Origin: Gammaproteobacteria bacterium
GTDB lineage: Bacteria; Pseudomonadota; Gammaproteobacteria; Steroidobacterales; GCA-2729495
NCBI GenBank assembly: GCA_021773815.1
Contig: JAJFJS010000133.1
Span: 1-55,097, forward strand
Length of the DNA: 55,097 bases
Direction of reading: 5' to 3'
Positions 1-55,097 of the stretch are shown one piece after another. Below the pieces are notes generated by a model. That model saw only the letters and a program-made list of their open reading frames with translations. It did not search any database and was not told where the DNA came from. Position 1 is the stretch's first letter; the number at the start of each line of letters is the position of its first letter. Position numbers and translations under genes: made by a program.

Positions 1-2
1 TC

Positions 3-344
3 ATGGCATCAAGATCGAGAAGTTCACGTCGCCGATGGAGCGATACCTTTAAGAAGCGCGTTGTCGCCGAAGCGAGCCGACCGGGTGTGACGGTGGCACA
101 GATTGCCCATCGCTACGATCTTGATGCGGGACGGATATCGAACTGGAAGAAGAAGTTCAGTTCCGGCGGGATTCTGGTGCCGGTGGAAGTCACAACGGAT
201 GATGACCACTTCCCGATGTTAGCCGACCGGTCGCCGTCCTGCATCGAGATTGACCTACCTTGCGGCACGAGAGTGCGGTGTCATGCCGACGCAAACACCG
301 AACTGGTCTCTGACATCATTGCCGCTGTACGATCGAAGCGATGA
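3..344 (+). CDS. tnpA: IS66 TnpA (Orf1) accessory transposition protein
   Basis: A 113-residue protein with a helix-turn-helix of the transposase-8/IS3-like type in its first half ([13 protein letters not shown] followed by [22 protein letters not shown]). It is the small DNA-binding accessory protein of IS66 elements. Its stop overlaps the start of TnpB by four bases (ATGA), the translational coupling typical of this family. The C-terminal half carries the short acidic/Cys segment usual for IS66 TnpA. The ATG at position 3 gives a full-length family member, so the gene is probably complete although it touches the window edge. Confidence 0.85.
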
Positions 345-688
345 TCCCGGTTCCGGCACGCACGAAAGTTTGGATCGCGTCGGGCGTGACGGACATGCGC
401 AAGGGCTTCAACGGCCTCAGTATGCTGGCCCAGGACGCGTTGGAGCAAGATCCATTCTCAGGCCATCTGTTTGTCTTTCGCGGCCGACGCGGTGATCTGG
501 TGAAGATCATCTGGTGGGACGGCCAGGGCGCGTGTCTGTTTTCCAAACGATTGGAACGGGGTCGGTTCGTTTGGCCGTCGCCGGTCAAAGGCAAGGTCGC
601 GATCACCTCGGCCCAGTTGGCGATGTTGCTGGAGGGGATTGATTGGCGTGCGCCACTGCGTACGTGGCGTCCATTGAAGGCAGGATAG
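341..688 (+). CDS. tnpB: IS66 TnpB (Orf2-like) protein
   Basis: A 115-residue protein matching the IS66 Orf2 family: the early segment [18 protein letters not shown], then [21 protein letters not shown], then [14 protein letters not shown] are the landmark blocks. Biochemical role is not established for the family, but it is required with TnpA and TnpC for transposition of typical IS66 elements. The start overlaps the TnpA stop and the length is normal, so the gene looks intact. A gap of about 55 bases separates it from TnpC. Confidence 0.88.
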
Positions 689-744
689 CAACAGTCCTGT
701 TTGCTCTTTGACATTGTGGATTCATCTGGCGCAGCGAATAACGT

Positions 745-2292
745 ATGTGTTTAGGCATGACGATCGACACTGGCCATACGCACCGGAACAAAGCTGACCT
801 GCGACGGCTGCTGGATCAGCGCGATGCCGAGATTGCCAGACAATCAGCAGAGCTTCTGGCGCGTGATCTTCTGATTGAAAAACTCAAGCTGCAACTCGCC
901 AATCTGCGTCGGCAACGGTTCGGCACGAAGTCCGAGGCGTTGGACAAGATCATCGACCAACTTGAGCTGGCGCTTGTCGAAGCCGAAGCAGCGGCGGAAC
1001 AGCATGTCTGTGAACCACTGTCCGTTGAGGCCGACGCCAAAGGCCAGCCGACACGCAAGCCACTCCCCGATCACCTGCCACGCGAAGAGGTCATTCTCAG
1101 CCCTGGCGAGACGTGTCAGCAGTGCGGCGGCACATTGCGTGGACTTGGGCAAGATGTCTCGGAGACCCTCGAATATGTTCCCGGGCGGTTCAAGGTCGTC
1201 CGAACTGTGCGCCCTAAACTGTCATGCCGCTGCTGCGAGACCATTCATCAGGTTCCAGCGCCTGCAATGCCGATTGAACGTGGACGGCCTGGTCCAGGCC
1301 TGTTGGCGCATGTGCTGGTGAGCAAATATGCTGATCACCTGCCGCTGTATCGCCAGTCTCAAATTTATGCGCGTGAAGGCATGCAGCTTGAACGCTCAAC
1401 CCTTGCCGACTGGATCAGACAATCGGCAACACTTCTCGAACCTCTCGCAGATGCCATTGGTCGTCACGTCATGGCGGGGGCTGCCATCCACGCCGACGAT
1501 ACGCCGGTTAAAGTCCTTGCTCCGGGAACCGGCAAAACCAAGACCGGAAGGTTGTGGGTCTATCTCAGAGACGAGCGGGATTGGGCTGGCGATCATCATC
1601 CAGCAGCGTTTTACAAGTTCACACCAGATCGCAGGGGGCAGTGGCCACGAGATCACCTGAAAGACTTCACGGGTTGGCTTCATGCCGATGGCTATGCAGG
1701 CTTCGAGGAACTTTATCGGCGCGGAGACATAAAAGAGGTTGCCTGCCTTGCCCATATCAGGCGCAAGTTCTTTGACATCCATGTTGCACAGGGCTCAGGC
1801 ATTGCCAAAGAAGCCCTGGAACGGATTGCCGTGCTCTACAGAATAGAAGCCAGCATTCGTGGCAAGCCTCCCGACGAACGCAAATCCGTCAGGCAAGAAC
1901 AAGCGACACCGCTGATCGACGATCTGGAAATCTGGCTACATGCCCAGCTCACTCACATCTCGGGCAAGTCGGCCCTGGCTGGCGCAATCCGCTATGGCCT
2001 GACGCGGCTCAAACGACTGCGACCCTATCTCGACGACGGACGGTTGAGTATCGACAACAACGCCGCTGAACGCGGAATGAGAAGCATAGCTCTTGGACGC
2101 AAGAATTACCTCTTCATGGGCTCGGACAATGGCGGCAGATCGGCGGCGATTGCCTACACATTGATTGAAACCGCCAAGCTCAACGGTATCGATCCGCAAG
2201 CCTGGCTCACCGATGTCCTGGGCTGCATCGCCGACCACAAGATCAACAGGATCGACGAATTGCTCCCTTGGCGGTATGCTCAGAAAAGCTGA
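745..2292 (+). CDS. tnpC: IS66 TnpC, DDE transposase
   Basis: A 515-residue catalytic transposase. The N-terminus is a long leucine-rich coiled coil followed by the [11 protein letters not shown] block. A zinc-finger-like stretch with paired cysteines (CQQCGG, then CRCC) comes next, then the DDE domain. Candidate acidic residues are in [20 protein letters not shown] and [21 protein letters not shown]. The C-terminal block [19 protein letters not shown] is typical of IS66. Length is normal and no stop interrupts it. Translation may begin at 757 (MTIDTG), twelve bases inside, because the first ATG precedes four unconserved residues. Confidence 0.93.
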
Positions 2293-2379
2293 GCAGATGC
2301 AGACGGCGGACGCTCACGGTCCACTTGCATAAAGGTACAAAACACGACATTGGAATAGCAGATTGTTTCTGCGCCATGT

Positions 2380-3180
2380 TTACGCACTAAGCAGTTGACG
2401 GAACGTTTCCATTGCTTTCAACTTGGCAGCATTGTTGGTAGGCACAAAAAAGAAATTGCTAGTTGCTCTCGTTTGAGCAACTAGGCCTTTTTCGTCAAAG
2501 CAAATGTAATTGGAGTCGTCAAAAAGAGACTTTACTTTCGGAAACGTTTCTGGGGCAACTTCAATATAGAAAATTGGCTGCACAGTGCCGATAACAATTT
2601 CTGCGCCGGAAAGTACAAGATATTCTGCTCCTTCCACGTCGATCTTGATAAAATCTGGCTTTGGCATGGTTTTTAAGAGACTGTCTAACCTGATCGACGG
2701 AACATATTGCTCTTCCCGAACACCTCCCATTTGGGATGATCCTGATGCAACTGACAGCGCGTTAGATGCCCGTCCACGTCCGGCGATTCGGAACTTTTGC
2801 ACCGTGTCTTCGTCTGCGATGGCAACTGGCACTATCCGGATATCTCGGTTGACATGAGATTGCAGCTGGGCTGTCCTTCGTAAGATGCCTGCGAGCCAAA
2901 TATCCGCCTCGATCGCGACCACTGTACCACTGTCGACAAGACTGGCCGCCGCGAAGGTGAAAACGCCTACGTTAGCACCAATGTCCCAAACGCAAGCACT
3001 CGGTTCAACAAAGCGTTCGGCGATCCGTATAAGATCGACATCGAATGCATCCTTTGACAGCTTCATGTATTTCAGTTGTGCGTCTGGACTGACGTACAAT
3101 TCGACCCGTTTACCGTTTACCGTTATGTGCCGGCGAAATACCCGACCGCGCATAAAAAGTTCTGCGATGCGACGCAACAT
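2380..3180 (-). CDS. FkbM-family SAM-dependent methyltransferase
   Basis: A 266-residue protein with a class I methyltransferase fold. The SAM-binding motif I is VWDIGANVGVFTF near residue 64, and the FkbM signature PDFIKIDVEGAEYLVL is in the second half. FkbM enzymes O-methylate sugars or polyketides; beside polysaccharide genes a sugar methyl ether on the polymer is the likely product (inference). The gene is separated from the rest of the cluster by about 850 bases of worn DNA and ends some 60 bases from the IS66 right end, so the insertion may have cut it from an operon that continued to the left. No truncation is visible. Confidence 0.85.
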   Translation of the reverse strand: MLRRIAELFMRGRVFRRHITVNGKRVELYVSPDAQLKYMKLSKDAFDVDLIRIAERFVEPSACVWDIGANVGVFTFAAASLVDSGTVVAIEADIWLAGILRRTAQLQSHVNRDIRIVPVAIADEDTVQKFRIAGRGRASNALSVASGSSQMGGVREEQYVPSIRLDSLLKTMPKPDFIKIDVEGAEYLVLSGAEIVIGTVQPIFYIEVAPETFPKVKSLFDDSNYICFDEKGLVAQTRATSNFFFVPTNNAAKLKAMETFRQLLSA

Positions 3181-3493
3181 TTTGATGGCTAACCTTCTAG
3201 ATTGAACGACAAAGTTATATCCAGTTTATAGACTTCGTCAGGATTGACGTGAGCATGTTCCGGTGATGTCAGCAGCCGGTACATCCGCGACTAGCAGTCG
3301 CATTTCCAGTCTGTGAAGCTTCCACAAGAGTGCCGCCCAACTATCGTAAGGACGCAGTCGGAATCCGGGCCCCAAAAATCGCCGCATTGTCTGCTGGTGG
3401 ATTTGGGAGGAAGCTAACGCCAGGAAAGCGTGGCGTTATCAGACGTTACGGTATTTCAAATGTCGCGTTTCGTACCTTTATGCAAGTGGACCC

Positions 3494-3548
3494 ATACCTG
3501 GTGTGATCAGAAAAAAGACACGTCGCAAACATTTAGTTCCCGCCAAGG
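3494..3548 (+). repeat. Direct repeat copy 1 (~55 bp)
   Basis: This segment recurs at 4651-4706 in the same orientation with about five differences and one single-base gap. The shared core runs from ATACCT through GTGTGATCAGAAA to GACACGTCGCAAACATTTA and on to CCAAGG. The two copies bracket the RfaH-like gene. Nothing identifies the repeat; remnants of one insertion-sequence end, or a small non-autonomous element, are the likeliest sources. Confidence 0.8.
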
Positions 3549-3588
3549 TGTCCGTCGTCACATAATTTGAGACAGATGGCGGTTTCTG

Positions 3589-3687
3589 TTGCCCGGCGCG
3601 ATTGCCCTTTAGAGTCTCTAAGCGATTGCCGGGCGGCGATCTAAGATCAGCCAGGCGCACCGCTGCATTGATCATATCGAGCTTGCG
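3589..3687 (-). pseudogene. Remnant of a HigB/RelE-type toxin gene
   Basis: In the minus frame this stretch encodes RKLDMINAAVRLADLR directly followed by SPPGNRLETLKGNRAGQ. That is very like the central block of HigB (RelE superfamily) ribosome-dependent mRNA interferases, where LNAA...DLR.PPGNRLE.LKGDR.GQ leads into the core strands. The downstream part, normally ending in the QWRICF strand, is replaced by unrelated sequence that runs into the 3494-3548 repeat. No HigA antitoxin gene follows. It is a dead toxin fragment, probably broken by the event that brought in the repeat. Confidence 0.65.
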
Positions 3688-4034
3688 GGCGGTAACTATC
3701 AACCCGAGCACCGCGTTGATTGTGTTACGAGCTGGAATCCACAATTAGACTCCGTGGATGCAGCCGACTTCGGCCAACCAATTTTCTGCCGCACGAAAGT
3801 GGAACGAGTTTCGCCTAAATCTTGAAAATCCTTCGCGTGCCGGTGTTCGCATGGGAGTCCCAATAATTGGGCCGCCTCTCGATATTAGCCCTTTCTACTG
3901 CTCAAATACTGATCATTTGAACCCCAGCTCTATTCACCACGTTACATTGCCTTACAAACAGTGATTATTTTTCTCTAGTTTTATTGTGCCCGCACAAGTA
4001 GTTATCGTTTTGAGTCAATAATGAGTTGGACATT
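3688..4034. other. Gene-free DNA upstream of the RfaH-like gene
   Basis: No convincing gene is seen. A perfect short inverted repeat, CCCAAT-A-ATTGGG, lies at 3859-3871. The last hundred bases before the antiterminator gene are AT-rich and could hold its promoter, but I cannot name clear -35 and -10 boxes. The neighbouring stretch 3181-3493, upstream of the FkbM gene, also shows no recognisable gene. Confidence 0.4.
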
Positions 4035-4559
4035 ATGCACAGTTATTCGTCGCCATCCGTTGGTGGTTGGCTTGCGGTCAATACGCATCCGCACCGCGAA
4101 AAAGAAGCAATCGAAAATCTCAAACGACAAGATTACGATGTGTATTGTCCGATGATGGTGAAGCGCATTCGCCACGCGCGCCGGGTGTCAGACGAGCAAC
4201 GCCCAATGTTTCCGTCTTATGTTTTCGTGGAGCACGCAACGGCAAAGCATCGCTGGCGGCCAATTCTGTCGACTTACGGTGTGCGTTCGGTTGTCCGCCA
4301 GGGCAACGACCCAGGACTCTTAAGTGGTCAACTTATCGCAGGATTGAAATCGCGCGAAGTCGGTGGCGTTATTGGCAAGCCTGCAAATCCGTATTCTGTC
4401 GGTCAAAAAGTGCTTCTTGAAGAAGGCCCATTCGCAGGCCTGATCGGCCAAATTGTCGAATTGCGTGAGAAAGACCGGATCATGCTGCTGTTGGACTTAC
4501 TCAAGCAACAGGTCAAGGTTCAGATCGATTCACGAAGCCAGAATATGACCGTGGTTTGA
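4035..4559 (+). CDS. RfaH/NusG-like transcription antitermination protein
   Basis: About 174 residues with the NusG architecture. An N-terminal NGN domain starts at GGWLAVNTHPHREKEAIENL and contains PMFPSYVFVEH. A linker follows, then a KOW domain with the YSVGQKVLLEEGPFAGLIG block. Specialised NusG paralogues of this kind (RfaH, LoaP and UpxY types) bind RNA polymerase and let it read through long polysaccharide operons; position beside nucleotide-sugar genes supports that role here. I prefer the ATG at 4035; an in-frame TTG at 4026 adds three residues and neither has a strong ribosome-binding site. It is transcribed away from the cluster and is flanked by the ~55-bp direct repeats, so it may have moved as a unit. 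Confidence 0.85.
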   Translation: MHSYSSPSVGGWLAVNTHPHREKEAIENLKRQDYDVYCPMMVKRIRHARRVSDEQRPMFPSYVFVEHATAKHRWRPILSTYGVRSVVRQGNDPGLLSGQLIAGLKSREVGGVIGKPANPYSVGQKVLLEEGPFAGLIGQIVELREKDRIMLLLDLLKQQVKVQIDSRSQNMTVV

Positions 4560-4650
4560 GGGTGATCCGGAGTTCCTATTGCGGCACGACGACGGTGTCT
4601 GTCTCGCCAGGCTAATTTGCGATCGACGCTGTCGAATTTCTATCGTGATC

Positions 4651-4706
4651 ATACCTAGTGTGATCAGAAATAAAGACACGTCGCAAACATTTACTTCCTG
4701 CCAAGG
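4651..4706 (+). repeat. Direct repeat copy 2 (~55 bp)
   Basis: Second copy of the repeat at 3494-3548, same orientation, 1.16 kb downstream. It lies between the convergent ends of the RfaH-like gene and gmd. The copy has one extra base in the A-rich run after TGATCAG. Confidence 0.8.
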
Positions 4707-4739
4707 GACGAGCTTGGAATCGCTAATGTAGAGCCGATT

Positions 4740-5879
4740 CTATGAAGCGGTCAGTTTTTGCTCCTCATTGTCCTTGAAAACGTGTGTGCGCAGAACGTCT
4801 TGAACAGCAGCATTGCCCCCCGTCTTTTCAAGTTCGGTTAGTCTCATGTCTGCGGCAACCATGTCAGCGACAAGTTCACGGAAGCTCGTGGTGTGTTGCC
4901 ATCCCAATTTTCGCCGCGCCTTGCTTGGGTCTCCGAGTAACAAGTCAACCTCTGTTGGGCGAAAATACACCGCATCAATTCGCACCAGAACGTCGCCCGT
5001 TTTTTGATCTTTGCCTACCTCGTCCACGCCCGACCCCGACCAGACAATATGTCGGCCGACCTGTTCAAATGCAAGTTCGACGAATTCACGAACCGAGTGA
5101 GTTTCGCCTGTTGCCAAGACATAATCGTCTGGTTCGTCTTGTTGCAGGATACGCCACATACCCTCAACGTAGTCCTTGGCATGACCCCAGTCGCGCTTTG
5201 CATCGATGTTGCCGAGATAAAGACAGTTCTGCAGTCCATGTTCTATTTGGCAAACCGCTCGCGTGATTTTGCGTGTGACAAATGTCTCGCCACGAACGGG
5301 GCTCTCGTGATTGAAGAGGATGCCGTTTGAGGCATGAATTCCATAAGCTTCACGGTAGTTGACCGTGATCCAGTAAGCATAAATCTTTGCCGCAGCATAA
5401 GGCGACCGTGGGTAAAATGGTGTTGTCTCTTTTTGTGGTGTTTCGAGGACTTTTCCATACAGCTCTGATGTCGAGGCTTGGTAAAAGCGTGTGTTTGGCA
5501 TCTCGAGAATACGCAGAGCTTCAAGAAATCTAAGCGTCCCGAGTGCATCCGAGTTTGCCGTATACTCAGGTGTTTCAAAGCTCACCTGAACGTGACTTTG
5601 CGCCGCCAAATTATAGATCTCATCAGGTTGGATTTTTTTGACAAGCCTTATGAGATTTGTCGCGTCGGTCAGGTCGCCGTAATGCATAAAGAACGACGTG
5701 TCGTCCTGATGTGGGTCGACATACAAGTCGTCGACACGTGCTGTGTTGAACGAAGAAGATCGTCTCTTGATGCCGTGAACCTCGTAGCCCTTATTGAGCA
5801 GCAGTCGTGCGAGGTAAGAACCGTCTTGCCCTGTTATCCCGGAAACCAATGCAGTTTTCTTAGACACCGTTTTCTCCAA
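4740..5879 (-). CDS. gmd: GDP-mannose 4,6-dehydratase
   Basis: A 379-residue short-chain dehydrogenase/reductase of extended type. The NAD(P)-binding motif GITGQDG is at residues 14-20, the family block [15 protein letters not shown] follows, and the catalytic residues are in STSELYG (near 136-142) and YxxxK (Y161, K165). It converts GDP-mannose to GDP-4-keto-6-deoxymannose, the precursor of fucose, rhamnose, perosamine and related sugars. No reductase, epimerase or aminotransferase to finish the pathway is present in the window. Transcribed leftward with ugd about 100 bases upstream. Length and motifs are normal, so the enzyme should be active. Confidence 0.95.
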
Positions 5880-5977
5880 CGAATAATTTTAATAGTGTTT
5901 TGTAGAGTTGTTCAATGCTGAATTGTGCTGTGATGAAGCGACAAGTCGATAGGTGCTGTTTTTGTAATTGCAGACAA

Positions 5978-7339
5978 TTATCCTGCGATTTTTTCTAAGT
6001 TGTTTTGCCGAGCGTTGAACTCATAGAGTTTTTTGTTTGGACGTCCGATGGCGTGATAAACAAATCCGGCTTCTTCTGCGTCTTCGGGAGCAAATACATT
6101 ACGCAAGTCGACGAGAATGTTGCCACGCATGCGTTTCTTGAGTTCGGTTAGGGAGAGTGCGCGAAATTCGTTCCACTCTGTGAGTATGACCAGTGCGTCG
6201 GCTTCGTCGGCAACTTCGAGGGCATTCTCACACCATTCAACGCCGCTTAACTCGCTTTCACCGTGGCGCCGTCCTTGCGGATCGAACACGCGAACGCGTG
6301 CCCCATTGTGGGCGAGTATCGGTAGTATCGTCAGGCTTGGAGCTTCCCGTACGTCGTCGGTGTTTGGTTTAAACGTTACACCTAACACGCCAACAGTTTT
6401 CCCCTCAGCGTTGCCGCCAAGCGCATAGCGTATCCGTTGTTCCATCCCAAGCTTGCGTTCGTCGTTGATGTGTTGGACCGTCTCAATTAATGTCAAAGGT
6501 GAGCGATGCTCGCGTGCTGTACGAATAATGGCAGCGACATCTTTGGGGAAACACGATCCGCCATAACCCGGCCCGGGGTGTAGAAATTTTTCACCGATGC
6601 GCCGGTCGCGACCAATAGCTGTTGCAACTTCCTGTACGTCAGCGCCAACCTGTTCCGATAGATCGGCAATCTCGTTGATAAAGCTGATTTTCATTGCGAG
6701 GAATGCGTTGGCTGCGTACTTGGCCAGCTCCGCGGATTCTCTTGATGTGAACAGAACCGGGGCATCACGTAATGACAGCGGCTTATAAAGTCGTGCCATG
6801 AGCTCCTTGGCGCGGTCGTCATCACATCCGACCAACACGCGGTCTGGATGCATGAAGTCAGCAATTGCAGAGCCCTCGCGAAGAAACTCGGGGTTAGAGC
6901 AGACCGAAAAATCAGCATCTGGGCGCAACTCTTTGAGGCTGCGCTCGACGCGTCGTCCCGTACCGACAGGAACCGTCGATTTGGTCGTGATGACCGTGAA
7001 CCCGTTGAGGTGCGGAGCAAGTTCAGCAACGGCGTCGAAGATGTAGCTTAGATCAGCGTGACCATCGCCGCGACGCATCGGCGTCCCGACAGCAAGGAAT
7101 ACGACATCAGAGTTGGCAACGGCAGACGCAAGGTTGCTATCGAACGCAAGCCGTCCCATGCGCACATTGCGCTCTACAAGATCATCTAGGCCCGGCTCGT
7201 AGATAGGTATCGTTCCATTCTGCAAGTCCGTTACGCGATCAAGATCTTTGTCGATGCAGGTGACATCCCAACCGAATTCCGCGAAACAGGCTGCCGAAAC
7301 CAGACCGACGTAACCGGCACCAATAATACAAATTTTCAC
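5978..7339 (-). CDS. ugd: UDP-glucose 6-dehydrogenase
   Basis: A 453-residue NAD-dependent nucleotide-sugar dehydrogenase. The N-terminus has the Rossmann motif GAGYVG, then TTKSTVPVGTGRR, and the catalytic cysteine C263 in GYGGSCFPKD. The third domain carries GVTFKPNTDDVREAPS. It oxidises UDP-glucose to UDP-glucuronate for acidic polysaccharides. GDP-mannose dehydrogenase is the alternative, but the overall pattern fits the UDP-glucose enzyme better. It lies in a leftward run with a GT4 gene upstream and gmd downstream. A 12-bp palindrome at 7388-7399 sits about 50 bases upstream of its start. Confidence 0.93.
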   Translation of the reverse strand: MKICIIGAGYVGLVSAACFAEFGWDVTCIDKDLDRVTDLQNGTIPIYEPGLDDLVERNVRMGRLAFDSNLASAVANSDVVFLAVGTPMRRGDGHADLSYIFDAVAELAPHLNGFTVITTKSTVPVGTGRRVERSLKELRPDADFSVCSNPEFLREGSAIADFMHPDRVLVGCDDDRAKELMARLYKPLSLRDAPVLFTSRESAELAKYAANAFLAMKISFINEIADLSEQVGADVQEVATAIGRDRRIGEKFLHPGPGYGGSCFPKDVAAIIRTAREHRSPLTLIETVQHINDERKLGMEQRIRYALGGNAEGKTVGVLGVTFKPNTDDVREAPSLTILPILAHNGARVRVFDPQGRRHGESELSGVEWCENALEVADEADALVILTEWNEFRALSLTELKKRMRGNILVDLRNVFAPEDAEEAGFVYHAIGRPNKKLYEFNARQNNLEKIAG

Positions 7340-7387
7340 TGTTGGACTCCAAGTTCAAGCATAGAGAAAAGTGGTTGGTTTGTTTAA

Positions 7388-7399
7388 CGTCCGCGGACG
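7388..7399. promoter_or_regulatory. 12-bp palindrome upstream of ugd
   Basis: CGTCCGCGGACG is a perfect palindrome in the 133-base gap between the GT4 gene and ugd. It could be a regulator site or a weak stem; no matching regulator can be named. Confidence 0.25.
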
Positions 7400-7472
7400 A
7401 GTTGACACACAAGGTGCAGAACTCATGACGCCGATTGACAACTAATCGGGCGATTGACGTGGGGCAAGAAGG

Positions 7473-8846
7473 TCAGACTTGACCTGAAACCTTTGTTAAA
7501 ACGTCTTCCCATGCTGCAAGTGCAATAGGGAAATCGAATTCACCCTCAAATAGCGCGCGTGCGCGTGCGCCTTGCGCATGACGCAGCTGCGGGTCGCTCG
7601 CAAGCATAAGAATTTTTTCTGCAAGGCCTTCACTATCGCCTGGCTCTACAGCAAAACCGGTGTCACTTCGTTTTAGGACGCGCGCGATTTCCCCGTCGGG
7701 GTCGCCAATGAAGATTGCAGGGCGACCGGCCGCGGCAATTCCGTAATATTTACTTGGAACAATCAGCCCTTCGAGCTCGGGTCGAAGAGATATCAGATGA
7801 ACGTCGGGAACTGAAAGGCTAGCGGCCAGATTTTCGCGCGGCTGGTAAGGCTTGAAGGTGACGCTGGAAAAACGTCTATGTTTGACTTCTTGCTTTAGTC
7901 GATCCATTTGCGCACCGCCGCCGATGAATAACCAGCGGATGTCATCGTGCTCTGAAATCTCGCTAGCCAACTGTTGGTGCTGGTCCGTTGCAGTTGCTGT
8001 CGGTTCAGATGCAGCGCGTGGATTGGAAAGATTATCGCGCTCAAGCTGTTCGACGGCACCGACCATTGTTTCGAATTCGTGCGCACGACCGAGGTTGCCA
8101 GAGTACCCGACGACAAAGGTGCCCGTTTTCAGCTCCCAGTCTTCGCGCAAACGGTTTTGTGAAGACTCGATCGGTCGAATGAGGTCACCATCAATCCAAT
8201 TGTTTATTATCCGGATGCGCTGGGATGAAACTCCGTTCCTCTGAACGTGTTCAGCCATACGGTCGCCTAGCACGACATTAGATTCTGCTGTTTCAAGTGA
8301 TCGATTTCGAAAGTTGCGTGCGATAGCAAATGCATGTTTTACGAACGGTCCCTTGCCAACGTCCAAAGCCGTCGCGACTTCCGGAAAAACGTCCTGCATC
8401 CAATTCACCAACCTAGCACCGCGCAACCAAGCGATTGGACTTGCGACAACGGAGAGCATCGGCGGGTCAGTTTTTGCAACGACCACATCGCCACGTCTTG
8501 CGTGTTGGAAAAGTGCAAATGTAATGTTGATGTAAAATGTCAGGTAATCGAGCGCTCGCCCGATCAGATTGCCTCTGCCAAACCGAGATGTAGAAATCCT
8601 CACGATAGAAACACCGTTGATGGCTTGTCGGGGCGGTAAGCGTGCGGTCACATCGTCATATAGTAGTCGAGACGTGATGACTTGCACGCTGTGCCCGCGT
8701 TCAGCGAGCGCAAACGCAAGATCGGAAAGCATCTGGCTCGTCGCCGAATGATCCGGGTAGAAGAAACGATTTACGAAAATGATTTTGATTTTGTCTAAGG
8801 AGCTTTTAGCGGTGACAAGCGTACCAGGCGGACTTGGTGCTGGCAC
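7473..8846 (-). CDS. Glycosyltransferase family 4, WbuB/WcaI-like
   Basis: A 457-residue GT-B glycosyltransferase. The N-terminal half opens with IIFVNRFFYPDHSATSQML and includes NWMQDVFPEVA. The C-terminal half has VVGYSGNLGRAHEF and then LEGLIVPSKYYGIAAAGRP with IFIGDPDGEIAR. These blocks are characteristic of WbuB-like enzymes, which transfer a sugar (L-FucNAc in the type case) to a lipid-linked intermediate on the cytoplasmic face. The actual sugar here is unknown. The start used is a GTG with no obvious ribosome-binding site, so the true start may be inside. It is the first gene of the leftward GT4-ugd-gmd group. Confidence 0.88.
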   Translation of the reverse strand: MPAPSPPGTLVTAKSSLDKIKIIFVNRFFYPDHSATSQMLSDLAFALAERGHSVQVITSRLLYDDVTARLPPRQAINGVSIVRISTSRFGRGNLIGRALDYLTFYINITFALFQHARRGDVVVAKTDPPMLSVVASPIAWLRGARLVNWMQDVFPEVATALDVGKGPFVKHAFAIARNFRNRSLETAESNVVLGDRMAEHVQRNGVSSQRIRIINNWIDGDLIRPIESSQNRLREDWELKTGTFVVGYSGNLGRAHEFETMVGAVEQLERDNLSNPRAASEPTATATDQHQQLASEISEHDDIRWLFIGGGAQMDRLKQEVKHRRFSSVTFKPYQPRENLAASLSVPDVHLISLRPELEGLIVPSKYYGIAAAGRPAIFIGDPDGEIARVLKRSDTGFAVEPGDSEGLAEKILMLASDPQLRHAQGARARALFEGEFDFPIALAAWEDVLTKVSGQV

Positions 8847-9034
8847 TAACTACAATGTTTTTGGAATGCTGTTTGCGGACCTAGTAAGCCAATTGGCATC
8901 ACCGCTACTATAGGTAGGGTATTTGCCAGTGAGTCCTGCAAATATTTTATTTAGGTTGAGTAACTCGTGAATTGCGGAGAATTTTGTGGCTTGCACGGCA
9001 AGAGGTTTTATCGAGCTTGCTCGATAATTTTGAA

Positions 9035-9108
9035 GCGCTCACGGTGCTGAACGGCGCCATTGCGCCTGCACCCTCCGCGGGGGCGGCGCTCGCGCCGGGT
9101 CGCGTTGC
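9035..9108 (+). repeat. GC-rich interspersed repeat, copy 1
   Basis: A roughly 70-bp GC-rich block opening with GCTCACGG and containing CCCTCCGCGGGGGCGGCGC then CGCGCCGGG. The complement of 23818-23905 carries the same blocks in the same order. The two copies are in opposite orientation and lie on either side of the 9.3-23.6 kb segment. The rest of the gap between 8847 and 9300 shows no gene; open frames there are on both strands and look like nothing known. Confidence 0.6.
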
Positions 9109-9300
9109 TCCCGGAAACGCTTGCTCTAAACACCTCTTGGCAGGCACCAGAGTGGGTCGCGAGGCATGTGTTAACCAAATTGGGTTCGTTTCGCAAAACG
9201 GCATCATGCTGTGTCGTCGGCAGAATTAACCACGTTTCTTAACCATGGCATGCTGGCGACTGACGCGCCCTGCCCTGCAAACTGAGACAAGCGTTCCCGC

Positions 9301-9685
9301 TCAAGCATACCCGCGGGCACGATAAACCCAGTATCCAAGCCACTCCTTCATTGCCCGCGTCGTCACCTCAAGAGCGGTTGCGTCGGGGAGCCAGCGCAGG
9401 ACCGTCCATGGACCGGGCGCGACGACCGCAACATCGGTCGCAGCTGGCGTGACCGGGAGCCCCGCACGTTGGAACACGGCGAGCGCCCGGGGCATGTGGG
9501 ATGCCGACGTGACAAGTAAGGCGGATTTGAATGGGCTGCGCTCGCGCATGGCGCGCACTTCAAGAGCGTTCTCGTAGGTGTTGCGGCTGGCGCCCGCGAA
9601 AACGATGGCTTCGGGTGCGACACCCCACTCGACCAGGGGATCGACAAGGTCGGCATCCGTCCCAGCGAGTTCGTCCGGCGGCTCA
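9301..9685 (-). pseudogene. C-terminal part of a DUF218 (YdcF-like) protein
   Basis: The minus frame encodes about 125 residues matching the C-terminal half of DUF218/YdcF-type envelope proteins: WGVAPEAIVFAGASRNTYENA, then ALLVTSASHMPRALAVFQRAG. Family members are usually about 200-250 residues, with membrane segments and a VVLGG-like motif before this point. Here the upstream part is absent and, at about 9685, sequence of an unrelated plus-strand gene fragment begins. A short open frame still starts at 9699, but its first residues belong to the foreign side of the junction. It is therefore a truncated, probably non-functional gene. Confidence 0.7.
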
Positions 9686-9687
9686 TT

Positions 9688-9880
9688 CGGAAAACTCAAC
9701 CGCTACGAAACCAGCCTGCAGCGCCAGCTGGAATCGACGACGAGACTTCTACATGAAGCGCAGACGGCACGCCGCGAGCGCGAGGCAGCGCCCGGATATA
9801 AACCTGCGTTTGATGGCGATCCGAACGACGAGTGGGTCGAGTATGAGGGGCGTCTGATCAAAAAAGTAGGGCAGCCTTGA
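9688..9880 (+). pseudogene. 3' fragment of an unrecognised gene (KLNRYETSLQRQL type)
   Basis: The plus frame from about 9693 reads KLNRYETSLQRQL, followed by LLHEAQTARRE and a tail ending in DEWVEYEGRLIKKVGQP and a stop. The first block resembles the C-terminal helix of small conserved hypothetical proteins common in alphaproteobacteria (RYE..L.R....ALHELQRLQAAR). The upstream part of such a gene is missing: the frame runs antisense into the DUF218 remnant. The last 28 residues are encoded a second time at 10054-10140. Confidence 0.5.
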
Positions 9881-10320
9881 GATTATGTCTGCCGCCCAAA
9901 TTGGAGATGTCCAAACTGGCCAGCTGCAGCTGTGTTATATTCAAGCGCTAGCTGTGCGCTCGCCGACCAGTGCTTCGGGGATGATCCGACCTTGTACTCC
10001 CGCGAACGTTTCCAGCTGCCGGGTCGAAACAAAATCGCTGGTGCGAGACATCGCCCGGTTACAAGCCAGCGTTTGACGGCGACCCGAACGACGAGTGGGT
10101 CGAGTTTGAGGGGCGTCTGATCAAGAGAGCACGACAGCCGTGAGACGACTTCCGGCGCCCACTCTGGACATGCCGAACCGAAGAGCTGCAATACCGCTTT
10201 GTCCAAGCGCCAATAATGCGATCGCTGCCCCGTTTTCGGGGATTTGCACGCCTCGGGTGCCAGTGCACGTTTTCAGCTGCCGGTTGGCGACGGATCGTCA
10301 GCACATGCTGTGTGTGGAAA
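9791..10320 (+). repeat. Imperfect tandem duplication, 263-bp period
   Basis: Two head-to-tail copies, 9791-10053 and 10054 to about 10320. The first ~90 bases of each are very similar (shared run CCGAACGACGAGTGGGTCGA, and both encode DEWVE, EGRLIK and a TGA stop). The rest has diverged but still lines up, including a TTTCCAGCTGCCGG / TTTTCAGCTGCCGG block near the end. No gene is intact in either copy. Confidence 0.75.
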
Positions 10321-10416
10321 CAGCATGAACTAGACGACCGACAAGGCTTCTTGAACCTGCCGAACAAGCGGCTGGGCGGGCCGAAACGAGTGCCGTCGGC
10401 AAGATGTGCACTTGTT

Positions 10417-10680
10417 TCAACCGCCTGCACCCTCTGGTTGCGGTCCTTTCCGCTTGAGCTGAACTCCCGGCGACAGGATCGGGTCGCCGATAAAATCAAT
10501 ACCTTGGGCTTCCAACGTAGAGATCAGTTGGCGGAGAATGGCGGTTCGAGAGTCGGGCACGTCGTTGTCTGCCTCAAATCGCTGAATGGTGCGATGCCCA
10601 ATCCCCGAAGCTTCAGCCAACTCCGCAGCAGATATACCGAGTAAAGCTCGCGCCGCCCTCAATTGTGCGCCAGAGATCAT
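10417..10680 (-). CDS. XRE-family helix-turn-helix regulator
   Basis: An 87-residue protein. Residues 1-58 form a complete Cro/C1-type DNA-binding domain: QLRAARALLGISAAELAEASGI, then TIQRFEADNDVPDSRTAILRQL. The tail GIDFIGD...GVQLK is common in small XRE proteins of alphaproteobacteria. It is divergent from the integrase gene, with about 60 bases between the two starts. Overlapping palindromes in that gap are good candidate operators for it. It probably represses itself and the recombinase (inference from arrangement). Confidence 0.85.
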   Translation of the reverse strand: MISGAQLRAARALLGISAAELAEASGIGHRTIQRFEADNDVPDSRTAILRQLISTLEAQGIDFIGDPILSPGVQLKRKGPQPEGAGG

Positions 10681-10689
10681 TGACTAATG

Positions 10690-10714
10690 CGCCTATTTTG
10701 GCGTATTTTACGCC
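10690..10714. promoter_or_regulatory. Overlapping palindromic operators between XRE gene and integrase
   Basis: The gap contains CGCC-TATTTT-GGCG (10690-10703) overlapping GGCGTA-TTT-TACGCC (10700-10714). The shared GGCG makes three half-sites in a row. Position between divergent starts fits an operator bound by the adjacent regulator. The integrase start at 10740 is preceded by GGGAG, a fair ribosome-binding site. Confidence 0.55.
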
Positions 10715-10739
10715 GAACATCACGTAGTTAGGGAGTAAA

Positions 10740-11675
10740 ATGTCACAACGGGCGGCCTCGGTAAACCAATTGCCTGCCATTTTCGCGGCTTGCGAGGGTG
10801 CGTACTCTGATCGCACCATCAAGGGCTACCGCGCCGACTTAGGAATCTTTGCCGACTGGTGTGTCATGCGAGACGTGCCTTGGCTACCTGCCGCACCAGA
10901 AGTGGTCGCCGCCTTCATCCACGACCAGATCCCGGATTACCGCGTATCAACGATCAAACGCCGACTGTGCGCCATCACGTTCGCCCACCGCATGCTGGAA
11001 CTGCCAACGCCCACCGACGCGAATATCGTTCGATTAGCCGCGCGTAGGGCAGCGCGCCAGAAAGCAAGCCGACCACAGCAGAAGCGTGGCCTGACGCATG
11101 CGATCCGGTCAAAGATCGTAACGGCTTGCCCGGATACGCTGGCCGGACGTCGTGACGCCGCGCTGATTAGCATCGGCTACGATACGCTCTGCCGCTGTTC
11201 CGAGTTGTCGGCCATGCTCGTTGAGCAAATGACGCTTTATCCGGATAGCGCCTGTAGCGTTTTGATCCCGCGCTCTAAGAGCGATGCGGCTGGATCAGGA
11301 CGCATCGCCCACCTGTCGCCCGACACCACCCGGCTGCTGCGCACTTGGATCAGTGACGCTGATATCAAATCCGGACCGCTGTTCCGGTCGCTCCATATGC
11401 ACCGCGTCGCCGACGGGCCACTTGCGACGTCGTCAATCCGTCGCCTCATCAAGCGCGCGACCGATCGCGCCGGCCTCGACCCTGCACTCACCGCCGATCT
11501 CTCCGGCCACTCCATGCGCATCGGCGCCGCCCAGGACATGATGGTCGCCGGGTTCGACGCCCTGGCCATCATGCAGGCGGGCGGCTGGAAGTCGGCGAAC
11601 GTAGTTCTACGGTATGTGGAGAATGCATCGACAAGGGATCTGCATCAACGGAGGTGGAGGCTCCTGCATCGGTAA
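10740..11675 (+). CDS. Tyrosine recombinase/integrase
   Basis: A 311-residue phage-integrase-family recombinase that appears complete. An N-terminal SAM-like core-binding domain (TIKGYRADLGIFADWC) is followed by the catalytic domain. Visible catalytic residues are R152 (LCRCSEL), K180, H257 and R260 in GHSMRIG, W283 in GGWKS and the nucleophile Y292 in VLRYVE. The family is the XerC/D-like group often linked to plasmids and islands rather than the arm-binding phage type. It is divergent from an XRE regulator. It stands beside a zone of truncated genes and the start of the glycosyltransferase cassette, so it may have taken part in moving that DNA. Confidence 0.93.
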   Translation: MSQRAASVNQLPAIFAACEGAYSDRTIKGYRADLGIFADWCVMRDVPWLPAAPEVVAAFIHDQIPDYRVSTIKRRLCAITFAHRMLELPTPTDANIVRLAARRAARQKASRPQQKRGLTHAIRSKIVTACPDTLAGRRDAALISIGYDTLCRCSELSAMLVEQMTLYPDSACSVLIPRSKSDAAGSGRIAHLSPDTTRLLRTWISDADIKSGPLFRSLHMHRVADGPLATSSIRRLIKRATDRAGLDPALTADLSGHSMRIGAAQDMMVAGFDALAIMQAGGWKSANVVLRYVENASTRDLHQRRWRLLHR

Positions 11676-11681
11676 ACTCGA

Positions 11682-11702
11682 ACTAATTGGGTTCGAATTA
11701 GT
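11682..11702. repeat. Inverted repeat just after the integrase
   Basis: ACTAATT-GGGTTCG-AATTAGT, seven-base arms with a seven-base loop, begins seven bases after the integrase stop. It could be a recombination site or a weak stem; there is no following T-run on the plus strand that would mark a classic terminator. Confidence 0.35.
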
Positions 11703-11995
11703 AATTTGAAGAGCCTAAAATATCGTTTGACGGCACACCGTATGGCCGTCGAATTGGCACTTGTTGCCGGTCTGAAATCCGCCGGTGCCGAGTACATCGC
11801 CATGCTTTCACGACACTATCGCAAGCAGTTTGTAAACCACAACCTACGCTGTCACGGCAAAGCTGAACACACGTGACCACGTCGCTGGATTTCGTCTTGG
11901 TCCATTATGACGGTCGTCGCAGCCAAACAGCTACTCGACGCAATGTCGAATGGCCCTGACAGCAAGCTGACATGGGTGTCCCAAACCCGCAAACT
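11703..11995. other. Gap between integrase and GT2 gene
   Basis: The only plausible coding trace is a 44-codon plus-strand frame at 11742-11876 beginning MAVELALVAGLKSAGAEYIA. It has no ribosome-binding site and matches no family I recognise. It may be the end of a lost gene. Nothing else is seen. Confidence 0.35.
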
Positions 11996-12865
11996 TCAAC
12001 CTTTTGGTTGCCGGACGTCGGCCGACGAAGATGACGCCGTCTGCGCTAACGGCTCTAAAGTCGCCCTGGCCTCGAGCAGCTTGGTCGAGATCATTGTCTC
12101 ATAACAGAACCGCAGACTGGCATAAGTGAGGCCCGGCATGCCGTCGAGAAAACCGAGACGGATGAAGTAGAGGTACACGAAAACCAGGGCTGGCCGCGCG
12201 GGCATTCGATAAGCGAGTTGCTTAAGATTGGCACGCCGCACTAACGGATCGGACGAAAAAAGGCCGAACAGACGAAGCGGACGCGAGTTCAGCTCGCCAG
12301 CAAGTGTCTGCGCTTCCATCGACGAATAGCGGTTGTGCCGCTCAAACCACCACGCCATGCCCTTGTTGAACGGTAGGTGGACCAGATGCATGTCGAGTTC
12401 CTCGTAGGCGCCGTCGAGATCATATTCCTCGTTGATGTCGCGTTTGACAGACACGCGGCCCTTGCGGAACAGCCGCGGAAACCAGGTCGGGTAGCCGCTC
12501 GATCGCTTGAGCCACTGCCCCATCAGCATGTCCTTGCGGCGGACCCTGAAGCCGGCGGTATCATGCGACGCTGAAGGCAGGCGTTCGGCAATCTCGCCCA
12601 CCAGTTCGGGCGACAGCCGCTCATCAGCATCGATCATCAGGATCCAGGGATGGGCGAACGGCAGCGCCAGGCCAAAATTGCGCTGCTTTGCATAGGTGTC
12701 GAACGGGCGCGTCGTCACCTTGGCACCGAGCTGCTGGGCGATCTCAACCGTCTCGTCTGTGCTGCCGGAATCGAGCACGTGCACGTCCTCCCGCCAGGGG
12801 ATCGACTCGATGCACCCTGCGATGTTGACCTCCTCGTCGAGCGTCAGGATCAGGACCGAAATCAT
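11996..12865 (-). CDS. Glycosyltransferase family 2, WaaE/KdtX-like
   Basis: A 289-residue GT-A glycosyltransferase. It opens with the GT2 motif VLILTLDEEVNIAGC, then HVLDSGSTDETVEIA, and the divalent-metal site WILMIDADERLSPEL. The YAKQRNFGL block and WWFERHNRYSSMEA near the C-terminus are typical of the WaaE-like subgroup, which adds sugars to lipopolysaccharide core or exopolysaccharide. Sugar specificity cannot be read. Its ATG overlaps the stop of the upstream acetyltransferase gene by four bases (12862-12865), so the two are translationally coupled. It is the last gene of the leftward cassette. Confidence 0.88.
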   Translation of the reverse strand: MISVLILTLDEEVNIAGCIESIPWREDVHVLDSGSTDETVEIAQQLGAKVTTRPFDTYAKQRNFGLALPFAHPWILMIDADERLSPELVGEIAERLPSASHDTAGFRVRRKDMLMGQWLKRSSGYPTWFPRLFRKGRVSVKRDINEEYDLDGAYEELDMHLVHLPFNKGMAWWFERHNRYSSMEAQTLAGELNSRPLRLFGLFSSDPLVRRANLKQLAYRMPARPALVFVYLYFIRLGFLDGMPGLTYASLRFCYETMISTKLLEARATLEPLAQTASSSSADVRQPKG

Positions 12866-13476
12866 GTCGCTGCCTCGCGTTTGCGCCGCCCGATAACCTT
12901 TGCCGGATTGCTCGCGACGATTTCATCTGGGCCGACGGAATGCACGACAACGGCGCGCGCTGCTGCAACGCCCCGCTCTCCGATCGTGACGCCCGGCCCG
13001 ACAAAGGCTTCGGCGGCGACCCAGGCCCCGGCGCCGATACTGATCGGTCCAGCGATCAACGGGAAATCGCTGCGGTGCAAATCGTGGCCCGCGGTGCACA
13101 GGTAGGCGCGCTGGCTGACAATCGCGCCTGTGCCGATCGTGACGGTCGCGACGTTGTAGCAATCAGCTCCTTCGGCAAGGCAGCTACCGGAGTGCATGAC
13201 GAGGTTCCACGGTGCCCAAACCCTGGCACTCGGGTAGATCACGGCGTCCGCTCCTATACGGGCACCAAAAATGCGCAGCAGTAGTCGGCGCCAGCCGTGC
13301 AGTGGCACCGGCGTCCAGCGGGCGAGCAGCGCCCAGGTGACCGTCCATGCGAGCCGGCTGACACGGTCGGACGTGGTAGGCGCAGGATGAAGCGCGACCT
13401 GGTCCTTCGCACTCGTAAGGCCGGTCACCGCCGCGGAAGGCGCTGTGGATTCCATACCGGCCGTATTGTCGCGCAT
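12862..13476 (-). CDS. WcaF-type hexapeptide acetyltransferase
   Basis: A 204-residue left-handed beta-helix acyltransferase. The family signature TPVPLHGWRRLLLRIFGARIG is in the middle, followed by hexapeptide turns (VIYPSARVWAPWNL, VTIGTGAIVSQRAYLCTAGHD) and the VGPGVTIGERGVAAARAVV block ending in ASNPAKVIGRR. WcaF-like enzymes O-acetylate exopolysaccharide sugars from acetyl-CoA. The histidine in TAGHDL is the likely catalytic base. The start could be the ATG at 13455 (MESTAP) rather than 13476. It is coupled to the GT2 gene downstream. Confidence 0.85.
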   Translation of the reverse strand: MRDNTAGMESTAPSAAVTGLTSAKDQVALHPAPTTSDRVSRLAWTVTWALLARWTPVPLHGWRRLLLRIFGARIGADAVIYPSARVWAPWNLVMHSGSCLAEGADCYNVATVTIGTGAIVSQRAYLCTAGHDLHRSDFPLIAGPISIGAGAWVAAEAFVGPGVTIGERGVAAARAVVVHSVGPDEIVASNPAKVIGRRKREAAT

Positions 13477-13518
13477 GGCTGTGCTCCGGTTCCTCAGACC
13501 TTGAAAAGGTGGTCGCGG

Positions 13519-14418
13519 TTATGATGCAACGTAGTGGATTGCGGTCTCAGCGGTTGGGGATCGCAACGGTATTAAAAACGCAGGTTTCGATCTCGGCTTC
13601 GAGATCCGCCGGTGCAAATAGTCGATAATTGGCCTCGCGCAACAGCAGCGTGACCTCGCCGACATGGCGGTCTGCGACTTCGATATAGATAGTCGGACGG
13701 ATATCGCGCAGCAGGGCCGCGGCGCCGGATAGCAAGATGACCTCCGCGCCCTCAACATCGATCTTGAGGAGATCAGGCGGCGGCGCGCCTGTGGGCTGGT
13801 CTGCCCCCTGGACTCCGTGCCGGGCTGGAACAGCCTGTGCCGAAGGTTGAGAATCTCGACAGCTTCACGAGACCCGTAACTGTTGTGTTTTGACGTCCAC
13901 CAGGTGATCGAGTTCAGGTTTTTGTCGCTCAGAACCACTCCTGAATTGACGATCCGACCGACAACCTGAATATGCTCATCCATCCACCTTTGCTGACAAC
14001 GCCCGCTGCCGTTGCGCCAGATTCTGAGCTGCCAACTCGGCTCAATCGCACCATAGCGAATGCGCTTGCCGAGGAAATGGATGCGTCGTTGTACGAGAAG
14101 ACCATCAACCTCAGCTCCGACCTCCGATAGAGTCTCACTGCTATCTCGATCGAGAATCTCATCGGCATCGATGCGCAAGAGCCAGCCGCCTCGGCTGGCA
14201 AGAGTCTCAATGGCGAAATTGACCTGGCCGGCATGGGTAACAAAAGAATTGACCATCACCTCGGCCCCGAGCGAGCGAGCAATCTCCACGGTTTCATCTC
14301 TAGAGCCGCTGTCTATGAGCGTTATACTGGCGCACTGCTCTTTGATTCTGCCGATGCAGCGTGCGATATGCTGCCCTTCATCAAGTGTCAGGATTAGTGC
14401 GTGGATTTGATTCACCAT
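13519..14418 (-). CDS. Glycosyltransferase family 2, tail replaced by out-of-frame FkbM sequence
   Basis: The first ~200 residues are a GT2 enzyme: MVNQIHALILTLDEGQHIA, TLIDSGSRDETVEIA, the metal site WLLRIDADEIL, then TWWTSKHNSYGSREAVEILNLR. After FQPGTESRG near 13820 the frame enters the C-terminal coding region of an FkbM methyltransferase but in the wrong phase. The last ~100 residues are therefore Arg/Ser-rich nonsense (SSRSMLRARRSS). The start at 14418 (MVNQ) is preferred over 14439 because it gives the family's usual beginning; it overlaps the upstream acetyltransferase gene. The catalytic domain is mostly present, so residual activity is possible but doubtful. Confidence 0.75.
   Translation of the reverse strand: MVNQIHALILTLDEGQHIARCIGRIKEQCASITLIDSGSRDETVEIARSLGAEVMVNSFVTHAGQVNFAIETLASRGGWLLRIDADEILDRDSSETLSEVGAEVDGLLVQRRIHFLGKRIRYGAIEPSWQLRIWRNGSGRCQQRWMDEHIQVVGRIVNSGVVLSDKNLNSITWWTSKHNSYGSREAVEILNLRHRLFQPGTESRGQTSPQARRRLISSRSMLRARRSSCYPAPRPCCAISVRLSISKSQTAMSARSRCCCARPIIDYLHRRISKPRSKPAFLIPLRSPTAETAIHYVAS
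13547..13815 (-). pseudogene. C-terminal fragment of an FkbM methyltransferase
   Basis: In a frame shifted against the GT2 open frame, this stretch encodes PPPDLLKIDVEGAEVILLSG, then LRDIRPTIYIEVADRHVGEV, and ends ETCVFNTVAIPNR. This is the second half of an FkbM methyltransferase, carrying the KIDVEGAE motif. The SAM-binding first half is missing. The simplest account is a deletion that removed the end of the GT2 gene and the start of an adjacent FkbM gene. Confidence 0.8.
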
Positions 14419-15001
14419 CGAACTTGCGGTCCTTAACAATGCAAGCGGGATTTCCGGCCACGATCACCGCTTTGGGCACGTCCTTGATGACAACGGCGCG
14501 TGCGCCAACTATTGCCAGCTCTCCAATGCTTACACCCGGTCCGATAAATGCGTCTGTGCAGACCCAGGCATCGTCACCAATCGTTACTGGAGATTTTAGC
14601 AATGGCATTGCGGGATCACGATAATCATGCGTTCCCGCACAAAGATATGCGCCCTGTGAGATTGTTGCCCGCCGGCCGATCTTGATGGCCCCGAGCGCAT
14701 AAAGGATGGCTCGGTCCCCGATACCGGCTGCATCACCAATCGAGAGGTTCCAAGGAATAGTGATGCGAACGCCCGGATGCACATGTACCTCTCGACCCAC
14801 GTTTGCGCCAAACCAACGCAATAGTCGGCGCCGCCAGCCCCATAATGGCCGAGGGCTCCATGCAAAGAGCGGATGTGCAAGACCCCAGAGTACTCGCCCC
14901 AGCAATTCTTTTCGGCTCCATTTGCGCGCCTTGCGGTTGGCAGCAACGTCGACACTTGCCATGCCTCCGACGGAATACGCACGGTCTAGGTCCTCACCCA
15001 T
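14381..15001 (-). CDS. WcaF-type hexapeptide acetyltransferase
   Basis: About 206 residues from the ATG at 15001 (MGEDLDRAYSVGG). The longer open frame to 15199 adds Arg-rich sequence that overlaps the upstream GT4 gene and looks spurious. Family landmarks are SPRPLWGWRRRLLRWFGANVG, TIPWNLSIGDAAGIGDRAIL, ISQGAYLCAGTHDYRD and FIGPGVSIGELAIVGARAVV. It probably O-acetylates a sugar of the repeat unit. It overlaps the GT4 stop upstream and the GT2 start downstream, so three genes form one translational chain. It is a distant paralogue of the acetyltransferase at 12862-13476. Confidence 0.85.
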   Translation of the reverse strand: MGEDLDRAYSVGGMASVDVAANRKARKWSRKELLGRVLWGLAHPLFAWSPRPLWGWRRRLLRWFGANVGREVHVHPGVRITIPWNLSIGDAAGIGDRAILYALGAIKIGRRATISQGAYLCAGTHDYRDPAMPLLKSPVTIGDDAWVCTDAFIGPGVSIGELAIVGARAVVIKDVPKAVIVAGNPACIVKDRKFDGESNPRTNPDT

Positions 15002-16131
15002 GCTGGTCGCTCTCCCCGCCCGAGAAGCCATTGGTAAACCTCGGTCATCTGCCCAGCAATGCCGTCCCAGGCGAAATCCCGTTCCATCCAGGCACGGCCG
15101 CGTGCGCCCATGGCGCGGCGTTCCTTGTCCGGTAGCGACATCGCTTCGCGCAGCGCCGCTGCCAGCGGCTCGACGCCGTGATCGATCCACCAGCCGCACT
15201 TGTTCTCCTCGAGGCCGACCCAGGGCGCGCCCTTGGTGGAAATCACCGGTGTACTGGCGGCCAGGCTTTCGGCGACCGTCATGCCAAAATTTTCGTGCAA
15301 TGTCGATAGGACGAAGAGCTCCGAACGCCGATAAAGCGCCAGCTTTTCTTCGCCGAATACTGGGCCGGTGATTGAGACGTTCTTCAACCGCAGACGTTTG
15401 GTCAATTTCGCCAGTTCATCCGAGTACCCGCCTTCGTCCGGCCCGACGATCATTAGCTGCCATTGCGAATAATCGGATTCGATCTCGCGCCAGGCCAATA
15501 TGAGTTGATCAAGCGCCTTCTTGGGATGAACTCGGCCAAGGGAAAGAACGCTCGGCGCAGGTAACGCAGGAGTCGTCTTCTTCAGGTCCGGCACGTCGAT
15601 GCCATTGGGGATAATGGCGACTGGCTGGGGCAAACCATAGGCTCTGATATCGTGATATTCTTCTTCACAGGTGGCGTGAAAACACCGAACCGTTTGTACA
15701 GCTGCTCTTTGGCGCAAGGCCCAGAACAGGCGCTTTCGGTTGGCGGAAAACTGCAACGCTGCCGGCCCGAGCATGCCTCTTGCCGACAGAACCAGCGGCT
15801 TTTTCGCCTTTCTCGCCGACCAGGCCGAATAGATATTCGACATCATCCACAGGCCGTGAGCATGAAAGACATCCGTTTGATCGGCCTCTTCGTCAAGCGC
15901 TTTGCGCAAGTCGCGCGAAACGCCCAACCGGCTGATTCCCGGCAGGCCGACGAAATCCTGCCGGTAACGCGTGTGCCGCAGCTTCCCGTCGGTTTTTTCG
16001 CCCGGCCGCCCCAATGTCATGAGATGAACATCATGCCGCAGCGCCGATAGTGACTGGCTGAGGCGCGGCACCGTATAAGACGGCCCGGAGGCCTCGCCCT
16101 CGACAGAGGAAACGATCTGAGTAATTTTCAT
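14986..16131 (-). CDS. Glycosyltransferase family 4
   Basis: A 381-residue GT-B enzyme. The N-terminal domain includes GEASGPSYTVPRLSQSL and FHAHGLWMMSNI. The nucleotide-sugar domain has AIIPNGIDVP, SLGRVHPKKALDQLI and the retaining-GT4 motif ENFGMTVAESLAASTPVI. The HGLW block with the GMLGP segment (SARGMLGPAAL) is typical of GT4 enzymes in exopolysaccharide clusters. Donor sugar unknown. Its stop overlaps the next gene by 16 bases. Directly upstream of its start the base composition changes from GC-rich to clearly AT-rich, suggesting a join between DNA of two origins. Confidence 0.9.
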   Translation of the reverse strand: MKITQIVSSVEGEASGPSYTVPRLSQSLSALRHDVHLMTLGRPGEKTDGKLRHTRYRQDFVGLPGISRLGVSRDLRKALDEEADQTDVFHAHGLWMMSNIYSAWSARKAKKPLVLSARGMLGPAALQFSANRKRLFWALRQRAAVQTVRCFHATCEEEYHDIRAYGLPQPVAIIPNGIDVPDLKKTTPALPAPSVLSLGRVHPKKALDQLILAWREIESDYSQWQLMIVGPDEGGYSDELAKLTKRLRLKNVSITGPVFGEEKLALYRRSELFVLSTLHENFGMTVAESLAASTPVISTKGAPWVGLEENKCGWWIDHGVEPLAAALREAMSLPDKERRAMGARGRAWMERDFAWDGIAGQMTEVYQWLLGRGERPAWVRT

Positions 16132-16183
16132 ATTATTTTTGTATGCTTGCCTTACTTAAAACGGTACATATTCACTAATATAA

Positions 16184-16849
16184 TTACGACACCACCCCTT
16201 TTTCTCTTTTAAAATATCCGTAGTCCAAATCAACTTCTTTGACCTTTTGGGCTGGATTTCCCATATAAATACCTGCGCCATTCGCCAACTTTCTGGTGAC
16301 AACGGAACCCGCTGAAACAATGGTGTAGTCAGGGATATCACAACCTTTAAGGACGATCACCCCTGTTCCCAAGAAACAATAGGAGCCAATCGCGATGGGC
16401 GCACATGATTGCCGGTTCTGCCGCAGGTCGATAGAATGAGTTAGAAATTGAGACCGATGGCCGGCAATGGTCGTCATCGACCCGACCGTGATCGCGTCGG
16501 TACAATCAATAATATGTCTGACGGTAATGGCCGAATCATCGCCCATTTCTAGGATCGATTTCCTGTTTGGAGATTCCAGGAAGTGCTTTGGTGGAGAGAG
16601 ACGATAGCCAAAAATCCAATTGAACGTACCGATACGTGCGTTTTTGCCTAGCTTAAGACTCTCGATGTTTCGAATAATCGTCAAATGGCCAATCCTACTG
16701 CCTTCAGCCATATCAAGATCGAGCGTGTCTATTATCGATCTTCCAATGTAACAGCCCTTGCCAATCTTAAATCCAAAGACTCTTTGGTAAATGAATTTCC
16801 TTATTCTCCAAGGAAAAAGAGCGACCAGTAGTAGTTTCAATATTCGCAT
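16184..16849 (-). CDS. Left-handed beta-helix acyltransferase
   Basis: A 221-residue hexapeptide-repeat protein. Turns such as GFKIGKGCYIGRSII, MGDDSAITVRHIIDCTDAI and IGSYCFLGTGVIVLKGC are visible. A likely catalytic histidine is in TTIAGHRSQFLTHSID, and the tail GIYMGNPAQKVKEV is the usual end of acetyl- or acyltransferases of this fold. It probably acylates a sugar in the repeat unit. It begins one base after the GT2 gene upstream ends and belongs to the AT-rich half of the cassette. Confidence 0.8.
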   Translation of the reverse strand: MRILKLLLVALFPWRIRKFIYQRVFGFKIGKGCYIGRSIIDTLDLDMAEGSRIGHLTIIRNIESLKLGKNARIGTFNWIFGYRLSPPKHFLESPNRKSILEMGDDSAITVRHIIDCTDAITVGSMTTIAGHRSQFLTHSIDLRQNRQSCAPIAIGSYCFLGTGVIVLKGCDIPDYTIVSAGSVVTRKLANGAGIYMGNPAQKVKEVDLDYGYFKREKGVVS

Positions 16850-16850
16850 T

Positions 16851-17660
16851 TTATTTCTCGTTCATTCCACCATATACTTTCCCGCTCCTAATTCTATCCA
16901 AGACAATACTTGGATTTCTGAATATCCGCATTGCCCTGAAATATTGCCCAATGGTCTTAAAATAAAAATCATTAGGCTTTTTACCCACCAATTTCTCGTA
17001 TCTACGTCGGCCCCATGCGTTTATCTTTTCGTCAAGTTGGGCGGTTCCCGTGATGCTTCCTTGATGAATTCGGTACCCTGACCAAAATCGTTTCAGCTGC
17101 TTGAAATTCGCTTCTTTTTCAAACAGATCTACGATGAGTTCACTGTCCCAGTTCGAACTGTTGTGAACATTGAAACCTGTCGTCATTTGGAAGGCTTTAT
17201 GCCTAATGAAGGTAGAGGGTTGGATCAATATGGAGCCCCCATGTGCCAATCCGAAACGGGATACGGGATCAGACCACAGTTTTCTTTTCTTGTTTCCGTT
17301 TTCGTCAATAATATATCCCCCGCCTGAAACCACATCGACCTCTGGATGATGCTCAAGAAACTTACGGGCCTCCTTGAACGCACCGGGCAGCACTATATCG
17401 TCGGAGTTGAGGTAATAGAATATCTCCCCCGTCGCCCGTGCGAAGCCCTTGTTGAGACCGTCGGCCGGACCTTCATCCTTTTCCAGAACGATGTGTGAAA
17501 AATGCGCCCGATTGGCCTCGATGATGTCTAGTGAGCCATCCGTTGATCCTGGATCAACAATAATATGCTCCCAGGGGCCTTCCTGGTTGGCAACTGAGTC
17601 GATGCAAGCGTCCAAAAAACTGGCTTGGTTGAAAGAGATCGTTGCAATGGAGATTTTCAT
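16851..17660 (-). CDS. Glycosyltransferase family 2
   Basis: About 269 residues from the ATG at 17660 (MKISIATISFNQASFLDACI); the six codons before it are lysine-rich and unlikely to be translated. GT2 landmarks are IIVDPGSTDGSLDII, the block EKDEGPADGLNKGFARATGE and the metal-binding YYLNSDDIVLPGA. WSGYRIHQGSITG near the end is common in this subgroup. It acts on the cytoplasmic face to extend the lipid-linked oligosaccharide. Donor and linkage are unknown. Low-GC composition matches the two neighbours. Confidence 0.88.
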   Translation of the reverse strand: MKISIATISFNQASFLDACIDSVANQEGPWEHIIVDPGSTDGSLDIIEANRAHFSHIVLEKDEGPADGLNKGFARATGEIFYYLNSDDIVLPGAFKEARKFLEHHPEVDVVSGGGYIIDENGNKKRKLWSDPVSRFGLAHGGSILIQPSTFIRHKAFQMTTGFNVHNSSNWDSELIVDLFEKEANFKQLKRFWSGYRIHQGSITGTAQLDEKINAWGRRRYEKLVGKKPNDFYFKTIGQYFRAMRIFRNPSIVLDRIRSGKVYGGMNEK

Positions 17661-17688
17661 TTTTTTCTTTCCGTCCAAGAGTACGCTC

Positions 17689-18960
17689 CTATCGGTGCAA
17701 TTTTTTTTCAGTTGATTTTTTTTGACCTAATTGCAAGGCCGCCGTGATGAAAATTGCAATGACAAATGGGAAACTCGTTCGTATGTGTCCGAACGGAGAA
17801 AAGCAAAACGCCCATGATATGTCCAAAAAGTATAGACACAACACTGGGGCAAGTTTGGAATTGATCCAAAAAGTGTTCAGGAATATGCGCAATACTGTCC
17901 AGTAGACGATCAATATTCCCAATAATCCTCCTATTCCCGCCCATAGCCATGCGGTCAAAATAACGGAGTGAGCGGGAATCATTCCCTTTTCGTAATCAAA
18001 GGAAAGATCTCGGTATTCGGTTCCCGTCGAAGTCAAAAGCAGCCACCAATATTCACCGGTTTTGTCTTTGGCCCACGAGCCATGCCCTACGATCGGATTA
18101 TCCGACACTGCTGCCGCAGTCACGCGAAGTTCAGGTCGACCGACAAGGAGAAGTTCAAATGGATTGTATGGGTTATCAAGTCGAGCCAACTGCTGCGCAT
18201 TGGTGCCCCCGAAACCGTGGTTCAAAACGGCATCCACATAATAGACATATCCTGCATAGGCTGCGCCGGTACCGATCACAGCTATGATGAAAATTTGAAC
18301 GAACTTTGGACGAAAACCGATAATTTGTACTGCTAAAAGCCCCGAAGCCAGAACAAGGACTGCCCCCATAGAACGGGCATCAAATGCGAAGAAGATAGCC
18401 CCGGTCACAAAAAACAAAGTTGCACTCAAAATTCGATTAGTTCCCCAGAAAATCGTGGCGCCTACAGCTACAATTGGAACAAGAATAGGAACAAACCTCA
18501 CCTTGAAATAATTCGTGTTTTCCAATTGAGCCGACAAGTCTAGCTCACCTACAAAGAAAATAACGGACGAAAGAGCGGTTCCCACAAGAAAGATATGAGG
18601 TGCGTAAGCTGAGCGCCTCATATGACCTGTGAGAAAAATGGTAGAAATCAGCGCAAATAGAACCGAAGCCAAGCCTCGAAGGGAGTCGTTTTGAGACGAG
18701 GCGTTGATAGTATCACTGATCAACAAAGAACAAAAAAGAATACCGAACCCGATAAGCACCGAACGCAGTTCCGGAAGGCGGTTCAACTGTTGAAGATTAT
18801 TCTGGCGCAGAAGTCCGATGGCGGCCACAAATTCTGCGACCATAAATCGGCCTACGAATTCGACGAATACTTTTTGCGTTGAGGCAAACAAGGCCAGCAT
18901 GATTTCTGCGCCGCGGTCGCGGTGTTTGGGCATGTGCTTGTATGAAAGTCTTTTTCGCAC
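17689..18960 (-). CDS. O-antigen polymerase/ligase-like membrane protein (Wzy candidate)
   Basis: A 423-residue protein with about ten hydrophobic segments. A large periplasmic loop before the last segments contains NPIVGHGSWAKD and GMIPAHSVILTAWLWAGIGG. That loop with its conserved histidine is the hallmark of the Wzy/WaaL O-antigen polymerase-ligase superfamily. Between Wzx and glycosyltransferase genes it most likely polymerises the repeat unit. The start at 18960 is GTG; an ATG at 18933 (MPKHRDRG) may be the real one. A second member of the superfamily lies at 26510-28060. Confidence 0.85.
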   Translation of the reverse strand: MRKRLSYKHMPKHRDRGAEIMLALFASTQKVFVEFVGRFMVAEFVAAIGLLRQNNLQQLNRLPELRSVLIGFGILFCSLLISDTINASSQNDSLRGLASVLFALISTIFLTGHMRRSAYAPHIFLVGTALSSVIFFVGELDLSAQLENTNYFKVRFVPILVPIVAVGATIFWGTNRILSATLFFVTGAIFFAFDARSMGAVLVLASGLLAVQIIGFRPKFVQIFIIAVIGTGAAYAGYVYYVDAVLNHGFGGTNAQQLARLDNPYNPFELLLVGRPELRVTAAAVSDNPIVGHGSWAKDKTGEYWWLLLTSTGTEYRDLSFDYEKGMIPAHSVILTAWLWAGIGGLLGILIVYWTVLRIFLNTFWINSKLAPVLCLYFLDISWAFCFSPFGHIRTSFPFVIAIFITAALQLGQKKSTEKKLHR

Positions 18961-18976
18961 TTCGTGTTATCAAATT

Positions 18977-20266
18977 CTATCGCGTGCTGGATTCACGGCT
19001 CTGAAGAACATTCTCATAAACTTTGAGCATATTCTTGGCATAATGCCCCCACGTGAAATTTTCAGAAATTGTCTTAGCTGCTTCGCGTCCGATCCGCTCT
19101 CTTAAGGGCTGGTCCTTGCTAAGTCTCTCAATAGCGATTGCGATGGCTTCTCTTGATTTAGCTGGGATTAACCAGCCGTTCTCACCATGGCGAATCGGCA
19201 GCCCGCTCTCTTTGGTAGCGATCACCGGGAGACCGGCAGCCATAGCCTCCATTCCCGAACTGGCGCACCCTTCCGCAAGAGACGGAAACACATAAATGTC
19301 GGCCGCAGCCAAATGGGCTTTCAGATCATTTTGAGGAATGAAGCCGATACAACTCAATCTACCACCGAGTGGGAATGCTTCAATGATTGGTTTGGCCTCA
19401 CTAAAAGTGCCAACTACTGTAAGGCGCACATTCTCACCACCATCGATAAGATGCTGAATTGCCGGAAGCAAATATTGCGCGCCCTTACGAATGCCAAAAC
19501 CGCCCGTGAAAAGCAGGTTAAGCTGCTGATCTGCTGAGTAATCGGTCTTGAGACCGAAAAAATCCTCCCGCACGCCTAAATACACAACGGCAATTCGCTC
19601 TGCGTTACCATCTTGATCGACTAAAGTTTGTCTTACAAAATGCGAATTTGCAACGACAAGGTCTGCGCACTCATAGTCTGCTAGGATAGATTTCCAGAAC
19701 TGATTTTCTGCACTCATGGCGAACGGAATATCAAATTGTCGGAACTCACTTTCCAGCGCGTTATGCAAAAAGGCAGGGTGGGCAATGCTAAAGTCTACGA
19801 CCGTCTTGATATTTTTTTTGTGGGCGTCAGCAATAGCACCGCCGCCTCCGGCGCCGCCTCGAACATGAAAAATATCCTGATCATTCAAATATCTGCGCGA
19901 AGATCTTCCGAACATCGCCCAGGCCATCTGGGCTGCTGTATCGCTTTCAATCAGCCCATGTCGGCTTAATTTGTTTAAGACGTAGGCCAGAAATTCAGGT
20001 CCCGCACTACTATGGTTTTTCGCCTGATCCAGAAATGGGGCCTGACGTTTTTTCATTCCACTGGCCAGATGCTTCGAGCCAACTACCCATCCTGCCAGGT
20101 TTAGCGCGGCATCGGGCAGCCGGCGTGGCACCCAGCCTTGAACCAACTCAACGTCCGCGCCTGCCTCAGCAAGATGCTGCGCCGACTGCACAAGATGTAA
20201 TCGCCCCAAACCAGTGGAGATCAGGCACTTCAAACGTTTCGTTCGGTTTGATGGCAAATTCGGCAT
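18977..20266 (-). CDS. Glycosyltransferase family 4
   Basis: About 429 residues. I use the ATG at 20266 (MPNLPSNRTKRL), preceded by GGAAA at proper distance, rather than the GTG at 20302. The C-terminal domain has LLFTGGFGIRKGAQYLLPAI, ADIYVFPSLAEGCASSGMEA and MAAGLPVIATKESGLPI, the retaining GT4 pattern. The N-terminal half includes FHVRGGAGGGGAI and VVANSHFVRQTLV. Substrate unknown. Its start is close behind the FkbM gene upstream, consistent with one leftward operon from 23.6 kb. Confidence 0.88.
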   Translation of the reverse strand: MPNLPSNRTKRLKCLISTGLGRLHLVQSAQHLAEAGADVELVQGWVPRRLPDAALNLAGWVVGSKHLASGMKKRQAPFLDQAKNHSSAGPEFLAYVLNKLSRHGLIESDTAAQMAWAMFGRSSRRYLNDQDIFHVRGGAGGGGAIADAHKKNIKTVVDFSIAHPAFLHNALESEFRQFDIPFAMSAENQFWKSILADYECADLVVANSHFVRQTLVDQDGNAERIAVVYLGVREDFFGLKTDYSADQQLNLLFTGGFGIRKGAQYLLPAIQHLIDGGENVRLTVVGTFSEAKPIIEAFPLGGRLSCIGFIPQNDLKAHLAAADIYVFPSLAEGCASSGMEAMAAGLPVIATKESGLPIRHGENGWLIPAKSREAIAIAIERLSKDQPLRERIGREAAKTISENFTWGHYAKNMLKVYENVLQSRESSTR

Positions 20267-20305
20267 GCTATTTTCCAGATACTGCGTCACCACTGATCGC
20301 ACTCG

Positions 20306-21115
20306 TTATTGTCTCCAACACTCGGGAAGAACGAGAGGAGGATTGTCGGGATAAATATCAACGTCTTCAGGATGTGGGAACTGTAGTTTCGCTTCGGTAT
20401 CTACGTGCCCCCGGTCTTTGCGGTAAAATGTGAATTCGAGAAGTTGGGGAATTTCAAACCGGCCTTTGCGCACCACTCCACAACAATTGTTTGGATGGAT
20501 ATGGACGACCCTGTGGTGCAGCAGCAATTTGTTAAACACGGAGTTGATGATATTGTAGGAAAAACTGGAAAAGAGCTGTGGGAGAAAATGAAACTCGATT
20601 GCCATGATTCTGAATTTTTTTAACGTTTCTTCTTTTACGTCGAGCAATACGCAGTATTCGGCCCCTTCTATATCCATCTGCAACAATCTATCGCCATCGA
20701 GTTCGGCTGGTATTTCATCGCACAGATCATCCAATGTCATGAACATATCGTCGCGATGAGCGCCAATGAATTTTTTATAGAATCTGAAATTCTCATGATT
20801 GATCGGGGGCCCCTCTACCGATGCATCCGCCATAAAAACCGGAATACCCCGTTGCGCAATCTCTAGATCGAAGTCCACTTCGGTCGACACGCCAGGCGAA
20901 ACGCAGGCCGATATCCCCTCAAGATCATTGGGAAGCAAATAGGCTCCATCGCCTTTCGGTCCAAAACGTCTAAGTTTAGTTTTTGTTGCGACAGGACGCA
21001 CAGACCGCATTAACTGAGTGAGCTGCTCGTTAGTGGATGGGTGTTCAAGCCATACGCGGTTTCCCGTCGCACCTTCGATCAGTGATTTTAAGTGTTTTTT
21101 CAATTCCTTCTTCAT
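20306..21115 (-). CDS. FkbM-family methyltransferase
   Basis: A 269-residue protein. The family motif appears as DRLLQMDIEGAEYCVLLDV, equivalent to the KIDVEGAE block of FkbM. The N-terminal half has KLRRFGPKGDGAYLLPNDL and ISACVSPGVSTEVDFDLEIA, an altered SAM-binding region of a divergent subfamily found in polysaccharide loci. It probably methylates a sugar hydroxyl. It lies between Wzx and a GT4 gene. Compared with the FkbM at 2380-3180, the glycine-rich motif I is weakly conserved. Confidence 0.75.
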   Translation of the reverse strand: MKKELKKHLKSLIEGATGNRVWLEHPSTNEQLTQLMRSVRPVATKTKLRRFGPKGDGAYLLPNDLEGISACVSPGVSTEVDFDLEIAQRGIPVFMADASVEGPPINHENFRFYKKFIGAHRDDMFMTLDDLCDEIPAELDGDRLLQMDIEGAEYCVLLDVKEETLKKFRIMAIEFHFLPQLFSSFSYNIINSVFNKLLLHHRVVHIHPNNCCGVVRKGRFEIPQLLEFTFYRKDRGHVDTEAKLQFPHPEDVDIYPDNPPLVLPECWRQ

Positions 21116-21157
21116 TTTGAGCCAATCCGAATCAGCGCACTGCCTTCCACCTGAAGC

Positions 21158-22552
21158 TCAAGAACCTGAGCGTTTGTTTCGATCGTATAAACCTGACGAG
21201 GAAATATATTGAAATAACAGTCGCATAGGTGGATGCAGCACGTAGCCGAGAAGCTCCCAAACGCCGGCACCGGTGAGAACCAGTGCATTTCTAACCGCAT
21301 AAACCAATAACGGACCAACACACACAAGGAGTGCCGTCGCAACTCCGATTAATTCATACTGATGACACAGAACATACATGAGCGGTAGCATGGCGACCGT
21401 GAAGATCAGGGCGATCTTGGCAAGATATATGTGTCTGTTGGTTGCCGACGCAGGTTGGAAGGCCGCCCGCCAGATCGCCTCGCCGACGGCACCGGTCAGC
21501 AGCAGGATGAATAGCAAAGGATCGAACTGCAGCCTACCGCCTGTCCACGAGGGGAATAGAAACCAGGCCGCAATGCCGATGGCAATGGCTGCCGCCAACG
21601 AAATCCAAAACAGGATCTGGATGATCTGCAGAGATAACCTTCTGTATGAAGCCATATCGTTGGCGCCATAAGCCAAGCCGAGTTCCACATTCATTGATTT
21701 TCCGAAAATATTGGTCTGGGTAACAAATCCGGCCAGTTGACGATGGGTGGCGAACAGGGCCACCGCTGCGGGACCGAGCACAGAGCCGATTATCAGGCGC
21801 GTGCCCTGAAAATTGAGGGCGTTGCTGGCTGGGAACGATAAGGCGGCGAAGGCCGGTTTGGCAAGTTTGCGGACGATTTCAAAGCGAAAGGACGACAGAC
21901 CGAATTGAAACCAGGGCGCCAAACGTCCGATCATGATGCGTAAAACCACCATGCCAGCCACAGCAGCGGCAAGCATGGCGCCCGCCGCCATGACCGGACC
22001 GCCGTCGGTCGCGACGATGCTGGCGAACAACAGGAATTCGCCGACAAACACGCCGCTCAACCACATGAAAAACAATGGGTAGTGCCCCGTCGCCTGCAGC
22101 GCCCCTCCCATCATTCCGCTTTGCATGGATATAATGATCTTTATCCCCAAAAGGGCGGCAATAATAACAAGGTCGTCCGAACCGATCCGGCTGATACTGA
22201 AGGTCGCGGCGACCGGCAAGAGCGAGATCAGAAGAAAGAACGCCAAAGCGATTACGCCGGAGGTCACACCGACGAGAATCGAGGATGACTGAAAGGTGGC
22301 GAGAGCGCCTTCCTGATCACCATCCGCGACCTGCATGACCATCTGGCGGGCAGTCACATGGGTGAAGCCGAAATCACTGATGGCAAGAAAGGCCGGCAGC
22401 GCCGTGATAAGCAGCCACTCACCATAGAGAGCGACACCCCAGAAATACAGAAGCAGCGGCACAGCAGCAAACTGGATGACCATCTGCGAAAGCTGAAAGA
22501 CGCCATCGGCGGCAACGCCCTTGAACAACCTTTTATTCCGCTCGGTCATCAT
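21158..22552 (-). CDS. Polysaccharide repeat-unit flippase, Wzx-like
   Basis: A 464-residue protein with about twelve to fourteen hydrophobic segments and a short basic N-terminus (MMTERNKRLFKGVAADG). The opening, with ALYGEWLLITALPAFLAISDFG, matches the MATE/PST flippase superfamily. It should move the undecaprenyl-linked oligosaccharide across the inner membrane for polymerisation. An open frame at 21112-21342 overlaps its 3' end and is not real. It sits just after the pyruvyltransferase gene and before the FkbM gene. Confidence 0.88.
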   Translation of the reverse strand: MMTERNKRLFKGVAADGVFQLSQMVIQFAAVPLLLYFWGVALYGEWLLITALPAFLAISDFGFTHVTARQMVMQVADGDQEGALATFQSSSILVGVTSGVIALAFFLLISLLPVAATFSISRIGSDDLVIIAALLGIKIIISMQSGMMGGALQATGHYPLFFMWLSGVFVGEFLLFASIVATDGGPVMAAGAMLAAAVAGMVVLRIMIGRLAPWFQFGLSSFRFEIVRKLAKPAFAALSFPASNALNFQGTRLIIGSVLGPAAVALFATHRQLAGFVTQTNIFGKSMNVELGLAYGANDMASYRRLSLQIIQILFWISLAAAIAIGIAAWFLFPSWTGGRLQFDPLLFILLLTGAVGEAIWRAAFQPASATNRHIYLAKIALIFTVAMLPLMYVLCHQYELIGVATALLVCVGPLLVYAVRNALVLTGAGVWELLGYVLHPPMRLLFQYISSSGLYDRNKRSGS

Positions 22553-22561
22553 GTCCGCGGT

Positions 22562-23596
22562 CTAATTCTCGATGGCCGCTACGAAATCGGTCTTGAGCCA
22601 GGATAGGTGTTTTTGATAGGCGTTTTCTAGATTTTCCCTCGGCAGAACCATCAGTTCTCCATGCCTCTCGATTCCGATACCATCAAACAAGGCCGATCGA
22701 GAATCCAGTCGAACAACATAGGATGGATGTCCAAACGACAACGTGACAACCCCGGCATGTACGCGATCTGAAATCGTGCCGTCGCAATATTTGTATGCTG
22801 AGAGGAAATTCAATGGATTGTAGCTGATGTACGAATTCGGACGACTGAATATGAGATGCGGTAGTGGGTAAAATCCGTGGACCGGCCGAACAATGCGCCA
22901 ACGACTAATCTCTTTTGGATAGCGACTGTTAAATTCCAGATGCCTGTAATACCGCCAGGGCAGTAACTTCCTGGAGGAGAATTCTAACTGCGGACCACTT
23001 TCCAGAAAATGCTCCGCTTGTGCATCGCTCAACATGATCTCCGGCTCACGCATGCTGTGGAAACTGGAGCAGATATAAGGTTGGTCCGGATCCAATCGCG
23101 GTATCTGCTCCAATTTGGAGACAAAGAAAGCAAAACACACGCCGTCCAGTCGACATTCAACCAAATCGCAGAATTTCTTGAATGTCGGATGATCGCGGGT
23201 GTGAATGGCTTTGGGGGGATGTTTCTCCAGAAACAAGTGGATCTTGTCGTAGTCCGCACCCTCTCCGCCAGCGTGTACACTAAGAAGGCTGTAACTTGCG
23301 CCACGCCGCAAAATCGCCTGGATGATTTCCGCGTAATATTGGAAGAACATTCTACCGAGAATAGGACCAGAAAATACAATGTGATCGGCGCTCGACCAGC
23401 TGCGTGTATCAAAAACATTGGATGCATAGCGGCCTGGCCGGAAGGCACGAGCTGGCGGCCCATCGATGCTGACGACATCATATTCGGGCAATGCCTCAGA
23501 AATCATATTCTGCAAGGAATATTGGTAAAACGCATCACCGATATTATTCCAGGTGGAATTCTCTACAGAGATTACTTTCTTTGTGGTTGATTGCAT
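22562..23596 (-). CDS. Polysaccharide pyruvyl transferase family protein
   Basis: A 344-residue protein. The N-terminal NIGDAFYQYSL and the C-terminal SDRVHAGVVTLSFGHPSYVV fit the pyruvyltransferase family, whose DR.H motif holds a catalytic histidine. Such enzymes add a pyruvate ketal from phosphoenolpyruvate to a sugar, giving the polymer negative charge. Some members may have other roles, so the reaction is inferred from family. It is the first gene of the leftward cassette; the ~440-base gap upstream should contain the operon promoter. Confidence 0.82.
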   Translation of the reverse strand: MQSTTKKVISVENSTWNNIGDAFYQYSLQNMISEALPEYDVVSIDGPPARAFRPGRYASNVFDTRSWSSADHIVFSGPILGRMFFQYYAEIIQAILRRGASYSLLSVHAGGEGADYDKIHLFLEKHPPKAIHTRDHPTFKKFCDLVECRLDGVCFAFFVSKLEQIPRLDPDQPYICSSFHSMREPEIMLSDAQAEHFLESGPQLEFSSRKLLPWRYYRHLEFNSRYPKEISRWRIVRPVHGFYPLPHLIFSRPNSYISYNPLNFLSAYKYCDGTISDRVHAGVVTLSFGHPSYVVRLDSRSALFDGIGIERHGELMVLPRENLENAYQKHLSWLKTDFVAAIEN

Positions 23597-24037
23597 TAAG
23601 ATACCTGTAGTGACCGAGAAAGGTGACTAGTCGACGCGGCAATAACCATTGATTACGTAATTCTCCTGGATCTCTCTACAGTCGATTTGGTCGTCATTGG
23701 ATTTCTCACTGTGAAATAGGTGCTTATATGAAGATATCAGATATTTATGCCTCCTCGCTGTTTTGAGTGGGTGACCAGGGATTGAGGCTAGCACTTCGCG
23801 CCAATCGGCGTTCAAGGCCGCGACCGCGGCCCGGCGCGTTGCGCCGCCCCTGCGGAGGGCCAGCCCGCGCCTTCGCGGGAGGTACGGCCCGTGAGCTTGC
23901 TCAATAACGCCGAATGTTGCGCAACAGCGGTCACGATCGACTTAGATCATCACTTCTGATTGGTGCCTACCAGCACTGAATTTTAACTGATACCTGCAAC
24001 TGGCAACAATGAGCTTGAGACGAAGATAGGACTGTTT
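23597..24037. other. Gene-free gap with GC-rich repeat
   Basis: No gene is visible. The AT-rich half next to the pyruvyltransferase start probably carries the cassette promoter. The middle is the GC-rich interspersed repeat (23818-23905), which stands out sharply from its surroundings. Confidence 0.5.
23818..23905 (-). repeat. GC-rich interspersed repeat, copy 2
   Basis: On the minus strand this reads from TTGAGCAAGCTCACGGGC through CCCTCCGCAGGGGCGGCGC to CGCGCCGGGCCGCGG. The copy at 9035-9108 on the plus strand shares the GCTCACGG, CCCTCCGC-GGGGCGGCGC and CGCGCCGGG blocks in the same order. It contains its own short dyads such as CCCGCG-AAGG-CGCGGG. Confidence 0.65.
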
Positions 24038-24436
24038 TCATTTTTTCACAGCACCAGCTGAGCGATCGTTGCGCATCAAATAATGAACGGCCAAGTTTCT
24101 CGAACCGATCATTGCAAACCACGTTATCAAAATGCCAGAGAGGCTCGCCACAAGGTCGATCAGGCTGGCTGTACGCCCAGGTACCATAAGTTGCATCGCT
24201 TCGAGCCAAGTTGCAAAAAGAGAGCAACTAAGAGGAGCCCATAGCGATTGCTTAGTTGCCGACGCTGCGAAGATTGAGAGTAAGGCAAAGATGCCGAAGT
24301 GCAGGAGCAGATCGTTGTAACCGTATATCCATTTGTGGTTGGGAAAGCTGCCCCGATGAATAATGGCATAGTAAAAGGCCAGTGCAGCGATAGCGATTGT
24401 AGCTGCTCCATAGAGTGTGCGTATCCAAGGCAACAT
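24038..24436 (-). CDS. VanZ-like membrane protein
   Basis: A 132-residue protein with about four hydrophobic segments. The VanZ pattern is visible: YNDLLLHFGIFALLSI, then EAMQLMVPGRTASLIDLVASLSGI. The conserved E, Q, P-R and D residues are all there. The family's biochemical role is not settled; small VanZ proteins are frequent next to sugar-phosphate transferase genes in exopolysaccharide clusters, as here. It is downstream of the initiating transferase on the same strand but separated by about 290 bases, so it may have its own promoter. Confidence 0.8.
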   Translation of the reverse strand: MLPWIRTLYGAATIAIAALAFYYAIIHRGSFPNHKWIYGYNDLLLHFGIFALLSIFAASATKQSLWAPLSCSLFATWLEAMQLMVPGRTASLIDLVASLSGILITWFAMIGSRNLAVHYLMRNDRSAGAVKK

Positions 24437-24728
24437 GTCAGTTAGACGCTCTTGAAAGTGACGTTTAGCCTCCGATTAAATCACGAAGCTAGACTTAAAA
24501 GTCTATATGCGCTTGATGTTCCATCCTGAGACTTGGTTGCATGGATACTGTTGAGTGCGCTGGCGAGACGTCAGAAAATGTGTTTCTAAGCTACCGCACT
24601 CCGGGTGAAAACACCAAGAGTTACATTCTTAAATATCGTCAGACCGCACGTGATGTTCCCGCCTTGCCGTTCATGCTCCAGTCTAAAGATGCTGACCGCA
24701 CGGGTCGGCTTCTTGAACGAATATTAAA

Positions 24729-26333
24729 TTAGGCCCACAAACGGCTGGGTCCTGGTTGGTGTTGAGCCAGTGCCGGGTTTTGGCGCTGAAGAAACGCAAT
24801 GTTGTTTGTTCTAAGAACACCTGAACGACCGAGATCCTGCCAAGCACTGCTGATGGTGTTGCTGCAGGTCGTTTCGCCAAAGATCACCATTGGGATGGTG
24901 CGCAGTACGATTTTCAAATCCAACGACAGACTTGCATTCTGTACATACCAAACGTCGAGAGCCGCCTTATCTTCGGCCGAGACCTCTCGGCCGCCGACAA
25001 CTTGTGCCCATCCTGTGAGCCCAGGGCGAACGAACAGGCGTGCGCGATGCGCTTTTGATTGGTCGCGCGGGAGTAGAGGGCGAGGACCAATGAAGGACAT
25101 ATCGCCTTTTAGGATGTTGAAGAGCTGGGGCAGCTCATCGAGGCGTGTTTTCCGCAAGAAGTTTCCGAACCGGGATGTGCGTGCTTCATCGGACCGACGA
25201 TAGCCCTCGGGGGAACGCGCTGGGCTCATGCTACGCAACTTTAATAATCGGAATGGGCGTCCGCCGAGGCCCGGCCGCTGCTGCCAAAACGCAACGGGGA
25301 GTCCAATATTTATAGCAACAGCTATGCCGACAAGTGCGATTATGGGGGCAAGACCGATAATCAGAAATGACGCGGCGACAACGTCGATGTAGCGTTTTAT
25401 CCGCCAATATTTTCGACGGGCAATCGCATTGAGGTCCTTGGCTGGAATTTCAAAGCTAACCTGAGAATCTGATTGCGACTTTTTCGCCGCTATTGCAGAA
25501 GAGGGCTTTTGAGGTCCGTCGATAAAGCCGAGTTGCTCTGACAAAAATTGCAACTCAATTGAGCCTGCCTGTTCCATATTCAAGAGTGCTGATTGTGCGT
25601 TGGCATTCAACGACTCAAAGGCTGTTGTGACGACGATCTTATCAATCATCACGCCATGCACTTCGAGGTCCGCAACGATTTGATCGATCTGTTCTGAAAG
25701 CCCGAGCACTTTGTATTGGCCAACGAGGCGACCCACGTGACGATCGCGTTGGCCGACAAGGCCTGCCACCTTGATCCGGCCCTTTGCAAGTTCATCAATG
25801 GACTGAAGGTAAGTCTCTGTAAGGCGACTAAGGCCGACAACCAAAACTGTTTTTGAATTTGGCTCGTCGACAACGGTAAGAGGCGCAATTGCTGGAAGGC
25901 GGCGTTCGCGAGCAACATGGCGAAGGCGTAAAATGACACGTGAGCCCACCATCAGGCTTGCAGCCACAAAAAATTGCAAAATCGGCAGTGAGCGCGCGAC
26001 CCCATCGAGCCGGTTCGTCGCAAACGTAAGAAGAACAGTTAGGAGAACAATGGCGGCCACGACCCAGACAATTCGCACATAGTCAGGCATCGAACTGAAC
26101 CGCCAAAACGTTTGGCTCAATCCAGAAAGGGGCACAATGATTATCGAAGCAGAAAGTGTTGCGACGAAGTACGGCGAAACCTCGACTAAGCGAGCCCACG
26201 AAAATGCAAAATTATCCCGCAAAAGCAACGCACAACACGTCGCGACGAGTATAATTAAAAGATCAATCTGTAAACTTATAAATCTACGCAACACAAAATC
26301 TTTCGGCACGCCGAAAGCCCCCGCTAAATTCAA
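24729..26333 (-). CDS. Polyprenyl-phosphate sugar-1-phosphate transferase (initiating transferase)
   Basis: A 534-residue two-part protein. The N-terminal half has about four membrane segments and a CoA-binding-like soluble domain (TVLVVGLSRLTETYLQSI). The C-terminal half is the bacterial sugar transferase domain: KRYIDVVAASFLIIGLAPII, QQRPGLGGRPFRLLKLRSM, RKTRLDELPQLFNILKGDMS, FIGPRPLLPRD and GLTGWAQVVGGR. It starts repeat-unit synthesis by placing a sugar phosphate on undecaprenyl phosphate. Glucose or galactose is the usual substrate, but the sequence does not decide. The leftward operon 28465-24729 also holds a Wzy-like gene and a small exported protein. Confidence 0.93.
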   Translation of the reverse strand: MNLAGAFGVPKDFVLRRFISLQIDLLIILVATCCALLLRDNFAFSWARLVEVSPYFVATLSASIIIVPLSGLSQTFWRFSSMPDYVRIVWVVAAIVLLTVLLTFATNRLDGVARSLPILQFFVAASLMVGSRVILRLRHVARERRLPAIAPLTVVDEPNSKTVLVVGLSRLTETYLQSIDELAKGRIKVAGLVGQRDRHVGRLVGQYKVLGLSEQIDQIVADLEVHGVMIDKIVVTTAFESLNANAQSALLNMEQAGSIELQFLSEQLGFIDGPQKPSSAIAAKKSQSDSQVSFEIPAKDLNAIARRKYWRIKRYIDVVAASFLIIGLAPIIALVGIAVAINIGLPVAFWQQRPGLGGRPFRLLKLRSMSPARSPEGYRRSDEARTSRFGNFLRKTRLDELPQLFNILKGDMSFIGPRPLLPRDQSKAHRARLFVRPGLTGWAQVVGGREVSAEDKAALDVWYVQNASLSLDLKIVLRTIPMVIFGETTCSNTISSAWQDLGRSGVLRTNNIAFLQRQNPALAQHQPGPSRLWA

Positions 26334-26340
26334 TTGGTAG

Positions 26341-26509
26341 TCAAATGATCGGCTGGCTTATCTATAATGTTCCCACCACAGATAATAGTCACCACTACAC
26401 GGCATGTGCAACACACTATTTTGTTATTCTTGAAAATAATTTGTCATGAGAATATCTGTAGGCCATGTGCAACAAAAATATTGAGCGTAATCAAATTCCA
26501 CGGACTGAA
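26341..26509. other. AT-rich gap with short direct repeats
   Basis: CATGTGCAACA occurs at 26403 and again at 26464 between the initiating transferase and the upstream Wzy-like gene. The gap may hold a separate promoter for the transferase; no boxes can be named with confidence. Confidence 0.3.
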
Positions 26510-28060
26510 TTAGGTGTCTTTGTCGCGGTGCTTATTTGTTGGTTTGCTCGTCCATGACTCCGGCCATTCGATATCGGTCCGCCATTGTTCACGCTTGACT
26601 GGCTCCGTGGCCGGAATAACCTCTTTCGGCTCAAGTCGGGTTGTTTGTCGGCCCTGTGTGCTCGGGACTTGCCGCGGCGCAGGCATAGACAAAGGTGGCG
26701 GAACCAGTAGGGCGCAACAAAAAGAAAATATTGTAGCCAGAGCCGTCGTGCGAAGGGGGTAATCTACAAACGAATGCGCGAGCAAAAGCGCAATCGCAAT
26801 GGTGGCTGCACGTCGAAGCAATACGTTGTCGTAGTTACTTTCTGGCGCGCTTTTGAACCAAGCGGCAAATGTTCGGGCGGCCACCCAAAAAACAAATGCC
26901 GCGATCAGGACTATTCCGAAGGCGCCGGTTTCAAGCACAAGTTCGGCAAAGTCGTTGTGAGCACGGTTGGCGTAGCCACGAAATAGGTCGCCGCTTTTTT
27001 CGTAAGCCGCATAAACTGGAACAAAGGAACCTATACCGGTGCCAAAAGGCAATGCGGCGAGGCCGGATTCCAATGTTGTCGAACTTAAAGGAATGCGCAG
27101 ATCCTCAAGTGGATCACGATCAAACCGCGTGAGAATTCGCGTTAAACCGAACTGCGCGGCGAATACTACGGCAAAGCCAAGAGCTGTAAGCCATATGCGG
27201 CCTGCCATTGATTGTTGTGCCGTTTTGGTGGCGGTTAATTTCGTTTGATTGAGAACGGCGATTAACAAAACTCCGACGATTGCCACCATGGCAAGGAAGA
27301 CGCCCGCGCGAGATCGTGCCATCGCCAGTCCCGCTACGATTGCAATCACAAAAGCGAGCGCCGCGGCGAACTGAAGGATTGCTCTCGAATTGACCGCTCC
27401 GGGTTGAAGAAATCCCCTCGTAGAAGTGGCGAACCAAGCCGCCGAAAAAACGAGTGTTATATAGAGTTGCGCTGCGAAATGGTTTCTGTTGGCGAAGAAG
27501 CCAACGGCCTCGCTGCGATTGGTGAATTCGTAAAACCGAAGTGCGCTTTCAGGACCCTGCGCAATTTGCAGAAATGCCAGCAAGAGGGCAATCCCGCCCA
27601 AAGCCAGAACAATGCGAAATAGAGTTAGTCGCGCGTGGCTGTTGAGTAGCGCAGTGCCCATAAATATTGCAATTGGTGCAATCAAGGATGACGCCGAAGC
27701 CCAAGTTTCATGAGGCGTCAATGAAAGTCGCGCCCATTCACCTCGATGCTCAATTAAAGCCAATCCAGAGGTGGCCAAAAGGTGGGGGGGCGTGTCTGGT
27801 TGGAGCGCGAGAGGAAGCAGGATCAGCTGAATTGCAAATGCGACGATCCCTGCCAATAACACTAGGCAAATTAGGAGTGGTGGACGTCCTGCGGGCTTAG
27901 GCGCTTCGAGCCATGCCCAAGCACTCACTAATAATAATGGGATCGCGAGCAGCTGAACTACAACGTCACCCGCGAACCCCGTTCGAGTTGCCCCACCGAA
28001 AAAAACGGATGTCGATAATACCAAAACCGAGAGAACCAACACCGTCCGATAGGGTTGCAA
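26510..28060 (-). CDS. O-antigen ligase/polymerase family protein
   Basis: A 516-residue protein with about eleven hydrophobic segments and a large periplasmic loop near the middle. The loop contains TNRSEAVGFFANRNHFAAQL early and GTGIGSFVPVYAAYEKSG with YANRAHNDFAELVLETGAFG later. The NRNHFA and AHNDF(A)E patterns are those of the Wzy_C/O-antigen ligase superfamily in exopolysaccharide loci. A hydrophilic tail of about 60 residues ends in Lys/Asp-rich sequence. It could polymerise the main polymer, making the protein at 17689-18960 specific to another unit, or the reverse. It follows the small exported protein gene by 12 bases. Confidence 0.88.
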   Translation of the reverse strand: MQPYRTVLVLSVLVLSTSVFFGGATRTGFAGDVVVQLLAIPLLLVSAWAWLEAPKPAGRPPLLICLVLLAGIVAFAIQLILLPLALQPDTPPHLLATSGLALIEHRGEWARLSLTPHETWASASSLIAPIAIFMGTALLNSHARLTLFRIVLALGGIALLLAFLQIAQGPESALRFYEFTNRSEAVGFFANRNHFAAQLYITLVFSAAWFATSTRGFLQPGAVNSRAILQFAAALAFVIAIVAGLAMARSRAGVFLAMVAIVGVLLIAVLNQTKLTATKTAQQSMAGRIWLTALGFAVVFAAQFGLTRILTRFDRDPLEDLRIPLSSTTLESGLAALPFGTGIGSFVPVYAAYEKSGDLFRGYANRAHNDFAELVLETGAFGIVLIAAFVFWVAARTFAAWFKSAPESNYDNVLLRRAATIAIALLLAHSFVDYPLRTTALATIFSFCCALLVPPPLSMPAPRQVPSTQGRQTTRLEPKEVIPATEPVKREQWRTDIEWPESWTSKPTNKHRDKDT

Positions 28061-28072
28061 GCCAGCTGACTC

Positions 28073-28465
28073 CTATGGGCTTGCTGGGGCTGGAGGAGGA
28101 TCGTCATCGTCATTTGCGACAGCAATAATGATCCCAACGCCGCCGGCGACGGCAAGGCCACCAAGGATTAACGGCGTATTGTCTGCCCCAGCTCCTGGTT
28201 CGCACGGAGGATCAGTTGGAATAGTAACGGTTTGGTTTGCGGCAATTCTTCCAACGCAGCCATTATCAAATTGAACGAGTGCCTGGCCTTCGCCGCGTAC
28301 GGTAACTCTGTCCCCGGGGGCAACATTTGTGGCGCCTGTCACCGTTCGGAAGCCAGATACCTTGTTGACGCGCACGTTACCTTCTATGCCATTCAAGAGA
28401 GCAGCATTTGCAGCCGTGCCAGGCGCCATTACGCAGATAATTAGTACAAAGATAAATTTACGCAC
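28073..28465 (-). CDS. Small exported protein A, C-x17-C domain with C-terminal anchor
   Basis: A 130-residue protein. Residues 1-21 form a signal peptide (MRKFIFVLIICVMAPGTAANA). A beta-rich domain follows (GNVRVNKVSGF, APGDRVTVRGEGQALVQFDNGC), weakly like the FecR/iron-dicitrate sensor fold. Two cysteines are 18 positions apart, in FDNGCVGRI and DPPC. A hydrophobic segment (LILGGLAVAGGVGIIIAVA) comes near the end, and the tail is NDDDDPPPAPASP. The protein at 34870-35355 has the same plan. It heads the leftward Wzy/initiating-transferase operon, so a role in envelope assembly of the polymer is plausible. I do not recognise an established family. Confidence 0.75.
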   Translation of the reverse strand: MRKFIFVLIICVMAPGTAANAALLNGIEGNVRVNKVSGFRTVTGATNVAPGDRVTVRGEGQALVQFDNGCVGRIAANQTVTIPTDPPCEPGAGADNTPLILGGLAVAGGVGIIIAVANDDDDPPPAPASP

Positions 28466-28804
28466 AACAAAAACTCCACAACTTCACCCAAACAACAAAC
28501 AATCGCCAGGGCTTGTCCCCACACGCAGGATAAATACTTAACACACAACGTATCCCGTCTGATGATCAGTAAATATATTGCGCCGCACGATTGCAAGCCT
28601 TATAACTTATAAAGAGATTAATTTCAGGATCTATGTGCTGTAGGGGCACCACAGAACGAATGTCTGCCACAGACGCTGTACAGCCCCAAGAGGGGCCGGT
28701 ATTGGTTGGCTGTAATGGAAGCTAGTCAGCAGGTAAATCATAATTAGAGCGCAATTGTTCATATCATCTAATTTTAGTTTGTTGCGTGAAGATATCGGGG
28801 CGGA
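28466..28804. promoter_or_regulatory. Divergent control region of the two assembly operons
   Basis: The leftward exported-protein/Wzy operon and the rightward phosphatase/Wza/Wzc operon start from this 339-base gap. It contains GCCCC-AAGA-GGGGC at 28683-28696 and a nearby GTGCTGTAGGGGCACCAC dyad, possible regulator sites. The CpsB-type start at 28805 is preceded by GGGGCGGA. Promoter boxes cannot be assigned firmly. Confidence 0.45.
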
Positions 28805-29650
28805 ATGTTAGATCTTCATAATCACCTTTTGCCTGGTGTTGATGACGGAGCACACGATGTTGCCGTGTCTCTGGATATGGCGCGCGCCTATGTCGACCAA
28901 GGTGTTCGATGTGTGGCGTGCACGCCGCATATTATTGAAGGGCTGTATCATAATACTGGGCCTGAGATCCGAAATGCTGTCTGCGACCTGCAGGCCAGAA
29001 TTGACGATGCCGGCATAGACCTTCTTTTGGTTCCCGGCGCTGAAAATCATGTCGTGCAGGACTTTGTAAAGCGCTTGCGTGATGACCGTCTTGTGCCGCT
29101 CGGAACGTCCAAATTCGTTCTTGTTGAGCCGCCGGAACACATCGCACCTATCTATTTGGAGCAACTTTTTTTCGATGTTCTCGTCGCTGGTTTCGTGCCG
29201 ATACTCGTGCACCCAGAACGACTGCGGTGGATCGAGAAAAAATACCATGTTGTCCAACGCCTCGCTGCTCGTGGTGTTTGGCTGCAAGTCACGTCGGGCT
29301 CGCTGCACGGTAGATTTGGAAGCAGGGCGCAGTATTGGGCTGAGCGGATGTTGGAAGAGGGTCTTGTCCATATATTGGCTAGCGATGCCCACAACATGAA
29401 AAAGCGGCCGCCAGACTTATGGAAAGGGCATGCTGCTGCTGAAGCATTGGTTGGGGTACAGGAAGCACATGATCTTGTTGTGACGAGACCCGCAGGTATT
29501 TTGATGAACAAAATGCCAAATGAAATGCCGGCACCTCAAGGTGCACCGTTAGTTTATGAGTTACGGGGAAACAATGACTTATCTGAGATGCATAGTGCTA
29601 CTGCTGGCGGCAGCATTGGTCAGCGCTTGCGGCGTGTCTTCGGTAACTGA
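28805..29650 (+). CDS. CpsB/YwqE-type tyrosine-protein phosphatase (PHP family)
   Basis: A 281-residue metal-dependent phosphatase of the PHP superfamily. The opening MLDLHNHLLPGVDDG (H5, H7) with CTPHIIEG (H42), VPGAENHV, ILVHPERLRW and ILASDAHN supplies the expected metal ligands. CpsB-type enzymes dephosphorylate the tyrosine tail of the Wzc/CpsD kinase, resetting the assembly cycle. The gene heads the rightward operon with the kinase two genes downstream, fitting that partnership. The last 77 bases overlap the start of the Wza gene. Confidence 0.9.
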   Translation: MLDLHNHLLPGVDDGAHDVAVSLDMARAYVDQGVRCVACTPHIIEGLYHNTGPEIRNAVCDLQARIDDAGIDLLLVPGAENHVVQDFVKRLRDDRLVPLGTSKFVLVEPPEHIAPIYLEQLFFDVLVAGFVPILVHPERLRWIEKKYHVVQRLAARGVWLQVTSGSLHGRFGSRAQYWAERMLEEGLVHILASDAHNMKKRPPDLWKGHAAAEALVGVQEAHDLVVTRPAGILMNKMPNEMPAPQGAPLVYELRGNNDLSEMHSATAGGSIGQRLRRVFGN

Positions 29651-30356
29651 CGTCTCGCTTGATTCACCACGCCTTGGGCATGGTGGAGAAGGCGAAGTGG
29701 TTACGGGAGCTAATTCGCTTGCTGCCAAGTCTTCCGATGTTGCTAAATCGCCGGACGTTGGAAAATCCGTGGCCGCGCTGACGTCAGTCGCGAATCCGGG
29801 CAGCAAAGCCTACAAAATCGGGCCGTTGGACGTGATTGAAATATCTGTCTTCAAGGTCCCGGAACTTTCCAAATCGGTGCAACTGTCAGAAGCTGGAACG
29901 ATGAATTATCCACTCGTTGGCGAGATCAACGTCGCGGGCAAAACGGCGCGAGAAGTTGAACAAAAACTAACGAAGACTTTGGGTGATAAATATCTGCAAA
30001 ATCCACAGGTGACTGTGTTCGTCAAGGAGCATAACAGTCAGCGCATAACGATCGAGGGGACGGTAAAAAAGCCTGGCGTGTATCCGATAAAGGGAGGGAT
30101 GTCATTGCTGCAGGCACTGGCTGTTGCGCAAGGGTTGGATACGTCTATTTCCGACGACACGCTCGTAGTGTTTCGGAAAGCTGAAGGCAAGCGTTCGGCG
30201 GCGCGTTTCAGCATGGCCGACTTACGAAGCGGCAAGGTGTCGGATCCTGAGTTGCAAGCCGGCGATGTCATCGTTGCAAACCCTTCAGCGGTGAAGCAGA
30301 GCTTTGACTTCATTCTCAAGGCTTTGCGACTGACCAGCGTGTTCGCAGTTATCTAG
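29574..30356 (+). CDS. wza: Wza-type polysaccharide export lipoprotein
   Basis: About 260 residues from the ATG at 29574, preceded by GGGGAAAC; the frame's earlier ATG at 29556 gives a poorer signal peptide. Signal and lipobox are LLLAAALVSACG, so the mature protein is an outer-membrane lipoprotein with Cys acylation. The export domain begins YKIGPLDVIEISVFKVPELS and runs to NPQVTVFVKEHNSQRITIEG, then an SLBB domain (VKKPGVYPIKGGMSLLQALA). It forms the outer-membrane channel for polymer. It overlaps the phosphatase gene and precedes the Wzc kinase by about 40 bases. Confidence 0.93.
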   Translation: MTYLRCIVLLLAAALVSACGVSSVTDVSLDSPRLGHGGEGEVVTGANSLAAKSSDVAKSPDVGKSVAALTSVANPGSKAYKIGPLDVIEISVFKVPELSKSVQLSEAGTMNYPLVGEINVAGKTAREVEQKLTKTLGDKYLQNPQVTVFVKEHNSQRITIEGTVKKPGVYPIKGGMSLLQALAVAQGLDTSISDDTLVVFRKAEGKRSAARFSMADLRSGKVSDPELQAGDVIVANPSAVKQSFDFILKALRLTSVFAVI

Positions 30357-30395
30357 GCGGAATGGCTTTAGCCTTAAGTTAAGTGAGTTGCTTGA

Positions 30396-32708
30396 ATGCA
30401 GGACGCGCGCGAAAATCGGGATCAACAACCGCCAGACGACCGCGGGCAGCTCGTTCCCGCTGGCAACAATGGGGCGGTCGCTCGGACCGACTACTATGCC
30501 ACGCGGGGATATCCGGACTATCCGGATGAAGGCGGCGATGAGCTTGCGGCAACGCTGCAACAATACATTCGTTTGGTTCTCAAACGGAAGTGGCTAATTC
30601 TGGGTGTCGCGTTGATGTGCCTGACATTGGGAGGTGTCGCCACGTTCATGCAAACGCCGATGTACACGGCGAAAGTTCGCATTCAAATTGATAAGGAAGC
30701 GCAAAAGGTTGTCGAGGGTGGTGGGACAAGCCCCGTGGAGGCCGGCGGTAGAGAGTTTTTGCGCACGCAATATGAGTTGCTGAAGAGCCGAGCTATCGCA
30801 GAGCGCATCGTCTCGGCGTTGCAGCTTGAAAACGACAAATCTTTCAATGAAGCGCGAAACGTCTCTGCAATTGGCGCAATCCGACAGTTGTTTGCTTCCA
30901 AGGCGGACCAGGACGCTGCGTCTGCCTCAGATTTACAAAACAATGCTGTAGGTGTAGTCGCCTACAACATGGGCATCCGTCCTGTACCAGGATCGCGGCT
31001 GGTCGATTTAACTTATGCTGATCCAAATCCGGCTCGTGCGCAACGTATCGCCAATGCGCACGCTGCCGCGTACGTCGCGTCCAACCTTGATAAAAGGTTT
31101 CAAGCGAATTCGTACGCAAAGACGTTTCTGGAGGACCAAGTTAAGCAGTTAAAGATTCGTCTTGCAGACTCCGAAAAGACATTGATCGAGTTTGCTGAGC
31201 GCGAACAAATCATTCAAGTCACAGAGAAGTCTTCAATTGCTGAGAACAATTTGGCTGCGGCGAACGCAGCTCTTGGGCAGCTCATTTCAGATAGGGTGAA
31301 AGCCGAACAGCTCTCGCTCCAAATTGAAGGTTCGGACGCGATTAACGTACCTCAGCTCTTGTCCAACAGAGTGATTGACGGTCTGCGTGTTAACCGAAAT
31401 GAGCTGACAAGAGAGTACGAGGAGAAGCTGGAAACTTTTAAGCCAAGTTATCCGGCCATGGTTCAGATCAAAAACAAAATGAATGAAATTAACCGCCAGC
31501 TTGCGTCTGAGGTCAAGACGATCAAAAGTTCGCTAAAAGCAAGCTATGACTCGGCGTTGGCTCAAGAGACTGAGATGAAGCAACGGATCGTTGAGCTTCG
31601 TGCACTGGTTCTCGATCTGCAGAAACGTGGCATCCAATATAATTCCTTGAAGGGCGAGGTCGAAACCAACCGGGGTCTGTATAACAGTCTCTTGCAGCGC
31701 TATAAGGAAGTGGATGTTGCAAGTGCTGTCGGAACCAACAATGTCTTTATCGTTGATAAAGCCACGAAGCCTTCATTCCCGTCCTCGCCTAGGATCGTTC
31801 GGGCGCTCCTTTTGTCATTAATGCTCGGTCTTGGCGCGGGGTTGGGACTGGCCTACCTTTTCGAAATTCTCGACGACAAGGTGCGCGCGCCCGAAGATGT
31901 GGAACAAATGTTCGGTTTGTCGACGCTTGGGATCATACCAGCATTGGAAACCAAAGAGCGCTTTTTGGAGGACTTCGCCGACCCTCGGTCTGCGGTGTCC
32001 GAGGCTTATCGGTCGCTTGCGACAGCGCTTCAGTTCTCGACGGAGTCTGGCTTGCCAAATTCAATTGCGATTACAAGCGCTGGGCCAGGAGAAGGGAAAT
32101 CAACAACATCAATCGCTATCGCGCGCCACTTTGCAACAATGGGTATGAAGGTGCTGTTGGTTGATGCGGATTTGCGCAAACCGTCACTTCACCAAAAGCT
32201 CGACCGAGACAATTCAACGGGCCTCAGCAACTATCTAACGGGCTCTGTTTCTCCTCCAGAGGTCATTCAAGCGACAGATCATGCAAACCTGGCGTTTATG
32301 GCGTCAGGCCCGTTGCCGCCAAATGCTGCTGACCTCCTCGGAGGAACACGTATGTTCTCTCTAATCTCGGTTGGACTAGAGGTCTTCGATCTTGTTGTTC
32401 TCGATGGACCGCCTCTACTCGGGCTTGCTGATGCACAATTGGTATCAAGCGCGGCCTCAGCAACCGTGTTTGTCGTGGGTGCAGGTGAGCAGAGAAAAGG
32501 TGCAATCAAAAATGCATTGATGCGCCTGCGGCAATCCAAAACAAATCTGGTTGGTGCTGTGTTGACCAAGTTTGACGCAAAAACTGCGGGCTATGGTTAT
32601 GGCTATGGATACGGTTATGGCGCTGAAGCATATACTTACGGCAGGTCGTCTGCGCCGCTGGAGCCTAGTGTACAGGAACCTCGGCTCGCAAGTCCCTCAG
32701 TGAGTTAA
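30396..32708 (+). CDS. wzc: Wzc-type polysaccharide co-polymerase and tyrosine autokinase
   Basis: A 770-residue inner-membrane protein with a Wzz-type N-terminal domain, two membrane segments (near residues 68-88 and 465-490) and a long periplasmic coiled coil between them with the GNVR-type segment near its end. The C-terminal BY-kinase has Walker A at 562-569 (AGPGEGKS), Walker A' VLLVDADLRKPS and Walker B DLVVLDGPP. The tail has a GYGYGYGYGYG run plus further tyrosines, the autophosphorylation cluster. It controls chain length with Wza and Wzy and is opposed by the phosphatase upstream. All motifs are intact. Confidence 0.95.
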   Translation: MQDARENRDQQPPDDRGQLVPAGNNGAVARTDYYATRGYPDYPDEGGDELAATLQQYIRLVLKRKWLILGVALMCLTLGGVATFMQTPMYTAKVRIQIDKEAQKVVEGGGTSPVEAGGREFLRTQYELLKSRAIAERIVSALQLENDKSFNEARNVSAIGAIRQLFASKADQDAASASDLQNNAVGVVAYNMGIRPVPGSRLVDLTYADPNPARAQRIANAHAAAYVASNLDKRFQANSYAKTFLEDQVKQLKIRLADSEKTLIEFAEREQIIQVTEKSSIAENNLAAANAALGQLISDRVKAEQLSLQIEGSDAINVPQLLSNRVIDGLRVNRNELTREYEEKLETFKPSYPAMVQIKNKMNEINRQLASEVKTIKSSLKASYDSALAQETEMKQRIVELRALVLDLQKRGIQYNSLKGEVETNRGLYNSLLQRYKEVDVASAVGTNNVFIVDKATKPSFPSSPRIVRALLLSLMLGLGAGLGLAYLFEILDDKVRAPEDVEQMFGLSTLGIIPALETKERFLEDFADPRSAVSEAYRSLATALQFSTESGLPNSIAITSAGPGEGKSTTSIAIARHFATMGMKVLLVDADLRKPSLHQKLDRDNSTGLSNYLTGSVSPPEVIQATDHANLAFMASGPLPPNAADLLGGTRMFSLISVGLEVFDLVVLDGPPLLGLADAQLVSSAASATVFVVGAGEQRKGAIKNALMRLRQSKTNLVGAVLTKFDAKTAGYGYGYGYGYGAEAYTYGRSSAPLEPSVQEPRLASPSVS

Positions 32709-32710
32709 CA

Positions 32711-33307
32711 ATGGAAAAGCCTTCGGCATTGCTCGCCGCATTGGCGATAACCCATACCCCCTTGAAGGTTCGAGCCCAGCACAATGCACCCCTGCCAGAT
32801 GGTGTTGTTCTTCTCTTGAAAGTTGCATCCGGCGACACCAACGCCATTTCACAGGCACAAGCTTTGACGGAGAGGACAGCGCCAGTTTTGCGTACAGCGG
32901 CAGGGTTTTTTATTGAGCAGATTTTGCTCAGTCAGGATTCCGACAGCTACAGAATCCTAGGTCTCAATTCTGATGCGTCTAGCAACGAATTGCGCAGTCA
33001 TATGGCGCTGCTCATGAAGTGGCTACACCCAGATGTTGCGGGGATGAATGCTGATGAGGGTGCGATTGATCGAACCATATTCATCAACCGAGTGACATCT
33101 GCCTGGGAGAACCTGAAGACCGCCGACCGCCGTAAGGCTTACGACAAAAAATTGGCGAGTGCCAAGCATCACGTCGGCTTAAACAAGAGGCAGCTGTCAA
33201 AAAGATCGAAGAGAAAACAACGACATGGCAAAAAACTTGAGATGCACCGTATCGAACGGGTCAGCTTGTTGCAGCGGTTTCTAAGACGTTTGAGGACGCA
33301 CACATGA
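32711..33307 (+). CDS. J-domain (DnaJ-like) protein in polysaccharide operon
   Basis: A 198-residue protein beginning two bases after the Wzc stop. The J-domain occupies about residues 79-150: SYRILGLNSDASSNELRSHM, then LMKWLHPDVAG with HPD at 106-108, then FINRVTSAWENLKTADRRKAYD. J-domains stimulate the ATPase of an Hsp70 partner. There is no zinc-finger or client-binding domain of classic DnaJ. The first ~75 residues are a helical segment of unknown role, and the tail is strongly basic (KRQLSKRSKRKQRHGKK), perhaps contacting membrane or nucleic acid. Tight coupling with Wzc suggests it helps assembly or turnover of the export machine; this is inference. Confidence 0.85.
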   Translation: MEKPSALLAALAITHTPLKVRAQHNAPLPDGVVLLLKVASGDTNAISQAQALTERTAPVLRTAAGFFIEQILLSQDSDSYRILGLNSDASSNELRSHMALLMKWLHPDVAGMNADEGAIDRTIFINRVTSAWENLKTADRRKAYDKKLASAKHHVGLNKRQLSKRSKRKQRHGKKLEMHRIERVSLLQRFLRRLRTHT

Positions 33308-34725
33308 TACGGCTTCGATCCTGGTGGCAGTCTTTTTTTAACGGCGTGCGCCTAACTATCGATACGCTTGCATCGCGGCCAAAGCGGGCTGCTTTTATGG
33401 GGATCGTGGGCGCTGGCTTGGTTTGGCTCGTTTTGTCTTCGACCCTACCCTATGTGCTTGCTCAGGATTCGCCTGAAGCGGCGTTGCGCCTAAGTACTGA
33501 ACACCCGGTAGCGCTCCTCAGTCGCGCAAAACAATTGCGAACCGAACTGCTAAGTCTGAGCGAAGAGAAAGAGCTTCTGGATCGCGAAGAATACACCAGT
33601 GCGGCAGAAAACAATGGGACCGCCGCAAAACACGCAGCACCGCGCCTGACAATGTCGGAAGCTGATGCAAAAAAAGCTGAGATTAGGGGCCAAATCCGAT
33701 CACTAGCAACGCGGGTCATCAAGAGCGATCCACTCAATGCCACAGCATTTCGCTTGTTGGCTGAGGTGACAGAGGACGCGTCGCGTGTGCGAGCTTTGAT
33801 GCAGGCCGCCGTTAAACGATCGCGACGCGAAACAATTGCTTTGTTCTGGCTTCTCAATGACAGTTATTACCGCAAGGATTGGGCATTGGTCTTGGAGTAC
33901 GCAGACATTTTGTTACGCACGAAAGTTCAGCTGGCGCCTTACGTTGTGAGCTATTTGGGCCAAATGGCCGAGGACCCAAATGGTCGAGCCCTTCTGCAAG
34001 AACAGCTCGCGACGTCGCCTAGTTGGCGGCGCGTGTTGTTTAACGAAATTCCACGACGCGTTAGCGATGTCAATACGCCTTTGATAATCATGATCGCATT
34101 AAAGGATGCTGGAAGCGCGCCAACGGACGAGGAGTTGCGACCATATCTTGATTTCTTGATTTCGAAAGAACGGGTCGATCTCGCTTACAATGCGTGGCTA
34201 CAACTTATGCCTGACGACGAATTGGAAACGCTTGGTCTTTTACAGAACGCAGGTTTCGATCATGAACCAACAGGCCTTCCGTTCGATTGGCGTATTTCGA
34301 GACCGCGCAATGCTGTGATCGGTTTTGAGCCATTGGAGGGAAGAACGGACGATCAGGCTTTGCACATTAGCTTTGGCGTTGGGCGCGTGCGCTTTCCAGA
34401 GACCAGCCAGACTCTAGCCCTTGCGCCTGGTGACTATCGGTTTAAAGGCCTGTTTCGAGGCAAGATCGACGCGAAACGCGGGCTGCGCTGGCAGATTCGC
34501 TGTGTTGGTCGCACACGCAATGTTTTGGCCGAGACAGAAATGCTAATCGGGCAATTCAAGGAATGGAAGGATTTCCGCTTTGAATTCAGTGTGCCGAATG
34601 ATGCGGGCTGTAAGGGGCAGGTCCTACGCCTTTTCCACGAATCACGTTCCGCTTCAGAGGAGCTTATCTCCGGCGATGTCTGGTTCAACAATCTGCAGTT
34701 AGAGAGGTCTAACACATTGAACTAG
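33304..34725 (+). CDS. Membrane-anchored protein with helical repeats and a beta-rich C-terminal domain
   Basis: A 473-residue protein whose ATG overlaps the J-domain gene stop by four bases. After a basic N-terminus, residues 32-54 form one hydrophobic segment (FMGIVGAGLVWLVLSSTLPYVLA). A coiled-coil and helical region with TPR-like spacing follows (SDPLNATAFRLLAEVTEDASR). The last ~150 residues look beta-rich (LHISFGVGRVRFPETSQTL, APGDYRFKGLFRGKIDAKRG), similar in style to carbohydrate-binding modules. It probably projects into the periplasm and may hold polymer or other export proteins. I do not recognise a named family. Confidence 0.75.
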   Translation: MIRLRSWWQSFFNGVRLTIDTLASRPKRAAFMGIVGAGLVWLVLSSTLPYVLAQDSPEAALRLSTEHPVALLSRAKQLRTELLSLSEEKELLDREEYTSAAENNGTAAKHAAPRLTMSEADAKKAEIRGQIRSLATRVIKSDPLNATAFRLLAEVTEDASRVRALMQAAVKRSRRETIALFWLLNDSYYRKDWALVLEYADILLRTKVQLAPYVVSYLGQMAEDPNGRALLQEQLATSPSWRRVLFNEIPRRVSDVNTPLIIMIALKDAGSAPTDEELRPYLDFLISKERVDLAYNAWLQLMPDDELETLGLLQNAGFDHEPTGLPFDWRISRPRNAVIGFEPLEGRTDDQALHISFGVGRVRFPETSQTLALAPGDYRFKGLFRGKIDAKRGLRWQIRCVGRTRNVLAETEMLIGQFKEWKDFRFEFSVPNDAGCKGQVLRLFHESRSASEELISGDVWFNNLQLERSNTLN

Positions 34726-34765
34726 AAGTTCTTTTAATAAAGTGTGGAACACAGAATTACATCGC

Positions 34766-34793
34766 TTGTCCCGATCGAGGTTATTTGTATACT
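34766..34793 (+). promoter_or_regulatory. Possible sigma-70-type promoter for small exported protein B
   Basis: TTGTCC (34766-34771) and TATACT (34788-34793) are separated by 16 bases, in the 144-base gap before the gene at 34870. The start codon is preceded by a strong GGGGGGG-rich ribosome-binding site. Separate expression from the upstream operon is therefore possible. Confidence 0.4.
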
Positions 34794-34869
34794 ACCTAAA
34801 TTCGTCATTCGGGTGCTGTATTGCAGCAGAGGGCCGGGTGGTACGCATTAAATTTGGGGGGGACAGCAG

Positions 34870-35355
34870 ATGCGCCTTGCTTCTGTAGCTTTTTTTGCTG
34901 GTTTTTTCGCAGTGTCGGCGGTGGCACAAGCGGCTTCGGTTTCAACACAAAGTGGACGTGTTTTTTTGAATTCTGGTGACGGCTTTACGCCGGTATCCGA
35001 CTCAACACCGGCGAAGCCTGGAGCTCAGGTGTTGGTGCGTGACGGCGGTTTCGCTGTAATCTCGTATGGCGCTTCTTGCAAAGTTCGCGTTGGTGTCGGT
35101 CGTATCTGGCAAATCGCGTCTAAGGCCCCCTGCACCAATGGATCAACCTTCATTGATATGGCTGCCTTGACGGGTCGCCAAGGCGCTGAAGGCGACGCTG
35201 TTCCGCCTCCTGCAGAGCAGGTTGTCGGGAACGCGCCTCCCGCCCCACCACCAATTTCACCTCTGCTCGTTGGTGGCCTTGTCGTCGGTGGTGTCGCAGG
35301 GATAGTGGTGGCAGTTACCAGCAATAATGATGATGATCCACCAGCAAGTCCCTAA
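34870..35355 (+). CDS. Small exported protein B, paralogue of protein A
   Basis: A 161-residue protein. Signal peptide MRLASVAFFAGFFAVSAVAQA, then a beta-rich domain (GRVFLNSGDGF, KPGAQVLVRDGGFAVISYGASC). Two cysteines are 18 positions apart (ASC...APC), exactly as in protein A. A proline-rich linker (APPAPPPISP) leads into a hydrophobic segment (LLVGGLVVGGVAGIVVAV) and the tail SNNDDDPPASP. Shared plan, spacing and tail show common descent with 28073-28465, though the linker is longer. It closes the rightward Wza/Wzc operon, so the two paralogues bracket the assembly genes. Function unknown. Confidence 0.75.
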   Translation: MRLASVAFFAGFFAVSAVAQAASVSTQSGRVFLNSGDGFTPVSDSTPAKPGAQVLVRDGGFAVISYGASCKVRVGVGRIWQIASKAPCTNGSTFIDMAALTGRQGAEGDAVPPPAEQVVGNAPPAPPPISPLLVGGLVVGGVAGIVVAVTSNNDDDPPASP

Positions 35356-35383
35356 ACTTTCCAGGTTTGGAGGATGTATGGGC

Positions 35384-36427
35384 CTATCGTTTCCGCCTCG
35401 TGATGGTCGGAGAAGATAGGCCTGTACCCGTCGTCGCCTTCGAGACAGACTGAGGTGCAATGTGGGTAGAAGTCCGTTCGCCCGGAAAGACGTACTCACT
35501 ATCACCTGATGCCTCCAATGCCGATTGGTAAAGTGCGGCAGCTTGAGGGCTTAACGGCACCCGATGCGCGTTTCTGTTTTTCGCCATGCCCCTCGGTGTC
35601 GTGAGCAATGGAGATAGCGGTTTGAGGTCGAGTTGACTCTTGCGCGCGGCCGTTATCTCCGTTCGCCTCTGACCTGTAAGAAGCGCGAGCTTTGTGATCA
35701 GCACTATCGCTGGCGACATGGCTGCGGTCCCACCGTCCATCGCCTTCCATAACTTGCGGATGTCAGTTTCACTTGCAACCACGTCTCGGGGTTGATTGTC
35801 GTGTCGATTGCGTAGCCCAGACGCTGGATTGAGTTGAACGAGCCCTCTGTCTATCCCAAAATTGAAGATGGAGCTGATGACCGCACGAGTAGTGTCTGCG
35901 CGTCGCGTGGAGCCACGATTAGTCATCCGATCCAAGACGCTGATTACGTCATCTCGGGTGACTGATTTTGCGGGCTGATCACCGACGAAGGGTAGGACGT
36001 CTTTGCGTAGAATGTGCTCGTAATCGCGCCGCGTGCTAGGCCGAAGCTGATCGCCTTTTTCAAATCGCGCCGCGGCAAGGCCCTTGAGGGTTAGAGCCTC
36101 CCGCGTTGCAGTTTTTGTGGCGACAGGATCTGCACCTTGTTGGACATGAGGTCGAAGACGTTCGACCTCGATAGTGGCCCGGGCCAGTGAAAGGTCGTCA
36201 AGACGTCCAAGCTTGAGCTTACGGCGCTTTCGCGTGGATCCAACTGCAACGTCGTAGTGGAAGTACCACGTTGCCGTTCCACTCGGCAGAACGTGCAACA
36301 CCAACCCGCGTGCGCCATTGAACCGGAATTCAGTTACAGAGGCTAGCTTGCCGGCACCTTTCACGATCTTCTGAATCGCTTTGGCGTTAGCGGGAAGTAA
36401 CCGGTCTTGATAGGTCGATTTCACCAT
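35384..36427 (-). pseudogene. Integrase of the DUF4102/P4 type, C-terminally truncated
   Basis: The 347-residue frame has the N-terminal arm-DNA-binding domain (EFRFNGARGLVLHVLPSGTA, KLKLGRLDDLSLARATIEV), the core-binding domain (RRDYEHILRKDVLPFVGDQP) and the first catalytic arginine (TGQRRTEI, about residue 254). After HIAPQSVSKA at about 330 the sequence becomes unrelated and stops. The HxxR motif and tyrosine nucleophile are therefore missing and it cannot recombine DNA. It lies beside a tRNA-Arg remnant, the usual target of such enzymes, so it is the decayed integrase of an integrated element. Confidence 0.8.
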
Positions 36428-36568
36428 GGTGGGCAGAGTAGAGCAGTTCTCCTATTTGGTCCATAATTGGCCCATAAAGATGTGAATTGCTGAATGTTCT
36501 TGAAACAGGTTGAAAGATAGATTCACATATAACAATATAATATTACAACAAAAAATGGTTTCAGGACG

Positions 36569-36650
36569 TTTCTACGTGTCTCAGGAGATTGCAGATACTA
36601 CCAGACTACGAATCTGGGGGTCAGGGGTTCGAATCCCTTCCGGTGCACCA
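36569..36650 (+). tRNA. tRNA-Arg(ACG) 3' remnant, probable attachment site
   Basis: From 36601 to 36650 the sequence is a clean tRNA 3' half: anticodon stem CCAGA/TCTGG with loop CTACGAA (anticodon ACG), T arm AGGGG-TTCGAAT-CCCTT, acceptor strand CCGGTGC, then ACCA. Upstream, a D-arm-like GTCT...AGAT can still be drawn, but the 5' acceptor bases at 36569-36575 (TTCTACG) do not pair with CCGGTGC. It is therefore not a functional tRNA as it stands. A 3' half next to an integrase gene is the classic footprint of an att site, with the island lying to the left. Confidence 0.7.
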
Positions 36651-36871
36651 TTAGTTTCAATGAAATCAGCACCCTATGTCTCGCGCTAATGCGCCGCTGT
36701 TTTTCTGGTCCACACGGGGTCCACACCAACGGCCATCATGGTTGTTCAGATCGCGCAAATCAGTCAGCGTGCCACTCATGGTCAAAGCACAGCTAAAACC
36801 ACAACATCAGTACCTCAGCCGTAAGGCTGTGTACGGCGCACACAGCAAGTAATTAGCATTGGATCGAATTG

Positions 36872-38221
36872 TTACCGACCCGCGATTGGCTTCTGCAATT
36901 CACGATCAGAGATCACGTTAACGACGTCGCCGGGCCGCAAAACGTCGGTTTGCGTAGCCTTCAATTTGACATGACCATCCGGACTTCGGCGAACAATCTC
37001 ATACAAAACAATTGGCACAGTTTTCTTTCCGACGACAAAACCTTGGGCGTTTATTAAGTCAGTTTCAGCTGATTCTAGTTGGAGTTTCAGACTGGCGATC
37101 GTTTCCTGCAGCTTGGCAATTTCCTTTTCGATTTCCAGCGATCTATTAAGCACACTAAGAGCCTTGTCTCGTCTGGCAGCGGCGAGAATTTGTTTGGCAC
37201 GTGCGATTGATGCCAGGACTTCGCGTGTCCGGCCCTCGTAATCCGTCGTTACACGCTCAAGAGAGACGATCTGTGATCGAGTCGTCAGGCCTTTGCGTTC
37301 CAAGTTCCGCAAACCGTCCCGCTCTAGTTTGCTTAGTCGCACCAGTTCCTGGAGTCTCTCATGTAGACTTGTAAAAGCAGCAATTTCATCGTCCGCAAGC
37401 ACGGCGACACGCTCCATACCTGAGATCTCGCGCCTATGTTTGGCAACACGTTGATCCATAACGCGCCGTTCGACCTCAATCAGGCCGCCTGCTTCCTCCT
37501 GTCCTGCAAGTTTGACCAATGCTGGCGGTAAACCCTTGAGTTCGACATTGTCTTTTTCGGCTACGAAGCGCGACAGCCGTGCCAATCTTCGCTTCAAAGA
37601 ATCGAGACTTTGCTGACGGCGAAGCGTGTAGCGCGACAATGCCTCTTTGGTGGGGCGCTCGCTTGCTAATGCTGGAGGCCGGTACAGGCCTCCTCCAAGC
37701 GCTATGGCGTGCAACACTGTCATGCCGTATTCGAACTGAAACGCACCAGGTTTTGTGACAAATCCAATTACGAATATGCGGCGGCGTGTTAGAACGTCGA
37801 TACGAATATGCGTCGCCCGGGTAGTATTCTTGGCGTAGGCGGTATTCAACTCCTGCTCGAAAATGTCTATTGTCTTACCTGCTACACGAAACATTCCAAG
37901 CAGCGGTATGGAGAGCTTCCCATCAGATCGAACAACATATTCTCCTGTCAGGTCAGTGCGATCATAGAAGCTAATCCGCAACCGATCACCCACATCAAGC
38001 TTTTCAAGACTTAAACCTCGATCATTGGCAGAGCGCTGGTCGGGTACGTCCGGCGGCCCGTCGTTCTGACTCGACTCGGCAGCTTGTGCAGTGTTGAGGA
38101 CGATATCGCTTCTATGTTGAGCGACCGCAGACTTAATTGAGAACAAGGTATGCGCGACGCATAAAGTTAGTCCCAAAGTTCCGATAGAACGGTAGCTCAT
38201 ATTAAATTTACAAAACCACAT
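36872..38221 (-). CDS. ExoF-like polysaccharide export protein
   Basis: A 449-residue protein. After an N-terminal signal-like segment it carries the Wza-type export domain (LEKLDVGDRLRISFYDRTDL, SDGKLSIPLLGMFRVAGKTI, RRRIFVIGFVTKPGAFQFEY). A long coiled coil of about 200 residues follows (RRLARLSRFVAEKD through EKEIAKLQETIASLKLQLES), then a C-terminal SLBB-like end (VLRPGDVVNVISDREL). The export domain plus coiled coil is the ExoF arrangement of rhizobial exopolysaccharide systems. It is downstream of the ExoP-like gene on the same strand; no glycosyltransferase is adjacent. Confidence 0.85.
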   Translation of the reverse strand: MWFCKFNMSYRSIGTLGLTLCVAHTLFSIKSAVAQHRSDIVLNTAQAAESSQNDGPPDVPDQRSANDRGLSLEKLDVGDRLRISFYDRTDLTGEYVVRSDGKLSIPLLGMFRVAGKTIDIFEQELNTAYAKNTTRATHIRIDVLTRRRIFVIGFVTKPGAFQFEYGMTVLHAIALGGGLYRPPALASERPTKEALSRYTLRRQQSLDSLKRRLARLSRFVAEKDNVELKGLPPALVKLAGQEEAGGLIEVERRVMDQRVAKHRREISGMERVAVLADDEIAAFTSLHERLQELVRLSKLERDGLRNLERKGLTTRSQIVSLERVTTDYEGRTREVLASIARAKQILAAARRDKALSVLNRSLEIEKEIAKLQETIASLKLQLESAETDLINAQGFVVGKKTVPIVLYEIVRRSPDGHVKLKATQTDVLRPGDVVNVISDRELQKPIAGR

Positions 38222-38248
38222 ACTTTGATCCAGATTAGTATAACGACA

Positions 38249-40489
38249 TCAACTACGTTGTTTGCCGCGTTTGACTGGTAGGTTGTTAAGAACCACACCA
38301 AGTATCTTGCTCCGATGGCGATCAATCTCAATCAAGGTCGATTTGACGTCTCTCAACGACGTGGCACCGCTCTCAATTACCAAAAGTATGCCATCTGCGT
38401 TGAGGAGAAGTGGGTAGGCATCTACGCTATCATCAAGAGATCTGGTGTCGAGGATGACGACGTCGTTATCGCTGGGAAGTTTGCGTAAAAAACTCGCGAA
38501 CTGATCAGAAGCGAATAGGTCCACAGATCGGCGATTGCCAAGATTGACAGGTGATGGATAGACTAAAACGCCGGACCTCGGATCTTTGATCGCGATATCT
38601 TCAACACTGGCGTCGCCCGCTATAAAATCCGCTACAGATAAACTGTTTTCGTTAACGAGAGTTTCGCTCACGGATCGCTTTCTAAAATCGCAATCAACCA
38701 AAGATGTCTTAGTTCCGGCGGTGGCTAGGTATTCGGCAAGATTGATAGCCAACGTTGATTTGCCTTCACCCTCACGCGCTGAAACGATAGCGATTATCTT
38801 TGAAGTATTCTCACCGCGGATAGCGTCCAGACGCATCTTCAATCGGGAAATCTCCCGGGTAAATGGGCTTTCCGGGGTATCCAAAATATGGCGATAGACG
38901 TTACTGTTCGGTTGTTTCGCAATAAATGCATTTAGCCAGCGGTGCTGATATTTTTGAATCGCCGGCAATCCTGTTAGACAGTCGAGGCTCAGACCCTTTC
39001 GTGCGTCGGCAACAGAACGAATGGGTTGCGTGACCGTTTCTTTCACCGACGCTAAGAACACACCCGCAAACGCGCTAGTACCAAACGCCAGGGTGAGAGT
39101 CAGGAGCTTATTGGGGCTCGAAGGACGTTCAGGCATTTCTGCCCGGGCAACCACACGCGTTGCAGAGCTTGTCCGTTTTTGCTCCGTGCGTGTTTCCTGC
39201 AAGCGTACAAGGAGCGCGTTGTAATGCGATTCTGCAACATCGGCCTGTCTACGCATTTCTGAAAGCTTGACAGCTTTCGCCCTGCGTTGAATTAATTTGT
39301 GCCGCAGTGCGCCGAAATCCTTTTCGAGATCTCGTAAAGTCATTTGCGCCATTTCATGCTCATTTGCTACGCTCTGTAGAATGCGCGAGAGCTCCTGCTT
39401 AATGGCATTCGCGATGCTCGTGAGTTCTGCTCGAGCACTGACAGATTTCGGATTGTTGGGTCCGTAGCGGCTGATCAATTCGCCGAGTTGGCGTTCAACC
39501 GTGGCCTGCTGATTGCGCAGATTTGTTATCACCTCGGACTTAAGTGCCTCTTTCAAGGCGGCCATCCTCTCCGGATCGCTCGAAAGAGTTTGCATTCGTT
39601 TCAGCCGTGCGCGGGATTTGGCAACCTCCACATGCGCTTCTTGAACCCGCTTATTGAATTCAGATATTTCTCTCTCGCCCAGTGTCTCCCGGCCGATGGC
39701 AACGAGGTTGTTTTGCAGTTTAAACTTTTCAATCTCTTCCTCGTTGGATTGAATCTGGTTTCCTAAATCGGCCACCTGCCGTTCAAACCATATTGTTGCT
39801 CCCCGCGTAGCATCTAAGTTGGCGGCTTGCTGATCCGCTTGGAATACGTCTAACAGTGTGTTTACGACAAACGCCGCACGGCCGGGATCTGTATCGGAAA
39901 ATTCTACGTCGACGATATACGTTCGATCTCTTCGTTTTACTTCTAACCGCTCAAGAAAGGCTGAAAGCGTTTTGAATGGCGGCGTCCCCCGCTCCCATTT
40001 TGACTCAACACCACTGCAGTTGTTTTCTGTTGAAACTGGTCTACTCGAAGAATCGGAATACTGCTGCATCGCTGAAGTTAGTTCGACATTCTTGGTATTG
40101 CCGCAGTTCAGCTGCGACGCGAGCTTGTTTAGGACGCCTGCGATCAAATGACGGGATGAAAGAAGCTCCACACGAGTATTGACGACGGAAGGGCCTTCCT
40201 CGGTATCGCTTTCGCTCAGTTCTGGTAGAGCCGAGCCGGCCTGCATGATTTTCTGATTTTGCGGGTAGACCAAAATTTGGGCTGTTGCCGTATACATGGG
40301 CTTGGACAAAGCGAGGTAAGAACCAGCTCCGGCGAGGCCTGTCATAATGCAGGCTAATATTAGGTAGCGCTGGAGCCACAGTAGTTGGATTACCCGAACG
40401 AAGTCCAATTCTTCACCAGGCACAGGGTCGACGTCGAAAGACGTGCTACGTCTGCGCATGATCTGAGTGTTTTCCAACTTGTGACTCAC
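38249..40489 (-). CDS. ExoP-like chain-length determinant with P-loop domain
   Basis: A 746-residue Wzz/BY-kinase family protein. The N-terminal Wzz domain has one membrane segment near residue 45 (YLILACIMTGLAGAGSYLAL); a second lies near 490. Between them is a long coiled coil. The C-terminal domain has Walker A SAREGEGKST, A' TSLVDCDFRKRS and Walker B DNDVVILDTRS. Unlike the Wzc at 30396-32708 it ends KRGKQRS with no tyrosine cluster, so autophosphorylation of a tail is unlikely. The start is GTG at 40489 or ATG at 40459. With the ExoF-like gene it makes a second export set. Confidence 0.88.
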   Translation of the reverse strand: MSHKLENTQIMRRRSTSFDVDPVPGEELDFVRVIQLLWLQRYLILACIMTGLAGAGSYLALSKPMYTATAQILVYPQNQKIMQAGSALPELSESDTEEGPSVVNTRVELLSSRHLIAGVLNKLASQLNCGNTKNVELTSAMQQYSDSSSRPVSTENNCSGVESKWERGTPPFKTLSAFLERLEVKRRDRTYIVDVEFSDTDPGRAAFVVNTLLDVFQADQQAANLDATRGATIWFERQVADLGNQIQSNEEEIEKFKLQNNLVAIGRETLGEREISEFNKRVQEAHVEVAKSRARLKRMQTLSSDPERMAALKEALKSEVITNLRNQQATVERQLGELISRYGPNNPKSVSARAELTSIANAIKQELSRILQSVANEHEMAQMTLRDLEKDFGALRHKLIQRRAKAVKLSEMRRQADVAESHYNALLVRLQETRTEQKRTSSATRVVARAEMPERPSSPNKLLTLTLAFGTSAFAGVFLASVKETVTQPIRSVADARKGLSLDCLTGLPAIQKYQHRWLNAFIAKQPNSNVYRHILDTPESPFTREISRLKMRLDAIRGENTSKIIAIVSAREGEGKSTLAINLAEYLATAGTKTSLVDCDFRKRSVSETLVNENSLSVADFIAGDASVEDIAIKDPRSGVLVYPSPVNLGNRRSVDLFASDQFASFLRKLPSDNDVVILDTRSLDDSVDAYPLLLNADGILLVIESGATSLRDVKSTLIEIDRHRSKILGVVLNNLPVKRGKQRS

Positions 40490-40834
40490 TCTCAGCTAAA
40501 CTTTGAAAGTGGCTAGCTCTTTTTTTATAGGACCAAATAAGTATCTAGATACTCTTCATTCTGGCATTCAAATATGTCGTCAATAATGTTCGTGCGCCCA
40601 AGCCAAGATCATTGATCCACCTCAAGACTTCAGGTGCGAATTTGTAACCGAACTGCGGCTCGGTTATCACCACTTAAGCAAAACTATGCCTAATTTCAGG
40701 TTGCGATTAAGCGTTGTAGGCAATTCACTGTTTTCACAAACAGGTGGGATGCTGCAGTTTATTCTTGGCACTGCTGGCAAGCGCTGCCGTGTCCGCAGCT
40801 GCGAGCTCAATGAGCTCGACATGACCGTTATGGG
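40490..40834. other. Gap between ExoP-like gene and IS3 remnant
   Basis: No gene is seen. AACCGA-ACTGCGGC-TCGGTT at 40646-40665 could fold but lacks a T-run on either strand. The part next to the ExoP-like start is AT-rich and should contain its promoter. Confidence 0.35.
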
Positions 40835-41401
40835 TCATGTGCAGCCCCAAAATCCTGTGCCAAATTCTAATGGAGTTTCTGGCACGGGTGGTCGCATACC
40901 GAGGGCTTGATGCGTGCGGATATGATTGTACTGCTTGAACCACTGGTTGATGGCGATTTGTACTTGCTTCGTCGACGTAAACCACTCAGCATTTAGAACC
41001 TCTCGGCGCAGCGTGCCGTTGAAGCGCTCGTTATAGCCGTTCTCCCACGGACTTCCTGGATAAATCTGTATTGGTCGGATGCCAACGCGCGTGAGCCAAT
41101 CCTGTAAAGCTGCTGCGATGAACTCAGGGCCATTGTCTGAGCGCAGGTATTCCGGCGTGCCATGCTGCAAGAGCAACGGATAAAGCGCTTCCAAAACATC
41201 CGCTGAGCCCATCGTTCTGCGAACCTTCACGCACAAAGCCTGTCGGGTGTATTCATCGAGTACGGTCAGCATCTTATAGGTCGCATCGCTGATGCCGGCG
41301 GCACGGCAGGCACCTGGTACGTCCTTGCCGGACGACAGATGAACCTCAATCTCACGCAATAACCGCAGAATATCTTCGTCTGAATATCGCTTCCGAGCCA
41401 T
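40835..41401 (-). pseudogene. IS3-family transposase with internal deletion (orfA-orfB fusion)
   Basis: The 188-codon frame starts as IS3 orfA (MARKRYSDEDILRLLREIEV, AAGISDATY). At about residue 42 it jumps to the middle of the orfB catalytic domain (KMLTVLDEYTRQALCV). The second half keeps the later DDE region: LRSDNGPEF, then GSPWENGYNERFNGTLRREVL and the RTHQALGMRPP end. The rest of orfA, the frameshift region and the first third of orfB, including the first catalytic Asp, are gone. The join keeps the frame open. It cannot be an active transposase but could still bind DNA. Confidence 0.85.
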
Positions 41402-41462
41402 TAAACCATCCTCCCCAACTTGGTAGAGTTTTACAAAAATTATGGCTCAGTTTTAAGGGGCA
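40840..41462 (-). mobile_element. Internally deleted IS3-family element
   Basis: The transposase fusion is flanked by imperfect terminal repeats. The left end reads TGCAGCCCCAAAATCCTGTG from 40840. The complement of the right end reads TGCCCCTTAAAACTGAGCC, ending at 41462. Length is about 0.62 kb against roughly 1.2-1.3 kb for intact relatives. No obvious target duplication was seen. Confidence 0.55.
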
Positions 41463-41689
41463 AGGACTCGCACGCGATACCTTTGTTGCATGCAAATTTG
41501 ATAAGTGAGACTTCATTCTCGCGCCTTACTTCGCAAAGCCTAGGCTCAAAGCTAGATTTCGACCACCCAGTCGTTGGATTTCTCTGCATTTTTTACAGAG
41601 ACAACATTCAAAATTTCAAACCATGGTCTGAAATTTAGGGCAAAGAACCCGTTCGCTCTGTTGCCGTCCGACAAAATTAATGCAGATGG

Positions 41690-42085
41690 CTAGTCAGTGG
41701 TGATTTTGGTGACGTCCATTACGATGGGCGCGTGATGGTGTGCTGTATGTGCTGCAAATGGCGGCCCGCTAACACGTATAGCCTTGCCAACAAGGCTGCG
41801 CAGACTGTTGTGCAGCTTCACATTACGTGAAAACACATGGATCGTTTCGGTTTCCCCCACCTGGAAATCAGACTCCTTGGCGTCCAAACAGGTTGGAGAA
41901 GAAGGCGTTAGAATAAGTGCCGTCTCTGACCGATTGGCTGCATCCTGCGCCTTCAAAACTGAAATGCTCCCATCAATAAATTGCGGGCCGTCATCATATT
42001 TCAGGCAATCACCCGCAACAGCGGGAAACGAGCAAACGAGAACTGTAGTTGAAAGCACAACAGCGTTAAACAACTTCATGACCAT
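41690..42085 (-). CDS. DUF4431-like exported protein
   Basis: A 131-residue protein with a signal peptide (MVMKLFNAVVLSTTVLVCSFPAVA). The C-terminal part SLVGKAIRVSGPPFAAHTAHHHAPIVMDV resembles the DUF4431 pattern of a GK.V.V.G..F...T.HHH..V strand pair. Role unknown; the triple histidine could bind metal, but that is only suggestion. A ribosome-binding site (GGGGAT) precedes the ATG. An inverted repeat AAATTTCA...TGAAATTT lies at 41611-41636 beyond its stop. It is a single-gene unit between an IS remnant and a divergent small gene. Confidence 0.7.
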   Translation of the reverse strand: MVMKLFNAVVLSTTVLVCSFPAVAGDCLKYDDGPQFIDGSISVLKAQDAANRSETALILTPSSPTCLDAKESDFQVGETETIHVFSRNVKLHNSLRSLVGKAIRVSGPPFAAHTAHHHAPIVMDVTKITTD

Positions 42086-42305
42086 CGCTAAATCCCCACA
42101 AATGAAACACGCCGACTTTAATTTTTTAGTTTATCGCGCAAGACTTATGTCATCATTGGATAGGAGTGTGCGCCGGTTAACGAAAATTCCAATATAATCA
42201 CATTTTGAAAATTTCAATGGTCCAACAAATAATCTTTGTTACCATTTCACAGATTATTCGTTATGGTTTGAAATATAGGTTGTTCATATTCTTAGGGCAA
42301 ACGAA

Positions 42306-42629
42306 ATGGTCACAAAATCGAAGAGCCTGATGGCGATGTTTTTTGTCAGTTTTGCAACCGCAGCGCCGTGTGCGAGTTATGACGGCCTCGCAGCGGATTA
42401 TACAGCTTGCACGACGAGTAAAAGCAATACAATTATCGTCCAAGCCTGTTCGCGGCTCATAAAGAATGCGGTCAAAGAAAACGAAACGATTGGACTTTTT
42501 TATGGACTGCGCGCCTCTGCCAATAACGACAAGAAGTTGAATTGCCATGATGCGCACAAAGCTCGTAAATTGATCAAAAACCCGGATCTCAAAGATTTCA
42601 TTCAATCACTCATTAAAATCAATTGCTAA
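42306..42629 (+). CDS. Small exported cysteine-containing protein, unrecognised
   Basis: A 107-residue protein with an N-terminal hydrophobic signal-like segment (SLMAMFFVSFATAAPCASYD) and five cysteines in total. The sequence YTACTTSKSNTIIVQACSRLI followed by the helical KNAVKENETIGLFYGLRASA looks like a short Sel1/TPR-type helix pair stabilised by disulfides. The tail ends in INC. I do not recognise the family. It is divergent from the DUF4431-like gene and convergent with the porin. Confidence 0.55.
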   Translation: MVTKSKSLMAMFFVSFATAAPCASYDGLAADYTACTTSKSNTIIVQACSRLIKNAVKENETIGLFYGLRASANNDKKLNCHDAHKARKLIKNPDLKDFIQSLIKINC

Positions 42630-42750
42630 CCTTTGTCCGTGTGGTTTGCGTGCGACGACCTAAATTCATGTAAGGTCGTGGGCCTTTAAATTGATTTTGG
42701 TTGATCAAATATACTTTGACGGCAGGTCTCTCTCCCAGTCCAGCCGCCCA

Positions 42751-43905
42751 TTAATATTTAACATTGAGATCAAGGCGCGCGCGGCGGCCGTCCTCCGGGC
42801 TGGTCAACGATTCAACATCATAAAACCGACCCAACAAATTGATCTTTTCATGGAATGCATAACCGAGGCGTATTTCATAACCTGAAAAATTGCTGGAGGC
42901 TGTTTGCGTGCCTGACCCGAACCGCAGCCAATCGTCTTGCGCAAAAGACGCGTTCACCGCGAGCGTTTCAATACGGGCGTAGTAATATCCTATAAGCCAA
43001 TCACCCCGCTCCTTTAGCGAACCGAGAGCTGCCGACAATACGATCCCCGTGTCTTCCCCGTCATTCTGAATTGCAAATGCATCGGAGCCGGATTGCCCAT
43101 AGTCGGTTACATTATGAAATAGGTCGAAACCCAACGTCACCGGACCAAAACTAGACGGAATTTTAGCCATGATACTCGCAGTCAAAATTTCATAATCCCT
43201 GAGACCGTTACCATTGAGGAGGCTTCCGGAATCTTCATCATCAGAATCGGCACGGATCGCGATCCCGCCACCAGCAATATTAAACTCAATCCCGTTTATC
43301 GAATGGCTTGAAACAATTTGGGCAACGGCGGCACTGCCCGACAGGTCCTGCACGCCCAACGGCAAACCAAAATACCCGCCATTAAACGTCAGCTTATGTT
43401 CGTCGGACAACTTGCGCGAAATTTGAGCCCCAAAACCAACAACCGTTACATCGTCATCCCAAAACAATTCGTTTTGTTTCCAAAACGGAATTCCGTTACG
43501 GCCGACCCACAATGATGCCCCGGACGACGATGCCTTTGCATACCATTTGTCCAAGTTAAAATCTGCATCGCCAAGATCATTTCCATCCAAATCAAATATC
43601 GTAATGTGCGGCGATTGTTGGCTGTCGTTAGATCCCGTTCTGCCTCTGATATTGAATTCAAGACCTGATAAAGGTTTAAATTTTATCCCTGCGCGAGCGC
43701 GAATTCGACTCCGAGCCCTGTCGTCGCGAAACGTGCTGTCAGACCGCATGGAATCAAAATCTTCTTCATATCGAAAACGAAAATCGCCATATACGGCTAG
43801 TCCAGGAAAAACGACATGGTCAGCCTTAGCGTCGGCGGAAATAAGAAAAGCTGAAATCCCAACCCAGCCTATCGCCGCTAATAAATTTGCTCGTCGTGTT
43901 ATCAA
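42751..43905 (-). CDS. Putative outer-membrane porin
   Basis: About 384 residues from a TTG at 43905 that has AAGGTGG at ideal distance; the frame opens seven codons earlier at another TTG with no such site. A signal peptide is present (LLAAIGWVGISAFLISADAKA). The mature part starts GLAVYGDFRFRYEEDFDSM and has the alternating, aromatic-rich strands of a beta-barrel, ending RRARLDLNVKY with a terminal aromatic. These features fit the putative-porin family often seen in Gram-negative genomes. Substrate unknown. It stands alone. Confidence 0.8.
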   Translation of the reverse strand: MITRRANLLAAIGWVGISAFLISADAKADHVVFPGLAVYGDFRFRYEEDFDSMRSDSTFRDDRARSRIRARAGIKFKPLSGLEFNIRGRTGSNDSQQSPHITIFDLDGNDLGDADFNLDKWYAKASSSGASLWVGRNGIPFWKQNELFWDDDVTVVGFGAQISRKLSDEHKLTFNGGYFGLPLGVQDLSGSAAVAQIVSSHSINGIEFNIAGGGIAIRADSDDEDSGSLLNGNGLRDYEILTASIMAKIPSSFGPVTLGFDLFHNVTDYGQSGSDAFAIQNDGEDTGIVLSAALGSLKERGDWLIGYYYARIETLAVNASFAQDDWLRFGSGTQTASSNFSGYEIRLGYAFHEKINLLGRFYDVESLTSPEDGRRARLDLNVKY

Positions 43906-44174
43906 TTTTGTCCCACCTTCTGACAATTTGAGCCAATTGCGTCGATGTGCAATTTCGACTCATTCTCCCAAGCAGAATTTACAAATCAAACTGAAATCCA
44001 GACCCGAACATATTGTTCCCCCATGAGAGGAACTGCAACACGTATGTGCGAAGCAAAGGTTCGAATGACCAATCTCATCTACACCCTTGCCTCTACACCT
44101 GATGTGAAACCAACACACAATCCGCTCAGTCGGTGGGCAAGAAGCAATAAAACATTCTGACAGTGCTTCTCCAA

Positions 44175-44213
44175 CCTGTTCCCCGTCATTGCCTTTGAGA
44201 CAGACTGAGGTGC
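44175..44213 (+). repeat. Copy of an integrase gene scrap
   Basis: These 39 bases match 35421-35458 of the truncated integrase with about five differences. The complement of both contains GCACCTCAGTCTGTCTC, coding APQSVS in the integrase. Matching stops on both sides. It is either a piece of a second, lost integrase of the same family or a shared recombination point. Confidence 0.55.
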
Positions 44214-45289
44214 TTTACTAAAGGAGGTTTTCTAGCTCATCGTGATCCAATGTTGATGTCGACTTTGTCCCCAACACAGTATGGTCAGGCACAATATGTA
44301 CCTGGCCGCGATAGCGCGCCTTCCAAATATTACCGATGAGCGTCGTTTTCGTCGACGGAAGGTGGATTTAAACCAACATCGCGCCGCCGAACCACCGCGG
44401 CGTCCGATTTTCTCAGGGTCCGTTCCAACAGCAATTAGTAAACCGGCCTGCCGCCCAGAACGTGCGCAACAATCGATGCGATGAACCTCGCTAATGTCCG
44501 TCTGGCCCGTGAAACCGAAAGCCATGCATGGATCTCCTGTGCCGGCATGGCAGCCTGCGCGATTGCGCTCGTGGCGCTGTGCTGGCAAGTCTGGCGGGTA
44601 GAGGCAACGCGACCGCATCTGTGGGTTCTCGCGGGCATGATCTTGGGGGTCTTCGCGATTGAGTTTCTTTATCGCGTGGGTTCTGGTCGGAAAATTACCT
44701 TTCGTACGCGCCCATCCCAACCCGACCACTCCCGTAATCCAGATATTTAATGGCGTTGGCCTAGCCCATGAAGGCATTTAAAGTTGCAACCACCGGAGCA
44801 ATACTATGCCAGTGACGCGGTAGCGTTGTGTCGCTGCGCTGGAATAAAATCCACGTACTGGATCAAGGTCAGTGCAGCATGGATACACGACGATAAAGCC
44901 GGACTGAATGTCGCCTTTGACTTCACGCCAGCTGTCAATGACTGAATGCGCCTGCTGGCCAAAGGGGGTTCCCGTCTTACGTACCGCGCCGTCGCAAAGC
45001 AGAGATACTGTTGGTCGGTGTGTGGCACCGGTACATAAAGCCCGACGCAATTCCAATGGCTCTCAACCCGAAAAAATAACCGAAGTGAAAACGAAAAACG
45101 ACCAAAGCAATGCTCGGCGATTGAGTACGGTTGACCGGCAACATCACAACCTCTCTGGATTTTTCGTTTAACCGAGTTGGAGACGACCTGCGCCGCGACT
45201 GGCTTTAAGTGTCTCCATTCGCCTCGAATGCTGCTTCGATTGTTTTTACGTCGTCTTCACTTGGCTGCGACCCCAATCACCAGATAGGC
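44214..45289. other. Decayed region before the copper cluster
   Basis: About 1.1 kb without a gene I can identify. Open frames on both strands are short, overlap each other and lack family motifs. The minus frame 44778-45056 (with FGQQAHSVIDSWREVKGD) is the longest unexplained one apart from the two-segment frame listed separately. Confidence 0.4.
44481..44750 (+). CDS. Possible small two-segment membrane protein
   Basis: An 89-codon frame with two hydrophobic stretches (AWISCAGMAACAIALVALCW and LWVLAGMILGVFAIEFLY) and a basic tail. No ribosome-binding site is convincing and no family is recognised. It lies in decayed DNA, so it may be a remnant or chance. Listed because the two membrane segments are well formed. 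Confidence 0.3.
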   Translation: MNLANVRLARETESHAWISCAGMAACAIALVALCWQVWRVEATRPHLWVLAGMILGVFAIEFLYRVGSGRKITFRTRPSQPDHSRNPDI

Positions 45290-45532
45290 CTAGTCGCGGC
45301 GCTGCTTAAGCGTGAATTCTTCTGGCTTGCCGGTTTCAACTTTTGAGAGATCAACGCGTTTTGTAACAGGAATATCCATCGATATTTCGGGCCAACCAAT
45401 TGATGGGACCGGTTCGTGCGTGATGTTGATCACGCTCTTAGCCACTTCGACTTTGTTGACGGTGTCCATCACAATCGCCTGTTGGGCAACGCCGTGTTTA
45501 ATTTAGGAACGATCCATTTGAGAGTGATCCAT
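45290..45532 (-). pseudogene. cusF: CusF-like copper-binding protein with early stop codon
   Basis: Reading from the ATG at 45532 (AAGGAT upstream) the frame gives MDHSQMDRS, a TAA stop at 45505-45503, then in the same frame IKHGVAQQAIVMDTVNKVEV and the CusF core: INITHEPVPSIGWPEISMDI, PVTKRVDLSKVETGKPEEFT. CusF is a periplasmic Cu(I)/Ag(I) chaperone using His, Trp and Met ligands; H, W and M are all visible in THEPVPSIGWPEISMD. A MDHS-rich start is usual in relatives, so the TAA looks like a point mutation. The ATG at 45472 could give a 60-residue product. It is the last gene of the cus operon, 30 bases after cusA. Confidence 0.75.
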
Positions 45533-45562
45533 TCCATCCTTTTCTTGAAATTTTTCCTAGGT

Positions 45563-48500
45563 TCATTCGGCGGCGTGGGCGACGACATCTGCCGTCTCTG
45601 ACTTCTTGTCACTGAAGCGACGGCCTTCCCAAACGAAGTAGATCGCTGGAATGACGATGAGTGTGAGAAGCGTGGTTGACGTCATGCCGCCAACCATGGG
45701 CAGTGCGATGCGCCGCAAGACGTCCGAGCCAAGCCCTTCGGTAAAGAAGATCGGCAACAGGCCAGCAATGATGACCGCCACAGTCATCAGCTTTGGGCGC
45801 ACGCGCATGACAGCCCCAGCCATGATGGCGTCGAACAGATCGGCTTTGTCTTTTGGAGGATGCGCCCGTACTTGCGCATCGATGTAGAGCAACATCACAA
45901 CGGCGGTTTCGATCGCGATGCCGCCAAGTGCGATAAAGCCAACGGCCACAGCAACCGATAGATTGTAGCCCGCAAGGTAAACCGTCCAAATACCACCGAT
46001 AAGCCCGAAGGGAAGCGACACCATGATAATTGCCGTGCGATCGATACGCCCGAAGTGCAGCATCAGCAGAACAAAAATTGCCAACACGACGGCCGGAATC
46101 GCGATTGTGAGCCGCTCGCGGGCTTCCAACATTTGCTCGAATTGACCTGACCACGTGATCGCGTAACCAGCGGGTAGTATGATGGACTCGGCAATTCTCT
46201 CACGCGCATCCGCAACATACGTGCCGATATCTCGACCAGAGATATCCACGAACACCCACCCTGTTAGGCGAGCGTTTTCCGAACGGATCATGGGTGGGCC
46301 TTCGGTGAAGACAATCTCGGCCACCTCGCCCAAAGGAATATGTTGGCCCTCCGGGGTTGGCACTAAGACTTCTGCCAACTGTTCCGGCGTTTCCCGAAAC
46401 GGTCGGTCGTAACGCAGCATGATGTTGTAGCGCTCGCGCCCCTGTACGCTTTCGGTAAGACGCATACCGCCAAGTGCCGTTTGTATGACGGACTGGAATG
46501 CGGCGAGATCGATATTGCGACGCGCAAGTTCGCGCCGGCTGGGGCGGATTTCAAGATACTTGCCCCCGATCACGCGTTCGGCAAACGCTGACCTCGTGCC
46601 TGGAATATCTTTAACAGCACCTTCAATCTCCAGTGCAATCCGTTCTATGGTTTTGAGATCGCCGCCCGATATCTTGATGCCAACTGGCGTGCGAATACCC
46701 GTCGAGATCATGTCCATTCGTATTTTGATCGGGTAGCCCCACGAGTTGACGAGACCGGGAAACTTTGTGCGATTGTCGAGCTCGGCAACCAGATCTTTTA
46801 CTGTCAAACCTTCACGCCATTGCGCGCGTGGCTTGAGCCGGATTACGGTTTCGATCATGGAAATCGGTGCAGGGTCTGTCGCCGTGTCGGCGCGACCAAC
46901 CTTCCCAAACACGCGTTCGACCTCGGGAACCGTTTTGATCAAACGGTTCGTTTGCGCAAGAATTTCCTTGGCTTTAGTCATGGACACGCCGGGTAGCGTC
47001 GTCGGCATGTAAAGCAATTCGCCTTCGTATAGCGCTGGCATAAACTCCGAACCAATACGCGACATCGGGTAGGCGACAGAGGCCACCGCTGCAAGCGAAA
47101 CGAAAATCGTCACCCAATGCGCTTTGAGCGACGTCCTCAGAATTGGCTTGTAAACCCAGACAAACATGCGGTTGATCGGGTTTTGATCTTCACGGAAAAT
47201 ACGTCCGCGAATAAGCCAGAGCATCAGCACGGGCACGACAGTGACAGAAAGAACGGCGGCAAAAGCCATGGCGTAGGTCTTGGTGTACGCGAGTGGTGCA
47301 AACATTCGAAAGCTTTGCCCGGTCAGTGCGAACACTGGCAAGAACGAGACCGTGATGATCAGGAGAGAAAAGAACAACCCCGGGCCAACCTCTTTCGCGG
47401 ACAGAATTATGGCATCGCGACGTGCCTCAGCTGTGACGTCACGACCAAGGTCCGAAAGCTTGCGGTGCGCATTCTCTACCATCACGATGGACGCGTCGAC
47501 CATGGCACCGATAGCAATCGCGATCCCACCAAGCGACATGATGTTGGCAGTAATGCCCTGGTGCTGCATGACGATAAAGGCAGCCAATACGCCAAGTGGT
47601 AGCGTCACAATTGCGACAAATGCCGACCTGACATGCAACAAGAAGATGAGACACACGAGCGCAACGACCAAACCCTCTTCCAAGAGCTTCGCGGTCAGGT
47701 AATCAACGGCGCCTTGAATAAGTGGCGCGCGGTCATAAACCGTTATGACTTCGACGCCCTCGGGCAAACCGGCTGCAATGTCTTTTAGTTTGGCTTTAAC
47801 TGCTTCAATAATCGTTAGCGCGTTTTCGCCAGAGCGCATCACGACGATGCCGGCAACAACCTCGCCTTCGCCATTGAGATCAACCGCCCCGCGTCTCAGC
47901 TCCGGGCCTTCGATGACTCGCCCAATATCCGTTAGCGTCACAGGCGTGCCATTTGCAGAGTAGATGACAACATCGCGCAGCTGGTCAACGTTCTCAATGT
48001 AACCGGTCGACCGCACAATCAGTTCGGTTTCGGCTTGCTCAATCACACGCCCACCGACCTCGCCGCTGGCGGCCTTGACAGCCGAAACAACGCGCGACAA
48101 CGGAACGTCGTAAGCACGCAAACGGTTTGGGTCGACGAGGACCTGGTACTCCTTGACAAATCCGCCAACAGACGCGACTTCAGACACGCCCGGCACGGTG
48201 GCCAACTCAAATTTAATGAACCAGTCCTGTAGCGATCGTAGTTGTGCTAGGTCGCGCTTCCCAGTTTTGTCGATCAGCGCGTACTGAAAAATCCAACCGA
48301 CCCCAGTGGCATCTGGCCCAATTTGCGGCTCAGCGTTTTCTGGCAGCGAACTTCCAAGTTTTGTCAGTGCTTCGACAACACGCGCGCGTGCCCAATACTG
48401 ATCCACATCGTCTTGGAAAATCACGTAGACGAAGCTAGTGCCAAACAGAGAAAAGCCACGCACCGCCTTTGTCTTTGGAAGACCAAGCATGGTCGTCGAG

Positions 48501-48754
48501 ACAGGGTAGGTCACGAGATCTTCGATGATCTGCGGTGACTGGCCTTGAAAATCCGTTCGGATAATCACCTGCGTGTCCGTCAAATCCGGGATAGCATCCA
48601 GGGCGGTACGTTGTACCGCAAGCCAACCACCAACGATCAACGAAAACGCTCCAATCACGACAAGCAATTGATTGCGGATTGACCATTCGATGATCTTTGC
48701 AACACCCGATAGAGTCGGATCGTGGCCCCCGATGTCGTTGTGATTATCCGCCAT
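45563..48754 (-). CDS. cusA: CusA-type heavy-metal efflux RND transporter
   Basis: A 1063-residue RND pump of the HME class, with the two-fold repeat and twelve membrane segments expected. The start IIEWSIRNQLLVVIGAFSLI and the block RTDFQGQSPQIIEDLVTYPV are typical. The three methionines used by CusA to bind Cu(I)/Ag(I) appear in their usual settings: YMPTTLPG, DPAPISMIETVI and MDMISTGIRTPVGIK. It spans the inner membrane and works with CusB and an outer-membrane channel to expel copper or silver; no CusC-like gene is in the window. Its start overlaps the end of cusB. Confidence 0.95.
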   Translation of the reverse strand: MADNHNDIGGHDPTLSGVAKIIEWSIRNQLLVVIGAFSLIVGGWLAVQRTALDAIPDLTDTQVIIRTDFQGQSPQIIEDLVTYPVSTTMLGLPKTKAVRGFSLFGTSFVYVIFQDDVDQYWARARVVEALTKLGSSLPENAEPQIGPDATGVGWIFQYALIDKTGKRDLAQLRSLQDWFIKFELATVPGVSEVASVGGFVKEYQVLVDPNRLRAYDVPLSRVVSAVKAASGEVGGRVIEQAETELIVRSTGYIENVDQLRDVVIYSANGTPVTLTDIGRVIEGPELRRGAVDLNGEGEVVAGIVVMRSGENALTIIEAVKAKLKDIAAGLPEGVEVITVYDRAPLIQGAVDYLTAKLLEEGLVVALVCLIFLLHVRSAFVAIVTLPLGVLAAFIVMQHQGITANIMSLGGIAIAIGAMVDASIVMVENAHRKLSDLGRDVTAEARRDAIILSAKEVGPGLFFSLLIITVSFLPVFALTGQSFRMFAPLAYTKTYAMAFAAVLSVTVVPVLMLWLIRGRIFREDQNPINRMFVWVYKPILRTSLKAHWVTIFVSLAAVASVAYPMSRIGSEFMPALYEGELLYMPTTLPGVSMTKAKEILAQTNRLIKTVPEVERVFGKVGRADTATDPAPISMIETVIRLKPRAQWREGLTVKDLVAELDNRTKFPGLVNSWGYPIKIRMDMISTGIRTPVGIKISGGDLKTIERIALEIEGAVKDIPGTRSAFAERVIGGKYLEIRPSRRELARRNIDLAAFQSVIQTALGGMRLTESVQGRERYNIMLRYDRPFRETPEQLAEVLVPTPEGQHIPLGEVAEIVFTEGPPMIRSENARLTGWVFVDISGRDIGTYVADARERIAESIILPAGYAITWSGQFEQMLEARERLTIAIPAVVLAIFVLLMLHFGRIDRTAIIMVSLPFGLIGGIWTVYLAGYNLSVAVAVGFIALGGIAIETAVVMLLYIDAQVRAHPPKDKADLFDAIMAGAVMRVRPKLMTVAVIIAGLLPIFFTEGLGSDVLRRIALPMVGGMTSTTLLTLIVIPAIYFVWEGRRFSDKKSETADVVAHAAE

Positions 48755-50546
48755 GGTTATGACCTGGCATGCTCATCGGAACTTCTTTTTCTGCTTCGCT
48801 TGCGGCTGTTGGTTTCGCGATACTCATGTTCTTAGGTTTTGGTTCCGGCCACGGCATAATCGCAGCGGCCCCATTGCCGTATGGATTGACCGGCTTGCCC
48901 TTCATCTGCAGCCAATACCGCCCCGACGTCTCGTCTTTGAACAACGCGACCTTCTTCTCAGCATAATGTCCGGGTGTGCCTTCAAGCATCCACGGCTTGA
49001 GAGCCATCACAAGCTCACCGAGTGCCAACTGCATCTCGCTTTCGGTTTCTGCTTTCTGTGCTTTTTTGACAGCAGTCTCAGCTCCCATCATAACGAACGC
49101 AAGTTTGGTGTGCCGGAAGGAGGGCCACATGAATTTCTTGATCTCAATGGCTGGTTGTAGAAATTTGGGATCAGGCTCGTCGCCGCCGATCAACGCCTCG
49201 TGCAGATAAAGCGCCGCATCAACCAAATGATCGAACATCGCGAGCTGACTGCTATCAAGCTTGATCAGATCGAATGGCAACTGAAGCCGTTCTAGCTTGC
49301 GGAAGCTCTCGCGAAGCGCGCTCTCTGAATCGAGCAAAAACTGACCTGAGACAACTATTGACTCGTCGGGCTTGATGCCCTTGGCAACTTCCGTCCAGCG
49401 GCCCGAGCGAACGCCCGTCCTAATCATGCGTGGCTCAAACACGCCTTCGCCCAAAGAGACAACAACATATTCGCCAATTTCGCTTTTGAGGATCGCCTCT
49501 GATGGCACGGATAGACGCAGGTCCGCACCGATTTGAAACTTAACGTCAGCATAAGAGCCTGGACGGATCAGACCGTCTTTGTTGTCAATCACCAATCGCA
49601 CGCGTCCCGTGCGCGTCTTAGGATCGACCGTCGGATAAATATAGTCGACTTTACCGGCAATCCTGCGGTCTGGCATACTGGGGAAGCTGACCGCTGTTGG
49701 CGTACCCTTCGTGATAAATGTCAGGTCCTGTTCTGCGACGCCGACACTTAGCCAAACGCTATTGTAGTCCTGAACCTTTACCATCATCATGCCGCGCTTG
49801 ACGTAAGTGCCTTCTTTCAACATCAGCTCAGATACCGTACCGTCACGATCCGCGTAGAACGGGATGTTTTGTTCGACCTTACCAGTGCGCTCGAGCTTGC
49901 GAATGACTTGCGGTTGCACGCCAAAGGCCCGCAAGCGTTGCTGAATATTCTGCTTTCGGGTGCGGTCCCGAGCCGCGATGTAATCGCGCTGAGACACGAC
50001 GAGTTCGGGGCTATAAAGCCGAAACAGCACATCACCTTTTTTGATCTTGTCACCGACTGCAGTGACTTTCAGCTCTTCAACCCAACCTTCGAGACGCGCG
50101 GTGAGTTCGGTCTGTAAACGCTCATTTTCCTCGACGATGCCGTAACTGCGAATACTGCGGCCGAAGTTCGCTTTCTCCGCCTGCGCAATACGAACCCCCA
50201 TGTTCTGCATCACTTCAGCAGAGACAGTGACTTGAGCACGCCGACCGGCGGATGTTGGGCCAGAACTCGCATCACTCTGATCAAGCTTTACGAGATCCAT
50301 GCCACAAATTGGGCAAGTCCCCATGTCGTCCGCGATGTAGTGTGGGTGCATTGGACAGGTATATTTGACCGACTTGCCATCGCTATTTTTAACGGTCGAT
50401 TGTTTCCGGGGTGTTTGATTTTGAGCAGACGCTTCCGGCACAACCAATATCTGCAGTGGTAACGCGGCGGCGAACATCAAAGTTCCCACGGCGATGGATG
50501 AGATAATTGTGAGGGAATTCTTGTTTCTGTACATGATGTGTCTCAT
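48744..50546 (-). CDS. cusB: CusB-type membrane fusion protein with heavy-metal-binding domain
   Basis: About 600 residues from the ATG at 50546 (MRHIMYRNKNSLTII); the longer frame to 50648 runs into the regulator gene. A signal segment is followed by the metal-binding domain KYTCPMHPHYIADDMGTCPI with CGMDL. Next come the adaptor's barrel-sandwich and beta-barrel domains (KVTAVGDKIKKGDVLFRLYS, RIAGKVDYIYPTVDPKTRTG). A C-terminal DUF3347-like helical domain comes last and ends in MSMPGHNHGG. It links CusA to the outer membrane and passes on Cu(I). Order is regulator-cusB-cusA-cusF. Confidence 0.93.
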   Translation of the reverse strand: MRHIMYRNKNSLTIISSIAVGTLMFAAALPLQILVVPEASAQNQTPRKQSTVKNSDGKSVKYTCPMHPHYIADDMGTCPICGMDLVKLDQSDASSGPTSAGRRAQVTVSAEVMQNMGVRIAQAEKANFGRSIRSYGIVEENERLQTELTARLEGWVEELKVTAVGDKIKKGDVLFRLYSPELVVSQRDYIAARDRTRKQNIQQRLRAFGVQPQVIRKLERTGKVEQNIPFYADRDGTVSELMLKEGTYVKRGMMMVKVQDYNSVWLSVGVAEQDLTFITKGTPTAVSFPSMPDRRIAGKVDYIYPTVDPKTRTGRVRLVIDNKDGLIRPGSYADVKFQIGADLRLSVPSEAILKSEIGEYVVVSLGEGVFEPRMIRTGVRSGRWTEVAKGIKPDESIVVSGQFLLDSESALRESFRKLERLQLPFDLIKLDSSQLAMFDHLVDAALYLHEALIGGDEPDPKFLQPAIEIKKFMWPSFRHTKLAFVMMGAETAVKKAQKAETESEMQLALGELVMALKPWMLEGTPGHYAEKKVALFKDETSGRYWLQMKGKPVNPYGNGAAAIMPWPEPKPKNMSIAKPTAASEAEKEVPMSMPGHNHGG

Positions 50547-50571
50547 ATTTTTCGAATGGCCTATCCGCGCA

Positions 50572-50967
50572 TTAATTGCGCTCCTCACCAGCAAGTTGTG
50601 AAATGATCGGACAGTCCGAACCAGCATCGCCCGAGCAGGCGTCAACAAGTTGCGTCAAAGTCTTGCGCAGCCGTTTGATCTCACGTGCCTTTTCTTCGAG
50701 ATCGGCAAGCCGCTCGATCGCGAGACGTTTGACGTCTGCACTATCGCGGTGGTCATCCTGATAAAGCCGCAGAAGCTCGCGGCAGTCTTCGACGGAAAAA
50801 CCAAAACTGCGGGCACGCTTGAGAAATGTCAGCTTTTGCAAGTGGCTATCCGCGTAGTTGCGGTAGCCGTTTGTCTGGCGATCGGCGATGACGAGTTCGA
50901 TGTCTTCGTAATAGCGAATCGTCTTGACCGTGAGACCTGTATGATCGGCTGCATCACTAATATTCAT
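50572..50967 (-). CDS. cueR: CueR-like MerR-family copper regulator
   Basis: About 131 residues from the ATG at 50967 (MNISDAADHTGLTVKTIRYY); the longer frame is unlikely. The winged helix is followed by LKRARSFGFSVEDCRELLRL and the dimer coil. The metal loop CSGDAGSDCPII has two cysteines eight positions apart, and DSADVK places a serine where Hg and Zn sensors have cysteine. Both are marks of Cu(I)/Ag(I) sensors of the CueR group. It probably acts on the two 19-bp-spacer promoters at 51588-51618 and 51753-51783. It lies directly upstream of cusB. Confidence 0.92.
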   Translation of the reverse strand: MNISDAADHTGLTVKTIRYYEDIELVIADRQTNGYRNYADSHLQKLTFLKRARSFGFSVEDCRELLRLYQDDHRDSADVKRLAIERLADLEEKAREIKRLRKTLTQLVDACSGDAGSDCPIISQLAGEERN

Positions 50968-51077
50968 TTGAGAAATCCTCAACCGCTGAATGCACGCTGT
51001 GCGTATAAGCACATGCACGACAAAGCGAACTGCTCAGGCAACGCCCGGAGCAGAGTCACAAAACAAACGGTGAGGAT

Positions 51078-51575
51078 TTAGACGCGCAGGCGATGGTTTC
51101 GCGCGAGAAGCGCGGACAAGCCTGTGGCATATTGTTGAAGGTTAAGATCGGAGCCAAATGGCGGCCCTGTTGCAGACACCGAAGTCGCTGTGATCGCACC
51201 GAACACACCGGAGAAATAATGTTCGGCGTGCGTTGGAACGAGGTTATTGACTAAATCAAATGCGGGGCGCTCAGCAACGGTTTTCAACACGGCTGACGTA
51301 TCTAACAACTCGGTGCAAAATTGTAGGCAGTCCGAATCGCCGTTCGGCGCACCGTCTTGCGCCCGCGCCATGCCACCGTGGTGCCCATGATTAGCATGCT
51401 CGGCGATGTGCTGCGCACGCTGCTTCATCTTGGTCACAGTAGGCGGCGCGACTTCGAGTGCGCGCGTATGCACAACAGCGAATGGCCCGGCCAAGCCGGT
51501 CCAAAGCATCACGGCCACCAAAATCTTGGCCAAGTGTGTATGCAGTCGAATAATGTTCAACGCATCCATCTCCAA
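51078..51575 (-). CDS. His-rich exported protein under CueR-type promoter
   Basis: A 165-residue protein; the ATG at 51569 (MDALNIIRLH) may be the true start. The N-terminus has a signal-like hydrophobic segment (LAKILVAVMLWTGLAGPFAV). It then has HIAEHANHGHHGGM at residues 56-69 and a C-x3-C pair (SDCLQFC, 83 and 87), both able to bind metal. No family is recognised with certainty; small periplasmic proteins of this sort occur in other copper clusters. Its promoter is a textbook MerR-type promoter just upstream, so it should be copper-induced. The regulator gene follows 110 bases downstream. Confidence 0.75.
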   Translation of the reverse strand: MEMDALNIIRLHTHLAKILVAVMLWTGLAGPFAVVHTRALEVAPPTVTKMKQRAQHIAEHANHGHHGGMARAQDGAPNGDSDCLQFCTELLDTSAVLKTVAERPAFDLVNNLVPTHAEHYFSGVFGAITATSVSATGPPFGSDLNLQQYATGLSALLARNHRLRV

Positions 51576-51587
51576 ATAACTCAGTGG

Positions 51588-51618
51588 AAGATAGACCTTC
51601 CCCCCACGGGAAGGTCAA
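51588..51618 (-). promoter_or_regulatory. CueR-type promoter of the His-rich gene
   Basis: On the minus strand: -35 TTGACC, a 19-base spacer, -10 TATCTT. The spacer and -35 hold a perfect dyad, GACCTTCCC-N5-GGGAAGGTC (51594-51616). MerR-family activators work on exactly such over-long spacers by untwisting DNA when metal is bound. The start codon follows at 51575 or 51569, so the leader is very short. The transcript may continue into cueR-cusBA. Confidence 0.88.
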
Positions 51619-51752
51619 GGTTCTTTACGTCTATTCCTTCAAACGACCCAAATACCTGCTTTGGAACAGCGCCCACCCTTTTCAAACACCATGTATCAGC
51701 ACCGGTGATATCGATTAAGAATGCCTGAAAATGCGAAATTCGGACCGCCACC

Positions 51753-51783
51753 TTGACCTTCCCGTTGCTGGAACGACTAGAAG
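51753..51783 (+). promoter_or_regulatory. CueR-type promoter of copA
   Basis: On the plus strand: -35 TTGACC (51753-51758), a 19-base spacer, -10 TAGAAG (51778-51783). The dyad is imperfect: GACCTTCCC with TGGAACGAC. It shares the 15-base run CCTTGACCTTCCCGT with the opposite promoter at 51588-51618. copA begins at 51916, leaving a leader of about 125 bases. Confidence 0.82.
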
Positions 51784-51915
51784 TCAAAAAAATGACGCGG
51801 GCACCTCTGCGATTAAGAACGAAGCCATTTGAGTTCGCTCAAAGACAGGCGTTACTAGCTCCGCCACAGCAAGCGGAGCCTTTCGTTCACTCCACTCTTT
51901 GACCGGATTAAAAAC

Positions 51916-54189
51916 ATGGCTACTCATCAGCACCCCCAGCAACAAAATGGTCACAGCACGCATCACGATCACAAAGGACACGATGGCGATAAACATACCC
52001 ACTGCCACACTGAACAAACCGACAGCGCCGCAACGCCCGGACAATACGATCGCGTCCCGTCCGGCCATAGTGGCACGGTCTACACCTGCCCAATGCATCC
52101 TGAAGTTCGCAATATTGAAAACAGCGGTTGCCCCATCTGCGGTATGGCACTTGAACCCGAGGGCATTGTTGTCGGGGAGGAGGACACATCCGAACTCGAC
52201 GACATGACTCGCCGTTTCTGGATCAGCGCTGCATTGAGTTTGCCGCTGTTTATCTATGCCATGGGCGATGTGCTACCCGGGCGCCCATTCGGACAGCTCA
52301 TTGACAATGGATTTGCGCATTGGCTGCAGTTAGCGCTCGCGACCCCGGTCGTCGTATGGGGTGCGTGGCCGTTCTTCAAACGCGGCTGGCAATCTGTGAA
52401 GTCCGGCAACCTCAACATGTTCACGCTGATCGCGCTTGGCGTCGGCGTCGCGTTTGTATTTAGTCTTGTCGCCACACTCGCGCCAGGCCTCTTCCCAGCG
52501 TCTTTCCGCAATGCAGCGGGACAAGTCGCCGTCTACTATGAGGCCGCTGCTGTTATCACGACACTCGTGCTTCTCGGGCAAGTCCTGGAACTCCGAGCTC
52601 GGAGCCAAACCTCCGGTGCAATCCGCGCGCTTCTCGAACTCGCGCCACCAACGGCTCGACGCCTAGTTAGCGACGGAACAGAAGAAGAAATATCGCTTGA
52701 TGACGTGCAAACAGGTGATCACCTTCGTGTGCGGCCCGGCGAAAAAATTCCAGTCGACGGCGAAGTTGTTGACGGACACAGCAGTGTTGATGAATCCATG
52801 ATCACCGGGGAGCCAATCCCGGTAGAGAAACAGACAGGCGACGGCGTAACGGGCGGTACCGTCAACGGCACTGGGTCGTTGATTATGACGGCGACGCGAG
52901 TTGGCAACGAGACGATACTGTCGCAAATCGTGAAGATGGTTTCTGAGGCACAACGCAGCCGGGCCCCGATCCAAAGCCTCGTTGACGTGGTTGCAAGCTG
53001 GTTTGTTCCAGCAGTCATTCTGATCGCGATCATTACTTTTGTTGTCTGGGCCACGCTTGGGCCTGAACCCGCCATGGCATTTGCTGTTATCAATGCGGTT
53101 TCTGTCCTGATCATCGCATGCCCCTGCGCGCTCGGCCTGGCAACGCCAATGTCAATCATGGTTGGTACAGGCAAAGGCGCCCAAAACGGCATTCTCATCA
53201 AGAATGCTGAAGCGCTCGAAGTTCTCGAAAAGGTCGACACGATCGTCGTCGATAAAACCGGAACCCTGACCGAGGGGCGACCGAAACTAACCCTCGTCGA
53301 GCCCGCAGAGGGTTTTGATGAATTGCCGCTCCTTTCGCTTGTCGCCTCCGTCGAAACGGCCAGTGAGCATCCACTAGCCACCGCGATCGTTGAGGGTGCA
53401 CAGAATCGCGGCGCACCACTTTCAACAGCCGTTGATTTTGCATCTGTGACAGGAGAAGGCGCGGAAGCGAGCGTTGACGGAAAGTCTATCGCTATTGGCA
53501 ACACAAAAATGATGCGCCGCATTGGGGCTTTTGATAACGACATTGCAGCAAAGGCCGACGCCTATCGGAGCGCAGGACAAACCGTCATGTTTATCGCGAT
53601 TGATGGTAGCGCTGCAGGTCTCGTAGGTGTTTCCGACCCAATCAAAAAGACAACACGTGCGGCAATCAAAAAACTACACGTCGTTGGTCTGAAAGTTGTG
53701 ATGCTCACAGGAGACAGTGAAGGCACGGCCAAAGCTGTGGCCGCGAAAATCAACATCGACGACGTTCACGCTGACGTTTCACCGGAAGACAAGAACCGAA
53801 TTATACGCGATCTACAAGAGGCCGGTTCGGTTGTGGCCATGGCGGGAGATGGTATCAATGACGCACCGGCGTTGGCTCAGGCAGATGTTGGCATCGCGAT
53901 GGGCACAGGAACCGATGTCGCCATGGAAAGCGCCGGTGTGACCCTGGTTAAAGGCGATCTCCTGGGCATTGCCCGCGCGAGAGCGTTGAGCCACGCCACC
54001 ATGCGTAACATCCGGCAAAACTTGTTCTTCGCCTTCGTCTACAACACAGCAGGCGTGCCGATCGCAGCCGGCGTTCTCTATCCTGCTTTTGGGATACTTC
54101 TGTCTCCCATGATCGCCGCGGCGGCCATGAGCTTGTCGTCCGTTTCGGTGATCGCCAATGCTTTGCGGCTTAGGAGATTGAAGCTGTGA
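51916..54189 (+). CDS. copA: Cu(I)-exporting P-type ATPase
   Basis: A 757-residue P1B ATPase. The N-terminus is His-rich ([17 protein letters not shown]) and followed by a heavy-metal-binding domain ([11 protein letters not shown] with [11 protein letters not shown]58, C72, C75) in place of the usual CxxC domains. The actuator motif is [12 protein letters not shown], the membrane metal site CPC at 402-404, the phosphorylated aspartate D446 in DKTGTLTEG, then [10 protein letters not shown] and [16 protein letters not shown]. All catalytic motifs are intact. It pumps Cu(I) or Ag(I) from cytoplasm to periplasm, where CusF/CusBA take over. It is divergent from the rest of the cluster. Confidence 0.96.
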
Positions 54190-54715
54190 AAAGCAACGGA
54201 ACCGCGGAGATTAAAAAGGCGTTCAATGTCTGCCTTGGGTCATCAGCACGCATCGAGAAATGAAAATTTGACGTCGGCTTGAACCCCACCACCAAAAGGT
54301 TTTTCCGAAGACCAATACCGACGCATCGGGCCAGCTGCGGACCTCGTTGAAGCGATATTGGTGGGCCGACCTGGGGCAATGTCGTACGCAGGATTTTAGA
54401 GCTTGATCAGCCCTAACTCAATTGTTCCAAGGCAAAACTGGAGTTCCAAATCTTTGTCATGTGAAAAATTTTGTAAAACTCTACTAGTCTAACCCGCTCC
54501 CCGTTGATGTGCCAATACTTGACGTCAACCGAACGTCAGTAGTTGCTGATTTCCTTCTTGAGTATTGGCACGAATTTATTGTAGCAGGCGCATTTGGATA
54601 TGGAAGTTAGCCGTCTCTCTCTTGCCATTTGTTGGTGTAGTTTTAGGGGAAAGAGCAATTTAATTTAGCAGACAAAACGAAAATTACTGAGCCGAAACTG
54701 ATGCTAGATGCAGCT
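54190..54715. other. Gap after copA with an IS3-end-like segment
   Basis: No gene is recognised. Around 54473-54488 the run TTTTGTAAAACTCTAC also occurs on the complement of the IS3 right end near 41425-41440, and an AAAACTGGAG/AAAACTGAG block lies before it in both. This may be a leftover IS end. The last 100 bases before the cupin gene's stop hold nothing clear. Confidence 0.35.
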
Positions 54716-55096
54716 CTACGTTTTGCCCGAATTTCGACGATAGATGACAACGAGTGCAGTCGCCTTTCCGTTTACCGACTTGCCACGATGCGGCACGGAT
54801 GAATCAAAATAAACGGTGTCACCTGGATCCAGAATGACCATCTTGTCTGCAAACTCCACCTCAACAGTGCCGCTTAGAATAAACAAGAATTCCTCGCCTT
54901 CGTGCTCGAAGAACGGCCCCTCCTTGATGTCTGCAGGGAAGGTGAAAACAAACGGTTCCATGGCCTTGTGTTGCTTCTTGTGAGCAACACTTTCGTAGTC
55001 GTAGCCAAACGAAGAGCCACCACGAATGACCTGCTGCCGCTCGTCCGAGCGAACGATCGAAACCCTGTCATCAAGACCATTTGACACCCCGTCACC
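54716..55096 (-). CDS. Cupin-domain protein, N-terminus outside window
   Basis: The frame is open to the window edge. The visible 126 residues form one cupin barrel: EGPFFEHEGEEFLFILSGTV (motif 1, with H, E and E ligands) and LDPGDTVYFDSSVPHRGKSV (motif 2, with the histidine). The part before it, SSFGYDYESVAHKKQHKAME, is typical of the linker in XRE-cupin regulators, where an N-terminal helix-turn-helix precedes such a barrel. A regulator sensing a small ligand is therefore likely. A GTG at 55087 is a poor start and is probably internal. Confidence 0.75.
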   Translation of the reverse strand, partial: GDGVSNGLDDRVSIVRSDERQQVIRGGSSFGYDYESVAHKKQHKAMEPFVFTFPADIKEGPFFEHEGEEFLFILSGTVEVEFADKMVILDPGDTVYFDSSVPHRGKSVNGKATALVVIYRRNSGKT

Positions 55097-55097
55097 T

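Follow-up and report, generated by a model that had tools for sequence, protein, structure and literature searches.

A polysaccharide locus with two small exported proteins

The stretch of DNA considered here (the window; 55,097 nucleotides from a gammaproteobacterium) has two small genes set among others for polysaccharide assembly and export. One of them, encoding P0001 (28073..28465, reverse strand; 130 aa, GTG start, with a putative export signal), heads a leftward operon. Directly downstream is the gene for a Wzy_C-domain polymerase/ligase (26510..28060, reverse strand; Pfam PF04932, E 2.2e-10), with those for a polyprenyl-phosphate sugar-1-phosphate transferase (24729..26333, reverse strand; Pfam PF02397, E 5.5e-57) and a VanZ-like protein (24038..24436, reverse strand; above the cut-off of NCBIfam NF037970 and below that of Pfam PF04892) in the same orientation. 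Divergent from P0001 is a PHP-type tyrosine phosphatase gene (CpsB/CapC; 28805..29650, forward strand; Pfam PF19567, E 2.6e-47), part of a rightward run php-wza-wzc-dnaJ-tpr. The other products of this run, all from the forward strand, are a short OPX (Wza-type) export protein of 266 aa (29556..30356; Pfam PF02563, E 3.3e-24), a Wzc-type chain-length/tyrosine autokinase (30396..32708; Pfam PF02706 and NCBIfam TIGR01007), a J-domain protein that recurs in the module (32711..33307; Pfam PF00226, E 2.1e-8) and a module marker labelled ‘TPR’ by eye (33304..34725), itself with no Pfam match and with a relative that has a sub-threshold match to Pfam TPR_19. Downstream of the ‘TPR’ gene, P0002 (34870..35355, forward strand; 161 aa, ATG start, with a putative export signal) closes the operon. 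This placement, with P0001 just before the Wzy ORF and P0002 after the ‘TPR’ gene, agrees with that given in the initial annotation.

The two proteins are built to a common plan. Behind N termini that look by eye like signal peptides comes a retention-module-like beta domain (28193..28405, reverse strand, in P0001; 34930..35145, forward strand, in P0002), with predicted strands at residues 22-35, 38-42, 45-48, 53-65, 71-74 and 78-81 of P0001 coinciding with those at 22-34, 39-42, 46-48, 53-66, 70-74 and 79-81 of P0002. In each the domain holds Cys70 and Cys88, a Cys-x17-Cys arrangement with the cysteines exactly 18 positions apart. A Gly-rich hydrophobic segment, located by hydropathy with its boundaries taken from the sequence, lies at residues 97-117 of P0001 (28115..28177, reverse strand) and 130-151 of P0002 (35257..35322, forward strand), the best 19-residue Kyte-Doolittle means being 2.48 and 2.43 respectively. 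The proteins end in acidic, Pro-containing tails with Ser-Pro, delimited by sequence and family comparison: NDDDDPPPAPASP in P0001 (28076..28114, reverse strand) and NNDDDPPASP in P0002 (35323..35352, forward strand). Relationship of the ORFs at these coordinates, and the shared plan, had been proposed beforehand and both are borne out. BLASTP of one protein against the other gives E 5e-5, a likeness above chance, and a family profile from which both window rows are absent (nine rows from eight proteins, all from other genomes) recovers P0001 at E 4.5e-19 and P0002 at E 2.5e-14 and matches nothing else among the 385 window ORFs. Judged by sequence comparison, P0001 and P0002 are relatives.

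An unnamed family and its conserved residues

On the same type of evidence, both belong to an unnamed and widespread family that is without a Pfam model. Its members occur in two proteobacterial groups, the window's class and the order of Aquabacter. The initial annotation pointed to alphaproteobacterial genomes for a profile search; the window genome itself is probably not from that class. The 54 that were aligned (alignment A6), out of 61 member ORFs, are 119-265 aa long (median 153), and no Pfam family matched more than one of them. The seven outside the alignment are L121 (start unclear, longer frame), L156 (a near-copy of L172), L157 (truncated), L166, L168, L184 and L187. As judged from titles and the openings of abstracts, the family is not described in the PMC papers listed for FecR or the retention module in combination with polysaccharide. 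Single-sequence searches of 98 close genomes with P0001 or P0002 gave no convincing relative, E being at least 0.005 among the matches listed; an own-genome match on contig C35 (E 0.021) was dropped, the 761-codon frame there lying opposite what is by eye a sensor-like gene. Kept out of the profile used for wider searching (A2) were L046, L047 and L050, which look FecR-type by eye and have no cysteine pair, and L051, which appears to be a reductase-like frame.

The expectation that both cysteines would be conserved is largely upheld: 44 of the 54 aligned members have the pair, eight have neither, and the two with a single one (L190 and L191) have another cysteine at 27. The proline before the second cysteine, PPC in P0001 and APC in P0002, was correctly noted for the window proteins and is not general across the family. 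A further feature is at the C terminus, where a serine is within the last three residues, mostly at the second or third position counted from the end, of 53/54 aligned members as against 43/246 background ORFs, and an S[PRQ] end is present in 42/54 as against 5/246; L166 and L187, from outside the alignment, are contrary to the pattern in having no serine there. In substrates of the PEP-CTERM/exosortase system, basic residues cluster behind a hydrophobic stretch at the C terminus. The family does not match them in this respect, with 33/54 tails being devoid of Lys and Arg and none having more than two such residues. The lack of Lys/Arg would not be expected behind a segment that halts in the inner membrane, and counts against the explanation of the family preferred below.

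Relation to the adhesin retention domain and to FecR

As modelled, the beta domain of the window proteins has the fold of the LapA/MpAFP retention domain. The best solved match to both predicted structures, whose domain pLDDT is about 71-85, is the MpAFP N-terminal domain 5ix9, at Z 9.4 for P0001 (74 residues, 2.8 A; next row Z 6.2) and Z 8.2 for P0002 (74 residues, 3.2 A; next row Z 3.7), in keeping with the suggestion that structures of the two would superpose. At the sequence level the family profile meets 5ix9 at E 1.8e-4, and 18/54 members match NCBIfam retention_LapA (NF033682) at E <= 0.01, the best at 6.8e-7. Its curated cut-off of 50 bits is missed by P0001 (14.0 bits), and P0002 is not among the listed matches. 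The earlier statement that no described family has this plan accordingly stands for Pfam and fails for the fold. In LapA-type proteins the retention domain heads a giant type I secreted adhesin, whereas family members stand alone, have the domain ahead of a hydrophobic stretch, and are in polysaccharide loci; the matched stretch of 5ix9 has no cysteine whereas members usually have two. Because pLDDT is below 50 in the tail and hydrophobic part of both models, membrane insertion of members is argued from hydropathy alone.

FecR (Pfam PF04773) is also reached by the family profile, at E 1e-8 to 1e-3, and 8/10 of the FecR-domain controls scanned were Pfam FecR above its cut-off. In the reverse direction, Pfam FecR gave no match to P0001 or P0002 at E <= 1. 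Unlike the family, the controls have no cysteine in the matched stretch (20/20).

Small exported proteins of obscure role, e.g. GfcA, occur in such polysaccharide loci. GfcA and YjbE of Escherichia coli, from the operons gfcABCDE-etp-etk and yjbEFGH, resemble the family in this respect and, by eye, in having a signal peptide, a hydrophobic Gly/Ala/Val-rich stretch and a tail containing Asn/Asp. However, they are Thr-rich and, at 101 aa (GfcA) and 80 aa (YjbE), too short for the family's beta domain. YjbE matches its own Pfam family, PF11106, at 5e-33, whereas 0/54 members do so at E <= 0.01; GfcA has no Pfam match.

Linkage to polysaccharide genes, and copy number

Co-occurrence with Wza, Wzc and Wzy genes, predicted from the window, extends well beyond it. 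One or more of the core genes wza, wzc, php, wzy, tpr and yjbH (E <= 1e-20) are near a member in 41/51 loci. The seed loci among these are not independent evidence, since their neighbours were known before profile A2 was built and some of the marker models were built from them, but linkage is also evident in the 33 loci without seeds (L159-L191), where it is 24/33. Near FecR-domain controls it is 0/20, and in random stretches of such genomes 0/20 at the same threshold, with 1/20 at 1e-4 (wzc model, 7.9e-7). In the stretch examined, 10/51 member loci have no core gene, and in nine of these ten no polysaccharide gene was recognised by eye.

The arrangement recurs also. Directly downstream of 26/61 members, on the same strand, is wzy, and php is divergent from 12/61; the gene orders with wzy and with wzc-dnaJ-tpr recur in both sampled groups. 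The adjacent Wzy enzymes scanned have Wzy_C in 10/10 cases and PglL_A in 0/10, with a sub-threshold Wzy_C_2 match in one (L005). Of 297 genomes from Aquabacter's order, 24 have both a member and the ‘TPR’ protein, two a member only and eight ‘TPR’ only (Fisher 2e-26, a value that ignores relatedness, and obtained with a ‘TPR’ alignment whose rows are 7/10 from member genomes of that order, which favours detection there). The eight, out of 32 with ‘TPR’, are without a member at E <= 1e-8. The OPX proteins that match the window's short-OPX model at E < 1e-20, including that of L004 and one truncated by a contig end, all (26/26) end no more than 15 residues past the match, and by eye the short OPX proteins of member loci terminate in a hydrophobic helix-like stretch of their own. 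L111 and L112 have much longer OPX-like proteins that fall below the cut-off of that model, and in three loci a member directly precedes yjbH (YjbH barrel confirmed in 3/3, Pfam E 1e-136 or better). The linkage to VanZ is not seen beyond the window, which is the only one of the 51 loci to match a weak, single-sequence model whose silence is not evidence of absence.

The two window proteins had been thought of as matched subunits of one complex. That two-subunit model is not supported: 41/51 loci have a single member, bracketing pairs are found in 3/51 (the window, L175 and L179), and the window copies are not sisters in the family tree, though its deep branches are weak. The tree has several separate duplications, with P0002 grouping with L180 (support 89), and several pairs, e.g. 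in L163 and L174, are local duplicates.

Possible roles

The preferred explanation, with a probability of roughly 0.55, is that P0001 and P0002 serve a module of the Wzy/Wzc/OPX type for polysaccharide assembly and export, as accessory proteins anchored in the envelope; sequence, gene context and predicted structure together suggest this. The beta domain would be periplasmic and disulfide-bonded, the hydrophobic stretch would hold the protein in one of the envelope membranes, and its site of action would be the handover of the growing polymer between Wzy, Wzc and the OPX protein. By analogy with the holding of an adhesin by its retention domain, it may keep the polymer, or the machine, anchored in the envelope. 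A reading closer to assembly, namely that the domain is a structural subunit which has no polymer contact and attaches Wzy to the Wzc/OPX conduit or makes Wzy more stable, is possible though on the doubtful side. In its favour are the arrangements with wzy and with wzc-dnaJ-tpr that recur in both sampled groups, and the genome-level co-occurrence with ‘TPR’. Against it, a copy number of one to three per genome, with some members away from the module, is unusual for a fixed subunit, and no member is found at the chosen cut-off in eight ‘TPR’ genomes. The sequence likeness to FecR and the covariation of the cysteines raise the issue of a periplasmic sensor of envelope or redox state that controls polymer production. 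This is highly improbable given that no member of the 54 matches Pfam FecR at E <= 0.01, that no sigma/anti-sigma gene was noticed beside the window genes, and that only about 10-15 residues are behind the hydrophobic stretch in P0001 and P0002.

The conserved C-terminal serine and the adjacent Wzy_C enzymes bring to mind pilins with a C-terminal serine, and with them the unlikely prospect that the enzyme puts glycan or polymer on this residue and so makes the protein an anchor. According to a review (PMC12645811), TfpO uses a C-terminal serine, genes for the substrates of TfpO-type enzymes are often nearby, PglL in Acinetobacter prefers disordered, Ala-rich stretches in which the serine is flanked by Pro and Asp/Glu, and transfer of large polysaccharides is possible. 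Acceptor pilins of the TfpO type, according to that review, have in common with the family the conserved serine and a neighbouring gene whose product is a Wzy_C-family enzyme; members, however, are not pilins and their serine is usually not the final residue. Occurrence of members unlinked to the module in genomes that have it is compatible with their being substrates. Against such a role, the wzy model finds a single Wzy_C protein in the whole window, which would then be required as polymerase, a cleaved signal peptide together with an inner-membrane segment would put the tail in the cytoplasm and beyond reach, and L166 and L187 do not have the serine. A slightly less likely elaboration, again by analogy, is that of a stand-alone retention module that carries polymer, with the Wzy_C enzyme or a partner linking it to the serine and the disulfide-locked domain holding it. 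Improbable too, and somewhat more so, is a pore role in trans, in which the OPX protein is short and the passage through the outer membrane is provided, wholly or in part, by the Gly-rich helix of a member, whose acidic tail is outside. The short OPX proteins matching the window's model and the paucity of Lys/Arg in member tails favour it, as does an outer-membrane partner reported for short OPX proteins (PMC9601211). Yet the OPX proteins here have their own terminal hydrophobic stretch, L111 and L112 have the longer type, three loci have the YjbH barrel instead, and linkage is strongest to Wzy, an inner-membrane enzyme.

Implications

To our knowledge, the surface attachment of polysaccharides other than LPS is still poorly understood. 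The family can now be described by its profile and its fold, by two cysteines and a C-terminal serine as conserved residues, and by a recurrent place in Wzy/Wzc/OPX loci, and the question of its role is addressable through one small gene. Polysaccharide export and adhesin retention, both of them topics of biofilm research, would be connected by a single domain, and, were polymer indeed linked to the serine, a Wzy-dependent polymer would be fixed to the cell by way of a protein anchor.

The paired proteins and their surroundings

The initial annotation had pointed to two small exported proteins sharing a signal peptide, a short beta-rich domain, a spaced cysteine pair and a C-terminal membrane segment, and that description is borne out, with open reading frames encoding 130 aa (P0001; 28073-28465, minus strand) and 161 aa (P0002; 34870-35355, plus strand). 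Judged by sequence comparison the two are homologous: BLASTP aligns them at E 5e-5, and a nine-row profile from other genomes retrieves only P0001 (4.5e-19) and P0002 (2.5e-14) among the 385 window ORFs. A search at E ≤ 1 found no third copy in the window's genome.

The leftward gene order runs from P0001 through wzy, a sugar-1-phosphate transferase, a VanZ-like protein, a pyruvyl transferase and a likely flippase (21158-22552; our reading, without a Pfam match) to glycosyltransferases. Rightward are the php phosphatase, a short OPX (Wza-type outer-membrane polysaccharide export) protein, Wzc, a J-domain protein (32711-33307, +), a protein labelled 'TPR' by eye (33304-34725, +) and P0002. Right after P0002 is a phage-type integrase (35387-36451, minus strand) that looks cut short, its catalytic-domain match covering profile positions 5-116 of 172; at the locus edge, it may be left over from a mobile element. 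A second OPX/Wzc pair (Poly_export with Wzz/GNVR/AAA; 36875-40495, minus strand) adjoins the first pair and differs from it in type. A NusG-family protein (4014-4556, +; E 6.7e-18), encoded close to where the polysaccharide region begins, is perhaps its dedicated antiterminator.

Relatives in other genomes

Aquabacter spiritensis supplied the first true relative (L005, 8497-8952), which is located, like P0001, between wzy and php and has a cysteine spacing identical to that of the window proteins. As a query it gave matches at E ≤ 0.01 in 10 of the 274 genomes searched from the window's class, a count that takes in the window genome; some of these matches were FecR-like and were set aside. An 11-row domain profile, A2, with G9, G31, C50 and C68 invariant, was next run against genomes of the window's class (369), its phylum (398) and Aquabacter's order (297). 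From the class, 15 matches (ten of them A2's own rows, five new) stand at E 1.1e-13 or better, all reaching position 68, the second cysteine, or past it; in the next tier, 7.8e-9 and weaker, nearly all stop before that position, many in longer frames. Aquabacter's order has 43 matches at E ≤ 1e-8, one to three per genome in 26 of the 297 genomes, and some strong ones there (e.g. in genome G890) are without the cysteines.

Among 54 aligned members both cysteines are present in 44, neither in eight and a single one in two; the last two have a replacement cysteine at 27, as would be expected of a switched disulfide partner. In every one of the 54, the domain is followed by a hydrophobic stretch of 19 residues whose mean hydropathy is at least 1.2 (at least 1.6 in 48). 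A C-terminal Ser-Pro is found in 33 of the 54, and Ser-Pro, Ser-Arg or Ser-Gln in 42 vs 5 of 246 background ORFs; a serine within the last three residues is present in 53 vs 43 of 246. Clustering at 50% identity gives 39 clusters, 29 with the S[PRQ] end. Two members (L115, 9715-10539; L187, 9506-10312) have two tandem domain copies, each with a cysteine pair. Only broken frames, with a family-like fragment AYIVYENGC, fill the interval from wzy to wza in Rhodomicrobium udaipurense (L004, 4973-5274, minus strand); elsewhere in that genome L156 is an intact member and L157 a truncated one.

The window genome seems not to belong to the same class as Aquabacter, and despite this apparent difference the window and Rhodomicrobium OPX proteins are 50% identical in their best segment. 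A single-sequence search with the window proteins found no convincing member in 98 relatives of the window genome. Lateral transfer of the locus, with an integrase beside it, is possible.

Linkage to polysaccharide genes

Neighbourhoods were read for 61 members in 51 loci (one member in 41, two in ten), L158 being dropped as a second copy of L005. The markers were module-gene models, each built from one to five sequences and partly from seed loci. At least one core gene (wza, wzc, php, wzy, tpr or yjbH) is present at E ≤ 1e-20 within the stretch of 41 of the 51 loci: 16/16 in the set with seeds, 1/2 for Rhodomicrobium and 24/33 in the independent set (L159-L191). None was found in 20 control loci around weaker A2 matches in the window's class, where the matched stretch has a cysteine in 0/20 and Pfam FecR in eight of the ten scanned; 20 random stretches from member genomes of Aquabacter's order gave none at 1e-20 and, at E ≤ 1e-4, one weak match (7.9e-7).

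Arrangement recurs as well, with wzy immediately 3′ of the member and in the same orientation for 26 of the 61, php divergent from it for 12 of the 61, and yjbH (Pfam YjbH, E 1e-136 or better) right after it in three loci. Flanking of a php-wza-wzc run by members on both sides is confined to the window, L175 and L179 among the 51 loci. J-domain marker matches in 27 of the 51 loci make that protein a recurrent module part, and its presence in a polysaccharide operon is, to our knowledge, unusual; L114 (5279-7798) has its J domain fused to a response-regulator receiver domain. Neither Pfam nor NCBIfam has a family that matches the window 'TPR' protein at E ≤ 1, and the ten aligned 'TPR' sequences, conserved across two groups, share two invariant cysteines.

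Nine loci have no marker whatever, and polysaccharide genes were not recognised by eye beside them; a tenth without a core gene, L180, has a sugar-transferase match. Four unlinked members (L159, L161, L169, L171) have similar surroundings by eye, with a long frame of ~1600 aa with a common end and a hydrolase-like gene, which suggests an old second site in those genomes. Eight of the nine marker-free loci are in genomes with the 'TPR' gene, the exception being L184 in G1105. By genome, the 'TPR' protein, searched with a profile (A5) having seven of its ten rows from member genomes of Aquabacter's order, is carried by 32 of the 297 genomes of that order, 24 of them with a member, and in two genomes, G890 and G1105, a member is present but the 'TPR' protein is not (Fisher 2e-26, a statistic that ignores relatedness).

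Fold and proposed role

AlphaFold2 models built on three-row alignments have modest overall pLDDT (61.6 and 58.1), with about 71-85 in the domain. Foldseek with the P0002 model has as its top match 5ix9, the retention domain of the LapA-type giant adhesin MpAFP, at E 0.068, and a second structure comparison scores it at Z 9.4 with the P0001 model (next row 6.2) and Z 8.2 with that of P0002 (next row 3.7). Because a Z of 7-8 may be background, weight rests on the agreement of structure and sequence: a sequence profile reaches 5ix9 independently at E 1.8e-4, and the NCBIfam LapA retention module matches 18 of 54 members weakly. According to PMC13090378, such modules hold large adhesins at the outer membrane until cleavage releases them.

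An alternative, put forward as a hypothesis only, is that the proteins may be acceptors for the polymer, the conserved near-terminal serine beside a Wzy_C enzyme recalling TfpO acceptors, of which a C-terminal serine is used (PMC12645811); modification of E. coli GfcA by O-antigens is suggested by the authors of PMC8592465. However, the window has a single Wzy_C protein, and it is doubtful which side of the membrane the tail faces. We favour an anchoring or retaining role, which the small protein may have. Linkage and fold together support, at slightly better than even odds (roughly 0.55), an exported, envelope-held accessory protein of the Wzy/Wzc/OPX line. The family is real, widespread and unnamed; its setting in Wzy-type polysaccharide loci is ordinary, and the combination of parts is new.
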